Made by a program: the position numbers and the translations under genes. Under the pieces are notes generated by a model that had not been told where the DNA came from, did not search any database, and saw only the letters and a program-made list of their open reading frames with translations. Positions 1 through 64,000 of a stretch of 64,000 nt of DNA are shown here, piece by piece (position 1 is the first letter of the stretch; every line of letters starts with the position of its first letter). This DNA comes from Streptomyces sp. NBC_01317. Lineage in GTDB: Bacteria > Actinomycetota > Actinomycetes > Streptomycetales > Streptomycetaceae. Where the stretch lies: the NCBI RefSeq assembly GCF_035961655.1, contig NZ_CP108393.1:6775001-6839000 (forward strand). Direction: 5' to 3'.

Positions 1-1297
<1,297 letters not shown>

Positions 1298-1324
1298 CCC
1301 TCCGCGTACGCCCGCCAGGTGGTT

Positions 1325-1831
1325 CTACAGCGCCGCCGCCCAGTCCGCGAGCGCGTCGAAGTCCGGTCGGATCAAGCCGATCCGGGGATCGATGTGCAGC
1401 AACAGGGCGGCGGCGAGGTGTTTTTCCTCCACCCACTCGTGGTCGAACGTGGTGATGTCGTCGTCGACCCAGGCGAACGGCCGCCCCGCCGCGTACTCCA
1501 GGATGTACTGCGTCTTCCAGAAGGTCCCGCGAGGGGCCCTTCCGTGCATCTGGGGCCAGTCGATGTAGGGGAGTTCGGGCAGGCCGAGGTGCGGTCCTAT
1601 CCAGTCGTTCGCCTCGCCCTTCCAGGTGGTGGCCCAGACGAGGTCGAACCACTCGGTGAGCGCGAGCAGTTCCACGCCGTGCTCGGGGTTGAGCCAGACC
1701 CGTAGCGCCTGGGTCTCGGTCCAGCCGGACGGCCGCATGCGATGGGTGGCGTACCCGGCGGGCCGTTGGGTCGGCTTGGCCGCGTACGGATTGAGCGGTC
1801 CGTCCACGTCGATGAGCAGGAGTGGCTTCAT
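1325..1831 (-). CDS. HAD-like hydrolase-family protein (hypothetical)
   Basis: This 168-aa protein looks like a small HAD-superfamily member. The N-terminus reads LLIDVDGPLNPY, which fits motif I (DxDG). WATTWKGEA around residue 70 could supply the motif II Ser/Thr. WVDDDITTF around residue 125 fits the C-terminal acidic motif IV. I chose the ATG at 1831 because the upstream in-frame extension to 1891 is Arg/Pro-rich with no motif, whereas 1831 places motif I at residues 4-13 as usual. The substrate is unknown. It is convergent with argH and divergent from the TetR gene, so its promoter shares the 106-bp gap that holds the TetR operator. Confidence 0.7.
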   Translation of the reverse strand: MKPLLLIDVDGPLNPYAAKPTQRPAGYATHRMRPSGWTETQALRVWLNPEHGVELLALTEWFDLVWATTWKGEANDWIGPHLGLPELPYIDWPQMHGRAPRGTFWKTQYILEYAAGRPFAWVDDDITTFDHEWVEEKHLAAALLLHIDPRIGLIRPDFDALADWAAAL

Positions 1832-1898
1832 CCCACCATGATCGCGAACCGGGCCCCGCGAGGGGAAGGGGGCCCGGGGGGGAAGGGCCACCGCACGT

Positions 1899-1920
1899 GA
1901 TGAGACATTGATGTCTCATC
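1899..1920. promoter_or_regulatory. Palindromic TetR operator
   Basis: A perfect inverted repeat has 10-bp arms GATGAGACAT and ATGTCTCATC separated by TG. A further half-site, GTCTCATG, overlaps the TetR start codon at 1933-1940. The site lies just upstream of the probable -10 box, so binding would block transcription. It is presumably the autoregulatory operator of the TetR protein encoded next. Confidence 0.75.
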
Positions 1921-1925
1921 TGGGT

Positions 1926-1931
1926 TATGCT
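1926..1931 (+). promoter_or_regulatory. -10 box of the leaderless tetR-MFS promoter
   Basis: TATGCT ends 6 bases before the ATG at 1938, so transcription would start at or next to the start codon (leaderless mRNA). There is no Shine-Dalgarno sequence upstream, which agrees. The -35 region would fall inside the palindromic operator. Confidence 0.55.
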
Positions 1932-1937
1932 CGTCTC

Positions 1938-2486
1938 ATGACTGTGGACCGTGACCAGGTGCTCCGTACCGCCGCCGCCCTGCTCACCCGTAAGGCGACC
2001 GCCACCATGGACGAGGTCGCCCGCGCCGCCGGGATCGGCCGGGCGACCCTCCACCGGCACTTCGCCGGGCGGGACGCGCTGGTGAAGGCGCTGGAGGAGC
2101 TGGGCATCCAGGAGTTCGAGACGGCGCTCGACACCGCGCGGCTGGACGAGGGCGGGGCGGGTGAGGCGCTGCGCCGCCTCGTCGCGGCCGTCGAACCGGC
2201 CGCCGGGCTCCTCGCCTTCCTCGTCACCGAGAACCAGCTCTTCGAGGGCGAGGTCGACGAGGGGTGGAACCGCCTCGACGCCCGCGTCTCCGCGCTCTTC
2301 CGGCGCGGCCAGGAGGGGGGCGAGTTCCGGATCGACCTCAGTCCCGCGTGGCTGACCGAGGCGCTCTACGCGCTGATCGGGGCCTGCGCCTGGTCCATCC
2401 AGGACGGACGCGTCGCGGCCAAGGACTTCAGCTATATGACCACCGAGCTGCTGCTCGGCGGAGCACGACGGAGCACGGAGAAATGA
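1938..2486 (+). CDS. TetR/AcrR family transcriptional regulator
   Basis: This 182-aa repressor has an N-terminal TetR helix-turn-helix. RTAAALLTRKATATMDEVA leads into AGIGRATLHRHFAGRDAL (about residues 9-50), the typical TetR recognition helix and following turn. The C-terminal half is the variable ligand-binding and dimerisation domain. The ATG at 1938 is preferred over the upstream in-frame ATGs at 1908/1911 because the latter sit in the operator and the -10 box. The gene overlaps the MFS exporter start by ATGA, so the two form an operon. The likely role is local repression of the exporter until a drug-like ligand binds; the ligand is unknown. Confidence 0.88.
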   Translation: MTVDRDQVLRTAAALLTRKATATMDEVARAAGIGRATLHRHFAGRDALVKALEELGIQEFETALDTARLDEGGAGEALRRLVAAVEPAAGLLAFLVTENQLFEGEVDEGWNRLDARVSALFRRGQEGGEFRIDLSPAWLTEALYALIGACAWSIQDGRVAAKDFSYMTTELLLGGARRSTEK

Positions 2487-4033
2487 CCACCACCACCCAC
2501 CAGTTGACGAGCCCGGCCGGTCCGGCGAAACCGGGCGGGCCGCTGTCCCGCGCGGCCCGGTGGGTCGCGCTGGCCGTGCTGGTCCTCGCCGTCCTGCTCG
2601 TGGCCGTCGACGCGACGGTCCTCGGCCTCGCCACGCCGTTCCTCAGCGAGGATCTCCGGCCCACCGGCACGCAGTTGCTCTGGATCGGCGACGTCTACTC
2701 GTTTGTCATCGCCGGTCTCCTCGTCTCGATGGGCAGCCTCGGCGACCGCATCGGGCGGAAGAAGCTCCTGCTGATCGGAGCGACCGCGTTCGGCGGTGTC
2801 TCCGTACTGACCGCGTACGCGTCGAGCCCGGAGATGATGATCGCGGCTCGGGCCCTGCTCGGCGTGGCCGGCGCGACCCTGATGCCGGCCACCCTCGCGC
2901 TGATCCGCAACATCTTCCCCGACCCGAGGGAGCGCAGCCTGGCCGTCGGCGTCTGGGGCGCGACGGCGTCGGCCGGCGCCGCCGTCGGGCCCGTGGTGGG
3001 CGGCTTCCTGCTGGAGCACTTCTGGTGGGGCTCGGTCTTCCTGATCAACCTGCCCGTGATGGCGGTCCTGGTGGTCGTCGGGGTCAGACTGCTGCCCGAG
3101 TCCAAGGACCCGTCCCCGGGCCCCTGGGACCTGACCAGCGTGGTGCTGTCCCTGGTCGGTGTGATCGGGGTGGTGTACGCGGTGAAGGAGACGGCCGCGC
3201 ACGGGATACGCGGGGAGGCCGCGGCGGCCGGTCTGGTCGGCGCCGCCGCGCTCTTCTGGTTCGTACGGCGCCAACTCACCCTGCCGAAGCCCCTGCTGGA
3301 CATGCGGCTCTTCCGCAGCCGGGGCTTCTCGGGGGCGGTGCTGGCGGACCTGCTGACCATCCTGGGCCTGTCGGGCCTGGTGTTCTTCCTGTCGCAGTTC
3401 CTGCAACTGGTCCAGGGACGCGCCCCGTTGGAGGCGGGCCTGGCGGAACTGCCCGCCGCCGTGGGCGCGGTGGGCGCCGGCCTGCTGGCGGGTGTGCTGG
3501 CCCGCCGGTACTCGGTACGGTCCGCGGTGGCGGGCGGCCTCGCGGCGATCGGACTGGCACTGGCGGCCCTGACCGGGCTCAGCCAGTCCACGGGCTATCC
3601 GGTGCTGGGCGCGGTGCTGCTGGTCGTGGGCGTCGGCGCGGGCCTCTCCTTCACGGTCACGGCCGACGTCATCCTCGCGGGCGTCCCGAAGGAACAGGCG
3701 GGCGCGGCCTCGGCGGTGTCCGAAACGGCGTACGAACTGGGCGCGGCGCTGGGGATCGCGCTGCTCGGCTCGATCGTCACGGGCGTCTACCGCGACTTCG
3801 CCACCCCGCCCGGGGTACCGGCGGACGCGGCGAGGGCCGCACACGAGTCCCTGGGCGGCGCGTCGGACGCGGCGTCCACCCTCCCTCCCACCCACGCCAC
3901 GGCACTGGTGGGAGCGGCCCAGGACGCGTTCACGGAGGGCATGCGCCTGGCGGCGGGCGCGGGCGCGGTGGTACTGCTGGCCGCGTCGGTGGCGGCGTTC
4001 TTCCTGCTGCGCGGCGAGAAGCTGGACGGCTGA
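2483..4033 (+). CDS. MFS drug exporter, DHA2 (14-TM) family
   Basis: This 516-aa membrane transporter probably expels hydrophobic or cationic compounds by proton antiport. After a hydrophilic 28-residue N-terminus the protein is mostly hydrophobic helices. MFS motif A appears as GDRIGRKK (around residue 87) and the antiporter motif C as GPVVGGF (around residue 170). Its length and SmvA/QacA-like layout suggest 14 membrane segments. The ATG at 2483 overlaps the tetR stop (ATGA), giving translational coupling. The long upstream extension of the same frame is the shadow of tetR and is not used. Substrate not predictable. Confidence 0.9.
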   Translation: MTTTTHQLTSPAGPAKPGGPLSRAARWVALAVLVLAVLLVAVDATVLGLATPFLSEDLRPTGTQLLWIGDVYSFVIAGLLVSMGSLGDRIGRKKLLLIGATAFGGVSVLTAYASSPEMMIAARALLGVAGATLMPATLALIRNIFPDPRERSLAVGVWGATASAGAAVGPVVGGFLLEHFWWGSVFLINLPVMAVLVVVGVRLLPESKDPSPGPWDLTSVVLSLVGVIGVVYAVKETAAHGIRGEAAAAGLVGAAALFWFVRRQLTLPKPLLDMRLFRSRGFSGAVLADLLTILGLSGLVFFLSQFLQLVQGRAPLEAGLAELPAAVGAVGAGLLAGVLARRYSVRSAVAGGLAAIGLALAALTGLSQSTGYPVLGAVLLVVGVGAGLSFTVTADVILAGVPKEQAGAASAVSETAYELGAALGIALLGSIVTGVYRDFATPPGVPADAARAAHESLGGASDAASTLPPTHATALVGAAQDAFTEGMRLAAGAGAVVLLAASVAAFFLLRGEKLDG

Positions 4034-4124
4034 CACGAACGCCCCGTTCAGGTGACGGTGCCGAACCCGGTCGAGGGGGCGTCCTCGGCCGGGACCGGAA
4101 TGGCCACGCCAGTCCCGGCGGGCG

Positions 4125-4243
4125 GTTCCGTCCTCAAACGCCGGACGGGCTGGGCGTCGCGGGCCGGACGTCACTTCGCCGAATTCGGCCCGGGTCCGGG
4201 GCAGCCGGGTCCCTCCAGCCCGTCCGGCGCTTGAGGACGGAAC
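4125..4243. repeat. Long imperfect inverted repeat, Streptomyces intergenic repeat element
   Basis: Arms at 4125-4153 and 4215-4243 are complementary over 29 bases with one mismatch and a 61-base loop. They carry the motif CCCGTCCGGCG-TTGAGGACGG. The element fills the space between the convergent MFS and acyltransferase genes (4034-4359), where I see no gene. Related copies are at about 50574-50595 and, degenerate, 34282-34300. It could act as a bidirectional terminator. Confidence 0.7.
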
Positions 4244-4359
4244 CGGCACGCCGAAGGTTCGCGGCGCCCCCCACCCGTACCCGTACACCGCCCAGCGTGG
4301 GCACACGCCGGACGGCCACCCCGGGCACGGGGCGACCACCCCCCACCCCACAGACGCGG

Positions 4360-5031
4360 CTACGCCGCCTTCGCCTTGCTCGCGTACATGTCCACGTACT
4401 CCTGCCCCGACAGCGCCATGACCTCCGCCATCACCGAGTCCGTCACCGCCCGCAGCACGTACCGGTGGCGGTCCATGCCCTCGTACCGGGAGAACTCCAT
4501 CGGCTTCCCGAAGCGGACCGTCACCTTGCCGGAGCGCGGCATGCCCTTGCCGTCGGGCTGGAGCTTGTCCGTGCCGATCATCGCGAACGGCACCACCGGC
4601 GCCCCCGTCTCCAGGGTCAGCCGCGCGATGCCCGTACGGCCCCGGTACAGCCGGCCGTCGGGGGAGCGGGTGCCCTCCGGGTAGATGCCGAAGATCTTGC
4701 CCTCGTCCAGCAGCCGGCGCCCCGTCATCAGCGCCGCCACCCCGCCGTGCCCGCCGTCGCGGTCCACCGGGATCATGCCGACGCCGGTGAAGAACCACGC
4801 CATCAGCCGGCCCTTGAAGCCCTTGCCCGTGACGTACTCGTCCTTCCCGATGAAGAACACCTGCCGGTCACAGACCAGCGGAAGGATCATCGAGTCGATG
4901 AACGTCAGGTGGTTGCCCGCGAGGATCACGGGCCCGCTCGCGGGAATGTGCTCGGCGCCCTCCACGCGGGTACGGAACATCAGGCGCACGAGCGGGCCGA
5001 GCACTGCCTTGATGAGCGCGAAGCGGGACAA
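4360..5031 (-). CDS. 1-acyl-sn-glycerol-3-phosphate acyltransferase (PlsC family)
   Basis: This is probably a 223-aa membrane-associated acyltransferase that adds an acyl chain to lysophosphatidate or a related lysolipid. It has the acyltransferase motif NHLTFID (HX4D) and the substrate motif YPEGTRS, plus GMIPVDRDGG and PVVPFAMIG typical of PlsC proteins. I chose the TTG at 5031 because GGAGGA lies just upstream and the protein then begins (M)SRFALIK. A GTG at 5097 would add 22 residues, but a probable -10 box (TATCGT) lies inside that extension. It is divergent from the glycerophosphodiesterase gene. The acceptor could also be another lysolipid. Confidence 0.85.
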   Translation of the reverse strand: MSRFALIKAVLGPLVRLMFRTRVEGAEHIPASGPVILAGNHLTFIDSMILPLVCDRQVFFIGKDEYVTGKGFKGRLMAWFFTGVGMIPVDRDGGHGGVAALMTGRRLLDEGKIFGIYPEGTRSPDGRLYRGRTGIARLTLETGAPVVPFAMIGTDKLQPDGKGMPRSGKVTVRFGKPMEFSRYEGMDRHRYVLRAVTDSVMAEVMALSGQEYVDMYASKAKAA

Positions 5032-5284
5032 CAGGTCCTCCGGCGTCGTGGATGGTCTCCGTGCAGGTGAGGACGATACTCGCGGGTCACGGGTCACCGC
5101 ACGTCGGGTTCATCGACTCGATACCCAGTGTTGACGTGAGTTCGCGTCACGTTTGTGTGCCATCTGCCGTACGGAGGGGAGAAAAGCCTACGCTCGGGCC
5201 CCGTCGGACAGGTCTTGACAGGTGCGGGACATCAGGGACACCACCTCCGGGGGAACATTCCCGGGAACACACCAAGGAGCGTTC

Positions 5285-6439
5285 ATGACACAGGGTGCGC
5301 GGCACACGCCCGGACGGCGGACCGTACTGGGAGCGGCGGTGCTCGGCTCGGCGGCCCTGGCACTGCCCACGGCGGCGGCCACGGCGGCCCAGGCCACCGA
5401 GCGCGGCCACGGCTCGTCCGGCGCGGAACTGCCCGTCCCGACGATCGTCGGCCACCGCGGTTCCAGCGGCTACCGGCCCGAGCACACCCTCGGCTCGTAC
5501 CAGCTCGCCCTCGACCTCGGCGCGCACGTGATCGAGCAGGACCTGGTCCCCACCAAGGACGGCCACCTGATCTGCCGTCACGAGAACGACATCACGGCCA
5601 CGACCGACGTCTCCGACCACCCGGAGTTCGCCGGCCGCAGGACCACCAAGGTGGTCGACGGCACGAGCATCACCGGCTGGTTCACCGAGGATTTCACACT
5701 CGCCGAGATCAAGACGCTCCGCGCGAAGGAGCGCATCCCGGCCGTCCGCCAGCGCAACACCCTGTACGACGGCCACTGGGAGATCCCCACCTTCGAAGAG
5801 GTCCTGCGCTGGGCCGACGCCGAGGGCCGCCGCCGGGGCCGTCCCGTCTGGCTGTACGTCGAGACCAAGCACCCCACGTACTTCCGGGGCATCGGCCTCG
5901 CCCTGGAGGACCGCCTCGCGAAGCTCCTGCGCCGGTACGGGCGGGACCGCAAGGAGTCCCCGCTGCTGCTCCAGTCCTTCGAGCCGAGCAGCATGCAGAA
6001 GATGGCGAAGCTGGTCGGCACGCGGCGCGTGGTCCTGCTCGACGCGGCCGCGACGCGCCCCTGGGACTTCCGGGTCGCCAACGACCCCCGTACGGTCGCC
6101 GACCTCGTCACCCCCACCGGGCTCAAGTGGATCGCGTCCTTCGCGCAGGGCATCGGCCCGACGCTGGACCTGATCATCCCCAGGGACGCCACGGGCAAGC
6201 TCGGCACGCCGACGACGCTGGTACGGGACGCGCACGCGAAGCACCTGATCCTGCACCCGTACACGATGCGCAACGAGAACGCGTTCCTGCCGGCCGACTT
6301 CCGGCGCGGCACGGACCCGAACGCGTACGGCGACGCCTTCGGCGCCTTCCAGGTCTGGTTCGAGCAGGGCATCGACGGCATCTTCACCGACAACCCGGAC
6401 ACGGGCCTGCTGGCCCGCGAGGACTTCCTCGCCCGCTGA
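5285..6439 (+). CDS. glpQ: Glycerophosphodiester phosphodiesterase, Tat-exported
   Basis: This 384-aa enzyme probably hydrolyses deacylated phospholipid glycerophosphodiesters to glycerol-3-phosphate and an alcohol outside the cell. The N-terminus carries a twin-arginine signal (GRRTVLGAAVLG then an Ala-rich stretch). The GDPD domain starts with IVGHRGSSGYRPEHT (around residues 55-70), followed by E-Q-D acidic metal ligands and H in LICRHEND. The ATG at 5285 follows AAGGAG at 5274-5279; the in-frame ATG at 5222 would bury the signal peptide. The 3' end is convergent with the P450 and shares a 15-bp hairpin. The symbol reflects the family name. Confidence 0.9.
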   Translation: MTQGARHTPGRRTVLGAAVLGSAALALPTAAATAAQATERGHGSSGAELPVPTIVGHRGSSGYRPEHTLGSYQLALDLGAHVIEQDLVPTKDGHLICRHENDITATTDVSDHPEFAGRRTTKVVDGTSITGWFTEDFTLAEIKTLRAKERIPAVRQRNTLYDGHWEIPTFEEVLRWADAEGRRRGRPVWLYVETKHPTYFRGIGLALEDRLAKLLRRYGRDRKESPLLLQSFEPSSMQKMAKLVGTRRVVLLDAAATRPWDFRVANDPRTVADLVTPTGLKWIASFAQGIGPTLDLIIPRDATGKLGTPTTLVRDAHAKHLILHPYTMRNENAFLPADFRRGTDPNAYGDAFGAFQVWFEQGIDGIFTDNPDTGLLAREDFLAR

Positions 6440-6455
6440 CCCGCCCGCCGACCCG

Positions 6456-6490
6456 GTAGGCGCCGGGTGGTTCCCCCACCCGGCGCCTAC
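6456..6490. terminator. Bidirectional hairpin terminator between glpQ and the P450
   Basis: Perfect 15-bp arms (6456-6470 and 6476-6490) with loop TTCCC lie just after the glpQ stop and overlap the P450 stop codon. There is no U-run, as is common in Streptomyces. Confidence 0.75.
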
Positions 6491-7761
6491 GCGGTCGGCA
6501 GGAAGCGGGCCCTGAGGCCCGCGGGAGCCAGCCGGTCGACGAACTCCGGCGCCACCGAAGCGGCGTTCGGTGACTCGATGGTGAAACGGTGCGCCAGCCG
6601 CGAGGTGGCCAGCGTCAGCTGCCGCATGGTCAGCGCGGCGCCCAGGCAGACCCGCGGTCCGGCGCCGAACGGGAGGTAGGCCGGTCCGGGCGCCGCCCGC
6701 CCGTCCAGCCACCGGCCGGGCTCGAAATCGTCGGGCCGGGGCCACCACCGGGGGTCCCGGTGGATCAGGTACGGATTGAGCAGCACGTCGTCGCCGGGGT
6801 CGAGCGGCCAGTCGCCCAGGGCGGTCGCGGTACGGGCGGTACGGGTCATCAGCCACGCGGGCGGATACAGCCGGAGCGTCTCCCGGACCACGGCCTCGGC
6901 CAGCGGGGTCCCGCCGTTAGCCGGCCCGCTCGCCTCGTCGCGCAGGTCGCCCACGAGCCCGGGGCGCCGGGCCAGTTCCCACACGACGGAGGTGAGGGCG
7001 GCGGCGGGGACGCCGTGGCCGCCCATCAGGACGCTGTGCAGCGTGGACACCACGGCGTCGGTGGACGGGGCCGGTTCGGCGGTGAGGAGAAAGCCGAGCA
7101 GGTCGTTCCGGGGCGCGTCGGAATTCTCCGCGCCCCGCTCCCGGACCAGGCCGGTCAGCGTCTCGGCCAGGCGCCGGTAGGTCCGGAAGAAACGGCGGTG
7201 GCGGGGGAGCGGCAGCCACGCGGGGAACTCGCGCGACGATTCCGCGAAGGGCTGGGTGGCGCGGACGGTCTCGTGGAGCAGCCCGGGAATGCCGGCGGAG
7301 TCCGCGCCGAAGCAGTACGCGGCGATCGTCCGGGCGGTGAGCGTCCGCATCATGGTGAGGACGTCGACGTCACGGCCGGCCCCGTCGGCGACGACCGCGT
7401 CGAGGGTCGTGGCGGTCAGGTCGTCGGTGGTGGCCGCCGCCGTCCGGTTGAGCCCCGGCCACGCGGACCTGCGGTCGGACATCCACGCCATGGCGTGTGC
7501 GGAGGCCTGGTCGAGATCCCGCCGCATGTCGAAAGGCGCCAACTCGGTCACGAAGGAGTCGCCGGTGCGGGTGAGTGCCTCGTGGGCGAGTTCCGGGTCG
7601 ATGACGAACCACGTGTGGTCGTCGTAGGAGAAGACGTCACCGTACTGACGGTGGCAGCGCCGCAGGAAGCCGATCCGGTCGGCCTCGTACGCCCGGGTGT
7701 TGCCCCTCAGCCAGTGCCCGCGCGGCCCTGGCGGCCGTCCGGGCTTCTCGCGCTGCGCCAT
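6487..7761 (-). CDS. Cytochrome P450, candidate RiPP-crosslinking enzyme
   Basis: This is a 424-aa soluble P450. The K-helix ExxR is ETLR (294-297) and the heme loop is FGAGPRVCLG (365-374) with Cys372 as axial ligand. The I-helix segment reads MGGHGVP (246-252): the usual acid-alcohol pair of the AGxDT motif is replaced by Gly250-Val251. Upstream on the same strand, 75 bp away, is a 29-aa open frame with an aromatic C-terminus. That pairing is the hallmark of P450-only RiPP clusters (biarylitides, cittilin, atropopeptides), so the likely role is oxidative cross-linking of aromatic side chains of that peptide. GGGAGG precedes the ATG. No ferredoxin gene is adjacent. It could instead be an orphan P450 acting on a small molecule. 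Confidence 0.9.
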   Translation of the reverse strand: MAQREKPGRPPGPRGHWLRGNTRAYEADRIGFLRRCHRQYGDVFSYDDHTWFVIDPELAHEALTRTGDSFVTELAPFDMRRDLDQASAHAMAWMSDRRSAWPGLNRTAAATTDDLTATTLDAVVADGAGRDVDVLTMMRTLTARTIAAYCFGADSAGIPGLLHETVRATQPFAESSREFPAWLPLPRHRRFFRTYRRLAETLTGLVRERGAENSDAPRNDLLGFLLTAEPAPSTDAVVSTLHSVLMGGHGVPAAALTSVVWELARRPGLVGDLRDEASGPANGGTPLAEAVVRETLRLYPPAWLMTRTARTATALGDWPLDPGDDVLLNPYLIHRDPRWWPRPDDFEPGRWLDGRAAPGPAYLPFGAGPRVCLGAALTMRQLTLATSRLAHRFTIESPNAASVAPEFVDRLAPAGLRARFLPTA

Positions 7762-7778
7762 GAGCCCTCCCGAAGTGA

Positions 7779-7810
7779 ATCGCGGGACCCCTCGTGAGGG
7801 ATCCCGCGAT
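7779..7810. terminator. Hairpin between the RiPP precursor and the P450 gene
   Basis: Arms 7779-7792 and 7797-7810 pair in 13 of 14 positions around a 4-base loop. The hairpin lies in the 75-bp gap between the peptide gene stop and the P450 start. Such an attenuating terminator would give more precursor than enzyme transcript, as in many RiPP operons. Confidence 0.6.
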
Positions 7811-7836
7811 CGGCGTTCCGCGCTGAGCCGGTCGGG

Positions 7837-7926
7837 CTACCGAGTGTGGTAGGGCCAGTAGATGTAGCGTCCGCTGACCCGCTTGCGGCCCACCAGGTGA
7901 GCCACCAGGCGCCGTGTCCGTTTCAT
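7837..7926 (-). CDS. Putative P450-modified RiPP precursor peptide (29 aa)
   Basis: This short frame (ATG at 7926, TAG at 7837-7839) was read by eye and is too short for normal gene callers. The leader is strongly basic (KRTRR at 2-6, GRKR at 13-16, SGR at 18-20). The C-terminus is YIYWPYHTR (21-29): three Tyr, one Trp and one His within seven residues. GAGGTG stands five bases before the ATG. A P450 gene follows on the same strand after a hairpin. The arrangement matches P450-only RiPPs, where one P450 couples aromatic residues of a very short precursor; as I recall, the cittilin core is YIYY, which shares YIY. Which residues form the final core, and how the leader is removed, cannot be seen. 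No protease or exporter gene is adjacent. Confidence 0.75.
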   Translation of the reverse strand: MKRTRRLVAHLVGRKRVSGRYIYWPYHTR

Positions 7927-8000
7927 GAACACCTCACTGCCATCAGGGCGAATAGTTTTTCGATCGTGACACGGACTTTTGCATCCGGCAATATCGCCTC

Positions 8001-8144
8001 ATGACTACCGATGCCCCGCTCACCCGAGAGCCGTTCCGGCGCGGATACGCGGCCCGGGACAGGGACGAGAAGTGGTCGGGGAGGAGTGATCTTCCCTCGG
8101 GTGCGGTGGAGCACCGTGTGATCGGAATGCGTTCCGGGTCGTGA
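8001..8144 (+). CDS. Small leaderless open frame, unknown (47 aa)
   Basis: A 47-codon frame begins MTTDAPLTREPF and ends with TGA at 8142-8144. Upstream is a plausible promoter: GTGACA (7966-7971), a 17-base spacer, and CAATAT (7989-7994), which ends six bases before the ATG, so the transcript would be leaderless. The composition is charged with no signal, membrane segment or cysteine. I do not recognise it. It is divergent from the putative peptide precursor and upstream of the sigma-like gene. It could be a decayed fragment or chance; confidence is low. The rest of 7927-8253 shows nothing further. Confidence 0.3.
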   Translation: MTTDAPLTREPFRRGYAARDRDEKWSGRSDLPSGAVEHRVIGMRSGS

Positions 8145-8253
8145 GTTCCCGGCGGCCGGCGCCCCCGTCAGCCGCGCGCCCCGGCGTGCCCCGGTCGGGT
8201 GACAGCCCCGCCGGGGAGCAACCGGCGGTGCGCGCGCGTACGTCCCGCGCAGC

Positions 8254-8796
8254 ATGAAGACCGCCGACGCGGCCCCCGGCCGCGAAGACCTTTTCCACGC
8301 CCTGCGGCCGCTCGTCGCCGCCGAGGCCAGGGCCGAGGCGCCCGGCGCCGCCGTCGAGGCGCGCGACCTCGAACAGGCCGTGTGGGTACGGCTGCTGGAG
8401 CGGATGGCGGGGGAGGGGCCGCCTCCCGACACCGTCCGCTGGGTTCGTACCGCCGTACGCGCCGAGGCGCGGCACGGCCGCCGTACCGCCGCCCACGAAC
8501 TCCCCTACACCCGCGCCCAGCCCGCCGCCGGCGCCGACTCCGACCCCGAGCGCGCGGCACTCCGTGCCGACCGGAAGCGTGCACTCCGCTCCGCCGTGGG
8601 CCGTACACCTGGGCGCTGCCCCCGCCTGCTGGCTGCGATGCTGTCGCCCGACGACCCCACCTACCGCGAAATCGCAGGAGAGTTGGGTATCTCACAGGGG
8701 AGTTTAGGGCCGATGCGTTCCCGATGCCTGGGATGCCTGCGAAGAATGCTCACACCGGAGATTGGCACCGCTGAACTTGGGGGAAAGAGGCGGTAG
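8254..8796 (+). CDS. Sigma-70-like (ECF-type) regulator with a TTA codon
   Basis: This 180-aa protein resembles a compact ECF sigma factor. ARDLEQAVWVRLLERM followed by VRWVRTAVRAEARHGRR resembles sigma region 2, and YREIAGELGISQGSLGPMRSRCLGCLRRML (split here in meaning: helix-turn-helix from residue about 130) resembles region 4. Leu150-151 in GSLGP is encoded by TTA at 8704-8706, the rare codon read by the bldA tRNA, so translation may be tied to development. No anti-sigma gene adjoins it. A GNAT gene follows 37 bp downstream on the same strand and is probably co-transcribed. Targets are unknown; it may be a sigma-like DNA-binding protein rather than a true sigma factor. Confidence 0.7.
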   Translation: MKTADAAPGREDLFHALRPLVAAEARAEAPGAAVEARDLEQAVWVRLLERMAGEGPPPDTVRWVRTAVRAEARHGRRTAAHELPYTRAQPAAGADSDPERAALRADRKRALRSAVGRTPGRCPRLLAAMLSPDDPTYREIAGELGISQGSLGPMRSRCLGCLRRMLTPEIGTAELGGKRR

Positions 8797-8833
8797 ACAA
8801 TCGGCGTACCAGGTGAGCGGGAGGCATGCACAC

Positions 8834-9337
8834 ATGGGCATGAGCGTGACCATCTCTGCGGCGAGTGCGCAGGACGCGGAACAGATCCTGAAGCTGCAAT
8901 ATCTGTGTTACCAGAACGAGGCCGAGCTCTACGGCGACTACACCATCGAGCCGCTCACCCAGACCCTGGACGACCTGAGGGCCGAACTCGACCGGGGGCA
9001 CGGCCTGGTGGCCCGCCTCGGCGACGAAGTGGTGGCATCGGTACGTGGCACGGTCGACGCGTCCGGCACCGCGCGGATCGCCAAACTCATCGTCCACCCG
9101 CGTCTCCAGCGCCACGGCCTCGGCGGCCGGCTGCTCGACGCCATAGAACTGCACTTCGCGGCCGAACCGGCCGCGCGGCGCTTCCGGCTCTTCACGGGCC
9201 ACCGCAGCGAGGGCAATCTGAGGCTCTACCGGAGCCGGGGCTACGCGCCGGTCTCGGCGGAGCAGATCGGCCCGCGCCTGCGCCTCGTGACGCTGGAGAA
9301 GGAGGCCGCCGCCGAGGTGTACGTCGCGAGCGCCTGA
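8834..9337 (+). CDS. GNAT family N-acetyltransferase
   Basis: This 167-aa protein has the GNAT fold. IAKLIVHPRLQRHGLGGRLLDAIE is the acetyl-CoA-binding motif A (Q/R-x-x-G-x-G/A as QRHGLG), and EGNLRLYRSRGYAP is the typical beta6-7 region with the N...YxxxGF pattern. The ATG at 8834 follows a GGGAGG element with 9-base spacing; ATG 8840 is also possible. It lies 37 bp after the sigma-like gene. The acceptor substrate is unknown. Confidence 0.85.
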   Translation: MGMSVTISAASAQDAEQILKLQYLCYQNEAELYGDYTIEPLTQTLDDLRAELDRGHGLVARLGDEVVASVRGTVDASGTARIAKLIVHPRLQRHGLGGRLLDAIELHFAAEPAARRFRLFTGHRSEGNLRLYRSRGYAPVSAEQIGPRLRLVTLEKEAAAEVYVASA

Positions 9338-9394
9338 CCCCGGGGGCCGACGTCCTGAGAGCGGCGCGGCCACCCGCGGAAGGCTGTTACGGAT

Positions 9395-9859
9395 CTACGA
9401 CGCGAGAGCGGAATCCCCGCCGGTACGGGGGGATTCCGCGACCCGCGGCCTGCGCAGCCACAGGATCCCCGTGACCGGCAGCAGCACGGGAATGAACAGG
9501 TACCCCATGCCGAAGGACGACCACACCGTGGAGTCCGCGAACGCGGAGGAGTCGGCGAGCGTCCACACCCCGACGGTCAGCACCCCCACCAACTCCGCCC
9601 CGCAGCACACCAGCGCGACCTTCCGCGCCGTCTCCCCGCCCCGTACGAGCGTGTAGGTGATGAAGACGTACACCACGGCCGCGACGGCCGACAGCAGATA
9701 CGCCAGCGAGGCCCGGTCGTACTCGGTCGCGATCTGGTAGACCGAGCGGGACACCGCGCCCACCGTCATCACGCCGTAGAGCCAGACCAGCAACAGGCCG
9801 GGGCCCTTGACGAGCCTGGTCCGTGTCTCCGGCTCGGGCTGTGTCCTCATGGTCTTCAT
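9395..9859 (-). CDS. Integral membrane protein, 4 predicted TM helices
   Basis: This 154-aa protein of unknown function has hydrophobic segments at about residues 20-38, 52-72, 80-100 and 115-135 and a charged C-terminal tail. Homologous-looking proteins are common in Streptomyces (recalled). It starts three bases after the stop of the next membrane-protein gene, so the two are certainly co-transcribed and may form a complex. An 11-bp perfect inverted repeat (9408-9418/9429-9439) inside its 3' end may terminate transcription from the convergent GNAT gene. Confidence 0.75.
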   Translation of the reverse strand: MKTMRTQPEPETRTRLVKGPGLLLVWLYGVMTVGAVSRSVYQIATEYDRASLAYLLSAVAAVVYVFITYTLVRGGETARKVALVCCGAELVGVLTVGVWTLADSSAFADSTVWSSFGMGYLFIPVLLPVTGILWLRRPRVAESPRTGGDSALAS

Positions 9860-9862
9860 GGT

Positions 9863-10222
9863 TCAGCCACCCCAGATGTCGTGGAGCCGTACTTCGAGCA
9901 CGGCCAGGACGACCGCCCCGGCCGACACCGTCACCGAACCCCAGCGGGTCCGCTCGGTCAGGGACAGGAAGCCGGCGGCGGGCACCGCGAGCAGGGCCCC
10001 GAGCAGGTACGAGAAGAACAGCACCGAGCCGTCGGAGGCCCGTTCCCCGCGCCCCACCAGCACGATCCCGACCACCACCTGGATCAGCGCCAGCGCCGAC
10101 ACCACGGCCATGCCGATGAAGTGCCAGTCCTTGGTCGGCTGGTCCCGGTACGCGGCGAAACCGCACCAGGCGGCGAGGGCGAGCGCGGCCACGGAGACCG
10201 CGACCGTCAGGGCGACAAGCAT
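9863..10222 (-). CDS. Small integral membrane protein
   Basis: This 119-aa protein has four hydrophobic helices (about residues 3-22, 36-56, 62-84, 95-112), ending HDIWGG. I chose the ATG at 10222 because the protein then starts directly with the first membrane helix (MLVALTVAVSVAA); the open extension to 10312 is Arg/Gly-rich and looks non-coding. It is the first gene of a two-gene membrane-protein operon with the gene at 9395-9859 and is divergent from the HAD phosphatase. Function unknown. Confidence 0.7.
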   Translation of the reverse strand: MLVALTVAVSVAALALAAWCGFAAYRDQPTKDWHFIGMAVVSALALIQVVVGIVLVGRGERASDGSVLFFSYLLGALLAVPAAGFLSLTERTRWGSVTVSAGAVVLAVLEVRLHDIWGG

Positions 10223-10338
10223 GGGCCCGAGCGTATTACGGCGGAATGACCGGCCCGCGCGCGCCCCCGGCCGTCCCCCGCGGTCACCCCGGCGCGCACC
10301 CCCGGACGCCACGTACTGTCCCCTTCATGAGGAGTGAC

Positions 10339-10986
10339 ATGAGGATCGACGCCGAAGCCCTGCTGTTCGACAACGACGGGACACTCGTCTCCTCCCTGGA
10401 GTCCGTCCTGCGCTGCTGGGGCCGTTGGGTGGAGGAGTACGGCATCACGGCGGACGCCTTCGCGCGGTACGGGCTGCACGGCCGCCCCGCCGCCGAGATC
10501 GTGGCCGACCTGGTCCCCGCCGCACAGGTGCCGGCCGCCGTCGCCCGTATCGAACAGCTGGAGATCGACGACGCCGCCGGCGGTGTCGTCCTGGTGCCGG
10601 GCGCGGCCGGCCTGCTCGCCTCCCTGCCCGGCGAACGCTGGGCCGTCGTCACCTCCGCCTCCCGGCGGCTCGCGGACGCCCGCCTCGGCGCGGCCGGGCT
10701 GCGTCCCAAGACGCTGGTCACGGCGGACGACGTCACCCGTGGCAAGCCCGACCCCGAACCGTTCCTGCTCGCCGCCCGGCTCCTCGGCGTGGACCCGGCC
10801 CGCTGCCTGGTCTTCGAGGACGCGCCCGCCGGGCTCACGGCCGCCCGGGCCGCCGGTATGCGGACCGTGGCCTTGGCCACAACCCACCTCCACGCCGAAC
10901 TGGTCGCCGACGCGGTCGTCGACGACCTCTCCGCCGTGTCGGCCCAGGTCACGGCCGGGGGAGTGGAGATCCGTATCGCCGGCTGA
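10339..10986 (+). CDS. HAD-superfamily phosphatase (beta-phosphoglucomutase/sugar-phosphatase type)
   Basis: This 215-aa protein has the classical HAD motifs. Motif I is LLFDNDGTLVSS, with both catalytic aspartates in DNDGT. Motif II is AVVTSASRR. Motif III is GKPDPEPFLLAA (Lys). Motif IV is CLVFEDAPAGLTAARAAGM. The alpha-helical cap of about 70 residues after motif I marks subfamily IA. The sequence most resembles the YfbT/GPP sugar-phosphatases. The ATG at 10339 has AGGAG five bases upstream; the ATG at 10327 overlaps that site. The cytosolic phosphate-ester substrate is not predictable. Confidence 0.85.
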   Translation: MRIDAEALLFDNDGTLVSSLESVLRCWGRWVEEYGITADAFARYGLHGRPAAEIVADLVPAAQVPAAVARIEQLEIDDAAGGVVLVPGAAGLLASLPGERWAVVTSASRRLADARLGAAGLRPKTLVTADDVTRGKPDPEPFLLAARLLGVDPARCLVFEDAPAGLTAARAAGMRTVALATTHLHAELVADAVVDDLSAVSAQVTAGGVEIRIAG

Positions 10987-11065
10987 GACCGGCCCCCGAC
11001 CCGCGCCGCCGCTCAGAGGGCGTCCGCATGCTGCGACGGAGGAGTCCGCTATGCGGACGGCCCCC

Positions 11066-11093
11066 TTGGCAAAGTACTGACGTCTGCTTTACT
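11066..11093 (+). promoter_or_regulatory. Promoter of the metNIQ leader peptide
   Basis: A -35 box TTGGCA (11066-11071), a 16-base spacer and a -10 box TTTACT (11088-11093) lie immediately upstream. The ATG of the leader peptide at 11100 is six bases after the -10 box, so the transcript is probably leaderless. Confidence 0.65.
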
Positions 11094-11099
11094 TACCGC

Positions 11100-11186
11100 A
11101 TGACCAGGACGAGCTACCGCGCCCCCGCGACCGAGGCGATCACGACGCCCGGTGCTCGTTGTCTGTGTCGAATGTGCGCCAACTGA
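11100..11186 (+). CDS. Cysteine-rich leader peptide upstream of metNIQ (28 aa)
   Basis: This 28-codon frame starts MTRTSYRAP and ends RCLCRMCAN before TGA. Three Cys codons fall within six residues near the end. It sits on the promoter of a methionine ABC transporter operon, 283 bases before metN, so the obvious reading is a translated attenuator that senses Cys-tRNA (sulfur amino acid supply). Actinobacterial Cys-containing leader peptides upstream of sulfur genes are established. A small hairpin (11202-11221) follows the stop. The remaining 250 bases before metN contain C-rich simple sequence (11389-11417) and no other gene. The mechanism is inferred. Confidence 0.65.
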   Translation: MTRTSYRAPATEAITTPGARCLCRMCAN

Positions 11187-11469
11187 GGGCCCCTGCCTGA
11201 GCCTCGCGCCCCGAAGCGAGGACAACAGCCGCGCCGTTTCCCGTACCACCTGAGGGCCTTCCCGGGCCCCCACGGTTGTGTACGGACCGCGCACGCCCCC
11301 CGCACACGCCGCCTCCCGGTCACCCACCGCATCGGCCGTGCCGTGTCGCCCTGAGCTGTGCCCACGCCCACCCCCCGTCTCCCTGACCCATGCCCATGCC
11401 CCTGCCCCCTGCCCATGCCTCGCGCCGGCGGATCCTCCGCCGCGCCCCCGACTGTGACGGAACCCCCCT

Positions 11470-12516
11470 GTGATCACTACTACGGGCCTGACGAAGGTCT
11501 ACCGGTCCGCCCGCGGGCGCGGCCGGGAGATCACCGCGCTCGACGGTGTCGACCTCCACGTCCGCGAGGGTGAGGTCTTCGGTGTCGTCGGACAGAGCGG
11601 CGCCGGAAAATCCTCACTCATCCGCTGCGTCAACCTCCTCGAACGCCCCACCTCCGGCACCGTGACCGTCGCGGGCCAGGACCTCACCGCGCTCGCGGGC
11701 CGGGGCCACCGGGCCGGCAAGGAGCTGCGCCGGGCCCGCAGTTCGATCGGCATGGTCTTCCAGCACTTCAACCTGCTGTCCTCCCGCACGGTCGAGGACA
11801 ACGTCGAACTGCCCCTGGAAATCCTCGGCGTCCCCGCCCGCGAACGCACCCGCCGCGCCCTCGAACTCCTCGACCTGGTAGGCCTCGCCGACAAGGCCAA
11901 GGCCTACCCCGCGCAGCTCTCCGGCGGCCAGAAGCAGCGGGTCGGCATCGCCCGCGCCCTGGCGGGCGACCCCAAGGTGCTGCTCTCCGACGAGGCGACC
12001 AGCGCCCTCGACCCCGAGACCACCCGCTCGATCCTCCAGCTGCTGCGCGACCTCAACCGCCAACTCGGCCTCACCGTGCTGCTCATCACCCACGAGATGG
12101 AGGTCGTGAAGACGATCTGCGACTCGGCCGCGCTGATGCGCGCGGGCAGGATCGTCGAGTCGGGGACGGTGAGCGAACTGCTCGCCACCCCGGGCTCCGA
12201 GCTGGCCCGTGAGCTGTTCCCGGTGGCGGGAGACGCCTCGGGCCCCGGCCGTACGGTCGTCGACGTCACCTTCCAGGGCGAGGCCGCCACGCGGCCGGTG
12301 ATCTCCCAGCTCTCCCGTACGTACAACATCGACATCTCGATCCTCGGCGCGGCGATGGACACCGTCGGCGGCCGGCAGATCGGCCGGATGCGGATCGAAC
12401 TGCCCGGCGCGTACGAGGAGAACGTCGTCCCGGTCGGCTTCCTGCGCGAGCAGGGGCTCCAGGTCGAGATCGTCGGCGCTCCCGACCCCGGTCTCACCAA
12501 GGAAGGTGCCAAGTGA
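11470..12516 (+). CDS. metN: Methionine ABC transporter ATP-binding protein
   Basis: This 348-aa ATPase powers uptake of D/L-methionine. It has Walker A GQSGAGKS (about residues 40-47), Q-loop VFQHFN, signature LSGGQKQR, Walker B VLLSDEATS and the H-loop THE. The final 90 residues are the NIL regulatory domain, which in MetN proteins binds methionine and inhibits transport. The GTG start at 11470 has only a weak ribosome site, consistent with control from the upstream leader. The TGA overlaps the metI GTG by 4 bp. Confidence 0.95.
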   Translation: MITTTGLTKVYRSARGRGREITALDGVDLHVREGEVFGVVGQSGAGKSSLIRCVNLLERPTSGTVTVAGQDLTALAGRGHRAGKELRRARSSIGMVFQHFNLLSSRTVEDNVELPLEILGVPARERTRRALELLDLVGLADKAKAYPAQLSGGQKQRVGIARALAGDPKVLLSDEATSALDPETTRSILQLLRDLNRQLGLTVLLITHEMEVVKTICDSAALMRAGRIVESGTVSELLATPGSELARELFPVAGDASGPGRTVVDVTFQGEAATRPVISQLSRTYNIDISILGAAMDTVGGRQIGRMRIELPGAYEENVVPVGFLREQGLQVEIVGAPDPGLTKEGAK

Positions 12517-13181
12517 CCTGGTCCGAGATGCAGCCCCTGCTGTCCCAGGGGACCGTCGACACCCTCTACATGGTGCTGTGGTCCGGGCTCGTCACCGTCG
12601 CCGGCGGACTGCCCCTCGGCATCCTGCTGGTCCTCACCGACAAGGGCGGACTGCTCCAGAACGCCCCGGTGAACAAGGTCGTCGGTGTGATCGTGAACAT
12701 CGGCCGCTCGCTGCCGTTCATCATCCTGCTGATCGCCCTGATCCCCTTCACCACCTTCGTGGTCGGCACCTTCATCGGCCCGACCGCCATGATCGTGCCG
12801 CTGGCGATCGGCGCCATCCCGTTCTTCGCCCGCCTGGTCGAGACCGCGATCCGCGAGGTCGACCACGGACTGGTCGAAGCCGTCCAGGCCATGGGCGGCT
12901 CCATCCCCACCATCGTCCGCAAGGTCCTGCTGCCGCAGGCCCTGCCGTCGATCGTCTCCGGGACCACCACCACCGTCATCGCACTCATCGGCTACTCGGC
13001 GATGGCCGGGGCGGTGGGAGGCGAAGGCCTCGGTTCCAAGGCCGTCACGTACGGATTCCAGCGCTTCGAGAACGGCTTCATGATCGCCACCGTCGTGGTG
13101 CTGGTCCTGATCGTCACCGTGATCCAGCTGATCGGCGACCTGGCCGTACGACTGCTGGCGCGCCGGGTCCGTACCGCGTAG
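12513..13181 (+). CDS. metI: Methionine ABC transporter permease
   Basis: This 222-aa inner-membrane protein forms the methionine channel with MetN and MetQ. It has five hydrophobic segments and the BPD-transporter EAA loop (EAVQAMGGSIPTIVRKVLLP) that docks on the ATPase, at about residues 115-145. The GTG start overlaps the metN stop (GTGA), indicating translational coupling. Confidence 0.95.
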   Translation: MTWSEMQPLLSQGTVDTLYMVLWSGLVTVAGGLPLGILLVLTDKGGLLQNAPVNKVVGVIVNIGRSLPFIILLIALIPFTTFVVGTFIGPTAMIVPLAIGAIPFFARLVETAIREVDHGLVEAVQAMGGSIPTIVRKVLLPQALPSIVSGTTTTVIALIGYSAMAGAVGGEGLGSKAVTYGFQRFENGFMIATVVVLVLIVTVIQLIGDLAVRLLARRVRTA

Positions 13182-13271
13182 GCCGCACAACACCACACAC
13201 CCGCACGGTCCGTCACGGCCCGCACTCCTTGTCCGGGCCTCCCCACCGCACACCGGAAAGAGGCACTCTTC

Positions 13272-14132
13272 GTGCGCACCACCATCAAGCTCACCGCCGC
13301 TGCCGCCACCGCCGCTCTCGCCCTCACCCTGAGCGCCTGCGGCACGTCGTCCGATCCGGCCCCCAAGGCCGCCGACGGCGCCAAGGCCGACGAGTCCAAG
13401 CCCCTGCTCGTCGCCGCGTCCCCGACGCCGCACGCCGACATTCTCACCTTCATCAAGAAGAACCTGGCGGCCAAGGCCGGACTCAGGCTCGACGTCAAGG
13501 AGTTCACGGACTACGTCCTGCCGAACACCGGCACCGAGAGCGGCGAGGTCGACGCCAACTACTTCCAGAACAAGCCCTATCTGGACGACTTCAACAAGAA
13601 GAACGGCACCCACATCGTGCCGGTCGTCAACGTCCACCTGGAGCCGCTCGCCCTCTACTCCAAGAAGGTCGGGGAACTGAGCGGGCTCAAGGCCGGCCAG
13701 AGCATCGCGATCCCCAACGACACCGTCAACGAGGGCCGCGCCCTCAAGCTCCTCGCCGACAACGGTGTGATCACGCTCAAGGACGGCGTCGGCGGCAGCG
13801 GTTCGCTGGCCGACATCAAGGACGACAAGGGCCTCACGTTCAAGGAACTGGAAGCCGCCACCCTGCCCCGCGCCCTCGACGACGTGGACGCCGCCGTCAT
13901 CAACGGCAACTACGCCATCGAGGCCGAGCTCAACCCCGCCCAGGACTCCATCGCCCTGGAGAAGACCGAGAACAACCCGTACGCCAACTTCCTCGCCGTG
14001 AAGGAGGGCAACGAGAAGGACCCGCGGGTGCTGAAGCTCGCGAAGCTCCTCAACTCGCCCGAGGTGAAGAAGTACATCGAGGACACCTACAAGAACGGCG
14101 CGGTCCTGCCCGCCTTCGGCCCCGCCGCGTAA
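13272..14132 (+). CDS. metQ: Methionine-binding lipoprotein
   Basis: This 286-aa protein is the extracytoplasmic methionine receptor of the MetNIQ system (NlpA/MetQ family). Its signal peptide ends with the lipobox LSAC (Cys around residue 22), so it is lipid-anchored. LLVAASPTPHADIL and the segment DANYFQNKPYLDDFN are diagnostic of MetQ. It begins 90 bp after metI and ends before a 13-bp perfect hairpin terminator. The GTG start at 13272 follows GGAAAGAGG. Confidence 0.95.
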   Translation: MRTTIKLTAAAATAALALTLSACGTSSDPAPKAADGAKADESKPLLVAASPTPHADILTFIKKNLAAKAGLRLDVKEFTDYVLPNTGTESGEVDANYFQNKPYLDDFNKKNGTHIVPVVNVHLEPLALYSKKVGELSGLKAGQSIAIPNDTVNEGRALKLLADNGVITLKDGVGGSGSLADIKDDKGLTFKELEAATLPRALDDVDAAVINGNYAIEAELNPAQDSIALEKTENNPYANFLAVKEGNEKDPRVLKLAKLLNSPEVKKYIEDTYKNGAVLPAFGPAA

Positions 14133-14171
14133 CGGGGCGCCGCCCTCCGTCCCACGCCGTCCGTTCGGCAC

Positions 14172-14204
14172 GAGCCCCGCGCACCCCGGTCGTGCGCGGG
14201 GCTC
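14172..14204 (+). terminator. metNIQ hairpin terminator
   Basis: Perfect 13-bp arms (GAGCCCCGCGCAC and its complement) around a seven-base loop, 40 bases after the metQ stop, before the next gene. Confidence 0.75.
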
Positions 14205-14256
14205 CCCCGATGCTGCATGCTGTGCATTTACGACGGACTGAGGCATGGAGCTGCGC

Positions 14257-14889
14257 ATGACTACCTTTCCGGACGTGTCCATCAGCACGGAGCGGTTGGT
14301 GCTGCGCCCCTTCGAACCGTCGGACATCCCCGCGCACGTCGAGATGATGAACGACGAGATGGTCACCGCCTGGACGTCCGTGCCCCACCCGTACACCCAG
14401 GAGGACGCCGAGCGGTGGGTCCACACCATCGCCCCCGCCGAGCGCACCGGCGGACGCGGCATCGTCTTCGCCGTCACCGAGTTCCTCACGCAGCGGCTCG
14501 TCGGCATCGTGCGGCTCCACCACACCAACTGGCGCGCCCTCGCCACCGAGGCGCAGTACGTCACCGCCCCCTGGGCGCGAGGCGAGGGGTACGCCACCGA
14601 ATCGGTGCTCGCCGTCGCCCAATGGCTGTTCCGCGACCAGAAGTTCGAGCGCATCGAGGTGCGTACGGCCGCCGACAACACCGCCTCCCAGCAGGTCGCC
14701 CAGAAGATCGGCTGCATCAGCGAGGGCGTGCTGCGCAGCGCGTGGATAGCGCGTACGCAGACCGAGGACGGCGGCTGGACGGACTTCCGCACCGACCTCC
14801 TGGTCTGGAGCCTGCTGCCCGAGGATCTGGAAGGTGTGGCGGAGCAGATGGCGGACAGCGGATACGCGTCCTTCACGGACTGGAACTGA
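14257..14889 (+). CDS. GNAT acetyltransferase, RimJ/RimL-like
   Basis: This 210-aa protein has the N-terminal ISTERLVLRPFEPSD typical of RimJ/RimL-type acetyltransferases. It also has ARGEGYATESVLAVAQWLF (acetyl-CoA motif) and VRTAADNTASQQVAQKIGC, the conserved N..S..V..K.G segment. The ATG at 14257 has GGAG six bases upstream; the ATG at 14245 would have GAGG only one base away, so I prefer 14257. It may acetylate a ribosomal protein N-terminus or a small amine. Two 16-bp tandem repeats (14909-14940) lie downstream before the next gene. Confidence 0.85.
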   Translation: MTTFPDVSISTERLVLRPFEPSDIPAHVEMMNDEMVTAWTSVPHPYTQEDAERWVHTIAPAERTGGRGIVFAVTEFLTQRLVGIVRLHHTNWRALATEAQYVTAPWARGEGYATESVLAVAQWLFRDQKFERIEVRTAADNTASQQVAQKIGCISEGVLRSAWIARTQTEDGGWTDFRTDLLVWSLLPEDLEGVAEQMADSGYASFTDWN

Positions 14890-15004
14890 CCACCGCGCGT
14901 CCTCGATCGACCCTCGCCACCACCGACCCTCGCCACCACCGACCGACGTTCACCGCCCCCGACCGACCGCCACCCGGCGACACATTCCTGGAGACTTGAA
15001 GAAG

Positions 15005-16225
15005 ATGGCCGACCGCGTCACGGTGATCGGCTGGGACGGCTCACCCCTTACCGCTGCCGGCAACTCCGCCCTGTCCGCCGCGACACTGGTCGCCGGAGCC
15101 GCCCACCATCTGGCCCTCCCCGAGATCCCCGCGGGCGCCGAGCGCGTCCAGCTCGGCAGTATCGACCTGGCGGCCCGCCGGATCGCCGGGCACCGCGGCA
15201 GCGCGGTGGTCCTCGCCGACGGCGACCCCGGCTTCTTCGGTGTCGTACGGACGTTGCGCGACCCGGAACACGGCCTGGAGGTCGAGGTCGTCCCCGCCGT
15301 CTCCGCCGTGGCGGCGGCCTTCGCCCGGGCCGGCATGCCCTGGGAGGACGCCCAGATCGTCGTCGCCCACGCCCGTACGCTGCGCCGCGCCGTCAACGTG
15401 TGCCGGGCGCACACCAAGGTCGCCGTCCTCACCTCCCCGGGCGCGGGCCCCGCCGAACTGGCCCTGCTCCTCGAAGGGGTCCACCGCACCTTCGTCATCT
15501 GCGAGGAACTGGGCACCGACCGCGAGAAGGTCAGCGTCCTCACCTCCGACAAGGCGGCCGACCACGAGTGGCGCGACCCCAACGTCGTGATCGTCATCGG
15601 CGGCATCGGGACCGCCGTCTCCCCGGTCAGCGGCTGGATCGCGGGCCGCGACCCCGCCTACCCGCCGGCCGAGCGGGGCTGGGCGCTGCCCACCGAGGAG
15701 TACGGGATAGAGCTCGACGAGGGCGAGTCGACCTGGCTGCGCGCCGCCCAGCTCTCCCGGATCGGCGCCCGTACCGGCGATCTCGTCTGGGACATCGGCT
15801 CCGGCAGCGGGGCACTCGCCGCCGAGGCGGCCCGCTTCGGCGCCGCCGTGATCGCCGTGGACGACGAGCCGGGGGCGTGCGCCAGCACAGCGGCGGCGGC
15901 CCGGCGCGCCGGTGTTCAGCTCCAAGTCGTCCAAGGACGCGCCCCCCACGTTCTGGAGCGCCTGCCCGAGCCGGATGTCGTACGGATCGGGGGCGGCGGG
16001 ATCGACGTCGTCATCGCCGTCGCCGACCGCAGGCCCGAGCGCATCGTGACCCACGCGGCCAACCGTGACGAGGCGGAAGCCATCGGAACTGCCTTGCGCG
16101 ACGGGGGATATGCGGTGGAATGTGTTCTGCTCCAGTCCGTCGATCTCGACACCGCGGACTGGTCGGAACGCGAGCGGTCCGTGGTCTTCCTGGTGTCCGG
16201 ACAGCGCCCCGACACGACCTCCTGA
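15005..16225 (+). CDS. cobL: Precorrin-6Y C5,15-methyltransferase / decarboxylase (CbiE-CbiT fusion)
   Basis: This 406-aa cytosolic enzyme of cobalamin synthesis methylates C5 and C15 of the corrin ring and decarboxylates the C12 acetate. The N-terminal half (1 to about 205) is the CbiE tetrapyrrole methylase, with DGDPGFFG near residue 75. The C-terminal half is the CbiT class-I methyltransferase, with DIGSGSGALAAEAAR at about residue 260. The ATG at 15005 follows GAAGAAG. It is upstream of the BluB-CobT fusion on the same strand, so the region carries late and lower-ligand steps of B12 synthesis. Confidence 0.93.
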   Translation: MADRVTVIGWDGSPLTAAGNSALSAATLVAGAAHHLALPEIPAGAERVQLGSIDLAARRIAGHRGSAVVLADGDPGFFGVVRTLRDPEHGLEVEVVPAVSAVAAAFARAGMPWEDAQIVVAHARTLRRAVNVCRAHTKVAVLTSPGAGPAELALLLEGVHRTFVICEELGTDREKVSVLTSDKAADHEWRDPNVVIVIGGIGTAVSPVSGWIAGRDPAYPPAERGWALPTEEYGIELDEGESTWLRAAQLSRIGARTGDLVWDIGSGSGALAAEAARFGAAVIAVDDEPGACASTAAAARRAGVQLQVVQGRAPHVLERLPEPDVVRIGGGGIDVVIAVADRRPERIVTHAANRDEAEAIGTALRDGGYAVECVLLQSVDLDTADWSERERSVVFLVSGQRPDTTS

Positions 16226-16546
16226 CGGCCCCGCGCACCCCGTTGCCGCTCCGCCCCCTGCCTCCGGTTGTCGTAGACCCGGGGTAGGCTGGCCGATCGT
16301 TGTACCGCAGCCGGGCGTTCGTCGCTTCGTTCGTCAATGTCCGGAAAAGGGGCCCGTTTTGGGCCTTGATGTGGTACAGCGAAAACCGGGGGAAGCGCGA
16401 CGTGGCGCAGCCCACAGCGGGCCGTGTCGTGCCGCGCGACGCCCGCGCTCGTTGTTCCATGACAAGCGCGGGGAGCACCGACGATCTGCGGAGCCGTCGC
16501 CCCGGTGAAGGGCCGTAGGAGCACAACCAATGGGCGAGGGGTACGC
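16226..16546 (+). other. Leader region of the bluB-cobT gene, nothing recognised
   Basis: This 321-bp gap holds a 5-bp hairpin GGCCC-GTTTT-GGGCC (16351-16365), a possible -10 box TAGGCT (16285-16290) without a good -35, and a 49-codon open frame beginning at 16369 (MWYSENRGK, stop 16516-16518). I looked for a cobalamin riboswitch and did not find its conserved B12 box. Confidence 0.4.
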
Positions 16547-19500
16547 ATGACTGACACCGGCCAGGTCCCGGGCGAGGTACTGCCGGAGAACGCGGGCATG
16601 GTGGAGCAGCACGGCGTCCCCGCGCCGAGTGCGTACGCGTACCCGGACCCGGACGCGTTGTACCCGGACCCGCTGCGCCCGGACCCGTCGTACGGCGATG
16701 CGGTGTACCCGGACGCGGTGTATCCGGAGGCGGCCTATCTGGAGCCCTCGTACCAGCAACCCCCGTATCAGGAGACCCCGTACCAGGACACGTCGTACGG
16801 GGAGCAGGCCTACGCGGGCCCCTCGGAGACGGTGGTGGAGGACGAGGACCTGCTGCTCATGCCGAGCGCGCAGGGGGCGTGGGGCGATCCGATGCCGGTG
16901 GCTCCGCCGGAGCCGGTGCGGGTCGAGCAGCAGGCGCCGCCTATAGAACAGCCGGCGCCGCTGGCGGAGCCGGTTTCCCCTTCCCTTTCGGCGCCGGTCA
17001 CGGCGTCGGTTCCGGACCCGGTCCCGGATGTGTACGAGCCGCCGCGGGAGTTCCCGGCCGAGCAGGGGTTCGTGGCCGAGCAGGCGTTCCAGGCCACGGA
17101 GTTCACGGCGCCGGAGGCGCTCGTCGCGCCGCCGGTGGAGCAGGTGCCGGCCGCGCAGGTGCCGGTTGCGCAGGTCTCCCACGACGAGGTTCCGGCGGGC
17201 GAGGAGTCCACGGGCCAGGAGCCGGGCGACCAGCAGGTGGTGGAACAGGACGCGGTGGGCCAAGAGGTGGCCGGCCAGGAGCCCACCCCGCAGGAGCCCA
17301 CGGCCCCCGAGCCGACGGCGCGGGAGTCCACGGACCAGGGATCCACGGAGCAGGGATCCCCCGGCCCGGAATCTCCCGTCCAGGAATCTCCTGTCGAGGA
17401 ATCACAGGAGCCACCCGTCCAGGGATCGCTCGGACGCGGCCTGAAACTGCACCAGCCGGAGGCGCACGAGACCGACGGCCGGGACTCCGGTGCGGTGGAT
17501 CTCACCGGTGTACGGATCCCCCGGCCCGAGCCGACCCCTGTCCGGGCAGCGCCCGCCCCCGCCCCGACTCCGGCGCCCGTGCGTCGGCCGCTGCACCTGG
17601 GCCCGCCCGTGCCGGACACCTCCGGCGGGGTGGTGCGCTCGCTGGCCGACCGTGGGCCCGCCGCGACACCGTCCCGCGCGGTCCGGGTACGGAACCGCGC
17701 GCAGCCCACCCCGACTTCGGGCCCTGAGTACCTGGACATCCCGCGTGAGGACGCCGCGGTGGCCCCGGCCGTCCCCGTTCCCCAGCTGAGCGAGATCCCG
17801 CCGCAGGCGGGCCCCCCCTGGAGCGCCGAGACGGCGGCCCCGGCAGAAACGGTCGTTCAAGAACCCGAACCGGTCGCGGCGGAGCCGCGGCCCGAGTCGG
17901 CCGAAGCGGTACAGGAACCGCCCGCGGCGGAGGAGTTCGTACCGGCCGAGGCCGAGGCGCAACTGCCCCTGACCGAGCCCGAGCCGCAGCCCGAGCTGAT
18001 CTCCGAGCAGGCGCCGGAAGAGACGCCCGGGGTGACGGAGCAGGCCGACCAGGCCCCGGAGGTCCCGGAAGCGATCGTGCCGGTGGCGGAACCGGAGGCC
18101 GTACAGGAACCGGTCGTGGAGCCGGCGCCCGTACCGGAGGCGATCCCCGTACCGGAGGCGATCCCCGCCCCGGTGGCGGACATCGCCCCGGTGGCGGAGC
18201 CGGACCCGGAGCCGCTGCCGGAGCCCACCCCCGAGGCAACGCCGGAACCCGAGCCCGAGCAGGACGTCGAACCTGAGCCGGAAGCCGCGTCCGCACCCGA
18301 GGCCGAACTCGCCCCGCCCGCGCCCGAGAGCGCCCCCGAGCCCGAGCCCGAGGCCGCCTCCGTACCGGAAACAGACGAAGCGACACCCCTCGCGGCCGAA
18401 GCGGCACCAGCAGCGGAACCAGCCCCCCTACCCGTAGCAGCGGAGCCAGCCCCCCTACCCGTAGCAGACGAAAGCATCGCCGCGGCGTCCGGCTACGACG
18501 ACGCGGAGCGCGACGCCGTGCTGCGCGTGATGCGCGAACGCCGCGACATCCGCAACGGCTTCCGCTCCGACCCGATCCCGCACGAAGTGCTGCTCCGCGT
18601 CCTGGAGGCCGCGCACACCGCGCCGAGCGTCGGCCACTCCCAGCCCTGGGACTTCGTGGTGATCCGCTCGGCGGAGACCAGGCGTTCCATGCACGAACTG
18701 GCGCAGCGCCAGCGCGAGGCGTACGCGAAGTCGCTGCCCAAGGGCCGCGCGAAGCAGTTCAAGGAACTGAAGATCGAGGCCATCCTCGAAACCCCGGTGA
18801 ACATCGTGGTCACCGCCGACCCGACGCGCGGCGGCCGGCACACCCTCGGCCGCCACACGCAGCCGCAGATGGCGCCGTATTCCTCCGCGCTCGCGGTGGA
18901 GAACCTCTGGCTCGCGGCCCGCGCGGAAGGGCTCGGCGTCGGCTGGGTCAGCTTCTTCGACGAGCGCGAGATGGTACGGGCGCTGGGGCTGCCCGAGCAC
19001 CTGGAGGTCGTGGCGTATCTGGTGGTCGGGTACGTGGACGAGTTCCCGGAGGAGCCCGAACTGATGCAGGCGGGCTGGTCCAAGCGCCGCCCGCTGTCCT
19101 GGGTCGTCCACGAGGAGACGTACGGCCGCCGCGCGCTGCCCGGCGGGGAGCCCCAGGATCTGCTCCAGGAGACGGTCGCGGCGATCCGTCCGCTGGACGC
19201 GAAGGCGCTGGGGGAGGCGTGGGAGCGCCAGAAGCGGATGACGAAGCCGGCCGGCGCGCTCGGCATGCTGGAGATCATCTCCGCCCAGCTCAGCGGTCTG
19301 TCGCGGCTGTGCCCGCCGCCGATCCCGGAGCCGGCGGCGGTGGCGATCTTCGCGGGTGACCACGGGGTGCACGCCCAGGGGGTGACCCCGTGGCCGCAGG
19401 AGGTGACCGCGCAGATGGTCGCGAACTTCCTCGGCGGGGGCGCGGTGTGCAACGCGTTCGCCAACCAGGTCGGCGCCGAGGTCTGTGTGATCGACGTGGG

Positions 19501-20209
19501 TGTCGTGGGCGACCTCCCGGCCACCCCGGGGCTGCTGCCCCGCAAGGTACGGGCGGGCACGGCGGACTTCACGACCGGTCCCGCGCTGAGCCGCGAGGAG
19601 GTGCTCGCGGCGATCGAGGTGGGCATCGAGACGGCCCGCGATCTGGTGGCGGCGGGCAACAAGGCGTTGCTGACGGGGGAGATGGGCATCGCCAACACCA
19701 CGGTGTCGGCTGCGCTGATCTGCGTGTACACGGGCCAGGACCCGGCGGAGGTCACCGGCCGGGGCACCGGCATCAACGACGAGACGCACGCGCGGAAGAT
19801 CGATGTCGTACGGCGTGGCCTCGACCTCCACCGCCCCGACCCGGCCGACCCGGTGGGCGTCCTGGCGGCGGTGGGCGGCCTGGAACACGCGGCGCTGGTC
19901 GGTTTCCTGCTGGGCGGCGCGTCGTTGCGTACGCCGGTGATCCTGGACGGCGTGAGCGCGGGCGCGGCGGCGCTGGTGGCGCGGGCGATCGCGCCGGAGG
20001 CCCTGGCGGCCTGCATCGCGGGCCACCGCAGCGCGGAGCCCGGCCACGTGGCGGCCCTCAACAAGCTCGGTCTGCGCCCCCTGATCGACCTGGACCTCCG
20101 CCTGGGAGAGGGCACGGGCGCGCTCCTGGCCCTCCCGGTGGTGCAGAGCGCGGCGCGGGCGATGCACGAGGTGGCGACGTTCGACTCGGCGGGCGTCACA
20201 GAGAAATGA
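16547..20209 (+). CDS. BluB-CobT fusion with a ~640-residue disordered N-terminus
   Basis: This 1220-aa protein has three parts. Residues 1-645 are low-complexity and rich in Pro, Glu, Ala, Val and Gln, with no fold visible. Residues about 646-865 are a BluB-type nitroreductase (RRDIRNGFRSDPIP, APSVGHSQPWDF, GLGVGWVSFF), which fragments FMNH2 to 5,6-dimethylbenzimidazole. Residues about 870-1215 are CobT (FAGDHGVHAQGVTPWP, GEMGIANTT, LDGVSAGAAAL), which joins that base to nicotinate mononucleotide to give alpha-ribazole phosphate. So one chain makes and activates the B12 lower ligand. The ATG at 16547 follows GAGGGG. The MarR gene starts 16 bp downstream. Catalytic assignment is firm; the role of the tail is unknown. 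Confidence 0.92.
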   Translation: MTDTGQVPGEVLPENAGMVEQHGVPAPSAYAYPDPDALYPDPLRPDPSYGDAVYPDAVYPEAAYLEPSYQQPPYQETPYQDTSYGEQAYAGPSETVVEDEDLLLMPSAQGAWGDPMPVAPPEPVRVEQQAPPIEQPAPLAEPVSPSLSAPVTASVPDPVPDVYEPPREFPAEQGFVAEQAFQATEFTAPEALVAPPVEQVPAAQVPVAQVSHDEVPAGEESTGQEPGDQQVVEQDAVGQEVAGQEPTPQEPTAPEPTARESTDQGSTEQGSPGPESPVQESPVEESQEPPVQGSLGRGLKLHQPEAHETDGRDSGAVDLTGVRIPRPEPTPVRAAPAPAPTPAPVRRPLHLGPPVPDTSGGVVRSLADRGPAATPSRAVRVRNRAQPTPTSGPEYLDIPREDAAVAPAVPVPQLSEIPPQAGPPWSAETAAPAETVVQEPEPVAAEPRPESAEAVQEPPAAEEFVPAEAEAQLPLTEPEPQPELISEQAPEETPGVTEQADQAPEVPEAIVPVAEPEAVQEPVVEPAPVPEAIPVPEAIPAPVADIAPVAEPDPEPLPEPTPEATPEPEPEQDVEPEPEAASAPEAELAPPAPESAPEPEPEAASVPETDEATPLAAEAAPAAEPAPLPVAAEPAPLPVADESIAAASGYDDAERDAVLRVMRERRDIRNGFRSDPIPHEVLLRVLEAAHTAPSVGHSQPWDFVVIRSAETRRSMHELAQRQREAYAKSLPKGRAKQFKELKIEAILETPVNIVVTADPTRGGRHTLGRHTQPQMAPYSSALAVENLWLAARAEGLGVGWVSFFDEREMVRALGLPEHLEVVAYLVVGYVDEFPEEPELMQAGWSKRRPLSWVVHEETYGRRALPGGEPQDLLQETVAAIRPLDAKALGEAWERQKRMTKPAGALGMLEIISAQLSGLSRLCPPPIPEPAAVAIFAGDHGVHAQGVTPWPQEVTAQMVANFLGGGAVCNAFANQVGAEVCVIDVGVVGDLPATPGLLPRKVRAGTADFTTGPALSREEVLAAIEVGIETARDLVAAGNKALLTGEMGIANTTVSAALICVYTGQDPAEVTGRGTGINDETHARKIDVVRRGLDLHRPDPADPVGVLAAVGGLEHAALVGFLLGGASLRTPVILDGVSAGAAALVARAIAPEALAACIAGHRSAEPGHVAALNKLGLRPLIDLDLRLGEGTGALLALPVVQSAARAMHEVATFDSAGVTEK

Positions 20210-20225
20210 GCGGGAACGGGGCGTA

Positions 20226-20738
20226 GTGAGCGTGAAACCGCAGACCGACACCACCACCATCACTGCCACCACCGACCAGGCGCCGGCCGATCCCGCCGCC
20301 ACCGACGACGCGCCGGCCACCCAGCCCGTGGGCTACTGGAGCGGGCTCGCCCATGCGGCCGTGACCCGGCATCTGCGGGACGCGCTGGCCAGGATCGACG
20401 TCACGCAGCCGCAGTACTGGGTACTCAACCGCGTACACGGCGCCCCGACGGCGCCGAGCCGCGAGGAGGTGGTCACCCAACTGACCCCCCTGGCGGACGG
20501 CCCGCACGAGATCGCCAGGGTCATCGGCCAACTGCTCCACCGCGGCTGGCTCCGCCTCGACACCGGGCAGCACGTACACCTCACCGACGCGGGAGAGGCT
20601 GCCAGGGTCCGGCTGCGCGAACTGGTGACCGAAGTACGCGCCGTGGTCCACCGGGGCATCAGCGACGCGGAGTACGTGGCCGCGCTCAAGGTGCTGCGCA
20701 CGATGGTCGCCAACGTCGAGGGTGACGTGGCCTTCTAG
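20226..20738 (+). CDS. MarR-like winged-helix regulator
   Basis: This 170-aa protein starts with about 35 Thr/Ala/Asp-rich residues. It then shows a winged-helix pattern: DVTQPQYWVLNRVHG, EEVVTQLTPLADGPHEIARVIGQLL as the helix-turn-helix, and GWLRLDTGQHVHLTDAGEAARVRL as the wing. This is the MarR layout. The GTG at 20226 is 16 bp after bluB-cobT, so it may be co-transcribed. Its target and ligand are unknown. A 16-base GC palindrome (20760-20775) sits in the 51-bp gap to the convergent methyltransferase. Confidence 0.75.
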   Translation: MSVKPQTDTTTITATTDQAPADPAATDDAPATQPVGYWSGLAHAAVTRHLRDALARIDVTQPQYWVLNRVHGAPTAPSREEVVTQLTPLADGPHEIARVIGQLLHRGWLRLDTGQHVHLTDAGEAARVRLRELVTEVRAVVHRGISDAEYVAALKVLRTMVANVEGDVAF

Positions 20739-20789
20739 CGCCGTGACCGTAAACAGTCACCGGAGCCGGCTCCGGCCGCCGGAACCCCG

Positions 20790-21443
20790 TCAGGCTCTTT
20801 CGAGCTTGCGGGCCAGCAGGCAGGCGCGCGGTCTGTTCACCCGTCCGCCGGGCTCCTGCTCCAGCCGCGCGGTGACGACGAGTCCTGCTTGCTCCAGCAG
20901 GCCGACCATGTGGTCCAGGGGCAGGAGGTACGACTCGTAGGACACCGGACGCCCGTAGCCCTGGGTCGGCCGGAGTCTTTCATCGCCGACATAGTCTCCC
21001 CAGAGCAGGTGGCCGCCGGGCGCGAGCGTGCGGTGGAACTCGGCGCACACGTCGGGCAGCCACCGCGGGGGCGTGTGGTGGGTGGAGTACCAGGCAAGGA
21101 TGCCGCCTAGTTCGTCGTCCGCCATCTCCAGCGCGGTCATCGAGCCTTCGTGGAACCGCAGGTTCGGGAAGGCCTGCCGGGCCAGCCCGATCATCTTCGG
21201 CGACAGATCGACGCCGAAGGCGGGCACTCCCAGCCCGGCCAGATACGCCGTCACGCGGCCGGGGCCGCATCCCAGGTCCGCGACCGGCCCCGGACCAGCC
21301 GTCCGTACGAGCTCGGCGAACCCCGCCAGCATCGCGCGTGACAGCGGGTCCATCGCGGCGGGCGGCGGGACGCGTTCGACGTAGTCGGCGGCGACCGTGT
21401 CGTACGACTCGCGCACGGCGGCCAGGAAGGAGGGCTCAGCCAT
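20790..21443 (-). CDS. Class I SAM-dependent methyltransferase
   Basis: This 217-aa protein has the class I methyltransferase fold. ESYDTVAADYVERV is the N-terminal motif, PVADLGCGPGRVTAYLAGLG the SAM-binding loop (about residues 53-72), GVDLSPKMIGLAR motif II, and LAPGGHLLWGDYVGD motif post-III. It resembles the many UbiE/Tam-like small-molecule methyltransferases of Streptomyces. The substrate is unknown. It is convergent with the MarR gene; upstream (21444-22055) lies gene-free sequence. Confidence 0.88.
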   Translation of the reverse strand: MAEPSFLAAVRESYDTVAADYVERVPPPAAMDPLSRAMLAGFAELVRTAGPGPVADLGCGPGRVTAYLAGLGVPAFGVDLSPKMIGLARQAFPNLRFHEGSMTALEMADDELGGILAWYSTHHTPPRWLPDVCAEFHRTLAPGGHLLWGDYVGDERLRPTQGYGRPVSYESYLLPLDHMVGLLEQAGLVVTARLEQEPGGRVNRPRACLLARKLERA

Positions 21444-22055
21444 GCGGGGGACCCTAGACCAGGGAACTGACAGGCCGCGTCAGGACCTTGACCCGAGCCG
21501 TCAGGCAGGCCCCTCCAGGGCGAGCACGTGCGGTCCGCCCGCCGGCTCGACGGCGGTACGAGGCGGTCGCCCGCCCGGCCGATGGCTCGGCCAACGGGCC
21601 GACGCCGGGCCGCAGCAGCCACGCCGGAACGCCGGTCCGCCGGAACGCCAGTCTCGTGAGCGGGCTGTCGGTCGGGCCGCCGTCCCACGTGGACCGCCCC
21701 CGCCCCGCCCACCCCCGTCCGCCCAGGGCACCCGGGCGACCATGGGTCCGGTCAGTCGGGGCCGGATGTCGGCTGCGACCCCGGTGAACGGGGGGCATAC
21801 AGGAGGACGGTCTGTCGTGACAGCCGTCCCGGGCAGGGGGGCCGGGCCTGGCGCACCGCAGCGCACCACACCGCCGTCCAGCCGAACCGCTCGCCCGGAC
21901 ACGGCCCCGCGCCCGGCCACGCCCCCGCCCAGCGCAGCGCCCCGCCCAGCGCAGCGCCCCGCCCGGCCGGGGCCTCATCCGGCTCCGGGGGTCCCCGTAA
22001 GCTGGTTCCCGGGAGTCACCCCATCTCACCAGCCGCTTCAGGAGTCCCTACCGAC
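21444..22055. other. Gene-free region between a methyltransferase and cysG
   Basis: I see no supported gene in these 612 bases: open frames are Arg/Pro/Gly-rich shadows. There is a 17-bp tandem repeat (two copies, 21926-21942 and 21943-21959). A possible -10 box TAAGCT at about 21997 may serve cysG. Confidence 0.5.
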
Positions 22056-23270
22056 ATGGCCGAGCACGCCGAGCACCCCGCCTACCCCGTCGGACTCCGC
22101 CTGTCCGGGCGGCGCGTCGTTGTTGTCGGCGGCGGGCAGGTCGCCCAGCGCCGGCTGCCCGCGCTCATCGCGGCGGGCGCCGACGTCGTGCTCGTGTCGC
22201 CCTCCGCGAAGGCGTCCGTCGAGGCCATGGCGGAGGCCGGCGAGATCCGCTGGGAGCGCCGCCGGTACGAGGAGGGCGACCTCGCAGGCGCCTGGTACGT
22301 CCTCGTCGCCTCCAGCGACCCCGTCGCGAACACCACCGCCTCGGCCGAGGCGGAACGCCACCGCGTCTGGTGCGTCCGCAGCGACGACGCGGAGGCCGCC
22401 ACCGCCTGGACCCCCGCCACCGGCCGCAGCGAGGGCGTCACCGTCGCCGTGCTCACCGGCCGCGACCCGCGCCGCTCCGCCGCCGTCCGCGACGCCGTCG
22501 TCGAGGGCCTGCGCGACGGCACCCTCGCCGCGCCCCACCACCGCGCCCGCACCCCCGGCGTCGCCCTCGTCGGCGGCGGACCCGGCGACCCGGACCTGAT
22601 CACCGTGCGCGGCCGCCGCCTCCTCTCCGAGGCGGACGTCGTCATCGCCGACCGCCTCGGCCCCCGCGACCTCCTGGACGAGCTGCCGCCGCACGTCGAG
22701 GTGATCGACGCGGCGAAGATCCCGTACGGCCGTGCCATGGCCCAGGAGGCGATCAACGAGGCGCTGATCGAACACGCGAAGGCGGGCAAGGCCGTGGTCC
22801 GCCTCAAGGGCGGCGACCCGTTCGTCTTCGGACGCGGTATGGAGGAGGTCCACGCCCTCGCCGCCGTCGGCATCCCCTGCGTGGTGGTCCCCGGCATCTC
22901 CAGCTCCATCAGCGTCCCGGGCGCCGCGGGCATCCCCGTCACCCACCGCGGGGTGGCCCACGAGTTCACGGTGGTCAGCGGCCACGTCACCCCCGACGAC
23001 GCGCGCTCCCTGGTCGACTGGGCCGCGATCGCCCGCCTGCGCGGCACGCTGGTCCTCCTGATGGCCGTCGACAAGATCGGCGCCATCGCCCAGGCCCTCA
23101 TCGAGCACGGCAAATCGCCCGAGACCCCCGTCGCCCTGGTCCAGGAAGGCACCACCGCCGCCCAGCGCCGCGTCGACGCGACGCTCGCGACGGTGGCCGA
23201 GGCCGTACGGACCCATGACGTACGTCCTCCGTCCGTCATCGTCGTCGGGGACGTCGTGGCCCTCGGTTGA
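22056..23270 (+). CDS. cysG: Siroheme synthase (SUMT plus precorrin-2 dehydrogenase/ferrochelatase)
   Basis: This 404-aa bifunctional enzyme turns uroporphyrinogen III into precorrin-2 and on to siroheme, the cofactor of sulfite and nitrite reductases. Residues about 10-150 are the NAD-binding CysG N-domain (VVVVGGGQVAQRR). From about 165 on it is the uroporphyrinogen-III methyltransferase (GGPGDPDLITVRG, VRLKGGDPFVFGRG, PVTHRGVA). At 404 residues it is shorter than the 457-aa enteric CysG, mainly in the linker. Its precorrin-2 could also feed the B12 genes nearby. A 15-bp perfect hairpin follows 31 bases after the stop. Confidence 0.93.
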   Translation: MAEHAEHPAYPVGLRLSGRRVVVVGGGQVAQRRLPALIAAGADVVLVSPSAKASVEAMAEAGEIRWERRRYEEGDLAGAWYVLVASSDPVANTTASAEAERHRVWCVRSDDAEAATAWTPATGRSEGVTVAVLTGRDPRRSAAVRDAVVEGLRDGTLAAPHHRARTPGVALVGGGPGDPDLITVRGRRLLSEADVVIADRLGPRDLLDELPPHVEVIDAAKIPYGRAMAQEAINEALIEHAKAGKAVVRLKGGDPFVFGRGMEEVHALAAVGIPCVVVPGISSSISVPGAAGIPVTHRGVAHEFTVVSGHVTPDDARSLVDWAAIARLRGTLVLLMAVDKIGAIAQALIEHGKSPETPVALVQEGTTAAQRRVDATLATVAEAVRTHDVRPPSVIVVGDVVALG

Positions 23271-23301
23271 CGGGTTCCGCGCGCGGCGGGGCGTGACGAC
23301 G

Positions 23302-23344
23302 GCGCTCACCGGTCCCCAGGCACGAGGCAGGGACCGGTGAGCGC
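23302..23344 (+). terminator. cysG hairpin terminator
   Basis: Perfect 15-bp arms (23302-23316 and 23330-23344) with a 13-base loop, starting 31 bases after the cysG stop. No U-run. Confidence 0.7.
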
Positions 23345-23361
23345 TCTTGAAAGGAGAAGGT

Positions 23362-23499
23362 ATGGCGTTGTGGAGCGTCCCGGGCGAGGACGACGGGACG
23401 ACCGACTCCGCACTGATCACGGAGCGCGTCCTCGGCAAGGCGGGACGCGACGGCGCGACCCGAGCCCGGCAGGATCTACCGCCCCTGGACCACCCCTGA
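23362..23499 (+). CDS. Small hypothetical protein (45 aa)
   Basis: A 45-codon frame starts MALWSVPGEDDG and ends with TGA at 23497-23499. A strong ribosome site AGGAG lies five bases before the ATG, which is why I list it. The protein is charged, has no signal peptide or membrane helix, and I do not recognise it. It sits between the cysG terminator and the RNA methyltransferase gene, so it may start the latter's transcript. It could also be a remnant of a longer gene. Confidence 0.45.
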   Translation: MALWSVPGEDDGTTDSALITERVLGKAGRDGATRARQDLPPLDHP

Positions 23500-23587
23500 G
23501 CCCGGCCGGGCTTCCGCCGAGGCCCGGGGCCACCCTCCCCCGCCCCCCGTGGCCACGCACCCGCCGTCCTCAAGGCAGGATGAGCAC

Positions 23588-24406
23588 GTGGCTGAACTCA
23601 TCACCGTCGACGACCCGGACGACCCCCGCCTGCACGACTACACCGGCCTGACCGACGTGGAGCTGCGCCGCAGGCGCGAGCCCGCGGAAGGCCTCTTCAT
23701 CGCCGAGGGCGAGAAAGTCATCCGGCGAGCGACCGAAGCCGGCTACACGATGCGGTCCATGCTCCTCTCCGCCAAGTGGGCCGACCCCATGCGGGACGTG
23801 ATCGACGCCGCGCGGGCCCCCGTGTACGCGGTCACCCCCGACCTCGCCGAGCGTGTCACGGGCTACCACGTCCACCGGGGCGCCCTCGCCTCCATGCGGC
23901 GCAAGCCGCTCCCGGAGCCGGCCGAGGTGCTCCGTACGGCCCGCCGCGTCGTGGTCATGGAAGCCGTCAACGACCACACCAACATCGGCGCGATCTTCCG
24001 CAGCGCGGCGGCGCTCGGCATGGACGCCGTCCTGCTCTCGCCGGACTGCGCCGACCCGCTCTACCGCCGGTCCGTGAAGGTCTCGATGGGCGCGGTCTTC
24101 GCCGTACCGTACGCACGGCTGGACGCCTGGCCCAGGTCCCTGGACACCGTACGGGGGGCGGGTTTCCGGCTGCTCGCGCTGACCCCGCACGAGAAGGCCG
24201 TCCCGATGGACGAGGCCGCTCCGCACCGCCTGGAACGGGTCGCGCTGATGCTGGGCGCGGAGGGCGACGGACTGTCGGCGCGGGCCCTGGACACCGCCGA
24301 CGCGTGGGTACGTATCCCCATGGCGCACGGGGTCGACTCGCTGAACGTGGGCGCGGCGGCGGCGGTCGCGTTCTACGCGGTCACGACGGGCCGCCCGGCG
24401 GACTGA
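23588..24406 (+). CDS. TrmH/SpoU-family RNA 2'-O-methyltransferase
   Basis: This 272-aa cytosolic enzyme methylates a ribose in tRNA or rRNA with SAM. The N-terminal part (EGLFIAEGEKVIRRA) is the SpoU substrate-binding domain. The SPOUT motifs follow: AVNDHTNIGAIFRSAAALG (motif 1, with N and R), LMLGAEGDGLS (motif 2) and IPMAHGVDSLNVGAAAAVAFY (motif 3). I chose the GTG at 23588; the in-frame ATG at 23549 lacks a ribosome site. It is convergent with the kinase gene. The target nucleotide is unknown. Confidence 0.9.
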   Translation: MAELITVDDPDDPRLHDYTGLTDVELRRRREPAEGLFIAEGEKVIRRATEAGYTMRSMLLSAKWADPMRDVIDAARAPVYAVTPDLAERVTGYHVHRGALASMRRKPLPEPAEVLRTARRVVVMEAVNDHTNIGAIFRSAAALGMDAVLLSPDCADPLYRRSVKVSMGAVFAVPYARLDAWPRSLDTVRGAGFRLLALTPHEKAVPMDEAAPHRLERVALMLGAEGDGLSARALDTADAWVRIPMAHGVDSLNVGAAAAVAFYAVTTGRPAD

Positions 24407-24469
24407 GCGCGCGGCCGGCGGCCAGGCGGCCGGCGGACCGGGCGGGCCGGCTCGGAGCCGCCGCCCCGC

Positions 24470-25750
24470 TCAGAGCTGCTGCGCCGCCGCGATCCCCAGG
24501 GCGACGATCAGCGTCACCACCACGAACACGATCAGGCGCTGCCGCAGCAGCCGGGGGTTGGCGGGGCGGCGGCTGCCCGTGGTCGGCCGTGGTGCCGTGT
24601 TCGGCCGCCCGCCCTTACGCGCGCCGGCGCCGTCCCGCTGCTGCGGAGGCCGCCGGCCGCTCGTACGGGGAGGCCCGCCCCGGGAGACACCGGAACGGGA
24701 AGCCGTGGAGCCGGAGGGACGGCTCTGGGGCCCGCGTTCCCGTTCCCGCTCCCGGTCGGAGCCACGCTCCCGCTCGCGGTCCCGTTCCGGACCCCGTTCC
24801 CGCTCACGATCCCGCTCGGGACCCCATTCCATCCGCTCCGTGTAGCGCTCGGTCAGCCGCCCCGTCGCCATGTCCTGCTCCGTACGGTCCCGCTGGGCCG
24901 GCGGCCTGATCTCGGCGACGCCCTGCGCCTCCCTGGCGGCGATCTCCTTGAGCCGCATCGAGAGTTGGAGCGTGCTCGGCCGGTCCTCGGGATCCTTGGC
25001 CAGGCAGGCCCGTACCAGCGGCGCGAGCGCGTCCGGCACCCCGTACAGCTGCGCCTCCTCGTGCACCACCCGGTAGAGCATGACCTCCGAACTGCCCTGC
25101 CCGAACGGGGAGTCGGCGGTGGCCGCGTACGCCAGCGTGGCGCCGAGCGAGAACACGTCGGTGGCCGGGGTCACCGCCACCCCCCGCACCTGTTCGGGCG
25201 CGAGGAATCCCGGCGAGCCGACGGCCGTACCGACATGCGTCAGCGTGCTCGCGCCGGTCGCCCAGGCGATGCCGAAGTCGATGATGCGGGGGCCCTTGGG
25301 GGAGAGCAGGATGTTCGACGGCTTGAGGTCGCGGTGCACCACCCCCGCCTCGTGCACGGCCACCAGGCCCTCGGAGAGCGCCGCGCCCACGGAGGCCACC
25401 TCGGCGGCGCTCAGCGGGCCGTCCTCGTTGACCTTGTCGTGCAGCGAGGGCCCCGGCACGTACTGCGTCGCGAACCACGGCCGCTCCGCGTCCAGGTCCG
25501 CCGCGACCAGCCGGGCCGTACAGCCGCCCCGGATCCGCCGCGCGGCGGACACCTCGCGGGCGAACCGCGAGCGGAACTCCTGATCCTCGGCCAGATCCGG
25601 CCGGATCACCTTCAGCGCGACCCGCTGGCCGCGCCGGTCGGACCCCAGATAGACGACACCCATGCCGCCTGCGCCCAGCCGCCGGTGAAGCCTGAACGAA
25701 CCGACGACACGCGGGTCCTCGCGCCGGAGCCGCATCATCGCCATGTCCAT
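24470..25750 (-). CDS. Membrane-anchored Ser/Thr protein kinase (PknB-type)
   Basis: This 426-aa protein has an N-terminal Hanks-type kinase domain: glycine loop GAGGMGVVYLG, catalytic loop HRDLKPSN, metal loop DFG, then APEQ. A long linker from about residue 290 contains repeated Glu/Arg/Asp blocks (RERERG) and Pro/Arg/Gly-rich sequence. A single membrane helix (LIVFVVVTLIVALGIA) lies at the very C-terminus, leaving no extracellular sensor domain. The ATG at 25750 is chosen because a -10-like TAAGCT overlaps the GTG at 25783. It is convergent with the RNA methyltransferase. Substrates unknown. Confidence 0.9.
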   Translation of the reverse strand: MDMAMMRLRREDPRVVGSFRLHRRLGAGGMGVVYLGSDRRGQRVALKVIRPDLAEDQEFRSRFAREVSAARRIRGGCTARLVAADLDAERPWFATQYVPGPSLHDKVNEDGPLSAAEVASVGAALSEGLVAVHEAGVVHRDLKPSNILLSPKGPRIIDFGIAWATGASTLTHVGTAVGSPGFLAPEQVRGVAVTPATDVFSLGATLAYAATADSPFGQGSSEVMLYRVVHEEAQLYGVPDALAPLVRACLAKDPEDRPSTLQLSMRLKEIAAREAQGVAEIRPPAQRDRTEQDMATGRLTERYTERMEWGPERDRERERGPERDRERERGSDRERERERGPQSRPSGSTASRSGVSRGGPPRTSGRRPPQQRDGAGARKGGRPNTAPRPTTGSRRPANPRLLRQRLIVFVVVTLIVALGIAAAQQL

Positions 25751-25947
25751 CCCCGCTGCCCGGTCGTCCGTGTGACGTGGCACAGCTTACGTACCCGCGC
25801 CCCGGCGCGCTCATAGGCCGCGCCCTCGCGGGCCGACCGATTGTCAGTGCGGGGTGGGAAACTTGAAGAGTGGTCAGGGGACGGCGGATCCAGGTCCCTT
25901 GGCCCGTGCGAGATCTCAAAGGTCCGTCGCAGAAGGGGGATTGGATC

Positions 25948-26205
25948 GTGAAGGGTGACCGGGTGGAGATAGTCGTGGACGCCGGGGACACGACGCGTAC
26001 GTACGAAGTGGTGGCAAGCCGGGCAGGCCGCCGGGTGGAGACGGCGGTGCGCAGGGGGGTGGTGGAAGTGAGCGAAGTCACCCGCAACGGCACGGTGGTC
26101 CGCACCGCCAGGTTCATGGCGACGCGGGTGCTCGCTCTGGTGGAGCAGCCGGTCCCGAGGGAGGAGGCGTCGGAGCGTCCCCTCCGGGAAGACCCCAAGT
26201 CCTGA
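25948..26205 (+). CDS. Small conserved hypothetical protein
   Basis: This protein of about 85 residues begins (M)KGDRVEIVVDAGDTTRTYEVV and looks like a small beta-rich domain with alternating Val and charged residues. It ends with a Glu/Pro-rich tail. I chose the GTG at 25948, with AAGGGGG upstream. An in-frame start at 25870 would give 111 aa but precedes this site. I do not recognise a named family. It is divergent from the kinase. Confidence 0.6.
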   Translation: MKGDRVEIVVDAGDTTRTYEVVASRAGRRVETAVRRGVVEVSEVTRNGTVVRTARFMATRVLALVEQPVPREEASERPLREDPKS

Positions 26206-26335
26206 GGCGTTGTCGTACGTGCTTTCTCCACCCAGGGGAGTACGTGATCAGTACCGGGCTCATCCTCCGGGAGGCCCGGCAATCGGTACGCGGGCATGAC
26301 GACCGGGCGCGCTCGCGTCCCTAGTGTTGAGGTCA

Positions 26336-26382
26336 AGCGGCGAGTGCAAGTACTCGTCCCCCGAGGTCGGACACTCGCCGCT
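26336..26382 (+). repeat. Inverted repeat in the leader of the small membrane-protein gene
   Basis: Perfect 11-bp arms AGCGGCGAGTG (26336-26346) and its complement (26372-26382), loop 25 bases, just before the ribosome site of the gene at 26406. It could be a 5' UTR stem or an operator. Confidence 0.5.
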
Positions 26383-26405
26383 GCCAATCTGACAGGAGAG
26401 GGACC

Positions 26406-26612
26406 ATGGCGGACACGGCATCGCGGGCATTGATCCGCACGCAGGGACGCAAGGCTTTCGCCGCGTTCGGCGGCCGCCGGTCCGGTACGCGCCACCCGCT
26501 GGTGGCGACGGCGATGGTCCTCCCCCTGGCGGCTCTGCTCGTGGTCGTCTTCGGCGGCTGGGAAGCAGTGGTCACACAAGCGTCGTCCGTGGGCGTGATG
26601 CTGGGGCGCTGA
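26406..26612 (+). CDS. Small single-pass membrane protein (68 aa)
   Basis: The protein has a basic N-terminus (residues 1-30, with GRRSGTRH) followed by one hydrophobic helix (PLVATAMVLPLAALLVVVF, about 31-49) and a short outer tail. GGAGAGGG precedes the ATG with good spacing. The function is unknown. Two hairpins follow its stop (26624-26646 and 26703-26732). It stands alone between a hypothetical gene and the 1.4-kb gene-free region. Confidence 0.65.
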   Translation: MADTASRALIRTQGRKAFAAFGGRRSGTRHPLVATAMVLPLAALLVVVFGGWEAVVTQASSVGVMLGR

Positions 26613-26623
26613 GCGGCGCCCCA

Positions 26624-26646
26624 GACCCGGGAGAGCGGCCCGGGTC
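26624..26646 (+). terminator. Hairpin terminator after the 68-aa membrane protein gene
   Basis: Perfect 8-bp arms GACCCGGG / CCCGGGTC with a seven-base loop, 11 bases after the stop codon. Confidence 0.65.
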
Positions 26647-26702
26647 AAGGACATCCGGCCAACAACCCCGTGGGGACGGGGGTGCGGCGGACGGCAGCGT
26701 TT

Positions 26703-26732
26703 GGCCGGTCAGCTGGGGAGCTGACCGGCCAT
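26703..26732. terminator. Second strong hairpin (13-bp stem, GGGG loop)
   Basis: Arms 26703-26715 and 26720-26732 are perfectly complementary around GGGG. This is the first structure in the gene-free region and may be a back-up terminator or mark the edge of a transcript from either side. Confidence 0.65.
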
Positions 26733-27988
26733 CGCGCTGCCCGGCCCCGGATCACCCTGACCTGTCGTCCCGGGACTGCCCTGCGGCCATGGCCGAGCCT
26801 CCTGGCCGCAGCGATGAAGGGCCCCGGCCTCCGGACGCCTCTCCGGCGGCGACGCCCGCTGCGGCCGCGCCTCTCGACCATGGCGACGAAGGGGCCGAAG
26901 GCGTGCGCCCCGAACGTGTCCCCGGCGGTGGCCTACGTCAGAGCCACGCATCCTGGCCCTGACGACCGACGCGCCTGACGGCGAGTCCGGGCTCCGCGTT
27001 CCGGACCTGCTGACGACGTGCCGGACTCGTTGGCCCACGGCACGTGCCGGGTGGGGGCCCGGTTGTTGCCGCGCTTTCCTGCTCCGACGAGGAGTGGGCC
27101 GGACCACGAGTCCGGGCTCCGCGTCCCGGACCCGGCCACGGACGGGCCGGGGGCGTGGATCTTCGCCCCGGGCCCGGTGGTCATGGCCGGACCTTCTCGG
27201 CCGGGGCGACGAAGGGGGCTGAGACGTGGCCCCGGACCTGTTCCCGACGGAGGCCCGGGTCTCCGGATTCCTGGCCCGACCGGCCCGACCGGCCCGACCG
27301 GCCCGACCACGAGCCGTGACTTCGCGTCCCGGACTCGCCCAGGGACGGGGTGGAGGCGTGAGCCCCCGCCCTTGCCCCGGTGGTGTCTTCGGTTCGCGCT
27401 GCGTCCTCCGGCCCGGGCCATGAGGGGTCCGACTGTCGGCCCTGACAAGCCCCCGCTCATGGATGCGCCTGCCTGGGCGCCAGAGTTCGCCGCCGGGCCC
27501 GCGCTGTGAACGGGGCCCGGCCCCGCACAGGCCCACGGCCTGGGCCCGAACCTGTTGGCCGGTCTCGGACGCCGACGCGGCCCGGCGGTGGACGCGCCCG
27601 CGTTCGGGGTCCGTCGGTGGCCACCGGCGTGTCTCCGGGCCGGTCTCTGGCCGCGCCCCCCGGAACGCGGACACGATCCTGGCTGTGGACGCCCCCGCGC
27701 CCGCCGAGCGTCCGTGTCCGTGGCCACGAGGTGCCTCCGGCCGGGCCCCGGAGCGCGCCCGTCGGACCCTGTTGCGGCTGCCCCTGCTGCCGCGCCTGTA
27801 CGTGAACGGTCCACCCCGGCCCCGGGGTATCGCCTCATACGTGCCCCCGCGTCGCGAGGAGGGGCCGGGGCCGATGCCGGGCTTCTTCGGGCGGGGCGAC
27901 CGGGTGTCGTGCCGTTGTTCTCCATGGCGTCGGACCCGTTCTCAAAGGCGCCCGTACACTCGTTCCAGCCCTACCGCCCGGGGGACCC
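26733..27988. repeat. Gene-free region with degenerate direct repeats
   Basis: About 1.25 kb without a supportable gene. Three related blocks begin at 26981, 27105 and 27308 with the core GAGTCCGGGCTCCGCGT-CCGGAC. The last two align for about 85 bases at roughly 70% by eye. The repeat falls in different frames within the open frames, so it is not a protein repeat. A 9-bp unit GGCCCGACC is repeated four times at 27273-27308. A second shared block (CATGGCC-...-GACGAAGGG) occurs near 26788 and 27182. Confidence 0.55.
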
Positions 27989-29074
27989 GTGACCGCAGAC
28001 GTCGTCAGCGCGCTCGTCCTTGTTGCTCGTCGGGCGGCACACCTCTCCGCGTCCCCGTCCTCCTGCCCCGCCTGCGGCGGCGACGGTGACGCCGTGCTCG
28101 CGGAACGGGCCGACGGGGTGGTCGTACGGCATGGCGACGCCGTGGCCAAGGCGCACGCCGACAGCACCGACCCGGCCGACCACCGCGCCAGGCTCGCGGT
28201 CGCCTCCCATCCGCTGCTCTCGGGGATCCTCCTGCCCCCGCTCCCGACCGCCGCCGGCGAAGTGTTCGGCCGGCCGGTCACGTCCTGGCCGTACGGCGCC
28301 CCCGTCGACCCGGCGGACCCGGACGCCGCGCCGTGGGAGGAGACCGGCACACTCCTCGCCCGGCTGCACTCCGTCCCCCTCGACGCCCTCTCCCGTACGC
28401 CCCTGCCCGCCATGCGCGGCCCCGCCAAGGTCGCCCGCGCCCTCGCCCGGCTGCGTGCCGTATCCCCCCTCGTCCCTCACCCGCTCCCCGGCCGTCCCGC
28501 GCCCCCGGCGGAACCCGCGACCGCCCCTCGCGCCGTCCGTCCGTCCGCCGGCGGGCAGGGCGATGCCCCCGGACACCCGGCCGCCGCGGAACCCGTTCAC
28601 CGCGCCGCCGCCACGCTCCCCCCATGGGCCCGTGGCGAAGCGCCCCCGCCCCCGTCGCCCCGCGCGCTGTGCCACGGCGACCTGCACCTCGGGCAGCTGG
28701 TGCGCTATCCCGTATCCGGATCCGGCGGGGACTGGTTGCTCATCGACATCGACGATCTGGGTCCCGGCGACCCCGCCTGGGACCTCGCCAGGCCCGCCGC
28801 CTGGTACGCCGCCGGGCTGCTCCCGCCCGCCGCCTGGGAGCGGTTCCTCGGCGCCTACCGCGCCGCCGGCGGCCCCGCCGTGCCCGCCCACGGCGACCCC
28901 TGGCCCCGACTGGACGTCGCCGCCCGCGCCCTCACCGTCCAGACCGCCGCGCTCGCCCTCGTCAAATGCGCCGCCGAACACCGCGAACCCGACGACGTCG
29001 AGCGGTCGATGCTCGACGCCTGTGCCCGAATTGCAGCAATCCCGGCCGAGTTGGGGGCAGGTCCGCCGTCGTAG
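27989..29074 (+). CDS. Aminoglycoside phosphotransferase-like (APH) family protein
   Basis: This 361-aa protein has the kinase-like APH catalytic motifs. LCHGDLHLGQLV is the Brenner-type catalytic loop (HGDxxxxN variant with Gln). LLIDIDDLGPGDPAWDLAR is the metal-binding and following motif. A Pro/Ala-rich insert of about 60 residues precedes the catalytic loop. It may phosphorylate a small molecule or be a homoserine-kinase-like protein; resistance cannot be inferred. GTG start at 27989. The zinc-ribbon protein follows 68 bp downstream. Confidence 0.8.
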   Translation: MTADVVSALVLVARRAAHLSASPSSCPACGGDGDAVLAERADGVVVRHGDAVAKAHADSTDPADHRARLAVASHPLLSGILLPPLPTAAGEVFGRPVTSWPYGAPVDPADPDAAPWEETGTLLARLHSVPLDALSRTPLPAMRGPAKVARALARLRAVSPLVPHPLPGRPAPPAEPATAPRAVRPSAGGQGDAPGHPAAAEPVHRAAATLPPWARGEAPPPPSPRALCHGDLHLGQLVRYPVSGSGGDWLLIDIDDLGPGDPAWDLARPAAWYAAGLLPPAAWERFLGAYRAAGGPAVPAHGDPWPRLDVAARALTVQTAALALVKCAAEHREPDDVERSMLDACARIAAIPAELGAGPPS

Positions 29075-29142
29075 GGTGAACCGACTGCCGCCGGGCGTGT
29101 GTTCCGGCGGCGCCGAAGAGACGGCGAGGAGCTGAGCCGACG

Positions 29143-29469
29143 ATGCAGTGTCCCAAGTGCCACGCAGCGATGCACACGTACAACCGCAACGGTGTCCAGA
29201 TAGAGCAGTGCAGCGGCTGCCGGGGAATCTTCCTCGACTACGGCGAGCTGGAGTCCCTGACCCGCCTGGAGTCGCAGTGGGTGCAGCAGGCCCCGCCGCC
29301 CGTGCCGCCCGCCCCGCAGCAGGGCTACCCGGCCGCCCCGCCGGCCTACCCGGCGGCGCCCGCACCCGCGTGGGGCGCCCCGCAGCACGGCCAGCACGGC
29401 GGCCACTACGGTGGCCACGGCGGCCACCACAAGAACAAGAGCTTCGGCCGGATGCTGTTCTCGTCCTGA
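29143..29469 (+). CDS. TFIIB-type zinc-ribbon protein
   Basis: This 108-aa protein has an N-terminal zinc ribbon MQCPKCHAAM...QCSGCRGIFLD with two CxxC pairs (residues 3-6 and 26-29), the zf-TFIIB pattern. The middle is Pro/Ala/Tyr-rich and the end is His/Gly-rich (GGHYGGHGGHH), which may add metal binding. It is probably a small cytosolic zinc protein; its partner is unknown. It follows the APH gene and ends before a clear hairpin terminator. Confidence 0.85.
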   Translation: MQCPKCHAAMHTYNRNGVQIEQCSGCRGIFLDYGELESLTRLESQWVQQAPPPVPPAPQQGYPAAPPAYPAAPAPAWGAPQHGQHGGHYGGHGGHHKNKSFGRMLFSS

Positions 29470-29491
29470 CGGCACAGCGGTGTGAACGGAA

Positions 29492-29524
29492 GAAGCCCCT
29501 GGCCGTTGAACGGCCGGGGGCTTC
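29492..29524 (+). terminator. Hairpin terminator after the zinc-ribbon gene
   Basis: GAAGCCCC-T-GGCCGTT pairs with AACGGCC-G-GGGGCTTC, one internal mismatch, loop GA. It lies 23 bases after the stop and separates this gene from the convergent tRNA cluster. Confidence 0.75.
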
Positions 29525-29536
29525 TCTCGGTACGCG

Positions 29537-29608
29537 TGCGCGATACTGGGATTGAACCAGTGACCTCTTCCGTGTCAGGGAAGCGCTCTCCCGCTGAGCT
29601 AATCGCGC
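29537..29608 (-). tRNA. tRNA-Val (GAC), copy 1
   Basis: A 72-nt cloverleaf: acceptor GCGCGAT/ATCGCGC, D stem GCTC/GAGC, anticodon stem CTTCC/GGAAG with loop CTGACAC (anticodon GAC), T arm ACTGG/CCAGT. CCA is not encoded. Last gene of a minus-strand tRNA cluster. Confidence 0.95.
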
Positions 29609-29657
29609 GGGACCCACATCATTACTCGCACCACTCACACATCGTGCTCATCTTGCG

Positions 29658-29729
29658 TGCGCGATACTGGGATTGAACCAGTGACCTCTTCCGTGTCAGG
29701 GAAGCGCTCTCCCGCTGAGCTAATCGCGC
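29658..29729 (-). tRNA. tRNA-Val (GAC), copy 2
   Basis: Identical in sequence to copy 1 over all 72 nt, with anticodon GAC and acceptor GCGCGAT/ATCGCGC. It is separated from copy 1 by 49 bp. Confidence 0.95.
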
Positions 29730-29775
29730 GGGACGTACCGATCATGCCGTTCTTGTCTGTCTCGCCTGTCCTGCG

Positions 29776-29847
29776 TGGACGATACTGGGATTGAACCAGT
29801 GACCTCTTCCGTGTCAGGGAAGCGCTCTCCCGCTGAGCTAATCGTCC
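29776..29847 (-). tRNA. tRNA-Val (GAC), copy 3 with altered acceptor stem
   Basis: Same body as copies 1 and 2 but the acceptor stem is GGACGAT/ATCGTCC instead of GCGCGAT/ATCGCGC. Both strands changed together, so pairing is kept and the gene looks functional. It is 4 bp from the tRNA-Cys gene. Confidence 0.95.
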
Positions 29848-29851
29848 TTGG

Positions 29852-29922
29852 AGGTGGAGACGGGATTTGAACCCGTGTAGACGGCTTTGCAGGCCGTTGC
29901 CTCGCCTCTCGGCCACTCCACC
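29852..29922 (-). tRNA. tRNA-Cys (GCA)
   Basis: A 71-nt cloverleaf: acceptor GGTGGAG/CTCCACC, anticodon stem ACGGC/GCCGT with loop CTGCAAA (anticodon GCA), discriminator U, which is the known identity element for CysRS. Confidence 0.95.
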
Positions 29923-29923
29923 C

Positions 29924-29957
29924 GAGCGACGCGTTTTCCAACTGCGCCACGTGGGCC
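29924..29957 (-). pseudogene. tRNA-like 5' fragment
   Basis: Directly upstream of tRNA-Cys the sequence GGCCCACGTGGCGCAGTTGG then AAAACGCGTC resembles the acceptor 5' strand plus D arm of a tRNA, but it runs into the tRNA-Cys gene before any anticodon arm. It looks like a truncated tRNA gene; chance similarity is possible. Confidence 0.3.
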
Positions 29958-30112
29958 TGTCGTTTCCGTTCCGTGTGCACGGCCCGGCGACGAGTTGAAC
30001 TCTAGCGGATTCCCGAGCCAGCACAAAAACGCGTTTGCGCAGCGTGCTGCGGTGCGTGCACGGTGCGTTCCGGCCGGAGCGGCGCGGTGGGGCTTGTTCT
30101 AGACTCGCAACC

Positions 30113-31210
30113 GTGCACGACCTCGCTCCTCTGGCCCGCTTCGGGAACCTCGTCGCCTCCGGGCTGCGGGACGTCACCCATGATCCCGAAGCCCTCGACT
30201 CCACGGGGTTCTGGGCGGTGGCCGCGGACTTCGAGGGTCACCTGACCTGCGCCCGCTTCGACGACGTACGGACGGAACCGGTGCCGGCGGCGGTCCCCGG
30301 GCGGTGGCGCGGACCCGGCGCGGGTGACTGGACGTCGTCGCTCGACCGCGCCGCGTACACCTCGGGCGTACGGCGTATCCGCGAGCACATCGCCGCCGGT
30401 GACGTCTACCAGGTCAACCTCTGCCGGGTCCTCTCGGCCCCCCTGCCCGACCCCGGCGCGGCCGACGTGGACGCCCTGACGGCCCTGCTCGCCCGCGAGC
30501 ACCCCGCCGCGTACGCCGGTACGATCCGGCTCCCCGGGCACGGCGTCGAGATCGCCACCGCCTCGCCCGAGCTGTACCTGTCCCGCGACGACCTCACCGT
30601 CGAGTCCGGCCCGATCAAGGGCACCGCCCGTACGGCCGCCGAACTCCTGGACAAGGACCGCGCCGAGAACGTGATGATCGTGGACCTCGTCCGTAACGAC
30701 CTGGGCCGTGTCTGCGCCCCCGGTTCCGTGACCGTCCCCGCGCTCCTGCGGGTCGAGCCGTACCCCGGGCTGGTTCACCTCGTGTCGACCGTACGGGGCG
30801 AACTCACCGAAAAGGCGGGCTGGTCCGACCTCCTGCCCGCCACCTTCCCGCCCGGCTCGGTCAGCGGCGCGCCCAAGTCCAGCGCCCTGGCGATCATCGA
30901 GGAGCTGGAAGCGGAGCCGCGCGGACCGTACTGCGGAGGCATCGGCTGGGTCGACGCCGACCGTGGCACGGCCTCCCTCGCCGTCGGCATACGCACCTTC
31001 TGGATCGACCGCACCACGGCGGCCGGGCCCGTCCTGCGCTTCGGCGCCGGCGCCGGCATCACCTGGGGTTCCGACCCCGAGGGGGAGTGGCGCGAGACGG
31101 AACTCAAAGCCGCCCGCCTCCTGGCCATCGCGTCAGGTGTGTACGGGGCGGGTGCGCACGGGGCGGACGAGTACGGCACGTACGAAGAAAGCGGAAGGAC
31201 GGCCTCATGA
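30113..31210 (+). CDS. pabB: Aminodeoxychorismate synthase component I / chorismate-binding enzyme
   Basis: This 365-aa cytosolic enzyme adds ammonia to chorismate for p-aminobenzoate (folate) synthesis. Chorismate-enzyme motifs are present: IAAGDVYQVNLCR, SGPIKGTARTA, DLVRNDLGRV, FPPGSVSGAPK and YCGGIGWV. GSVSGAPK and the PIKGT motif fit PabB. The GTG at 30113 is chosen because TAGACT (30100-30105) is a good -10 for a leaderless start and the upstream frame is Arg-rich. Its stop overlaps pabC (ATGA), forming an operon. The glutamine amidotransferase PabA is not in the window. Confidence 0.9.
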   Translation: MHDLAPLARFGNLVASGLRDVTHDPEALDSTGFWAVAADFEGHLTCARFDDVRTEPVPAAVPGRWRGPGAGDWTSSLDRAAYTSGVRRIREHIAAGDVYQVNLCRVLSAPLPDPGAADVDALTALLAREHPAAYAGTIRLPGHGVEIATASPELYLSRDDLTVESGPIKGTARTAAELLDKDRAENVMIVDLVRNDLGRVCAPGSVTVPALLRVEPYPGLVHLVSTVRGELTEKAGWSDLLPATFPPGSVSGAPKSSALAIIEELEAEPRGPYCGGIGWVDADRGTASLAVGIRTFWIDRTTAAGPVLRFGAGAGITWGSDPEGEWRETELKAARLLAIASGVYGAGAHGADEYGTYEESGRTAS

Positions 31211-32028
31211 AGATCTGGGTCAACGGCGCACTGCACCCCGCGGAATCCGCGCACGTATCCGTGCTCGACCACGGAATGACCGTCGGTGACGGCATTTTCG
31301 AGACCGTCAAGGCCGTCCACGGACAGCCCTTCGCCCTCACCCGCCACCTCGACCGGCTCACCCGCTCGGCCCGGGGCCTCGGACTGCCGGACCTCGACCT
31401 GGACGAGGTGCGCCGCGCCTGTACGGCGGTCCTCGACGCCAACCCGGCGGCCCTGGCCCGCCTCCGGATCACCTACACCGGCGGGCTCTCCCCCCTCGGC
31501 TCCGACCGGGGGGACGCGGGACCGACCCTCGTCGTCGCCGCCGGCGAGACGACGCGCCGCCCGGACACTACCGCCGTGATCACCGTCCCCTGGACGCGGA
31601 ACGAACGCGGCGCCCTGACCGGCCTCAAGACCACGTCGTACGCGGAGAACGTCGTCGCCCTCGCCCGCGCGCACGAACAGGGCGCGTCCGAGGCCCTCTT
31701 CGCCAACACGGTGGGCCAACTCTGCGAGGGCACGGGCTCCAACGTCTTCGTCGTCCTCGACGGCGAACTGCACACCCCGCCCGTCGCGTCCGGCTGCCTG
31801 GCCGGCATCACCCGCGCCCTGACCGTCGACTGGACCGGCGCCCACGAGACCGATCTGCCGTTCGACGCCCTGGAGCGGGCGGAGGAGATCTTCCTGACCT
31901 CCACCCTCCGCGACGTCCAGGCCGTCCACCGCGTCGACGGACGCCAACTCCCCACGGCCCCGGGGCCGGTGACCGCCAAGGCGATGCGGGTGTTCGACGA
32001 ACGTTCCGGCGCCGACCTCGACCCGTAG
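31207..32028 (+). CDS. pabC: Aminotransferase class IV, probably 4-amino-4-deoxychorismate lyase
   Basis: This 273-aa PLP enzyme has the fold-type IV features. VSVLDHGMTVGDGIFETVK is the N-terminal pattern and GLKTTSYAENVVA carries the PLP lysine. SEALFANTVGQLCEGTGSNVFV is the conserved E/G-x-x-SN phosphate-site segment. Placed directly after pabB with an ATGA overlap, it most likely releases pyruvate from aminodeoxychorismate to give p-aminobenzoate. A branched-chain or D-amino acid aminotransferase is the alternative, but the context favours PabC. Confidence 0.88.
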   Translation: MKIWVNGALHPAESAHVSVLDHGMTVGDGIFETVKAVHGQPFALTRHLDRLTRSARGLGLPDLDLDEVRRACTAVLDANPAALARLRITYTGGLSPLGSDRGDAGPTLVVAAGETTRRPDTTAVITVPWTRNERGALTGLKTTSYAENVVALARAHEQGASEALFANTVGQLCEGTGSNVFVVLDGELHTPPVASGCLAGITRALTVDWTGAHETDLPFDALERAEEIFLTSTLRDVQAVHRVDGRQLPTAPGPVTAKAMRVFDERSGADLDP

Positions 32029-32087
32029 GACGTGCCACCGGGTCAAACCGGATGCTCCGGGGGCGGAGGACGGGTACAACTCCCCTG

Positions 32088-32951
32088 ATGACCACCACAC
32101 TGCGGCCGACCGAGCCGCTCCAGCAGACCGACGACGGCGCCCGCTCCCGTACGTACGAGGTATGTGTGAACAGCCGCCCCGTCGGGACGATCGCCCTCGG
32201 CACGGACCCCGGCTTCGGGCCCGCGGTCGGCGTGATCCAGGCGCTGCGGATCGACGGGCCCGACCGGCGGCGCGGGCGCGGTACGGTCGCGGCCCTCGCC
32301 GCCGAAGAGGTGCTGCGCGGCTGGGGATGCGGGGAAGTGCTGGCCTCCGTGGAGATCCCCGAGCAGGCCGCGCAGGCGGAGGACGCCGCCCCCGCCCTCC
32401 GCCTCGTCACCGCCCTCGGCTACACCGAACGCAGCAGCAACATGGTCAAGCCGCTGCCGTCCCGGCCGCCCGGGCTGCCCGCCGGCACCGTGGGCCGGCC
32501 GCTCGACGACAGCGAGTACGACGCCTGGTGGGCCGCTGCGGCCACGCGCTACGCGCAGGCCTGGATCGACCGGGGCGCCTCGCCCGAGCTGGCCAGGGCC
32601 AAGGCGGAGACGTCCAGGACGGAGGCACTGCCCGAAGGACCGGCCACCCCCGGCGTCTCCCTGAGCGCGCTGGTCCACGGGGGACAGGTCGTCGGCACGC
32701 TCTGGGTCTCCCGGCGCGAGGAGACGCGCGACGAGCCGGGCGCGTACGTGTACGACGTCGTGGTGGGGGAGGACCAGCGGGGCAAGGGGTACGGCCGCGC
32801 CCTGATGCTGCTGGCCGAGGGCGTGGCCCTGGACTTCGGGGCGAGCCGGCTGGGACTGCACGTCTTCGCGGGCAACACCCCGGCGATCCGCCTGTACGAG
32901 TCGCTCGGTTACGTGACGACGCACCGGAACTTCCGCAAGGCGCTTCTCTGA
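32088..32951 (+). CDS. Double-domain GNAT acetyltransferase
   Basis: This 287-aa protein appears to contain two GNAT domains. The first spans about residues 30-120, with GPDRRRGRGTVAALAAEE as a degenerate motif A. The second spans about 145-285, with VVGEDQRGKGYGRALMLLAE and AGNTPAIRLYESLGY, which looks active. TACAAC (32075-32080) ends seven bases before the ATG at 32088, so the transcript is probably leaderless. Substrate unknown. Confidence 0.85.
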   Translation: MTTTLRPTEPLQQTDDGARSRTYEVCVNSRPVGTIALGTDPGFGPAVGVIQALRIDGPDRRRGRGTVAALAAEEVLRGWGCGEVLASVEIPEQAAQAEDAAPALRLVTALGYTERSSNMVKPLPSRPPGLPAGTVGRPLDDSEYDAWWAAAATRYAQAWIDRGASPELARAKAETSRTEALPEGPATPGVSLSALVHGGQVVGTLWVSRREETRDEPGAYVYDVVVGEDQRGKGYGRALMLLAEGVALDFGASRLGLHVFAGNTPAIRLYESLGYVTTHRNFRKALL

Positions 32952-33013
32952 CGCCTGAAACCCCTGACTCCTGACGCCGGACGCCTGGCGTCCTACGACC
33001 CCCGCCGCCTGAG

Positions 33014-33532
33014 TCAGGCGTCCCCCCGCGCCACCACCCGGTCCACGATCGCCTCGATCCGCGCCCGAAGCCCCTCCTGGCTCTGGCCGCCGTCGAGCCG
33101 CTCACCGCCGACGACGTACGTGGGCGTGCCGGTCACCCCGATCGCCTTGCCCTCGGCCTGGTCCGCGTCCACGATCAGGATGTGCCGGCCGTCGATCAGC
33201 GCGGTGTCGAACTCCTCGGCGTCCAGCCCCAGCTCCCCGGCGATCTCCAGGAGCACCGGCTCGCCCTTGGCCGCGAGGTCGTCGGTACGGGCCAGCACGG
33301 CTTCCACGTACGCCCAGCCCCGCCCCTGCGCGAAGGCCTCCTCGGCGGCCTGCGCGGCGGCGAACGCGTGGCGGTGCTTCTCCAGCGGGAAGTGGCGCAG
33401 CCGGGGCTCCAGCCGGCTTCCGTACCGCTCGCGCAGCGCCCGCAGGTCCTCCAGGGCGTGGCGGCAGTCGGGACACTGGAGCTCGCACCAGAAGTCGAGG
33501 AGGACGGGGTCGGCGGGGGCGGAATCGTTCAT
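33014..33532 (-). CDS. DsbA-family thioredoxin-fold protein (CPDC)
   Basis: This 172-aa cytosolic protein lacks a signal peptide. The active site is CPDC at residues 20-23 near the N-terminus (FWCELQCPDC), and the cis-proline loop is GVTGTPTYVVGG near residue 135. An alpha-helical insert (about 50-125) matches the DsbA/FrnE layout. It is probably a thiol oxidoreductase or isomerase, possibly FrnE-like. The ATG at 33532 starts the family-typical short N-terminus; the frame is open far upstream without motifs. Confidence 0.82.
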   Translation of the reverse strand: MNDSAPADPVLLDFWCELQCPDCRHALEDLRALRERYGSRLEPRLRHFPLEKHRHAFAAAQAAEEAFAQGRGWAYVEAVLARTDDLAAKGEPVLLEIAGELGLDAEEFDTALIDGRHILIVDADQAEGKAIGVTGTPTYVVGGERLDGGQSQEGLRARIEAIVDRVVARGDA

Positions 33533-33760
33533 GGACGGCAGTCTTCCAGCCCGGCCGCCCCCGGCCCAACCACCCGGAACGAGGAGGGGCCCCGACGACC
33601 CCCGGCTCCACCCCGTCCCCGCCCCAGGGAGGAGGGAGCCCCCGGGATGCCCCCGAGATCTCCCTGAGGTCACCCCGTTGCGTGGCCCCGACCGCCCCAC
33701 CAGGTGCACAGTGGATGCAGAACACGTTCCGACGACGACCCGGCCTGCCTGGAGGACCCG

Positions 33761-34210
33761 ATGATTGCCGAGACCATCTTCTCCGCGGTGTCCGCAGCCG
33801 GTCTGGGGATCGCCGCCGTGACGGCGTACCGGAAGCGGTTCCTGTCGGCGACGCGCATCGCGGCGTACTCCCTGGTCCCGGTGGGTCTGGTGATGACCGG
33901 TGTCGTCAAATGGGTCGCGCACACGGCCTTCTCGCCGGTGGCCTGGCTCGGCTTCGTCGTGCTGGGTGTCGCCTGGCTGCTCTTCCTGACGACCCGGGCG
34001 GTGGAACGGCGCGGGGGCGGCACCCGCAAGGAGCGCAGGGCGGCCGCGAAGGCGGCGCGGCGCGAGGCGGTCGCCCCGGCGGCGTCCGCGCCCTCCCTCC
34101 CGGGCCGCAGCCCGGCGGTACGGCCCGAGCCGCAGCCGGCGCCGCGCGCCAAGGGGTCCGGCGACGACTTCAGCGACATCGAGGCGATCCTCAAGAAGCA
34201 CGGACTCTGA
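33761..34210 (+). CDS. Small integral membrane protein with basic tail
   Basis: This 149-aa protein has three hydrophobic helices in the first 85 residues (MIAETIFSAVSAAGLGIAAV, then SLVPVGLVMTGVVKWV, then VAWLGFVVLGVAWLLFL). A Lys/Arg/Ala-rich linker follows, then a short acidic-amphipathic end (DDFSDIEAILKKHGL). GGAGGA precedes the ATG at 33761. Function unknown; conserved in Streptomyces as far as I recall. Confidence 0.75.
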   Translation: MIAETIFSAVSAAGLGIAAVTAYRKRFLSATRIAAYSLVPVGLVMTGVVKWVAHTAFSPVAWLGFVVLGVAWLLFLTTRAVERRGGGTRKERRAAAKAARREAVAPAASAPSLPGRSPAVRPEPQPAPRAKGSGDDFSDIEAILKKHGL

Positions 34211-34384
34211 AGCAAGAAGCAGGGTCTCTGAAGCACGTTCCGCGTGCTCACACCGCCGAAAAGGGCCTCTGAGCGGCCCCCGTCTTGAATGCCGGACGGG
34301 TTTCCACGGAATATGATGAACTACCGCGCAGAAGACGCGTGTTGGTCATCAGCCGCCTTCGGGGTACGTCATCATCGCCCCGAG

Positions 34385-34537
34385 ATGCTCGATACCTCCC
34401 GGGACCAGACCCCGGCACCCACCGATGAGCAGCGCGGTTGCCTCTTCGCGCTCTCCCAGCCGCCCCTGATGATCTTCCTCACGGTGATCGGCGCCCTGCT
34501 GCTGATGGCGGCTGTCCATGACCTGTTCCTGCTGTGA
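34385..34537 (+). CDS. Small membrane protein (about 50 aa)
   Basis: The protein begins MLDTSRDQTPAPTDEQRGCLFAL and ends with one hydrophobic helix (MIFLTVIGALLLMAAVHDLF). I chose the ATG at 34385; in-frame ATGs at 34289, 34313 and 34316 are also open, and none has a strong ribosome site. A degenerate copy of the Streptomyces repeat (34282-34300) lies before it. Function unknown. Confidence 0.5.
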   Translation: MLDTSRDQTPAPTDEQRGCLFALSQPPLMIFLTVIGALLLMAAVHDLFLL

Positions 34538-34564
34538 GGAACGGTGAGCGAGGGCCCGCGAGGC

Positions 34565-35134
34565 TCAGCCCGCCGCTTCCTTGCGGCGCGCCCGGTACGC
34601 GGCCACATGCAGCCGGTTGCCGCAGGTGCGGCTGTCGCAGTACCGCCGGGAGCGGTTGCGTGACAGGTCGACGAACGCGCGCCCGCAGTCCGGGGCCTCG
34701 CAGCGCCGCAGCCGTTCCTGTTCGCCCGCCACGACGATGAAGGCCAGGGCCATGCCGCAGTCGGCGGCGAGATGGTCGGCGACCGAGGCGCCCGGCGCGA
34801 AGTAGTGGACGTGCCAGTCGTAGCCGTCGTGGTCGGTCAGCTGGGGGGTGGTGCCCGCCCCCGCCACCAGCTGGTTGATCAGGGCGGCCGCCGTCGGAGC
34901 GTCCGGCGCCCCGAACACGTCCGCGAACCGCTTCCGTACGTCCAGCACCGCCCGCAGATCGCGGACGCCCAGTTCCTCCACCCCGCTGACGCTGTGATCC
35001 CGTACGAAGGTGTGCAGCGCCGCTACGTCCGCGAGCCCGTCGGGCGTGACCTCCGCCGCGTCGCCGTCCGGCGCGGTGTTCACCAGATCGACCACGGTTT
35101 CGAGGGCGATCCTGGTGTCGTGGGGAATCAGCAC
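34565..35134 (-). CDS. CGNR zinc-finger protein (ABATE-type N-domain)
   Basis: This 189-aa protein ends with the CGNR zinc finger: CEAPDCGRAFVDLSRNRSRRY then CDSRTCGNRLHVAAYRARRK (about residues 143-185), with four cysteines and the name motif CGNR. The N-terminal 120 residues match the ABATE domain that precedes it (LETVVDLVNTA). Such proteins are putative DNA-binding regulators of stress or drug responses. GTG start with GGGAGCGG upstream. Target unknown. Confidence 0.85.
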   Translation of the reverse strand: MLIPHDTRIALETVVDLVNTAPDGDAAEVTPDGLADVAALHTFVRDHSVSGVEELGVRDLRAVLDVRKRFADVFGAPDAPTAAALINQLVAGAGTTPQLTDHDGYDWHVHYFAPGASVADHLAADCGMALAFIVVAGEQERLRRCEAPDCGRAFVDLSRNRSRRYCDSRTCGNRLHVAAYRARRKEAAG

Positions 35135-35392
35135 GATCCGCTCCCTGGCCTGCTGCGGGCCGGTGCCCGCCGAATCCCGCCGACTTTAGCCGCTGTACGG
35201 GGCGGGCGTGGCGTTGCTCGGACACCGTTGCCCGCATGGGCGTACGCGGGCGCACAGGCGTGCAACGGCACACGCACCGGCGCCGTCGCCGCGGTGGGTT
35301 CCGCGGCGACGGCGCCGGTGTTCTCCGTATGCGGTTGTCAGCGCGGCGCCGTCTCCCCGAGTCGGACGGCGCCGAGCGGCCCTCGGCCTGGC

Positions 35393-35806
35393 TCAGCTCT
35401 CGGCCAGGATGTGCGAGAGTTCGGTGTCGAGATCGAAGTGGCGGTGTTCGGTGCCCGGTGGCACCGCGGCGTCGGTCCGCTTGAGGAACGACTCCAGGGC
35501 CCGCGCCGGGGCCTCGAGCAGGGCCTCGCCCTCCGGAGAGCTCAGAGCGATGCAGACGACGCCCTGACCGTGGCTGCGCGACGGCCAGACTCTGACGTCG
35601 CCGGTGCCGGTGGGCCGGTGCAGCCCCTCGGCGAGAAGGTCGCGGGCGAAGACCCACTCGACCGTCTCTTCGGCTCCGGTGTGGAAGGTGGCGTGCACGG
35701 CGTAGGGATCGGCCGTGTCATACCGCAGGCCCGCGGGTACAGGCAGTGAGGACTCGCTCGATACAACGAGGCGCAGGTGCAGCTCGCAGCTGACCGTGGT
35801 GTTCAT
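35393..35806 (-). CDS. ssgB: Sporulation-specific cell division protein SsgB
   Basis: This 137-aa protein matches SsgB, which recruits FtsZ to future sporulation septa in Streptomyces. From memory the sequence is essentially that of S. coelicolor SsgB, including MNTTVSCELHLRLVV, ADPYAVHATFHTG, VEWVFARDLL and the C-terminal DTELSHILAES. The ATG at 35806 gives exactly the family length. The divergent 190-bp gap to the TIGR02611-type gene must hold its developmental promoter. Its presence is strong evidence for a sporulating streptomycete. Confidence 0.95.
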   Translation of the reverse strand: MNTTVSCELHLRLVVSSESSLPVPAGLRYDTADPYAVHATFHTGAEETVEWVFARDLLAEGLHRPTGTGDVRVWPSRSHGQGVVCIALSSPEGEALLEAPARALESFLKRTDAAVPPGTEHRHFDLDTELSHILAES

Positions 35807-35996
35807 AAGCGCCAGGGCCTTTCGCTCAGTGTGCGCTCGGGGATTCGCACGTCGGCGAAATCGACATGCCACCTACGGTGTCGTTGTAAACCCCTCTGTC
35901 TGTTTTGTGATCCTTGGGATAGCTCGTACAGCGGTGCGTGACTTCAGGCCATACCGCCATTCCGGTGACGTGGCCGATTCCGGTAGGTTGGGGGTT

Positions 35997-36518
35997 ATGC
36001 ATGCGGAGAGTGACGAGCGGGGGGACGTCGTCGTACCGACGGCTACGACGGACGGCGGCGCGGACCACGGGAAAGCTGAATCCGGGGCGCGGTCCGGGGC
36101 GCATCTGGTGCGGGTCCGGAAGACCGAGGACGAACGGACCGGCACGGCGGAGCTGGGCTCCCGGGCGCCCGGCTTCATCAAGGCGTCGAGGCCGCTGCAT
36201 CTGAGCTGGCAGGTCGGGGTCTTCATCGTCGGGCTCGCGGTGGTCGGCGGGGGTGTCGTGCTGCTACCGCTCCCGGGCCCCGGCTGGCTGATCATCTTCG
36301 GCGGCATGGCGATCTGGGCCACCGAATTCGTGTGGGCGCAGCTGGTGCTCCGCTGGACCAAGCGGAAGGTCACGGAAGCCGCCCAGAAGGCCATGGACCC
36401 CAGGGTCCGGCGGCGGAACATCGTGCTCACCAGCATCGGGGTCGCGATCCTCGCCGCGCTGGCCGCGGTCTACCTCTGGAAGTTCGGCTGGGTCCTGCCG
36501 TGGAACATCGACCGCTGA
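35997..36518 (+). CDS. TIGR02611-type membrane protein
   Basis: This 173-aa protein has about 70 charged N-terminal residues, then two hydrophobic stretches with the signature LLPLPGPGWLIIFGGMAIWATEF, then a basic loop and a last helix (IGVAILAALAAVYLWKF). This fits the PGPGW family of small actinobacterial membrane proteins. TAGGTT (35984-35989) ends seven bases before the ATG at 35997, giving a leaderless start. It is divergent from ssgB. Function unknown. Confidence 0.8.
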   Translation: MHAESDERGDVVVPTATTDGGADHGKAESGARSGAHLVRVRKTEDERTGTAELGSRAPGFIKASRPLHLSWQVGVFIVGLAVVGGGVVLLPLPGPGWLIIFGGMAIWATEFVWAQLVLRWTKRKVTEAAQKAMDPRVRRRNIVLTSIGVAILAALAAVYLWKFGWVLPWNIDR

Positions 36519-36596
36519 CCCCGGACCGGCCCACCGGCGGCCCCGTACACGGCGGGGAGCGCCGCTGACATGGGGTAACGTGTCCGGTGCGTTCCC

Positions 36597-36668
36597 GGGC
36601 GATTAGCTCAGTGGGAGAGCGCTTCGTTCACACCGAAGAGGTCACTGGTTCGAACCCAGTATCGCCCA
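36597..36668 (+). tRNA. tRNA-Val (CAC), copy 1
   Basis: A 72-nt cloverleaf: acceptor GGGCGAT/ATCGCCC, D stem GCTC/GAGC, anticodon stem CTTCG/CGAAG with loop TTCACAC (anticodon CAC), T arm ACTGG/CCAGT with loop TTCGAAC. CCA is not encoded. A hairpin terminator follows. Confidence 0.95.
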
Positions 36669-36675
36669 CCCGGAA

Positions 36676-36712
36676 CCGAGGCCCGCGGACCTGACAGGTT
36701 CGCGGGCCTCGG
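36676..36712 (+). terminator. Terminator of the first tRNA-Val (CAC)
   Basis: 16-base arms (36676-36691 and 36697-36712) with one mismatch and a five-base loop, 8 bases after the tRNA. Confidence 0.75.
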
Positions 36713-36746
36713 TCGTGTCCGCGGTCGTTCTCGCCGGGGAGGCCCG

Positions 36747-39311
36747 TCAGCGCAGGCGGCTCAGGCCGTCCCGCAGCCGGCGCGCGTCCCTCAGACGGTG
36801 TTCGTACGTCGCCCCCACCGCGAGGAGCAGCAGTCCGGCCAGGGCCGGCGGCAGCCAGCGCGGCAGCGCGCCCACCACCTGCACGACGTACGGTGCCAGC
36901 TCGTGCAGCCCGACCAGGGCCAGGACCGCGCCGCCCAGCACCAGCGGCGCCTGGAGCCGGAGCCGGGCACCGGCGAGCGTGACCGCGAGCGCGCCCAGCC
37001 CCAGCAGCAGGGGCCGCGCCCAGTGCGGATCGCCCCAGACCGCCACCAGGCTCGGCAGCAGCGTGGCGGCCAGGCCGGGACCGTACGCCGTCCATGACGA
37101 GGCTTCCGGATCGCGGCGGCGGCGCAGCAGGCCCACGGCGAGCGCGAGGACGGTCACCGGCAGCGTGTACGCCTCGGGCGCCCCCACCCCGGAGGCGGCG
37201 AGCCGCACCCAGGAGGCCAGGACGAACAGCCCGGCCGCGACGTACCCCGCCACGGCCCGCCGCTCCGCGCGCACCGCCGTGCCGGCCGCGATCACCCCGC
37301 ACAGGGCGAGCACCAGCGCCAGGACCAGGGCCCGGCCGAGCGCCAGGACCAGGGCGAGCGGGCCCACGCAGGCACCGGCGATCTCGACGGGCGCCGCCAC
37401 CGGGTGGAGCCGCAGCCACGCGCCGAGCAGCGCCACCAGGGCCGGTACGACGAGCACCAGCACCGCCACCCCCGCGGCCGACAGCCCCGCCGCCGCGCCG
37501 GCCGCCACGACCAGCCCGGTCGCGTACACGACGGCCACACAGCCGAGCACCGCCTGGACGAGCACCCGGAGCGGGACGGGAACCGCCCGCGTGGCCGCCT
37601 CCCGCCGCCCCGCGTACTCCAGAGTCACCGCCGTGCCCGCGTGAAGAAGGGCCAGGGCCGCGAGCACCGTCACCGTCGCGGGCCGGGTCGCCAGGGACAA
37701 CAGCGCGGCTCCGGCCCCGCCGGCCAGGGCGCAGCACAGGGCGGTGACCGCCACCGGACCCTGCGGGGAGACCCCGATACGGCCGGGGAGAAGAACGAGC
37801 GTCAGCGCGAGGGCCGTCAGGACCACCGGCACCACCAGCGCCGCGCCGAACCCGAGGTCCAGCGCCAGCGGCAGGACGAGCAGAGCGGCCCACACCAGCG
37901 CCACGACTCCGGACAGCAGGGCGGCCCGCACCCGGTCCGAGCCGGACGCCGTACGGCTGGCCGTACCGGTGGCCGTCTCCGCCCCGGAGGCCCCGGCCGT
38001 CGCCGGCACCGACCCCCGCATCCGCCCGTACGCCACCCCCAGCGCCCCGGCCACCATCAACAGCACCAGGGGAGCGGTCGTCAGGCCGGACCACGGGAAG
38101 TCCGTCCCGGCCACCGTCCGCGCCCGCTCCGGCGCGCCCGACCACACGTCGGCGAGTAGCCGCAGCGCACCGCCCAGGGCCACCGCCACCAGCGGCAGCG
38201 CCCACACCACCGAGAACGCCCCCACACCCCCGGCGACGCCGACCAGTCCCCGCACCACCGGGCGCGGCAGCCGCATCCGTACACCAGGCACCAGGACCGT
38301 CGCCGCCGCCAGTGCCACCGCGCCCAGCACGTACGCGGGGACCGCCCAGCTGTCCGGCACCCCCGGGCGCAGCACCCCGCCGACCGCCGCGATCACCGCG
38401 AGACCCGCCACCCCCGCGCACCCGACGGCCCCACCCGGCAGGCGCAGCGCGGCGAACAGGCCCAGGGCCGCCCCCGCGAGCAGCAGCACACCGGGCCCGG
38501 CCGCGGCCACCGGCGACCCCGCCGTCAGCGACAGCTCGCAGCCCGTCAGCAGCGCCGGCGCCCCGACCACCCCCGCGCCCGCCGCCGCGAAGCCCCGTAC
38601 CGGCGCCGGCTTCGCCCACACCACCACCGCCACGTCCAGCGCGGCCGTCACCCACAACGCCCAGGCCGTCGCCGTCACCGGCGCTCCCGCCGCCGACACC
38701 CCCAGCGGCAGCGGGAGTTGGGCGGCCACCACAGCCGCGGGCAGCGGAACGCGGAGCCCGCCGACAGCCAGCCCGTACCCCGCCCACAGCGCGGCCAGTA
38801 CGGCCGCCGCCCCCGCAACGTACCCCAGGGGCGGCGTGCCGGACAGCGCCGTCGCGTACAGGCCGTACGCGTCCAGGACCGTCAGCACCAGCGCGAGCGC
38901 GGCCACCGCCTCCGCCGTCGCGCCCAGCCCCCTGCGGACCAGCAGCGCGGGCACCGAGAGCGCCAGGACCGTCACCGCACCCAGCACCGCCGAGCGGCCG
39001 GTGATCCCCATCTCGCCCCAGCTGACCAGCGTGAAGGCGACGGCCGCGATCGCCAGCAGTACCCCGCCCAGCGTCAGCAGCACGTGCTGCGCCCCCGGCT
39101 GGGACGTCCCGGCCCGCCGCGCGCCGGGGGCGGCGCCCTGCCCACCGGGCGACGCCCACCCCGATCCCCACCCCGCTGACGGCCCGGCCGCCGCCAGCAG
39201 GCTCACCAAGTAGGACCTGCGCAGCAGCAACTGCCCCTTGCGCGCGTCGAGTCGGGCCAGCTCCTGGTCGAGGATCACCAGCTCCTGGTCGGGCCGTAGC
39301 ACCTGTGTCAT
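36747..39311 (-). CDS. Large polytopic membrane protein
   Basis: This 854-aa protein starts with a short charged helix (LRPDQELVILDQELARLDARKGQL split across residues 5-28) and a Gly/Pro-rich linker. From residue about 90 to the end it is nearly continuous hydrophobic helices, more than twenty in number. I see no catalytic or nucleotide-binding motif. It resembles the actinobacterial SCO7629/DUF2157-like integral membrane proteins (recalled). The ATG at 39311 starts the conserved-looking N-terminus. It is flanked by two tRNA-Val(CAC) genes on the opposite strand. Function unknown; a polymer or lipid transport role is only a guess. Confidence 0.75.
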   Translation of the reverse strand: MTQVLRPDQELVILDQELARLDARKGQLLLRRSYLVSLLAAAGPSAGWGSGWASPGGQGAAPGARRAGTSQPGAQHVLLTLGGVLLAIAAVAFTLVSWGEMGITGRSAVLGAVTVLALSVPALLVRRGLGATAEAVAALALVLTVLDAYGLYATALSGTPPLGYVAGAAAVLAALWAGYGLAVGGLRVPLPAAVVAAQLPLPLGVSAAGAPVTATAWALWVTAALDVAVVVWAKPAPVRGFAAAGAGVVGAPALLTGCELSLTAGSPVAAAGPGVLLLAGAALGLFAALRLPGGAVGCAGVAGLAVIAAVGGVLRPGVPDSWAVPAYVLGAVALAAATVLVPGVRMRLPRPVVRGLVGVAGGVGAFSVVWALPLVAVALGGALRLLADVWSGAPERARTVAGTDFPWSGLTTAPLVLLMVAGALGVAYGRMRGSVPATAGASGAETATGTASRTASGSDRVRAALLSGVVALVWAALLVLPLALDLGFGAALVVPVVLTALALTLVLLPGRIGVSPQGPVAVTALCCALAGGAGAALLSLATRPATVTVLAALALLHAGTAVTLEYAGRREAATRAVPVPLRVLVQAVLGCVAVVYATGLVVAAGAAAGLSAAGVAVLVLVVPALVALLGAWLRLHPVAAPVEIAGACVGPLALVLALGRALVLALVLALCGVIAAGTAVRAERRAVAGYVAAGLFVLASWVRLAASGVGAPEAYTLPVTVLALAVGLLRRRRDPEASSWTAYGPGLAATLLPSLVAVWGDPHWARPLLLGLGALAVTLAGARLRLQAPLVLGGAVLALVGLHELAPYVVQVVGALPRWLPPALAGLLLLAVGATYEHRLRDARRLRDGLSRLR

Positions 39312-39434
39312 GGCAGCGAGTGTGCTGCGCGCCACAGCCCGTGCCATCGGCGCGCCTACTCAGATCCCCGGGTGAGTACGTCCCATCCGGTTTGAAGGGG
39401 AGCCGTCCGGGCCTGTATGGTTCAAGGCGTTCCC

Positions 39435-39506
39435 GGGCGATTAGCTCAGCGGGAGAGCGCTTCGTTCACACCGAAGAGGTCACTGGTTCGAAACCAGTAT
39501 CGCCCA
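39435..39506 (+). tRNA. tRNA-Val (CAC), copy 2
   Basis: Same as copy 1 except a T-to-C change in the D loop and C-to-A at the last T-loop base (TTCGAAA). Anticodon CAC, acceptor GGGCGAT/ATCGCCC intact. The upstream 10 bases (CGTTCCC and flank) also match copy 1. Confidence 0.95.
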
Positions 39507-39511
39507 CCGGG

Positions 39512-39546
39512 AAAAGCCGGTCCGTCCCCGACGGACCGGCTTTTTT
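39512..39546 (+). terminator. Intrinsic terminator with U-run after tRNA-Val copy 2
   Basis: Perfect 12-bp stem AGCCGGTCCGTC / GACGGACCGGCT, loop CCC, followed by a run of T. It is the most canonical rho-independent terminator in the window. Confidence 0.9.
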
Positions 39547-39589
39547 GTGCCAGGAACCGTGCCAGGAACCGTGCCAGGGCCCCCGCCCC

Positions 39590-40318
39590 TCAGGCCGCCG
39601 CCGCGGGCACCTCGGGTCGCAGGGGCCACGCGGGGTCCACCGACTCCTCCGTGCCGTTGCGCGAGAACCACGCCTGCAACCCCCGCGCCTGCGCCGCGTG
39701 CCACACCGCCTGGAGCGCGTGCAGCTCCGCCGCCGACAGCCGCTCCATCCGCGAGGCGAACCGCCGCCCCACCGCCCGTACCAGCTCCAGCGACGCCAGC
39801 GCGTCGGCCGCCGCGTCATGGGCGCCCTCCAGCTCCACGCCGTACTGGACGCAGAGATCCGTGAGCGTACGGCGGCCCTTGCGATAGCGGTCCAAGTGCT
39901 TGTCCAGCACCCGCGGATCCAGCACGCACAGCGGCACGTTCTCCAGATGCCGCCCCAGCGACGACGCCCGGTGGCGCCTCAACTCCCGGTCCAGCAGAGT
40001 CAGATCGAACGGCGCGTTCATCACCACCAGCGGCCGGCCCGCCGCGCACTGCTCGGCCAGCGCCCGCGCCATCTCCTCCACCGCCGGCGCCGGCCACCGC
40101 CCGTTGCGGTGCAGGAAGTCGTCCGTCAGACCGTGTATCTCGGTGGCGGCGGGAGGCACCGGCACCCCCGGGTCTATCAGCCACCGTGTCACGCGGGGCC
40201 TCGCCCCCGCCACGTCCTGGACGACCAGGGCGGCCGAAACGATCCGGTCCCCCTCGACGTCCACTCCCGTCGTCTCCGTGTCGAATGCGGCCAGCGGGCC
40301 CTCGTACCAACGCGTCAT
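39590..40318 (-). CDS. DEDDh 3'-5' exonuclease (DnaQ-like)
   Basis: This 242-aa protein is a DnaQ/RNase T-type exonuclease. Exo I is AAFDTETTGVD, exo II is MNAPFDLTLLDREL, and exo III is GAHDAAADALASLEL (HDAxxxA), giving all four acidic residues plus His. It trims 3' ends of DNA or RNA. It is stand-alone, not fused to a polymerase or UvrC domain. GAGGAG precedes the ATG at 40318. It is divergent from the DUF4365 gene with 107 bp between. A repair or RNA-processing role is likely. Confidence 0.9.
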   Translation of the reverse strand: MTRWYEGPLAAFDTETTGVDVEGDRIVSAALVVQDVAGARPRVTRWLIDPGVPVPPAATEIHGLTDDFLHRNGRWPAPAVEEMARALAEQCAAGRPLVVMNAPFDLTLLDRELRRHRASSLGRHLENVPLCVLDPRVLDKHLDRYRKGRRTLTDLCVQYGVELEGAHDAAADALASLELVRAVGRRFASRMERLSAAELHALQAVWHAAQARGLQAWFSRNGTEESVDPAWPLRPEVPAAAA

Positions 40319-40425
40319 CCCCGAACTCCTCGCGCATATCCGGCAGATGGCGTCCATCCTCTGCCCGAATCGGTGATACCCGGACAGGACATGTGGTACG
40401 CACTGTTTACGGAGGACGCCGGACG

Positions 40426-41073
40426 GTGACAACACAAGGGACGGACACGGATGGTGACGTCCCGTCAACCCCATCTATCCGTACGGCCCGGAAGGCACCC
40501 AGAGCCATGGCTCTCGCGCAGCCCGAACCGGGCGGGCTGCTGCCCGAGCGGATCGCACCGCTGCGCGGAGCACTCGCCACCACCGCCTGCATGGAGACAC
40601 TCCAGGTGGGCTACCTCCACGCGGTCGCCGCCGCGGCCGGCTGCTCACTCAGCCAGCCCTTCCCCGACACCGGCATCGACTGGCACGTCAGCCACAGCTC
40701 ACCCGGCCACGCCGTGGACGACGAGGTGACCATCAAGGTCCAGCTCAAGAGCACCTACCAACTCGCCCCGCACCCGGCGGGCCCGGCCTTCTCCTTCGCC
40801 CTCGACAACGCCCACCTGGTGAAACTGGCCCGCACCCCCGTCTCGGTGCACAAGATCCTGGTCGTGATGATCGTGCCCCGCACCCAGGACGAATGGCTGC
40901 GCGCCGGGCACGACCGCCTCGACCTCAGACACTGCTGCTACTGGATCAACCTGGCGGGCCACCCCGTGACCGGCCGCCACCGGACGACCGTGCGGGTGCC
41001 CACCGCGCGCATCTTCGACGACCGGGCGCTCTGCGAGATCATGACCCGCGTCGGGTCGGGAGGGAGACCGTGA
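40426..41073 (+). CDS. DUF4365-type protein
   Basis: This 215-aa protein carries the DUF4365 pattern. PLRGALATTACMETLQVGYLHAVAAAAGCS is the N-terminal helix, DWHVSH the beginning of the core, TIKVQLKST the conserved QxKxT-like strand, and FALDNAHLVKLA the following helix. D...(IKVQLK) resembles the D-QxK signature of PD-(D/E)XK nucleases, so nuclease activity is plausible but unproven. GGAGGA lies 9 bases before the GTG at 40426; an in-frame ATG at 40507 is the alternative. Its stop overlaps the next gene by one base (TGATG), so both are translated together. Confidence 0.75.
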   Translation: MTTQGTDTDGDVPSTPSIRTARKAPRAMALAQPEPGGLLPERIAPLRGALATTACMETLQVGYLHAVAAAAGCSLSQPFPDTGIDWHVSHSSPGHAVDDEVTIKVQLKSTYQLAPHPAGPAFSFALDNAHLVKLARTPVSVHKILVVMIVPRTQDEWLRAGHDRLDLRHCCYWINLAGHPVTGRHRTTVRVPTARIFDDRALCEIMTRVGSGGRP

Positions 41074-42359
41074 TGCACCGGCCGTCCGACGAGCCCGCCG
41101 ACGAGGTGACCCCCTGGGCGGCCCGCCCCCGCCCCGCGCACGACCCCGCCGCGGAACCGCCGGGCCCCTGGACGGGCGGCCTGGCCCCCGACCCCGCGCG
41201 GACCGACCCCGCCGTCCTCGGCGCGCTCCTCGCCCGGCACGGCTGGCGCCGCCGGGGCGGCGCGCCCGGCCGCTACACCCGCTGGACACCCCCGGCGCCC
41301 GCCGGCGACGGCACCAGCCTCCTGGTGCCGGAGAGCCGCGCCTTCCCCGACTGCGACGACCTGCTCGCCGAGGCCTTCACCGCCCTCGCCCGCAGCGCGG
41401 CCCCCTCCGCCCGCGAGGTCCTGGTCGGCCTCACCGTCCCCAGCGACGAGATCCGCTGGTGGCGCGACGTGCCGCAGGGCCCCTCGGGGGCGGCGGCCTG
41501 GACCGTACAGGAACAACTGCGCACGGCAGCGCGGCAGTTGCTGCTGGCCGGCGCGCTCGCCGTGCGGAGCAGGGCCGGCTACCACGGAGCCCGCCACCGC
41601 AGCCGGGCCCAGGCCTCCCTGGAAGGAATCCTGGTCGGACCGGCCCCCGGCGGACGCGAACTCACCGCCTTCGTGCCGGTCACGGACGGCCGCGCCGTCG
41701 CCGTCCGCCTCCACCACGCCCTCTACGCTACCCGCGAGGCCGTCGACTACCAGCGCGCCACCGGCGGCATGGAGGCGTTCGACACGGCCGTCCAGGCAGG
41801 GGTGAGCCGCGAGCTGACCGACGCCGTGATCGCCCTCGTACGCGGCACGGAAGGCGCCCGCGTCACCCTGGCCTGGGCCCCCGGCGCGGGCGTCCCCGAC
41901 GGCTGCGTGCCACGCCCAGAACCGGTGGAGTTCTCCCCCGGCGACCTGCCCGCGCTCCGCGAGGCGGGCCGCCGCTATCTGCGCGACGAGCCCTCCATGC
42001 CCGTACGGATCACCGGCGCCGTCATCCGGATGCGCCGGGCGGGACCGCGCGGCGCCGGGTCCGTACGGCTGCGGGTCCTCGCCGGGGCGGAGATCCCGCA
42101 CGTACGGGTGGCGCTCGACGAGGAGGCGTACCGCATCGCGGGACACGCGCACCTGGTCGGCCTGCCCATCCGGGTCGTCGGCCGGCTGGAGAGCCGGGGC
42201 GGCTTCCGCAGGCTCACCGACGCCAGCGGGGTGGTGCCCGTCCAGGTGGACGAGGCGGAGCGCGACCGGCTGATGAAATCCCTCCAGGAGAACCTGGACT
42301 TCTTTGAAGAGGCGTGCGGCGGGGGCGGCGATCAGGAAGCCGATGCGGAAACCGTTTAG
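41073..42359 (+). CDS. Hypothetical protein, partner of the DUF4365 gene
   Basis: This 428-aa protein has an acidic Pro-rich N-terminus (1-60), a middle alpha/beta part (TRWTPPAP... to about 290), and a C-terminal beta-rich part with VRVALDEEAYRIAGHAHLVGLPIRVVGRLESRGGF, which reads like an OB-fold. I do not recognise a named family. The ATG at 41073 overlaps the preceding stop and has GGAGGG upstream. Coupled translation suggests it works with the DUF4365 protein, perhaps as a nucleic-acid-binding partner. thrS follows 82 bp downstream. Confidence 0.7.
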   Translation: MHRPSDEPADEVTPWAARPRPAHDPAAEPPGPWTGGLAPDPARTDPAVLGALLARHGWRRRGGAPGRYTRWTPPAPAGDGTSLLVPESRAFPDCDDLLAEAFTALARSAAPSAREVLVGLTVPSDEIRWWRDVPQGPSGAAAWTVQEQLRTAARQLLLAGALAVRSRAGYHGARHRSRAQASLEGILVGPAPGGRELTAFVPVTDGRAVAVRLHHALYATREAVDYQRATGGMEAFDTAVQAGVSRELTDAVIALVRGTEGARVTLAWAPGAGVPDGCVPRPEPVEFSPGDLPALREAGRRYLRDEPSMPVRITGAVIRMRRAGPRGAGSVRLRVLAGAEIPHVRVALDEEAYRIAGHAHLVGLPIRVVGRLESRGGFRRLTDASGVVPVQVDEAERDRLMKSLQENLDFFEEACGGGGDQEADAETV

Positions 42360-42441
42360 TGGGTGACGGCCCGGGCTCGGTACGATTCCTGATGCGTACG
42401 GAAAACAGGACGTGCGCGCCCCGTGCAGTCAGGAGAGTCCG

Positions 42442-44418
42442 GTGTCAGACGTCCGTGTGATCATCCAACGCGATTCCGAGCGGGAAGAGCGCGTGGTGAC
42501 GACGGGCACTACGGCGGCCGAACTGTTCCCCGGCGAGCGCACCGTCGTCGCCGCGCGCGTGGGCGGCGAGCTGAAGGACCTCGCGTACGAGATCGCCGAC
42601 GGCGAGACCGTCGAGCCCGTCCTGATCTCCTCCGAGGACGGCCTCGACATCCTCCGCCACTCCACCGCGCACGTGATGGCGCAGGCCGTGCAGGAGATCT
42701 TCCCCGAGGCCAAGCTGGGCATCGGCCCGCCGGTCAAGGACGGCTTCTACTACGACTTCGACGTCGAGAGGCCCTTCACCCCCGAGGACCTCAAGGTCAT
42801 CGAGAAGAAGATGCAGGAGATCCAGAAGCGCGGCCAGCGCTTTTCGCGCCGTGTCGTCACGGACGAGGCGGCCCGCGAGGAGCTGGCCGACGAGCCGTAC
42901 AAGCTGGAGCTCATCGGCATCAAGGGCTCGGCGTCGACCGACGACGGCGCGGACGTCGAGGTGGGCGGCGGCGAGCTGACCATCTACGACAACCTGGACC
43001 CGAAGACCGGCGACCTGGCCTGGCGCGACCTGTGCCGCGGCCCGCACCTGCCGACCACCCGGTACATCCCGGCGTTCAAGCTGATGCGGAACGCCGCCGC
43101 GTACTGGCGCGGCAGCGAGAAGAACCCCATGCTCCAGCGCATCTACGGCACCGCGTGGCCGACGAAGGAAGAGCTGAAGGCGCACCTGGACTTCCTCGTC
43201 GAGGCCGAGAAGCGGGACCACCGCAAGCTGGGCAACGAGCTGGACCTGTTCTCCTTCCCCGACCAGGTCGGCTCCGGCCTCGCGGTCTTCCACCCCAAGG
43301 GCGGCATCATCCGCCGGACCATGGAGGACTACTCGCGCCGCAGGCACGAGGAGGAGGGGTACGAGTTCGTCTACACCCCGCACGCCACCAAGGGAAAGCT
43401 CTTCGAGACGTCGGGGCACCTCGACTGGTACGCGGACGGCATGTACCCGCCCATGCAGCTCGACGAGGGCGTGGACTACTACCTCAAGCCCATGAACTGC
43501 CCGATGCACAACCTGATCTTCGACGCGCGGGGCCGGTCGTACCGCGAACTGCCGCTGCGGCTCTTCGAGTTCGGGACGGTGTACCGGTACGAGAAGTCGG
43601 GCGTCGTGCACGGGCTGACCCGCGCCCGCGGCTTCACCCAGGACGACGCGCACATCTACTGCTCCAAGGAGCAGATGGCGGACGAGCTGGACTCGACGCT
43701 GACCTTCGTGCTGAACCTGCTGCGTGACTACGGTCTGACCGACTTCTACCTGGAGCTGTCGACCAAGGACCCCGAGAAGTACGTCGGGACCGACGAGGCG
43801 TGGGAGGAAGCGACCGAGACGCTGCGCAAGGTGGCCGAGAAGCAGGGGCTGCCGCTGGTCCCCGACCCGGGCGGCGCGGCCTTCTACGGCCCGAAGATCT
43901 CGGTGCAGGCGCGGGACGCCATCGGCCGTACGTGGCAGATGTCGACCGTGCAGCTCGACTTCAACCTCCCGGAGCGCTTCGACCTGGAGTACACCGCGCC
44001 GGACGGCTCCAAGCAGCGGCCCGTCATGATCCACCGGGCGCTGTTCGGGTCGATCGAGCGGTTCTTCGCGGTGCTGCTGGAGCACTACGCGGGCGCGTTC
44101 CCGGCGTGGCTGGCGCCGGTGCAGGCGGTGGGCATCCCGATCGGGGACGCCCACGTCGAGTACTTGCGGGAGTTCGCCGCCGAGGCGAAGAAGAAGGGCC
44201 TGCGGGTCGAGGTGGACGCGTCCTCGGACCGGATGCAGAAGAAGATCCGCAACCACCAGAAGCTCAAGGTCCCGTTCATGATCCTGGTCGGCGACGAGGA
44301 CATGAACGCGGGCACGGTGTCCTTCCGCTACCGCGACGGTTCGCAGGAGAACGGCATCCCGCGCGACGAGGCGCTGGCGAAGCTGCTCGACGTGGTGGAG
44401 CGCCGCGTCCAGGTGTGA
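42442..44418 (+). CDS. thrS: Threonyl-tRNA synthetase
   Basis: This 658-aa class II synthetase charges tRNA-Thr in the cytosol. The N-terminal TGS domain (1 to about 63) precedes the editing domain with [11 protein letters not shown] (around residue 72, HxxxH). The catalytic core has PMNCPMHN with the zinc cysteine (around residue 350), [13 protein letters not shown] (motif 2 region) and [11 protein letters not shown] (motif 3). The C-terminal anticodon-binding domain ends before the stop. The GTG at 42442 follows AGGAG; an in-frame start at 42412 precedes that site. A bidirectional hairpin follows. Confidence 0.97.
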
Positions 44419-44447
44419 CTCCTGAGGCTTGACCGCACAGGTACGAC

Positions 44448-44480
44448 GGCCCCCGCCGAGCGTTCAGCTCGTCGGGGGCC
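44448..44480. terminator. Bidirectional terminator between thrS and the channel gene
   Basis: 14-base arms (44448-44461 and 44467-44480) with one mismatch and loop GTTCA. It overlaps the stop codon of the convergent channel gene. Confidence 0.7.
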
Positions 44481-45129
44481 TCTCCCTGTCCTCCCGGCCG
44501 AACGTCTGGATGAGCCACGACGAGAACGACCCCGTCACCGCCCCCAGCAGCGCCAGCCCGCACGCCATCAGGACCACCGCGAAGACCCGGCCCCACGGCG
44601 TCACCGGCGTCACGTCCCCGTACCCCACCGTCGTGATCGCCGAGGCCGCCCACCACACCGAGTCGCCGAACGTACGGATCGTCGCGCCCGGCGCGCCCCG
44701 CTCCTGCTGGTAGACCGCGAGCGCGGTGGCGAAGCCCAGGAGGAGGGCGCTGAGTCCCGCGTACGACATGACCCTGCCGTACAGACTGAGACGGGGCCGG
44801 TCCCGGCGGCGCTGGACGGCGCTGTACGTGTTCACGATGCGCAGCGGGCGCAGCAGGGGCAGGACCAGCACCACCGTGTCCAGCCAGTGCTTGCGCGGGA
44901 AGTGCCGGCCCAGGCCGCTGAGGACCAGCCGTACGACGTAGTCCGTCAGGAAGACGGCCCAGGTCAGCAGGACACCCGTCAGGGCGAGGTCACGCCACAC
45001 CGGGCTGGTGTGCGGGGCCAGGACGAGGACCGCGTAGCAGCCGAGGAAGACCGCCGAGCCCATGAACAGCGGCAGCTCCATGCGGCGCTCCCAGCGGAGC
45101 CGGCGTTCGGGGCCGTTCCTGACGTGCAT
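44464..45129 (-). CDS. Potassium channel, KcsA/Kv-like
   Basis: This 221-aa membrane protein has the K+ selectivity filter TTVGYGD preceded by a pore helix (SVWWAASAI) and flanked by two hydrophobic helices. It also has upstream helices (LPLFMGSAVFLGCYAVLVLAP, LALTGVLLTWAVFLTDY) and LLRPLRIVNTYSAV, which looks like a degenerate S4 with few arginines. It is therefore a voltage-gated-like 5-6 TM channel rather than a minimal KcsA. The ATG at 45129 begins MHVRNGPERR. It is divergent from the HIT gene. Confidence 0.88.
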   Translation of the reverse strand: MHVRNGPERRLRWERRMELPLFMGSAVFLGCYAVLVLAPHTSPVWRDLALTGVLLTWAVFLTDYVVRLVLSGLGRHFPRKHWLDTVVLVLPLLRPLRIVNTYSAVQRRRDRPRLSLYGRVMSYAGLSALLLGFATALAVYQQERGAPGATIRTFGDSVWWAASAITTVGYGDVTPVTPWGRVFAVVLMACGLALLGAVTGSFSSWLIQTFGREDRERPPTS

Positions 45130-45194
45130 CGCCCCAGCATCGCGGGGGGTGGTCCGGCGGAGGCCCGGCGACACGCTTCCCCGGTCCTAAGTCA

Positions 45195-45200
45195 TATGCT
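45195..45200 (+). promoter_or_regulatory. -10 box of the leaderless HIT-gene promoter
   Basis: TATGCT ends seven bases before the ATG at 45208; no Shine-Dalgarno is present. The in-frame ATG at 45196 overlaps this box, so 45208 is the start. Confidence 0.6.
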
Positions 45201-45207
45201 GCACAGC

Positions 45208-45759
45208 ATGACGAGTGAGCCGGAGCAGCAGATCGGTGTGGGGACCCCGGACGCGTTCCAGCGTCTGTGGACGCCCCATCGGATGGCGTACATCCAGGGC
45301 GAGAACAAGCCCACCGGACCGGAGGCCGGCGACGGCTGTCCTTTCTGCGCGATCCCGTCGAAGTCCGACGAGGACGGGCTTGTCATCGCGCGCGGGGAGC
45401 GGGTCTACGCGGTGCTGAACCTGTATCCGTACAACGGCGGCCATCTGATGGTGGTGCCGTTCCGTCACGTCGCCGACTACACCGAGCTGGACGACGCGGA
45501 GACGGCCGAATTGGGGCAGTTCACCAAGCGGGCGATGACCGCGCTCCGTACGGCGTCCGGCGCGCACGGCTTCAACATCGGGATGAACCAGGGCTCGGTG
45601 GCGGGGGCCGGGATCGCCGCGCATCTGCATCAGCACGTCGTGCCGCGCTGGGGCGGCGACACCAACTTCATGCCGGTCGTCGGGCACACGAAGGTGCTGC
45701 CGCAGCTCCTGGCGGACACGCGGGCGATGCTGGCCGCGGCCTGGCCCGTACAGCCGTAG
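45208..45759 (+). CDS. HIT-family protein (Ap4A phosphorylase/hydrolase type)
   Basis: This 183-aa cytosolic nucleotide-binding protein has the histidine triad HLHQHVVPRW near residue 132 and CPFCAIPSK near residue 35, a zinc-like pair seen in the actinobacterial Ap4A phosphorylases. GGHLMVVPFRHVADY is the conserved HIT strand. It probably splits diadenosine tetraphosphate. Its place between thrS and the PI-mannoside genes is the conserved actinobacterial order. Confidence 0.92.
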   Translation: MTSEPEQQIGVGTPDAFQRLWTPHRMAYIQGENKPTGPEAGDGCPFCAIPSKSDEDGLVIARGERVYAVLNLYPYNGGHLMVVPFRHVADYTELDDAETAELGQFTKRAMTALRTASGAHGFNIGMNQGSVAGAGIAAHLHQHVVPRWGGDTNFMPVVGHTKVLPQLLADTRAMLAAAWPVQP

Positions 45760-45830
45760 CGAGTCCCGTACAGCCGTGGCCGACCCCTGGCCCGTCCACC
45801 GCCGTAGCGGGTCGGGCCAAGGGCGCCCGC

Positions 45831-47486
45831 TCACGCGTCGTAGGCGTCCGCCTTCCGCGGACTCGGGTCCTGTACGGCTCCGCCGAGCGAGGACGCCCTG
45901 CTGCCGAAGCTCGCGGTGTCCACGCCGTGTTCGTCCAGGACCTTCATCGCGGCGGCGTGGGCCACCCGCAGGACCGGTGTCGCGGCGCGCATCGCGTCGT
46001 CGGCCATGAAGCGGTGGCGCCAGGGCTGGTCGGCCCAGGCGTGCCGCAGGCCGAAGGGCTCGGGGAGGCCGAGCTTGCCGCCGAGGTGGTCGAGCAGCGG
46101 CGGGTACCAGGTGAACGGCGCGCGGACCGCGAGGCGGACCGCTTCCTTCGGCTCGACCAGCGGCAGCGGCCGGTCGACGGTCTCCCAGAAACGGACCGGC
46201 TTGGCGACCGTACGGCTCTTGGGGGAGGGCCCGCTGGTGAAGAGGGAGTGCACCGGGCCGAGCGCGTGCCCCGTGACCTCGATGCGCAGCGTCTGGTAGA
46301 GGACGGTGACGCTGATCATCATGGTGATGACCAACTGGCCGTCCCACAGGTTGAACTGGACCCCGAGGTAGTGACGGTTGCCGCTGCCGAACTGCTGGTG
46401 GTTGCAGATCCGCTGTATCTCGTGGCTCTTGACCTGGTAGGCCTCCACGTCCTGGCCGTCGGGTCGGCTCACGGAACCGGCGCCCTCGCCGACCGCCGCG
46501 ACGATCCAGTGCTTGACCGAAGGCGGCGGGAAACCACCGGAGTTGAGGGGGCCGCGCTCCAGCAGCTTCAACTGGTCGTGGATCGCCCTTATGACGTCGT
46601 AACTGCGGAACTGGTGGATCTCCTTGGCGGGGTCCTTGGAGACGAGGTCCTCGGCGAGCTGCCAGCTGCCCCAGCGGGTGCCCATGCCCAGTATTCCCTT
46701 GGGGCCCGCGTAGAAGACGACGTTGGACCGCTGCTCGGCGGTGAGCTTCTCCAGACCCTGGCGCAGCTCCTCGCGGCTCGCGTCGCCCGGGTTGCCCGGC
46801 ACGGCCTCGGGGATCTTGGCGCCGATGCCGCCGCCGGCGAGGAGGGCGCTCCAGCGGGAGCGCAGGTCCTTGGCGGTGGACTCGCAGATGCGTTTGGCCA
46901 GCCACCAGCCGACGACCGGGGCGACGATCATGCCGCGCAGGTACCAGCCGAGGACGCCGACGAAGGGGAGCGCGATCAGGAAGATGACGGCGAGGACGCC
47001 GACGGCGATCAGGAGGGCCGAGCCCATGGCGCCGACACGCCGGTCCTTCGCCCCGGCGAGCGTACGGCGCAGCTGGAAGACGCCCAGCCAGAGCAGGGCG
47101 CCGGGCAGGAACAGCAGGCCGAACACGGCGGTCACGGCGGTGAGCTTCTTGTCCCGCTCCTTCCGGATCCCGTTCGCGGCGAGGCAGTGCTCGACGATGG
47201 TCCGGGACTCGGTGCCGAAGGACTGGATGAGGGCGCCGCGGCCGCCGCCGAGGGTCCTGAGCTGGACGGCGCGTGCGAACGCCTCGCCCAGATTCGGCTC
47301 CATCAGCGAGAATCTGCCCTTGGAGACGCTGGACTTGTGCCATTCGTTGTCGGCCTTGAGGATCTCCTCGACCGGGCTGTCCCGGTAGGCCGCCGAGGCG
47401 AGGGCGTGCGTCGCCGCGGTCTGTCCGTCCGATCCCATGAGCGGGACCTGTGCCCCCGGGCTGAAGTCGAATCCGTCACTCGCCAC
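45831..47486 (-). CDS. Unknown membrane protein, 551 aa
   Basis: I do not recognise this protein. Residues 1-110 are soluble. Two hydrophobic segments follow: LTAVTAVFGLLFLPGALLWLGV (about 118-140) and SALLIAVGVLAVIFLIALPFVGVLGW (about 155-182). A large soluble C-terminal part of about 360 residues begins with KDLRSRW and AGGGIGAKIPEA. It may be a phosphopeptide or envelope-associated protein. It is transcribed against the surrounding genes, interrupting the usual HIT-pgsA adjacency. An ATG start at 47486 fits. Confidence 0.75.
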   Translation of the reverse strand: MASDGFDFSPGAQVPLMGSDGQTAATHALASAAYRDSPVEEILKADNEWHKSSVSKGRFSLMEPNLGEAFARAVQLRTLGGGRGALIQSFGTESRTIVEHCLAANGIRKERDKKLTAVTAVFGLLFLPGALLWLGVFQLRRTLAGAKDRRVGAMGSALLIAVGVLAVIFLIALPFVGVLGWYLRGMIVAPVVGWWLAKRICESTAKDLRSRWSALLAGGGIGAKIPEAVPGNPGDASREELRQGLEKLTAEQRSNVVFYAGPKGILGMGTRWGSWQLAEDLVSKDPAKEIHQFRSYDVIRAIHDQLKLLERGPLNSGGFPPPSVKHWIVAAVGEGAGSVSRPDGQDVEAYQVKSHEIQRICNHQQFGSGNRHYLGVQFNLWDGQLVITMMISVTVLYQTLRIEVTGHALGPVHSLFTSGPSPKSRTVAKPVRFWETVDRPLPLVEPKEAVRLAVRAPFTWYPPLLDHLGGKLGLPEPFGLRHAWADQPWRHRFMADDAMRAATPVLRVAHAAAMKVLDEHGVDTASFGSRASSLGGAVQDPSPRKADAYDA

Positions 47487-47746
47487 TGCCGCCCCCTCGC
47501 CGCAAGGATCCGCTGCCGCGGCCTGTTCCTGGTCAGAGCGCCCGGCTCACCTGCGGAGCTGGGCACCTCAGCGTAACTGCGGTATGCGGTCCACGTCAGG
47601 GGAGTTGGCGCTCTTTCGCCACCGGGCGCCCGATGTCGTCCGGCGCCCGGTGCGGGTGGGGCGGCGGTGGCGCGCCGCGGGCGTGGCTACGATGGGCCAG
47701 CCGGTGGCCGTCGGGGCCGCGCGGTACAACGACCGTCGGGAAGGCC

Positions 47747-48457
47747 ATGCTGAACAAGTACGCGCGTGCATTTTTCACGCGTGTCCTCACGCCGTTCGCC
47801 GCGTTTCTGCTCCGGCGTGGAGTCAGTCCGGACGCGGTCACGCTCATCGGTACGGCCGGAGTGATGGCGGGCGCGCTGGTCTTCTTCCCTCGCGGGGAGT
47901 TCTTCTGGGGCACGATCGTCATCACGATCTTCGTCTTCTCCGATCTCGTCGACGGCAACATGGCGCGGCAGGCCGGCGTCTCCAGCCGCTGGGGCGCCTT
48001 CCTGGACTCGACGCTCGACCGGGTGGCCGACGGCGCGATCTTCGGGGGCTTCGCCCTCTGGTACGCGGGCGGCGGCGACAACAACGTGCTGTGCGCCGTC
48101 TCGATCTTCTGCCTGGCCAGCGGCCAGGTCGTCTCGTACACCAAGGCCCGGGGGGAGTCGATCGGCCTGCCGGTCGCCGTCAACGGACTGGTGGAGCGGG
48201 CGGAGCGGCTGGTCATCTCGCTGGTCGCGGCGGGCCTGGCCGGATTCCACCGGACCTTCGGGGTCCCCGGGATCGAGATCCTGCTGCCGATCGCGCTGTG
48301 GATCGTCGCGGTGGGCTCCGCGGTGACGCTGGCCCAGCGGGTGGTGACCGTACGGCGGGAGTCCGCGGAGGCGGACGCGGCCGCGGCGGCGGCGGCGGAG
48401 GCCGCCTCGGGCGCGGGTCCCGGGTCCGGCTCGCAGGGGCGTGAGGCCGGGTCATGA
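47747..48457 (+). CDS. pgsA: CDP-alcohol phosphatidyltransferase, phosphatidylinositol phosphate synthase
   Basis: This 236-aa membrane enzyme joins CDP-diacylglycerol to inositol phosphate, starting PI synthesis. The CDP-alcohol motif D-G-x2-A-R-x8-G-x3-D-x3-D is complete: DGNMARQAGVSSRWGAFLDSTLD (residues about 67-90). Hydrophobic helices surround it. The tail is Ala/Glu-rich. GGGAAGG precedes the ATG at 47747. It overlaps the acyltransferase gene by ATGA, and pimA follows: a phosphatidylinositol mannoside operon. Confidence 0.93.
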   Translation: MLNKYARAFFTRVLTPFAAFLLRRGVSPDAVTLIGTAGVMAGALVFFPRGEFFWGTIVITIFVFSDLVDGNMARQAGVSSRWGAFLDSTLDRVADGAIFGGFALWYAGGGDNNVLCAVSIFCLASGQVVSYTKARGESIGLPVAVNGLVERAERLVISLVAAGLAGFHRTFGVPGIEILLPIALWIVAVGSAVTLAQRVVTVRRESAEADAAAAAAAEAASGAGPGSGSQGREAGS

Positions 48458-49374
48458 GCGGGGTGCGCGACCGGGTCACGGACGGGCTGTACGGGCTGGG
48501 CTGGAGCACGGTCAAGACGCTGCCGGAACCGGCGGCGGCGGCCCTCGGCCGGACGATCGCCGACACGGCGTGGAAGCGGCGCGGCAAGAGCGTGCTGCGG
48601 CTGGAGTCGAATCTGGCGCGGGTCGTGCCCGGGGCGGATCCCGAGCGGCTCGCCGCCCTGTCGAAGGCCGGGATGCGTTCGTACATGCGCTACTGGATGG
48701 AGTCGTTCCGGCTTCCCACCTGGAGCGCGGAGCGGGTGAGCGCCGGCTTCGACCCCAAGGACGTGCACCATCTGACGGACGCGCTGGCGTCGGGGCGGGG
48801 CGTGATACTGGCGCTGCCGCACCTGGCCAACTGGGACCTGGCGGGCGTCTGGGTGACGCGCGCGCTGGGAGTGCCGTTCACGACGGTCGCCGAGCGGCTC
48901 AAGCCCGAGACGTTGTACGACCGTTTTGTGGCGTACCGCGAGAGCCTCGGGATGGAGGTGCTGCCGCACACCGGCGGCTCCGCCTTCGGCACGCTGGCGC
49001 GGCGGCTGCGGGACGGCGGCCTGGTCTGCCTCGTCGCCGACCGCGACCTGTCGGCGTCGGGCGTCGAGGTCGACTTCTTCGGGGACACGGCCCGGATGCC
49101 GCCGGGGCCTTCGCTGCTGGCGCAGCAGACGGGGGCGCTGCTGCTGCCGGTGACGCTCTGGTACGACGACTCCCCGGTGATGCGGGGGCGGGTCCATCCG
49201 CCGGTCGCGGTACCGGAGTCAGGTACGCGCGCCGAGAAGACGTCTGTCATGGCACAGGCGGTGGCGGACGCCTTCGCCGGCGGGATCGCCGAGCATCCGG
49301 AGGACTGGCACATGTTGCAGAGACTGTGGGTCGCGGACCTCGAACCGTCCGGTGCGCCCGGGGGGCCGGCGTGA
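48454..49374 (+). CDS. Phosphatidylinositol mannoside acyltransferase (HtrB/LpxL-like)
   Basis: This 306-aa membrane-associated acyltransferase belongs to the lauroyl acyltransferase (HtrB) family, with ALPHLANWDLAG (HX4D-like, HLANWD) near residue 120 and CLVADRDLSASGVEVDFFGD as the second conserved block. In mycobacteria the corresponding gene between pgsA and pimA acylates the mannose of PIM. It overlaps both neighbours (ATGA upstream, GTGA downstream). Confidence 0.9.
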   Translation: MSGVRDRVTDGLYGLGWSTVKTLPEPAAAALGRTIADTAWKRRGKSVLRLESNLARVVPGADPERLAALSKAGMRSYMRYWMESFRLPTWSAERVSAGFDPKDVHHLTDALASGRGVILALPHLANWDLAGVWVTRALGVPFTTVAERLKPETLYDRFVAYRESLGMEVLPHTGGSAFGTLARRLRDGGLVCLVADRDLSASGVEVDFFGDTARMPPGPSLLAQQTGALLLPVTLWYDDSPVMRGRVHPPVAVPESGTRAEKTSVMAQAVADAFAGGIAEHPEDWHMLQRLWVADLEPSGAPGGPA

Positions 49375-50540
49375 GGATCGGGATCGTCTGCCCCTACTCG
49401 TGGGACGTGCCCGGTGGGGTCCAGTTCCACATCAGGGACCTGGCGGAGCACCTGATCCGGCTCGGGCACGAGGTGTCCGTCCTGGCGCCCGCCGACGACG
49501 AGACGCCGCTGCCGCCGTACGTGGTGTCGGCGGGGCGCGCGGTGCCCGTTCCGTACAACGGCTCGGTGGCCCGGCTGAACTTCGGGCTGCTGTCGGCCGC
49601 GCGGGTACGGCGCTGGCTGCACGACGGGCACTTCGACGTGATCCACATCCACGAGCCGACCTCGCCGTCGCTGGGCCTGATCGCGTGCTGGGCGGCGCAG
49701 GGACCGATCGTCGCCACGTTCCACACGTCGAACCCCCGGTCGCGGGCCATGCTGGCGGCGTACTCGATCCTCCAGTCCGCGCTGGAGAAGATCAGCGCGC
49801 GGATCGCGGTGAGCGAGTACGCGCGCCGGACGCTGGTGGAGCACCTGGGCGGGGACGCCGTGGTGATCCCGAACGGCGTCGATGTCGACTTCTTCGCGAA
49901 GGCCGAGGCCAATCCGGCGTGGCAGGGCGGCACGATCGGCTTCATCGGGCGCATCGACGAGCCGCGCAAGGGACTCCCCGTCCTGATGCGGGCGCTGCCG
50001 AAGATCCTGGGCGCGTACCCGGAGACACGGCTGCTGGTCGCCGGCCGGGGTGACGAGAAGGAAGCGGTCGAATCCCTGCCCAAGGCGATGCGGTCGCGGG
50101 TGGAGTTCCTCGGGATGGTCAGCGACGAGGACAAGGCGCGATTGCTGCGCAGTGTCGACCTGTACGTCGCGCCCAACACGGGCGGCGAGAGCTTCGGCAT
50201 CATCCTGGTCGAGGCGCTGTCGGCGGGGGCGGCGGTGCTGGCGAGCGACCTGGACGCGTTCGCGCAGGTCCTGGACCAGGGATCGGCGGGCGAACTGTTC
50301 CGCAACGAGGACGCGGACGCCCTGGCGGCGTCGGCGGTCCGCCTCCTGGGCGACCCGGCCCGCCGCGCACAACTGCGCGAGCGGGGGAGCGCGCACGTGC
50401 GGCGCTTCGACTGGTCGACGGTGGGCGCGGACATCCTGGCGGTGTACGAGACGGTGACGGACGGCGCGACGTCGGTGGCGACGGACGAACGGACGACGGG
50501 CCTGAGGGCCAGATTCGGCCTGGGCGCGACGAGGGACTGA
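49371..50540 (+). CDS. pimA: Phosphatidylinositol alpha-mannosyltransferase (GT4)
   Basis: This 389-aa GT-B glycosyltransferase transfers mannose from GDP-mannose to phosphatidylinositol at the inner membrane face. The N-terminus MRIGIVCPYSWDVPGGVQ is typical of PimA. VIHIHEPTSPSLG and FHTSNPRSRAM follow, and the C-domain carries GRIDEPRKGL and the EX7E donor site ESFGIILVEALSAG. The GTG at 49371 overlaps the acyltransferase stop. It closes the PIM operon; a repeat/hairpin region follows. Confidence 0.93.
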   Translation: MRIGIVCPYSWDVPGGVQFHIRDLAEHLIRLGHEVSVLAPADDETPLPPYVVSAGRAVPVPYNGSVARLNFGLLSAARVRRWLHDGHFDVIHIHEPTSPSLGLIACWAAQGPIVATFHTSNPRSRAMLAAYSILQSALEKISARIAVSEYARRTLVEHLGGDAVVIPNGVDVDFFAKAEANPAWQGGTIGFIGRIDEPRKGLPVLMRALPKILGAYPETRLLVAGRGDEKEAVESLPKAMRSRVEFLGMVSDEDKARLLRSVDLYVAPNTGGESFGIILVEALSAGAAVLASDLDAFAQVLDQGSAGELFRNEDADALAASAVRLLGDPARRAQLRERGSAHVRRFDWSTVGADILAVYETVTDGATSVATDERTTGLRARFGLGATRD

Positions 50541-50573
50541 TCCCGCAGATATCAACCCCGTCCGGCCACCCCA

Positions 50574-50621
50574 AGCCCGTCCGGCGATTGAGGACACCGG
50601 GGCCCGGGGCGGAGCCCCGGT
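50574..50621 (+). terminator. Streptomyces repeat motif followed by a hairpin after pimA
   Basis: AGCCCGTCCGGCGATTGAGG (the same repeat as at 4125-4243) is followed by ACCGGGGC/GCCCCGGT arms (50596-50603, 50614-50621). The arrangement suggests a terminator-associated repeat. The rest of the 218-bp gap holds the leaderless promoter of the next gene. Confidence 0.6.
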
Positions 50622-50758
50622 CTCGGGAAGGGGCGGGTAGGGGAAAGCGCCGCAGGCACCGCCCACCACGGCGCACACCCCACCACGGCACCGCCCACCA
50701 AGGCACCGGCCCCCACCACCGCACCCCACCGCACCGCCCGCCGGTAACCTTGCGGCCC

Positions 50759-51307
50759 GTGACCCCAACCCTCGTATGGATCGTCGTCGCCGTCGTAGCG
50801 ATCGGCCTCTACCTCAGCTGGACCGCCGGCCGCCTCGACCGCCTCCACGCCCGCATCGACGCCGCCCGCGCCGCCCTCGACGCCCAGCTGCTGCGCCGCG
50901 CCTCGGTCACCCAGGAGCTGGCCACCTCCGGCGTCCTCGACCCCGCCGCGTCCATCGTGCTGTACCAGGCCGCGCACGCGGCCCGGCAGGCCGAGGAGGA
51001 GCAGCGTGAGGTCGCGGAGAGCGAGCTGAGCCAGGCGCTGCGCGCGGTGTTCGGGGAGACCGAGCAGGTGGAGGCGGTACGGGCCGCCCCCGGCGGCGAG
51101 GACGCCGCCGGCGAGCTGGCGGCCGCCGTGCGGCGCGTACCGATGGCGCGGCGGTTCCACAACGACGCCGTACGGGCCGCCCGCGCCCTGCGCCGCCACC
51201 GCAAGGTCCGCTGGTTCCGGCTGGCCGGGCACGCGCCGTTCCCGCTCGCCTTCGAGATGGACGACGAGCCGCCGGTGGCACTGGCCGACCGCCCGGGCAG
51301 CGGCTGA
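50759..51307 (+). CDS. LemA-like membrane-anchored protein
   Basis: This 182-aa protein starts with one membrane helix (LVWIVVAVVAIGLYLSWTAG) and continues with helical coiled-coil sequence (RLDRLHARIDAARAALDAQLLRRASVTQELA), which resembles the LemA family pattern. TAACCT (50745-50750) ends eight bases before the GTG at 50759, so it is probably leaderless. Function unknown; it sits between pimA and pdxS as in other Streptomyces (recalled). Confidence 0.7.
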   Translation: MTPTLVWIVVAVVAIGLYLSWTAGRLDRLHARIDAARAALDAQLLRRASVTQELATSGVLDPAASIVLYQAAHAARQAEEEQREVAESELSQALRAVFGETEQVEAVRAAPGGEDAAGELAAAVRRVPMARRFHNDAVRAARALRRHRKVRWFRLAGHAPFPLAFEMDDEPPVALADRPGSG

Positions 51308-51380
51308 GAGCGATCCACACACGCCGACTCGCGGCCGAGAGCGATCCACTCACCCGGCCCCGCGGCCGAGAACGATCCAC
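51306..51380 (+). repeat. Three 31-bp-spaced direct repeats upstream of pdxS
   Basis: GAGAGCGATCCAC occurs at 51306-51318 and 51337-51349, and GAGAACGATCCAC at 51368-51380. The starts are exactly 31 bp apart, close to three helical turns. They occupy the promoter region of pdxS, so they could be operator repeats. Confidence 0.6.
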
Positions 51381-51484
51381 CGGCACCACATTGGCTCTTG
51401 CTGTGGACCGCCCACCAGGCGTTTCCTCAAGGATGACGATGACGTCGTTCCCGTCCATCATTTTCAGCCAGTGAGGTCGCTTCA

Positions 51485-52396
51485 GTGTCCCCTTCATCCG
51501 CTTCCCCCCAGTCCCCCGAGACCGGTACCGCTCGCGTCAAGCGCGGTATGGCCGAGCAGCTCAAGGGCGGCGTGATCATGGATGTGGTCACGCCCGAGCA
51601 GGCCAAGATCGCCGAGGACGCCGGCGCGGTGGCCGTGATGGCGCTGGAGCGGGTGCCCGCCGACATCCGCAAGGACGGCGGCGTGGCGCGCATGTCCGAC
51701 CCGGACATGATCGAGGGCATCATCGAGGCCGTCTCGATCCCGGTCATGGCCAAATCCCGTATCGGCCACATAGTGGAGGCGCAGGTCCTCCAGTCCCTCG
51801 GTGTCGACTACATCGACGAGTCCGAGGTCCTGACCCCGGCCGACGAGGTCAACCACTCCGACAAGTGGGCCTTCACCACCCCGTTCGTCTGCGGCGCCAC
51901 CAACCTGGGCGAGGCCCTGCGCCGTATCGCCGAAGGCGCGGCGATGATCCGCTCCAAGGGCGAGGCCGGCACGGGCAACGTCGTGGAGGCGGTCCGCCAC
52001 CTGCGCCAGATCAAGAACGAGATCGCCAAGCTGCGCGGCTTCGACTCCAACGAGCTGTACGCCGCCGCGAAGGAGCTGCGCGCGCCGTACGAGATCGTCA
52101 AGGAGGTCGCCGCGCTCGGCAAGCTGCCGGTGGTGCTCTTCTCGGCCGGCGGCGTGGCCACCCCGGCGGACGCGGCGCTGATGCGCCAGCTCGGCGCCGA
52201 GGGTGTGTTCGTCGGTTCGGGCATCTTCAAGTCGGGCGACCCGGCCAAGCGGGCCGCCGCGATCGTGAAGGCGACCACCTTCTACGACGACCCGAAGATC
52301 ATCGCGGACGCGTCCAGGAACCTGGGCGAGGCCATGGTCGGGATCAACATCGACACCCTCCCCGAGTCCGAGCACTACGCAAAGCGTGGCTGGTAA
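51485..52396 (+). CDS. pdxS: Pyridoxal 5'-phosphate synthase, PdxS subunit
   Basis: This 303-aa TIM-barrel enzyme builds PLP from ribose 5-phosphate, glyceraldehyde 3-phosphate and ammonia supplied by Pdx[41 protein letters not shown] and ESEVLTPAD carry the conserved catalytic and phosphate-site residues, including both lysines. GTG start at 51485. It is 6 bp from pdxT, forming an operon. Confidence 0.97.
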
Positions 52397-52402
52397 GCAC
52401 CT

Positions 52403-53032
52403 ATGAGCACTCCTGTGATCCCTGGGACGGGCCCCGGGACCCCGGCGGCCCCGGTGGTCGGGGTACTCGCCCTCCAGGGCGACGTCCGGGAGCATCTGGC
52501 CGCCCTGGCCGCGGCGGGCGCCGTGGCCAGGACGGTACGGCGCCCGGAGGAACTGGCCGCGGTCGAGGGCCTGGTGATCCCCGGCGGTGAGTCCACCACC
52601 ATGTCGAAGCTGGCCGTGCTCTTCGGGATGCTGGAGCCGCTCCGCGAGCGGATCGCGGCCGGGATGCCCGTCTACGGCACCTGCGCCGGGATGATCCTGC
52701 TGGCCGGCAAGATCCTCGACCCCCGGTCCGGGCAGGAGACGCTCGGCGGGATCGACATGATCGTGCGCCGGAACGCCTTCGGGCGGCAGAACGAGTCCTT
52801 CGAGGCGTCCGTGGACGTCACCGGCGTCGAAGGCGGCCCCGTGGAGGGTGTGTTCATCCGGGCACCCTGGGTCGAGTCGGTCGGCGCCGAGGTGGAGGTG
52901 CTGGCGGAGTACGGGGGCCATGTGGTCGCCGTACGGCAGGGCACGGCCCTCGCGACGTCGTTCCACCCCGAACTGACCGGCGACCACCGCCTGCACCGCT
53001 TCTTCTCCGACATGGTGCGCTCCGCACGGTGA
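52403..53032 (+). CDS. pdxT: Pyridoxal 5'-phosphate synthase, PdxT glutaminase subunit
   Basis: This 209-aa glutamine amidotransferase supplies ammonia to PdxS. The catalytic Cys is in [10 protein letters not shown] and the His-Glu pair in FHPELTGD near the C-terminus. [11 protein letters not shown] and PGGESTTM are diagnostic. It lies directly behind pdxS with only a short gap. Confidence 0.97.
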
Positions 53033-53094
53033 CGGTGGGCCGGTAGGATCGCTGCCGAACGGAGCAGGATCGGTTACGCGAAGGAGACAGGCAG

Positions 53095-53847
53095 ATGTCC
53101 GGCCACTCTAAATGGGCTACGACGAAGCACAAGAAGGCCGTGATCGATGCCAAGCGCGGCAAGCTCTTCGCGAAGCTGATCAAGAACATCGAGGTCGCGG
53201 CCCGCAGCGGTGGCGCCGACATCGAGGGCAACCCGACGCTGTTCGACGCCATCCAGAAGGCGAAGAAGAGCTCGGTGCCGAACAAGAACATCGACTCGGC
53301 GGTCAAGCGCGGGGCCGGCCTGGAGGCCGGTGGCGCCGACTACGAGACGATCATGTACGAGGGTTACGGCCCGAACGGGGTCGCGGTGCTCATCGAGTGC
53401 CTCACGGACAACCGCAACCGCGCGGCCTCCGACGTCCGGGTCGCCATGACCCGTAACGGCGGTTCGATGGCCGATCCCGGTTCCGTCTCGTACCTCTTCC
53501 ACCGCAAGGGCGTCGTGATCGTCCCCAAGGGCGAGCTGGGCGAGGACGACGTCCTGGGTGCCGTGCTCGACGCGGGCGCCGAGGAGGTCAACGACCTGGG
53601 CGAGTCCTTCGAGGTGCTCAGCGAGGCCACCGACCTGGTCGCGGTCCGTACGTCCCTCCAGGACGCGGGCATCGACTACGACTCCGCCGACGCCAGCTTC
53701 GTCCCGACCATGCAGGTCGACCTGGACGAGGAGGGCGCGCGCAAGATCTTCAAGCTCATCGACGCGCTGGAGGAGAGCGACGACGTGCAGAACGTCTTCG
53801 CCAACTTCGACGTCTCGGACGAAGTGATGGAGAAGGTCGACGCCTGA
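53095..53847 (+). CDS. yebC: YebC/TACO1-family translation or transcription factor
   Basis: This 250-aa protein begins with [27 protein letters not shown], which is diagnostic of the family (given here across two segments: residues 2-9 and 10-28). Members act as DNA-binding regulators near ruvC or as factors that help ribosomes on proline-rich sequences. AAGGAG precedes the ATG. It is followed by a 13-bp hairpin and then ruvC. Confidence 0.95.
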
Positions 53848-53874
53848 GCGTCCACCGCTGACACCGCTTCACCT

Positions 53875-53909
53875 GACGGACCGACGGGGCAGGGCTCCGT
53901 CGGTCCGTC
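53875..53909 (+). terminator. Terminator after yebC
   Basis: Perfect 13-bp arms (53875-53887 and 53897-53909) with a nine-base loop, 27 bases after the yebC stop. Confidence 0.75.
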
Positions 53910-53998
53910 CTGTTGTCAGTGGCGACCGATACTGTGCTGATCAGCGAAGTCGAACGCGAGCAGCGGGAACGTGGGCACGGAGAGCGGGAGGGGGCGCG

Positions 53999-54568
53999 AT
54001 GCGGGTGCTGGGGGTCGACCCGGGGCTGACCCGGTGCGGGGTCGGCGTGGTCGAGGGTGTCGCGGGCCGCCCGCTGACGATGCTGGGCGTCGGGGTCGTA
54101 CGGACACCGGCGGACGCCGAGATCGGGATGCGGCTGGTCGCCATCGAGCAGGGCATCGAAGCCTGGCTCGACGAACACCGCCCCGAACTGGTCGCGGTGG
54201 AGCGGGTGTTCGCCCAGCACAACGTCCGTACGGTCATGGGTACGGCCCAGGCCAGCGCGGTCGCCATGCTCTGCGCCTCCCGCCGGGGCATCCCCGTGGC
54301 GCTGCACACCCCCAGCGAGGTCAAGGCCGCCGTCACCGGCAGCGGCCGGGCGGACAAGGCGCAGGTCGGCGCGATGGTCACGCGGCTGCTGCGGCTGGCC
54401 GCCCCGCCGAAACCGGCCGACGCGGCCGACGCCCTCGCGCTCGCCATCTGCCACATCTGGCGTGCCCCCGCCATGAACCGCCTCCAGCAGGCCCATGCCG
54501 CGGCCCACGCCTCCCGTATCCCCGCCAAGGCCCCCACCACCGCATCCGTACGGAAGGTCCCCCGATGA
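53999..54568 (+). CDS. ruvC: Holliday junction resolvase RuvC
   Basis: This 189-aa endonuclease cuts Holliday junctions. The acidic catalytic residues are visible: [10 protein letters not shown] (Asp7), [11 protein letters not shown] (Glu), and the C-terminal [12 protein letters not shown] pair. The stop overlaps ruvA by ATGA. A 20-residue basic tail extends the enteric length. Confidence 0.97.
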
Positions 54569-55188
54569 TCGCCTTCGTCAGCGGCCCGGTCGCCGCGCTC
54601 GCCCCGACCACGGCCGTCATCGAGGTCGGCGGCGTCGGCATGGCCGTCCAGTGCACCCCCGGGACCCTCGCCGGACTCCGGATCGGCCAGGACGCCAAGC
54701 TCGCCACCTCCCTCGTCGTCCGCGAGGACTCGCTCACGCTGTACGGCTTCGCGGACGACGACGAGCGCCAGGTGTTCGAGCTGCTCCAGACCGCCAGCGG
54801 CGTCGGCCCGCGCCTCGCCCAGGCCATGCTCGCCGTGCACAGCCCCGACACCCTGCGGATCGCGGTGGCCAACGGCGACGAGAAGACGCTGACGGCCGTC
54901 CCCGGCATCGGCAAGCGGGGCGCCCAGAAGCTGCTGCTGGAGCTCAAGGACCGGCTCGGCGCACCCGTGGGACCGGCCCGCGCGCAGGGCATCGGCACAG
55001 CGCTCCCCGCCTCCTGGAGCGACCAGCTGCACGCCGCGCTGATCGGTCTCGGGTACGCCACCCGCGAGGCCGACGAGGCGGTCACGCTGGTCACCCCGCA
55101 GGCCGAGGCCGCCGTCGCGGAGGGGCTCCAGCCACCTGTGCCGCAGCTGCTGCGGGCCGCGCTCCAGAGCCTGAACAGAACGCGCTGA
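54565..55188 (+). CDS. ruvA: Holliday junction DNA helicase subunit RuvA
   Basis: This 207-aa junction-binding protein has the N-terminal OB domain ([12 protein letters not shown]), the two helix-hairpin-helix motifs ([14 protein letters not shown] and [19 protein letters not shown]) and a C-terminal domain that contacts RuvB. It overlaps ruvC by 4 bp and is followed by repeated GGGACAGAGTGAAC sequence before ruvB. Confidence 0.96.
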
Positions 55189-55218
55189 GCGAGACAGCAC
55201 GGTGGGACAGCACGGCGG

Positions 55219-55288
55219 GACAGAGTGAACGCCGGGACCGAGCGAACTGACGGTGAGACAGAGTGAACATCGGCGGGACAGAGTGAAC
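55219..55288 (+). repeat. Short repeats around the ruvB start
   Basis: GACAGAGTGAAC occurs at 55219-55230, 55257-55268 and 55277-55288, with a degenerate copy at about 55234-55247. Each copy contains a GTGAAC that could start translation, but only the last (55283) is in the ruvB frame. Confidence 0.6.
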
Positions 55289-56368
55289 TGGGACGACACC
55301 GGCGCCGACACACAGGCACCCGACGACAGGGACGACCGGCTCGTCGCCCCGTCCGCGGACGGGGAGGACCAGGCCGTCGAAGCGGCCCTGCGCCCCAAGT
55401 CGCTGGACGAGTTCGTGGGCCAGGAGCGGGTCCGCGAGCAGCTCGACCTGGTCCTCAAGGCGGCGCTCGCCCGCGGCGCCACCGCCGACCACGTGCTGCT
55501 CTCCGGCGCGCCGGGACTCGGCAAGACCACCCTCTCCATGATCATCGCGGCCGAGATGAACGCCCCGATCCGCATCACCTCGGGCCCCGCCATCCAGCAC
55601 GCCGGCGACCTCGCGGCGATCCTCTCCTCCCTCCAGGAGGGTGAGGTCCTCTTCCTCGACGAGATCCACCGCATGTCCCGGCCCGCCGAGGAGATGCTCT
55701 ACATGGCGATGGAGGACTTCCGGGTCGACGTCATCGTCGGCAAGGGCCCCGGCGCCACCGCCATCCCGCTGGAGCTGCCGCCCTTCACCCTGGTCGGCGC
55801 CACCACGCGGGCCGGTCTGCTGCCGCCCCCGCTGCGTGACCGGTTCGGCTTCACCGGTCACATGGAGTTCTACGAGAGCGCCGAGCTGGAGCGCGTCATC
55901 CACCGTTCGGCCCAGCTCCTCGACCTGGAGATCGACACGGAGGGCGCCGCCGAGATCGCCGGGCGCTCGCGCGGCACGCCCCGTATCGCCAACCGCCTGC
56001 TGCGGCGGGTACGGGACTACGCCCAGGTCAAGGCCGACGGCGTGATCAACCGCGAGATCGCCCAGGTCGCCCTCGCGGTGTACGAGGTCGACGCGCGGGG
56101 TCTCGACCGCCTCGACCGGGCCGTGCTCAGGGCCCTCCTCAAGCTCTTCGGCGGCGGTCCCGTGGGCCTGTCGACCCTGGCCGTGGCCGTGGGGGAGGAG
56201 CGTGAGACGGTGGAGGAGGTCGCCGAGCCGTTCCTCGTACGGGAGGGCCTGCTGGCCCGCACCCCCCGCGGCCGGGTCGCCACCCCCGCGGCCTGGGCGC
56301 ACCTGGGGCTCGTGCCCCCGCGGCAGGCCCCGGGCGCAGCGGGACAACAGGGTCTGTTCGGGACGTGA
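55283..56368 (+). CDS. ruvB: Holliday junction DNA helicase subunit RuvB
   Basis: This 361-aa AAA+ motor drives branch migration with RuvA. Walker A is GAPGLGKTT, Walker B is LFLDEIHR, sensor I is LVGATTRAG and the arginine finger region is LRDRFGF. The C-terminal winged helix includes [22 protein letters not shown] at 55283 is chosen: it is the in-frame start closest to the conserved N-terminus; an in-frame ATG at 55253... upstream lies within the repeats and lacks a clear ribosome site. The N-terminal 30 residues are acidic. Confidence 0.95.
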
Positions 56369-56415
56369 GGCGCAGCACGCTCGACCGGGGCGGAACCAGG
56401 GTGCGATGCTGGGCG

Positions 56416-56445
56416 TTGTTCCAACGACGCGGACTCGCTTAGACT
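56416..56445 (+). promoter_or_regulatory. Putative promoter of yajC-secDF
   Basis: TTGTTC (56416-56421), an 18-base spacer and TAGACT (56440-56445), about 90 bases before the yajC start. This suggests that the Sec accessory operon has its own promoter after ruvB. Confidence 0.5.
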
Positions 56446-56533
56446 CCGCCGATGCCGCCCTTCCGGGTCGGCATGCCCACCCCCGTATATGAGGCCGTTC
56501 TCCAGCGCGGTCGTGCGAAGGAAGTTCCCTCCC

Positions 56534-57058
56534 GTGAGTCCAGTGACCCTTCTCCCCTTCATCGTGCTCATCGGGGCCATGTTCCTGATGACCCGGTCCG
56601 CCAAGAAGAAGCAGCAGGCCGCCGCGCAGATGCGCAGCGACATGCAGCCCGGCACCGGCGTCCGGACGATCGGCGGCATGTACGCCACGGTGAAGGAGGT
56701 GCACGAGGACATGGTCATTCTTGAGGTCGCTCCCGGCGTACACGCCGTCTACGCCAAGAACTCCATCGGCGCGGTGCTGGACGACGACGAGTACAACCGC
56801 ATCGTGCACGGCGACGACCTGACGTCCGACGACACCGTCGTCCCCGACGACGCCTCGTCGCTCATCGACGCCGACGCCACCGACGCGGATGCCACCCACG
56901 GCGTTGCCAAGATCGACCTGGGCAAGCGCCCCGAGGCCGACGAGGCGGACGAGGCCAAGGCCGACAAGGAGGAGCCCGCGGCGGCCGAGGTCAAGGCCGA
57001 GGTCAAGGCGGCCGAGACCAAGGACGCCAAGGCCGAGGGCGAAGCGGACGCGAAGTAG
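56534..57058 (+). CDS. yajC: Preprotein translocase subunit YajC
   Basis: This 174-aa membrane protein is an accessory of the SecDF complex. One membrane helix (LLPFIVLIGAMFLMTRSAKKKQQ) precedes the typical YajC beta domain (GTGVRTIGGMYATVKEV). The last 70 residues are an acidic Ala/Asp/Glu/Lys-rich tail, which is longer than in enteric YajC. GTG at 56534 follows AAGGAAG. secD follows 143 bp downstream. Confidence 0.92.
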   Translation: MSPVTLLPFIVLIGAMFLMTRSAKKKQQAAAQMRSDMQPGTGVRTIGGMYATVKEVHEDMVILEVAPGVHAVYAKNSIGAVLDDDEYNRIVHGDDLTSDDTVVPDDASSLIDADATDADATHGVAKIDLGKRPEADEADEAKADKEEPAAAEVKAEVKAAETKDAKAEGEADAK

Positions 57059-57201
57059 TCGGTCCGTGACCGAGGGCCGCTCCGCGGTCCTCGTCGGCGT
57101 GCGTTCCGTGCTGTTTTCTGCGGGGGCAGGTCCCCACATCACTTCGTGGCCGCTCCGGCGCACACCCGGCGCGGGGCGGTTGGACAGGGAGAAACGAGAA
57201 G

Positions 57202-59022
57202 GTGGCAGCACCTAATAAGGGCCGAAGGCAGGCAGGGTCCCCAGGCAGGCCGGGGCGCACCCTGGTCCTGTTCCTGATTGCCATGGTCGCCCTCACCGGC
57301 GGCATGTTCTGGTCCGGTCATGTCACGCCACGCCTGGGGATCGACCTCGCGGGCGGCACGAGCATCACGCTCCAGGCGAAGAACACGCCGGGCAAGCCGA
57401 ACGCGATCAACAAGACCAACATGGACACCGCGGTCAACATCATCGACCGCCGCGTCAATGGTCTGGGTGTCTCCGAGGCCGAGGTTCAGACCCAGGGTGA
57501 CAAGAACATCATTGTCAACATCCCCAAGGGAACGAACAGCAAGCAGGCCCAGGACCAGGTCGGTACGACGGCCCAGCTCTTCTTCCGGCCGGTGCTGACC
57601 TACGCGCCCGGTACGCCCACGGCACCGGAGCCGGCGCCCAGCACCTCCCCGAGCGGCTCCGCGAAGCCCTCGGCGAGCGGCAAGCCCCAGGCGGACAGCT
57701 CGAAGTCGTCGACGCCGAGCCCGTCGAGCACCACCCAGGGCCGGGCGGTCACGGACGCGCTCAAGAAGGCGCCGACGCCCACCCCCACCCCCGGTGCCAG
57801 TGACGCGCCCCCCGCCGCCACGACGCCTCCGGACCCGGCGGCCACGACGCCTCCGGACCCGGCCACCGCCGCCCTGGAGAAGAAGTTCACGGCGCTCGAC
57901 TGCCGCGACGAGGCGTCCCGTACGACGGTCAACCAGAGCAGCGGTCCCAAGGACACGATCGTCGCCTGCGGCCAGGACACCACCGGCAAGAACTGGGACA
58001 AGTACATCCTCGGCCCGGCCGAGCTGGACGGCACCGACGTCGCCAAGGCGAAGGGCGTGCTCGACCAGCAGCGCGGCATGTGGATCGTCCAGATGGACTT
58101 CACCGGCGGCGGTACGAAGAAGTTCCAGTCGATCACCGGCAAGCTCTCGCAGCAGCAGCCCCCGATGAACCAGTTCGCGATCGTGCTCGACGGCAACGTC
58201 GTCTCGGCGCCCTCGGTGGCCCAGACCCTCGGCGCCAGCGCCGAGATCTCCGGCAGCTTCGACCAGGAGTCGGCGCAGAACCTGGGCAACATCCTGTCCT
58301 TCGGCGCGCTCCCGCTCTCCTTCGACGTGGCGAGCACCACCACGGTCACCGCCGCGCTCGGCGGTGAGCAGCTGCACGCCGGCCTCATCGCCGGTGCGAT
58401 CGGCCTGGCGCTGGTCATCATCTACCTGGTGGCGTACTACCGCGGCCTGTCGCTGATCGCGATCCTCAGCCTCGGCGCCTCGGCGATCATGACGTACACG
58501 ATCATGTCGCTCCTCGGCCCGGGCATCGGCTTCGCCCTGAACCTGCCCGCGGTGTGTGGTGCGATCGTTGCGATCGGTATCACCGCGGACTCGTTCATCG
58601 TGTACTTCGAGAGAGTCCGTGACGAGATCCGCGAGGGCCGCACGCTGCGCCCCGCCGTCGAGCGCGCCTGGCCGCGCGCCCGGCGCACGATCCTGGTCTC
58701 CGACTTCGTGTCGTTCCTCGCCGCCGCCGTGCTGTTCGTCGTCACGGTCGGCAAGGTCCAGGGCTTCGCGTTCACCCTCGGTCTGACCACCGTCCTCGAC
58801 GTGGTCGTGGTGTTCTTCTTCACCAAGCCCGTGATGACGCTCATGGCCCGCAAGAAGTTCTTCTCCGAGGGACACGGCTGGTCCGGCCTGGACCCGAAGC
58901 GGCTCGGCGCCAAGCCGCCGCTGCGCCGTTCGCGCCCCAACCTCCTGGAAGAAGACCCGCCCGAGCCACCGCGGCGCCGCTCCCGCGTCAGCGCCGCCCC
59001 GACCGACTCGAAGGAGGCGTGA
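57202..59022 (+). CDS. secD: Protein translocase subunit SecD with a Pro/Ser-rich insert
   Basis: This 606-aa membrane protein uses proton motive force to finish export through SecYEG. The first helix (TLVLFLIAMVALTGGMFW) is followed by GIDLAGGTSITLQ, the D1 motif. The five C-terminal helices carry GAIGLALVIIYLVAYY and GAIVAIGITADSFIVYFERVRDE. Residues about 134-226 are a Pro/Ser/Thr/Ala-rich insert that splits the periplasmic domain. GTG start at 57202. secF begins one base after its stop. Confidence 0.95.
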   Translation: MAAPNKGRRQAGSPGRPGRTLVLFLIAMVALTGGMFWSGHVTPRLGIDLAGGTSITLQAKNTPGKPNAINKTNMDTAVNIIDRRVNGLGVSEAEVQTQGDKNIIVNIPKGTNSKQAQDQVGTTAQLFFRPVLTYAPGTPTAPEPAPSTSPSGSAKPSASGKPQADSSKSSTPSPSSTTQGRAVTDALKKAPTPTPTPGASDAPPAATTPPDPAATTPPDPATAALEKKFTALDCRDEASRTTVNQSSGPKDTIVACGQDTTGKNWDKYILGPAELDGTDVAKAKGVLDQQRGMWIVQMDFTGGGTKKFQSITGKLSQQQPPMNQFAIVLDGNVVSAPSVAQTLGASAEISGSFDQESAQNLGNILSFGALPLSFDVASTTTVTAALGGEQLHAGLIAGAIGLALVIIYLVAYYRGLSLIAILSLGASAIMTYTIMSLLGPGIGFALNLPAVCGAIVAIGITADSFIVYFERVRDEIREGRTLRPAVERAWPRARRTILVSDFVSFLAAAVLFVVTVGKVQGFAFTLGLTTVLDVVVVFFFTKPVMTLMARKKFFSEGHGWSGLDPKRLGAKPPLRRSRPNLLEEDPPEPPRRRSRVSAAPTDSKEA

Positions 59023-59023
59023 G

Positions 59024-60148
59024 ATGTCGCGACTCGGCGCACTCGGCGCCCGGCTGTACCGCGGTGAGGTCGGCTACGACTTCATCGGCAAGCGGAAGGT
59101 CTGGTACGGGCTCTCGATCCTGATCACCATCACGGCCATCCTCGGCCTGGCGGTGCAGGGCCTCAACATGGGCATCGAGTTCAAGGGCGGTGCCGTCTTC
59201 ACCACCCCGAAGACGAGCATCTCCGTCTCGCAGGCCCAGACGGACGCCCAGGAGGCGGCCGGCCACGACGCCATCGTCCAGAAGCTCGGCAACGGGACCC
59301 TCAGGATCCAGGTCACCGAGCTGAGCCAGGCGCAGGCCGACAAGGTCAAGACGCAGCTGGCGAAGGACCTGAGCGTCGACGAGAACAAGATCGCCGCCGA
59401 CATCGTCGGTCCCAGCTGGGGCGAGACGATCGCCAACAAGGCCTGGACGGGCCTGGCGGTCTTCATGGTCCTGGTGGTGATCTATCTCGCCATCGCCTTC
59501 GAGTGGCGGATGGCCGTCGCCGCCCTCATCGCCCTGATCCACGACCTCACCATCACCGTCGGGGTGTACGCCCTGGTGGGCTTCGAGGTGACGCCGGGCA
59601 CCGTGATCGGTCTGCTGACGATTCTCGGTTACTCCTTGTACGACACCGTGGTCGTCTTCGACAGCCTCAAGGAGGGGTCGAAGGGCATCACCAAGCAGAC
59701 CCGGTGGTACTACAGCGAGGTGGCCAACCGGTCCATCAACGGGACCCTGGTCCGCTCCATCAACACCACCGTGGTCGCGCTGCTCCCCGTCGCCGGCCTG
59801 CTCTTCATCGGTGGCGGCGTCCTGGGCGCCGGCATGCTGAACGACATCTCGCTGTCGCTCTTCGTCGGTCTCGCCGCCGGCGCGTACTCCTCGATCTTCA
59901 TCGCCACTCCGCTCGTCGCCGACCTCAAGGAACGCGACCCGCAGATGAAGGCCCTGAAGAAGCGGGTGCTCGCCAAGCGCGCGGCGGCCGCGGCCAAGGG
60001 TGAGCCGGCCGAGGGGTCCGAGGAGACGGACGTGCGGTACGACGACGAGCCGGAGGACGCCCCCCACGGGGTCGCGACCGCCGCCGCCGTCGCCGGACCG
60101 CGCAGCAGCCGAGGCGGCCGGGGCCGTCCCTCGGGACGGCGGCGGTGA
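59024..60148 (+). CDS. secF: Protein translocase subunit SecF
   Basis: This 374-aa partner of SecD has the Sec_GG motif GIEFKGGAVF near residue 45 and six helices, with the conserved DTVVVFDSLKEG and EVANRSINGTLVRSINT segments. The C-terminal 60 residues are a basic, Pro/Gly-rich cytoplasmic tail. AGGAGGC precedes the ATG. The stop overlaps apt by GTGA. Confidence 0.95.
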   Translation: MSRLGALGARLYRGEVGYDFIGKRKVWYGLSILITITAILGLAVQGLNMGIEFKGGAVFTTPKTSISVSQAQTDAQEAAGHDAIVQKLGNGTLRIQVTELSQAQADKVKTQLAKDLSVDENKIAADIVGPSWGETIANKAWTGLAVFMVLVVIYLAIAFEWRMAVAALIALIHDLTITVGVYALVGFEVTPGTVIGLLTILGYSLYDTVVVFDSLKEGSKGITKQTRWYYSEVANRSINGTLVRSINTTVVALLPVAGLLFIGGGVLGAGMLNDISLSLFVGLAAGAYSSIFIATPLVADLKERDPQMKALKKRVLAKRAAAAAKGEPAEGSEETDVRYDDEPEDAPHGVATAAAVAGPRSSRGGRGRPSGRRR

Positions 60149-60690
60149 CCGACGCCAGCACCAGGGACCTGCTCCTCAGCCGTATCCGTGATGTCGCGGA
60201 CCACCCGAAGCCCGGGATCGTCTTCAAGGACATCACCCCGCTGCTGGCGGACCCGAAGGCGTTCTCGGCGCTGACGGACGCGCTCGCCGCGCTGTGCGTC
60301 GCGTACGGGGCGACGAAGGTCGTCGGCCTGGAGGCCCGCGGCTTCATCCTGGCCGCGCCGGTCGCGGTCCGGGCGGGCCTGGGCTTCATCCCCGTACGCA
60401 AGGCGGGCAAGCTCCCGGGCGCGACCCTGTCGCAGTCCTACGAGCTGGAGTACGGCACCGCCGAGATGGAGGTCCACGCCGAGGACCTGGGGGAGGGGGA
60501 CCGCGTCATCGTCATCGACGACGTCCTCGCCACCGGGGGCACGGCGGAGGCCTCCGTGGAGCTGGTCCGGCGGGCCGGGGCCGAGGTCGTGGGGGTGGCG
60601 GTCCTTCTGGAGCTGGCCTTCCTGGGCGGCCGGGCCCGTCTGGAGCCGTCGCTGCGCGGCGCCCCGCTGGAGGCGCTGCTCACGTTCTGA
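60145..60690 (+). CDS. apt: Adenine phosphoribosyltransferase
   Basis: This 181-aa enzyme salvages adenine to [15 protein letters not shown] at the start and the PRPP-binding loop [16 protein letters not shown] near residue 125 are complete. [13 protein letters not shown] is also typical. It overlaps secF and lies just upstream of relA, an order conserved in actinobacteria that ties purine salvage to (p)ppGpp metabolism. Confidence 0.96.
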
Positions 60691-60817
60691 GCGCCGACCG
60701 GGCCGTACGGAAACGTACGGACGCCTGACGGCACCCGTACGGAGTACCGGCGGAGCGCCCGTCGGGCGGCACGCGAAAGATACACACGCGTCACAGGGAA
60801 CACGCACGAAACGCGCA

Positions 60818-60853
60818 GGGACGGGCACCCGGGAACAAGCGGGTGCCCGTCCC
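60818..60853 (+). terminator. Hairpin between apt and relA
   Basis: Perfect 14-bp arms (60818-60831 and 60840-60853) with an eight-base loop, 127 bases after the apt stop. It may end the yajC-secDF-apt transcript; a GATACC -10-like box for relA follows at 60902. The remaining bases of this 268-bp gap show nothing else. Confidence 0.7.
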
Positions 60854-60958
60854 GCGTTTCGTAAACCCTTCGGTCCCGGGGCGAGAGGGGCGCCCGAGGT
60901 CGATACCATGGAGCTTCCGGCCCTGTCCGGGGGTCCCGGAACCGCACGAGGAGCGCTC

Positions 60959-63529
<2,571 letters not shown>

Positions 63530-63539
63530 GAAGTCCTGG

Positions 63540-63588
63540 CGTACGAAGAGGCTCCCCGTACGTCCTGTACGGGGAGCCTCTTCGTACG
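63540..63588. terminator. Long perfect bidirectional terminator between relA and the DUF349 gene
   Basis: A 22-bp perfect stem (63540-63561 and 63567-63588) with loop GTCCT lies between the convergent stops at 63529 and 63612. Confidence 0.9.
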
Positions 63589-63611
63589 ACCCCGGAGGGT
63601 CCGGCGCGGTG

Positions 63612-64000
63612 TCAGCCGCCGAACTCCTGGAGACCCTTGAGCGCCTGGTCCAGCAGTGCCTGCCGGCCCTCCAGCTCCTTGGCGAGCTTGTCCGCCCTGG
63701 CGTTGTTGCCCGCCGCCCGCGCCGTGTCGATCTGCCCGCGCAGCTTGTCGACGGCGGCCTGGAGCTGACCCGTCAGACCCGCGGCACGCGCGCGTGCCTC
63801 CGGGTTCGTACGGCGCCACTCGTTCTCCTCGGACTCCTGGAGAGCCCGCTCCACCGCCTGCATCCGGCCCTCGACCCGCGGCCGGGCGTCGCGCGGCACA
63901 TGCCCCACGGCCTCCCAGCGCTCGTTGAGGGCGCGGAAGGCGGCCCTGGCGGCCTTGAGGTCCTTCACCGGGACCAGCCGTTCGGCCTCGGTGGCGAGAT
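63612..64000 (-). CDS. DUF349 protein, C-terminal part (continues beyond the window)
   Basis: The visible 129 residues are the C-terminal end of a DUF349-repeat protein. LVPVKDLKAARAAFRALNERWEAVGHVPRD is the typical DUF349 helix with the W-x2-G core (given here across residues in two halves), followed by Arg/Glu-rich coiled-coil sequence. The frame stays open to base 64000, so the start lies outside. The function in actinobacteria is unknown. It is convergent with relA. Confidence 0.9.
   Translation of the reverse strand, partial: LATEAERLVPVKDLKAARAAFRALNERWEAVGHVPRDARPRVEGRMQAVERALQESEENEWRRTNPEARARAAGLTGQLQAAVDKLRGQIDTARAAGNNARADKLAKELEGRQALLDQALKGLQEFGG

Follow-up and report, generated by a model that had tools for sequence, protein, structure and literature searches.

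A Candidate P450-Only RiPP System with a Conserved Y-x-Y-W Core, Encoded in a 1.5-kb Unit of Streptomyces and Related Actinobacteria

Introduction

Several families of ribosomally made peptides whose aromatic side chains are joined by a cytochrome P450 have been described. The umbrella term "cyptides" covers the P450-made biaryl RiPPs, for which Nam et al. (2023) set out 19 novel groups of biosynthetic gene clusters (PMC12299652), with bond pairs of the types Trp-His i+3, Trp-Tyr i+3, and Tyr-Trp i+2 (PMC11002830) and 787 P450s predicted for other cyptide classes (PMC13417212). The cittilin cluster includes a methyltransferase alongside the 27-aa precursor CitA (PMC8708641), and biarylitides derive from a five-residue precursor with aromatic residues at positions 3 and 5 (PMC13417212). 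Atropopeptides, such as tryptorubin, carry a KSLK leader and a Trp at core position 2 (PMC11450843). In the aminopyruvatide system, a 66-aa precursor with a C-terminal Asp is processed with MNIO and B12 radical SAM enzymes (PMC13192836; PMC11002830), and the P450 ApyO joins the two Tyr residues of YLY in ApyA by a C-C bond, a reaction that depends on an Arg placed five residues ahead of the first Tyr (about 8% conversion remains with Lys) (PMC13192836).

The locus analyzed here lies in a window of 64,000 nt from Streptomyces sp. NBC_01317, whose genome of 8.07 Mb forms one contig. As judged from its genes, it quite likely encodes a minimal P450-only RiPP system in which a Y-x-Y-W core would be cross-linked. 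A sequence-only reading had drawn attention to a 29-codon frame with a ribosome-binding site, a basic leader, and the ending YIYWPYHTR just upstream of a P450 gene; its coordinates, strand, and translation were reproduced on re-reading, with a spacer of 75 nt between the two genes, which share a strand. The features of the locus are as follows.

6487..8004, minus strand: movable unit, maximal span of DNA in common with eight other Streptomyces loci
6487..7761, minus strand: cytochrome P450 gene, 424 aa (ATG at 7761, stop ending at 6487; Pfam p450, 5.9e-48)
6640..6669, minus strand: heme-binding loop FGAGPRVCLG with Cys372, from alignment
7003..7023, minus strand: I-helix segment GGHGVPA, residues 247-253 ([AG]GxETT in most compared P450s)
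7778..7811, minus strand: intergenic hairpin with a 15-bp stem in the precursor-P450 spacer, from folding and covariation across nine Streptomyces loci
7837..7926, minus strand: precursor peptide gene, 29 codons, MKRTRRLVAHLVGRKRVSGRYIYWPYHTR (ATG at 7926, stop at 7837-7839)
7840..7866, minus strand: putative precursor core, residues 21-29, YIYWPYHTR, from a 21-row alignment and a predicted cleavage site
7867..7926, minus strand: basic precursor leader, residues 1-20, from the same alignment, with a predicted leader/core border
7932..7935, minus strand: ribosome-binding GAGG, 5 nt before the precursor ATG
7961..7995, minus strand: upstream block GATATTGCC-n12-CCGTGnCACGATCG in the window's form (changed in others), from alignment of nine loci

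Comparison with Described Systems

The cittilin system (CitA/CitB of Myxococcus) resembles the locus in its short precursor (27 vs. 29 aa), in a C-terminal YIY followed by an aromatic residue, and in a single P450 encoded directly downstream. The cittilin core YIYY stands at the very C-terminus, however, whereas further residues follow YxYW in all 21 aligned precursors of the window's family; the leader also differs, and the I helix of the cittilin-type P450s contains ETT or GTT. Among frames of at least 90 aa within 6 kb at 21 loci, no methyltransferase was found to travel with the unit. Aminopyruvatide shares the YxY core and, at the same spacing as the Arg of ApyA, a basic residue five positions before the first Tyr (R16 before Y21), but the window's precursor is 29 aa long and ends in Arg, no MNIO was present among the 15 window proteins encoded at 62-16225 (Pfam), and a B12 radical SAM enzyme was not seen with the window's unit.

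Atropopeptides are likewise encoded in Streptomyces by a unit of two genes, one for a small precursor and one for a P450. The KSLK motif, present in 8/8 fetched tryptorubin-type loci, occurs in none of the 21 aligned YxYW-family precursors, and Trp at core position 2 is found in a single row (L022, YWYW) if the core is taken as starting at YxYW; the heme loop of the atropopeptide P450s is FGHxxx[RH]CWG-like, in contrast to FGAGPRVCLG in the window. The window's P450 falls outside the atropopeptide class, which forms a very long, separate branch and yields short alignments. Biarylitides share the P450-only organization and an aromatic core, but have an MxYxH-like five-residue precursor rather than one of 29 residues.

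The conserved small precursor beside a P450 is a feature of the cyptide umbrella, under which the family fits as far as gene content goes, with a biaryl cross-link as the predicted modification. Unlike the bond pairs reported by Nam et al., a YxYW core offers Tyr-Tyr i+2 and Tyr-Trp i+1 or i+3. There is roughly an even chance that the family is one of the 19 groups of Nam et al. The literature matches listed for YxYW-type core strings contained no paper on such a peptide, and the product is very probably a cyclic, cross-linked peptide unlike any of the products compared.

Evidence for the Precursor Gene

With the P450 as query, 79 loci were taken from the genome collection, corresponding to the best 80 of 571 confirmed stretches, and were divided into close loci (at least 41% identity; n = 23: L006-L026, L030, and L072) and distant loci (at most 38% identity; n = 56). 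In every close locus, a homologous small frame on the strand of the P450 match precedes it by 8-128 nt. When a single filter was applied to both groups (a frame of 20-90 aa with Y-x-Y-W within its last 14 residues, in 1.2 kb of upstream DNA on both strands), such a frame was recovered at 23/23 close vs. 0/56 distant loci, three of the latter offering less upstream DNA (L042, 734 nt; L049, 282 nt; L044, 75 nt); a looser scan of the 56 distant loci gave unrelated aromatic-tailed frames in eight.

The same association holds across genomes. The P450 was detected at E<=1e-90 in 7/392 genus genomes, and a profile built from the 21 aligned precursors matched nine of the 392, of which the seven at E<=1e-10 are the seven P450 genomes, with precursor and P450 adjoining by coordinates in all of them; identical seven-member sets would arise by chance with a probability of 4e-15, assuming that genomes are independent. 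The remaining two matches (E 0.0015 and 0.005) lie within frames of 836 and 549 aa and are therefore counted as chance. Among 396 phylum genomes, the precursor profile matched the host's own genome strongly and nine others weakly (all E>1e-3). A protein search with the window's P450 returned 1144 matches at E<=1e-20 among 7995 candidates scored; in the best 120, which were listed, the closest named relatives are from Streptomyces (95% to about 70% identity), followed by Micromonosporaceae and then by Nonomuraea and kin.

The small frame also evolves as a protein, as is evident from the codon positions (6, 5, and 17 variable sites at positions 1, 2, and 3) and from dN<dS in 28/28 pairs among eight ungapped Streptomyces copies; the copy at L087, which has lost its Pro codon, was excluded from both counts. 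The sequence-only reading had named a broken or unconserved frame beside a conserved P450 as the finding that would speak against it. The opposite was observed, as frame and P450 occupy the same 7/392 genomes and the frame is under selection at the protein level, and by these sequence criteria the small frame is a real gene.

Alignment of the C-termini of the homologues, which the earlier reading had called for, reveals a shared Y-x-Y-W behind a conserved leader. R5, G13, G19, Y21, Y23, and W24 are invariant in the 21 aligned precursors, and R16 is kept in 20 (Gln in L015). Two branches can be distinguished. Branch I (15/21 rows, from Streptomyces, Micromonosporaceae, Nonomuraea, and kin) follows the pattern [VI]SG[RK]-Y[IPS]YW-[PF]-Y-tail, with Y26 in all 15 rows and tails of HTR, HAR, QLR, HHR, NYx, HYE, HHGK, HGGE, or HGGGK. 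Branch II (six rows: Saccharopolyspora, Kribbella, a strain labelled Streptomyces sp. SID13031, two Nonomuraea, and Amorphoplanes) reads RMGG[FLM]YxYW with a tail that lacks Y26 (Phe at this position in 3/6); the precursor of one genus genome (L091) also has the branch II form. WPYH with its TR tail had been suggested as the mark of a new scaffold; W24 is indeed kept, and W-x-Y recurs within branch I alone, but the His and the TR tail vary while Y21, Y23, and W24 are fixed, so that the signature is better written Y-x-Y-W.

Natural cores include YIYWPYHTR, YPYWPYQLR, YSYWPYHHR, YPYWFYNYx, YIYWPYHHGK, YTYWIIAN, YWYWDISN, and YIYWYHAR. The last of these, in which the Pro codon is lost, is encoded at L087:1340-1426 beside a P450 that is 79% identical to that of the window.

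Kinship of the P450

Reference P450s were sought through the precursor cores of cittilin and tryptorubin. Frames ending in SAPYIYY and spanning 27 aa from the ATG were located in 4/58 genomes of one myxobacterial family (L125-L128), three of them with a P450 behind the frame in the stretch fetched; given the core YIYY and the length of 27, these are taken to be cittilin-like precursors. Tryptorubin-type loci (KSLK...AWYIWY) were present in 8/179 genus genomes. A strict biarylitide pattern with a ribosome site matched none of the same 179 genomes, and the tree accordingly contains no biarylitide P450.

That the system might be of the cittilin type, with Y-x-Y-W as the Trp form of Y-I-Y-Y and the enzyme as a distant CitB, is suggested by the likeness of the cores (YIYW vs. 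YIYY), by the 27-aa cittilin-like frames with a P450 behind 3/4, and by the P450 comparison itself, in which the cittilin-type enzymes score highest of the RiPP P450s compared, aligning with the window's P450 over their full length at 31% identity and 164-199 bits, vs. 135 and 117 bits for the best other P450s of the host genome. Placement of the YxYW-family and cittilin-type P450s in one clade is, moreover, not rejected by the AU test (p-AU 0.152). The best tree, however, sets the YxYW-family P450s apart from both the cittilin-type and the atropopeptide P450s; the I helix of the cittilin-type P450s reads GHETT (two) or GHGTT (one), no common leader motif was seen, and no methyltransferase was found to travel with the unit among the neighboring frames compared. 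A cittilin-type origin is considered unlikely, and the YxYW-family P450s are likely separate from CitB.

In this tree of 73 sequences, branch I (21 rows, 97/100), branch II (nine rows, 100/99), and two unplaced rows form one group (89/91, not starred), and the family groups with no P450 of known product. The seven atropopeptide P450s align with the window's P450 over only 89-103 aa (66-75 bits); given the great length of their branch, its joining to the YxYW-family group may be false. A match to the ApyO family model was considered as proof of kinship and set aside: the window's P450 reaches 141-143 bits, far below the cut-off of 525, and two other host-genome P450s score more (199.6 and 180.6 vs. 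141.4 bits), which marks the model as unspecific. In a profile search of the PDB, no RiPP P450 was recognized by name among the best 60 of 559 rows. The predicted structure of the enzyme is mediocre (mean pLDDT 70.3), and the best 50 Foldseek rows obtained with it are general P450s, CYP184A1 first.

An Altered I Helix

The heme loop and ExxR motif of the window's P450 are normal. Its I helix is not of the usual form: in an alignment of 32 family P450s, this segment reads G-[VIS]-P in 32/32. Across a wider set comprising the window and 120 homologues, the I-helix acid is absent from all 120 ungapped sequences, 113 of which also lack the neighboring Ser/Thr (Ser is present in seven). By comparison, 22/22 "far" P450s in the tree alignment retain the acid followed by Thr or Ser, and the acid is present in eight of nine other P450s of the host genome, with Thr next in six of the eight; the exceptions are L113 (Glu-Ala), L123 (Glu-Pro), and L122, in which the acid is missing. 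The acid-Thr pair is also absent from the seven atropopeptide P450s.

In typical P450s the acid-threonine pair delivers protons for oxygen activation (D251/T252 in P450cam). The P450s that cross-link glycopeptides are thought to use two one-electron oxidations (PMC9023744). Loss of the acid would suit aromatic coupling of this kind without proving it, since L122 likewise lacks the acid and 2/3 cittilin-type P450s have it. The pattern also bears on the reading that the product is a RiPP whose core is hydroxylated or otherwise oxidized rather than cross-linked, a precedent for which lies in the P450s described as hydroxylating and nitrating RiPPs (PMC13192836; PMC12186263). Loss of the acid in every one of the 120 sequences, mostly together with the Ser/Thr, stands against such chemistry, as does the invariant Y-x-Y-W spacing, and oxidation without a cross-link is regarded as improbable; coupling of the aromatic side chains is the preferred reading.

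The Hairpin and the Upstream Block

The 75-nt spacer between the two genes folds with a z of -2.95 into the hairpin listed above. In nine Streptomyces loci, 5/15 of its pairs change on both sides and five never vary, and 95.5% of hairpin cells are paired, compared with 34-55% in slid controls; 0/500 shuffles reach four of the five hairpin measures, and 205/500 reach the fifth (further pair types). Two further Streptomycetaceae spacers gave z -4.5 (L010) and -1.4 (L009). In other genera, z is -2 or lower at L013, L015, L022, L025, and L072 and weaker at L014 and L021, the spacers of L012 and L024 are no more stable than shuffled sequences, and at L016-L020 only 8-26 nt separate the frame from the P450 match, too few for such a hairpin.

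A Tyr/Trp-rich small frame, a strong covarying hairpin, and an enzyme gene, in that order, resemble the attenuators of the trp type, and the frame could in principle be a regulatory leader peptide at whose Tyr/Trp codons ribosomes stall so that the hairpin attenuates the P450, the peptide being no substrate at all. Several observations make this very unlikely. The leader half of the peptide contains as many invariant residues (R5, G13, and G19) as the tail (Y21, Y23, and W24), and purifying selection acts on the frame; no T run accompanies the hairpin, the short gaps at L016-L020 leave no space for it, the spacers of L012 and L024 are shuffle-like in their folding, and the one minimum-energy fold of 7762-7965 that was computed keeps the hairpin and has no clear antiterminator. 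In the reading preferred here, the hairpin would set the ratio of precursor to enzyme.

Upstream of the precursor, the ribosome-binding stretch has the form G[AG]GG in the alignment of nine Streptomyces loci, and the conserved block at 7961-7995 is likely a promoter/operator, judging from its alignment. Scans of 6400-8300 for consensus sigma-70 promoters and for terminators returned nothing, and Rfam gave no match at the unit, its six matches in the window being tRNAs at other positions. Four tRNA genes stand in a row at 29537-29922 on the minus strand, three of them scoring almost equally.

A Movable Unit and Its Surroundings

The upstream block, precursor, hairpin, and P450 together make up 1.5 kb that is shared as a unit. 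Sixteen kb of the window, in which the unit has 8 kb of upstream and 6.5 kb of downstream flank, were compared with eight distinct Streptomyces loci, one of which (L010) is labelled Streptomycetaceae and one of which (L006) has an upstream flank of only about 1.2 kb; L149-L151 repeat L009, L008, and L010. The shared DNA forms one block per locus, with its left edge at 8004-7974 in seven loci and at 7939 in L010 and its right edge at 6487-6506, and the flanks of the unit have no match at E<=1e-10 in the eight loci. No obvious repeat was apparent at the edges on inspection.

In the window, the unit is flanked by the genes for a glycerophosphodiester phosphodiesterase and an ECF-sigma-like protein. 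Three Streptomyces relatives (with one copy compared in G002) have, within a few hundred nt of the phosphodiesterase gene, either the sigma-like gene (two) or an acetyltransferase gene (one) that is the next one along in the window, and no P450 match was found at the phosphodiesterase site in these three; in a fourth relative, from another family, the phosphodiesterase alone is kept. Given the unmatched flanks and the absence of the unit from this site in relatives, the unit is gained and lost in one piece, or moves in one piece. It was not seen to carry a mobility gene, and the plasmid collection contained no match to the unit at E<=1e-60. The interval at 6440-8253 of the window holds the unit and about 250 nt of further DNA to which no feature is assigned (8005-8253), and in two relatives the flanking genes are only about 100-200 nt apart. 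The ECF-sigma-like protein, encoded at 8254-8796, scores 39.9 bits against TIGR02937 (cut-off 42.9) and has no Pfam match; its gene adjoins the phosphodiesterase gene in two relatives.

Clustering of neighboring frames of at least 90 aa within 6 kb of 21 loci (some with short flanks), which passes over smaller genes, revealed no gene that keeps a fixed position from genus to genus. One neighbor cluster comprises five loci at scattered distances, a second P450 recurs in three loci, the others among the 25 printed comprise two loci each, and L016 and L017, both Nonomuraea, have a common neighborhood. The earlier proposal of a P450-only system is supported: composition, leader, and enzyme fit it, and no other steady neighbor was found. 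A second related P450-like frame lies downstream of the P450 in three loci from two genera (L007, +2958; L016, +1552; L017, +2767), probably by chance.

Proposed Mechanism

In the model favored here, the two genes would be transcribed from a shared promoter, and the precursor would be made in excess over the P450, with the intergenic hairpin having a damping or protective role. The basic leader, which carries an R-x-x-G-x element five residues ahead of the core's first Tyr, would dock on the P450, and the enzyme, lacking the I-helix acid and threonine, would abstract hydrogen atoms from phenol and indole without inserting oxygen, thereby coupling the aromatic side chains of Y21-I-Y23-W24. By analogy with ApyO, which joins the Tyr pair of YLY and for which the Arg spacing is alike, the first bond would most likely be Y21-Y23, as in aminopyruvatide YLY and in the YIY part of cittilin. 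W24 would probably enter a second ring, for which Y26 is a further possible partner in branch I; as branch II lacks Y26, a ring through this residue would not be general. Release of the product might fall to a housekeeping protease cutting near the junction of SGR and YIYW, which is a guess, and branch II has no basic residue at the proposed site.

A broader interpretation can be offered tentatively, at less than even odds: the family may represent a separate lineage of RiPP P450s with a G-x-P I helix, making bicyclic Tyr-Tyr-Trp scaffolds with a new set of bonds and encoded by a mobile 1.5-kb unit that has no mobility gene. Equally tentative is the corollary that the core of the larger branch is Y-x-Y-W-x-Y and that the unit has spread between actinobacteria.

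Concluding Remarks

Cyclic peptides made by P450s are prized as compact, stable scaffolds, and their enzymes as biocatalysts. The natural core variants of this two-gene family provide a ready set for identifying which residues are joined, and the core at L087, which lacks Pro, is a ready test of ring spacing. The G-x-P I helix likewise permits a direct test of how such enzymes would couple aromatic rings in the absence of the usual proton-relay pair. Finally, as a movable unit of 1.5 kb, the locus offers a clean case in which to follow the spread of a minimal biosynthetic pathway.
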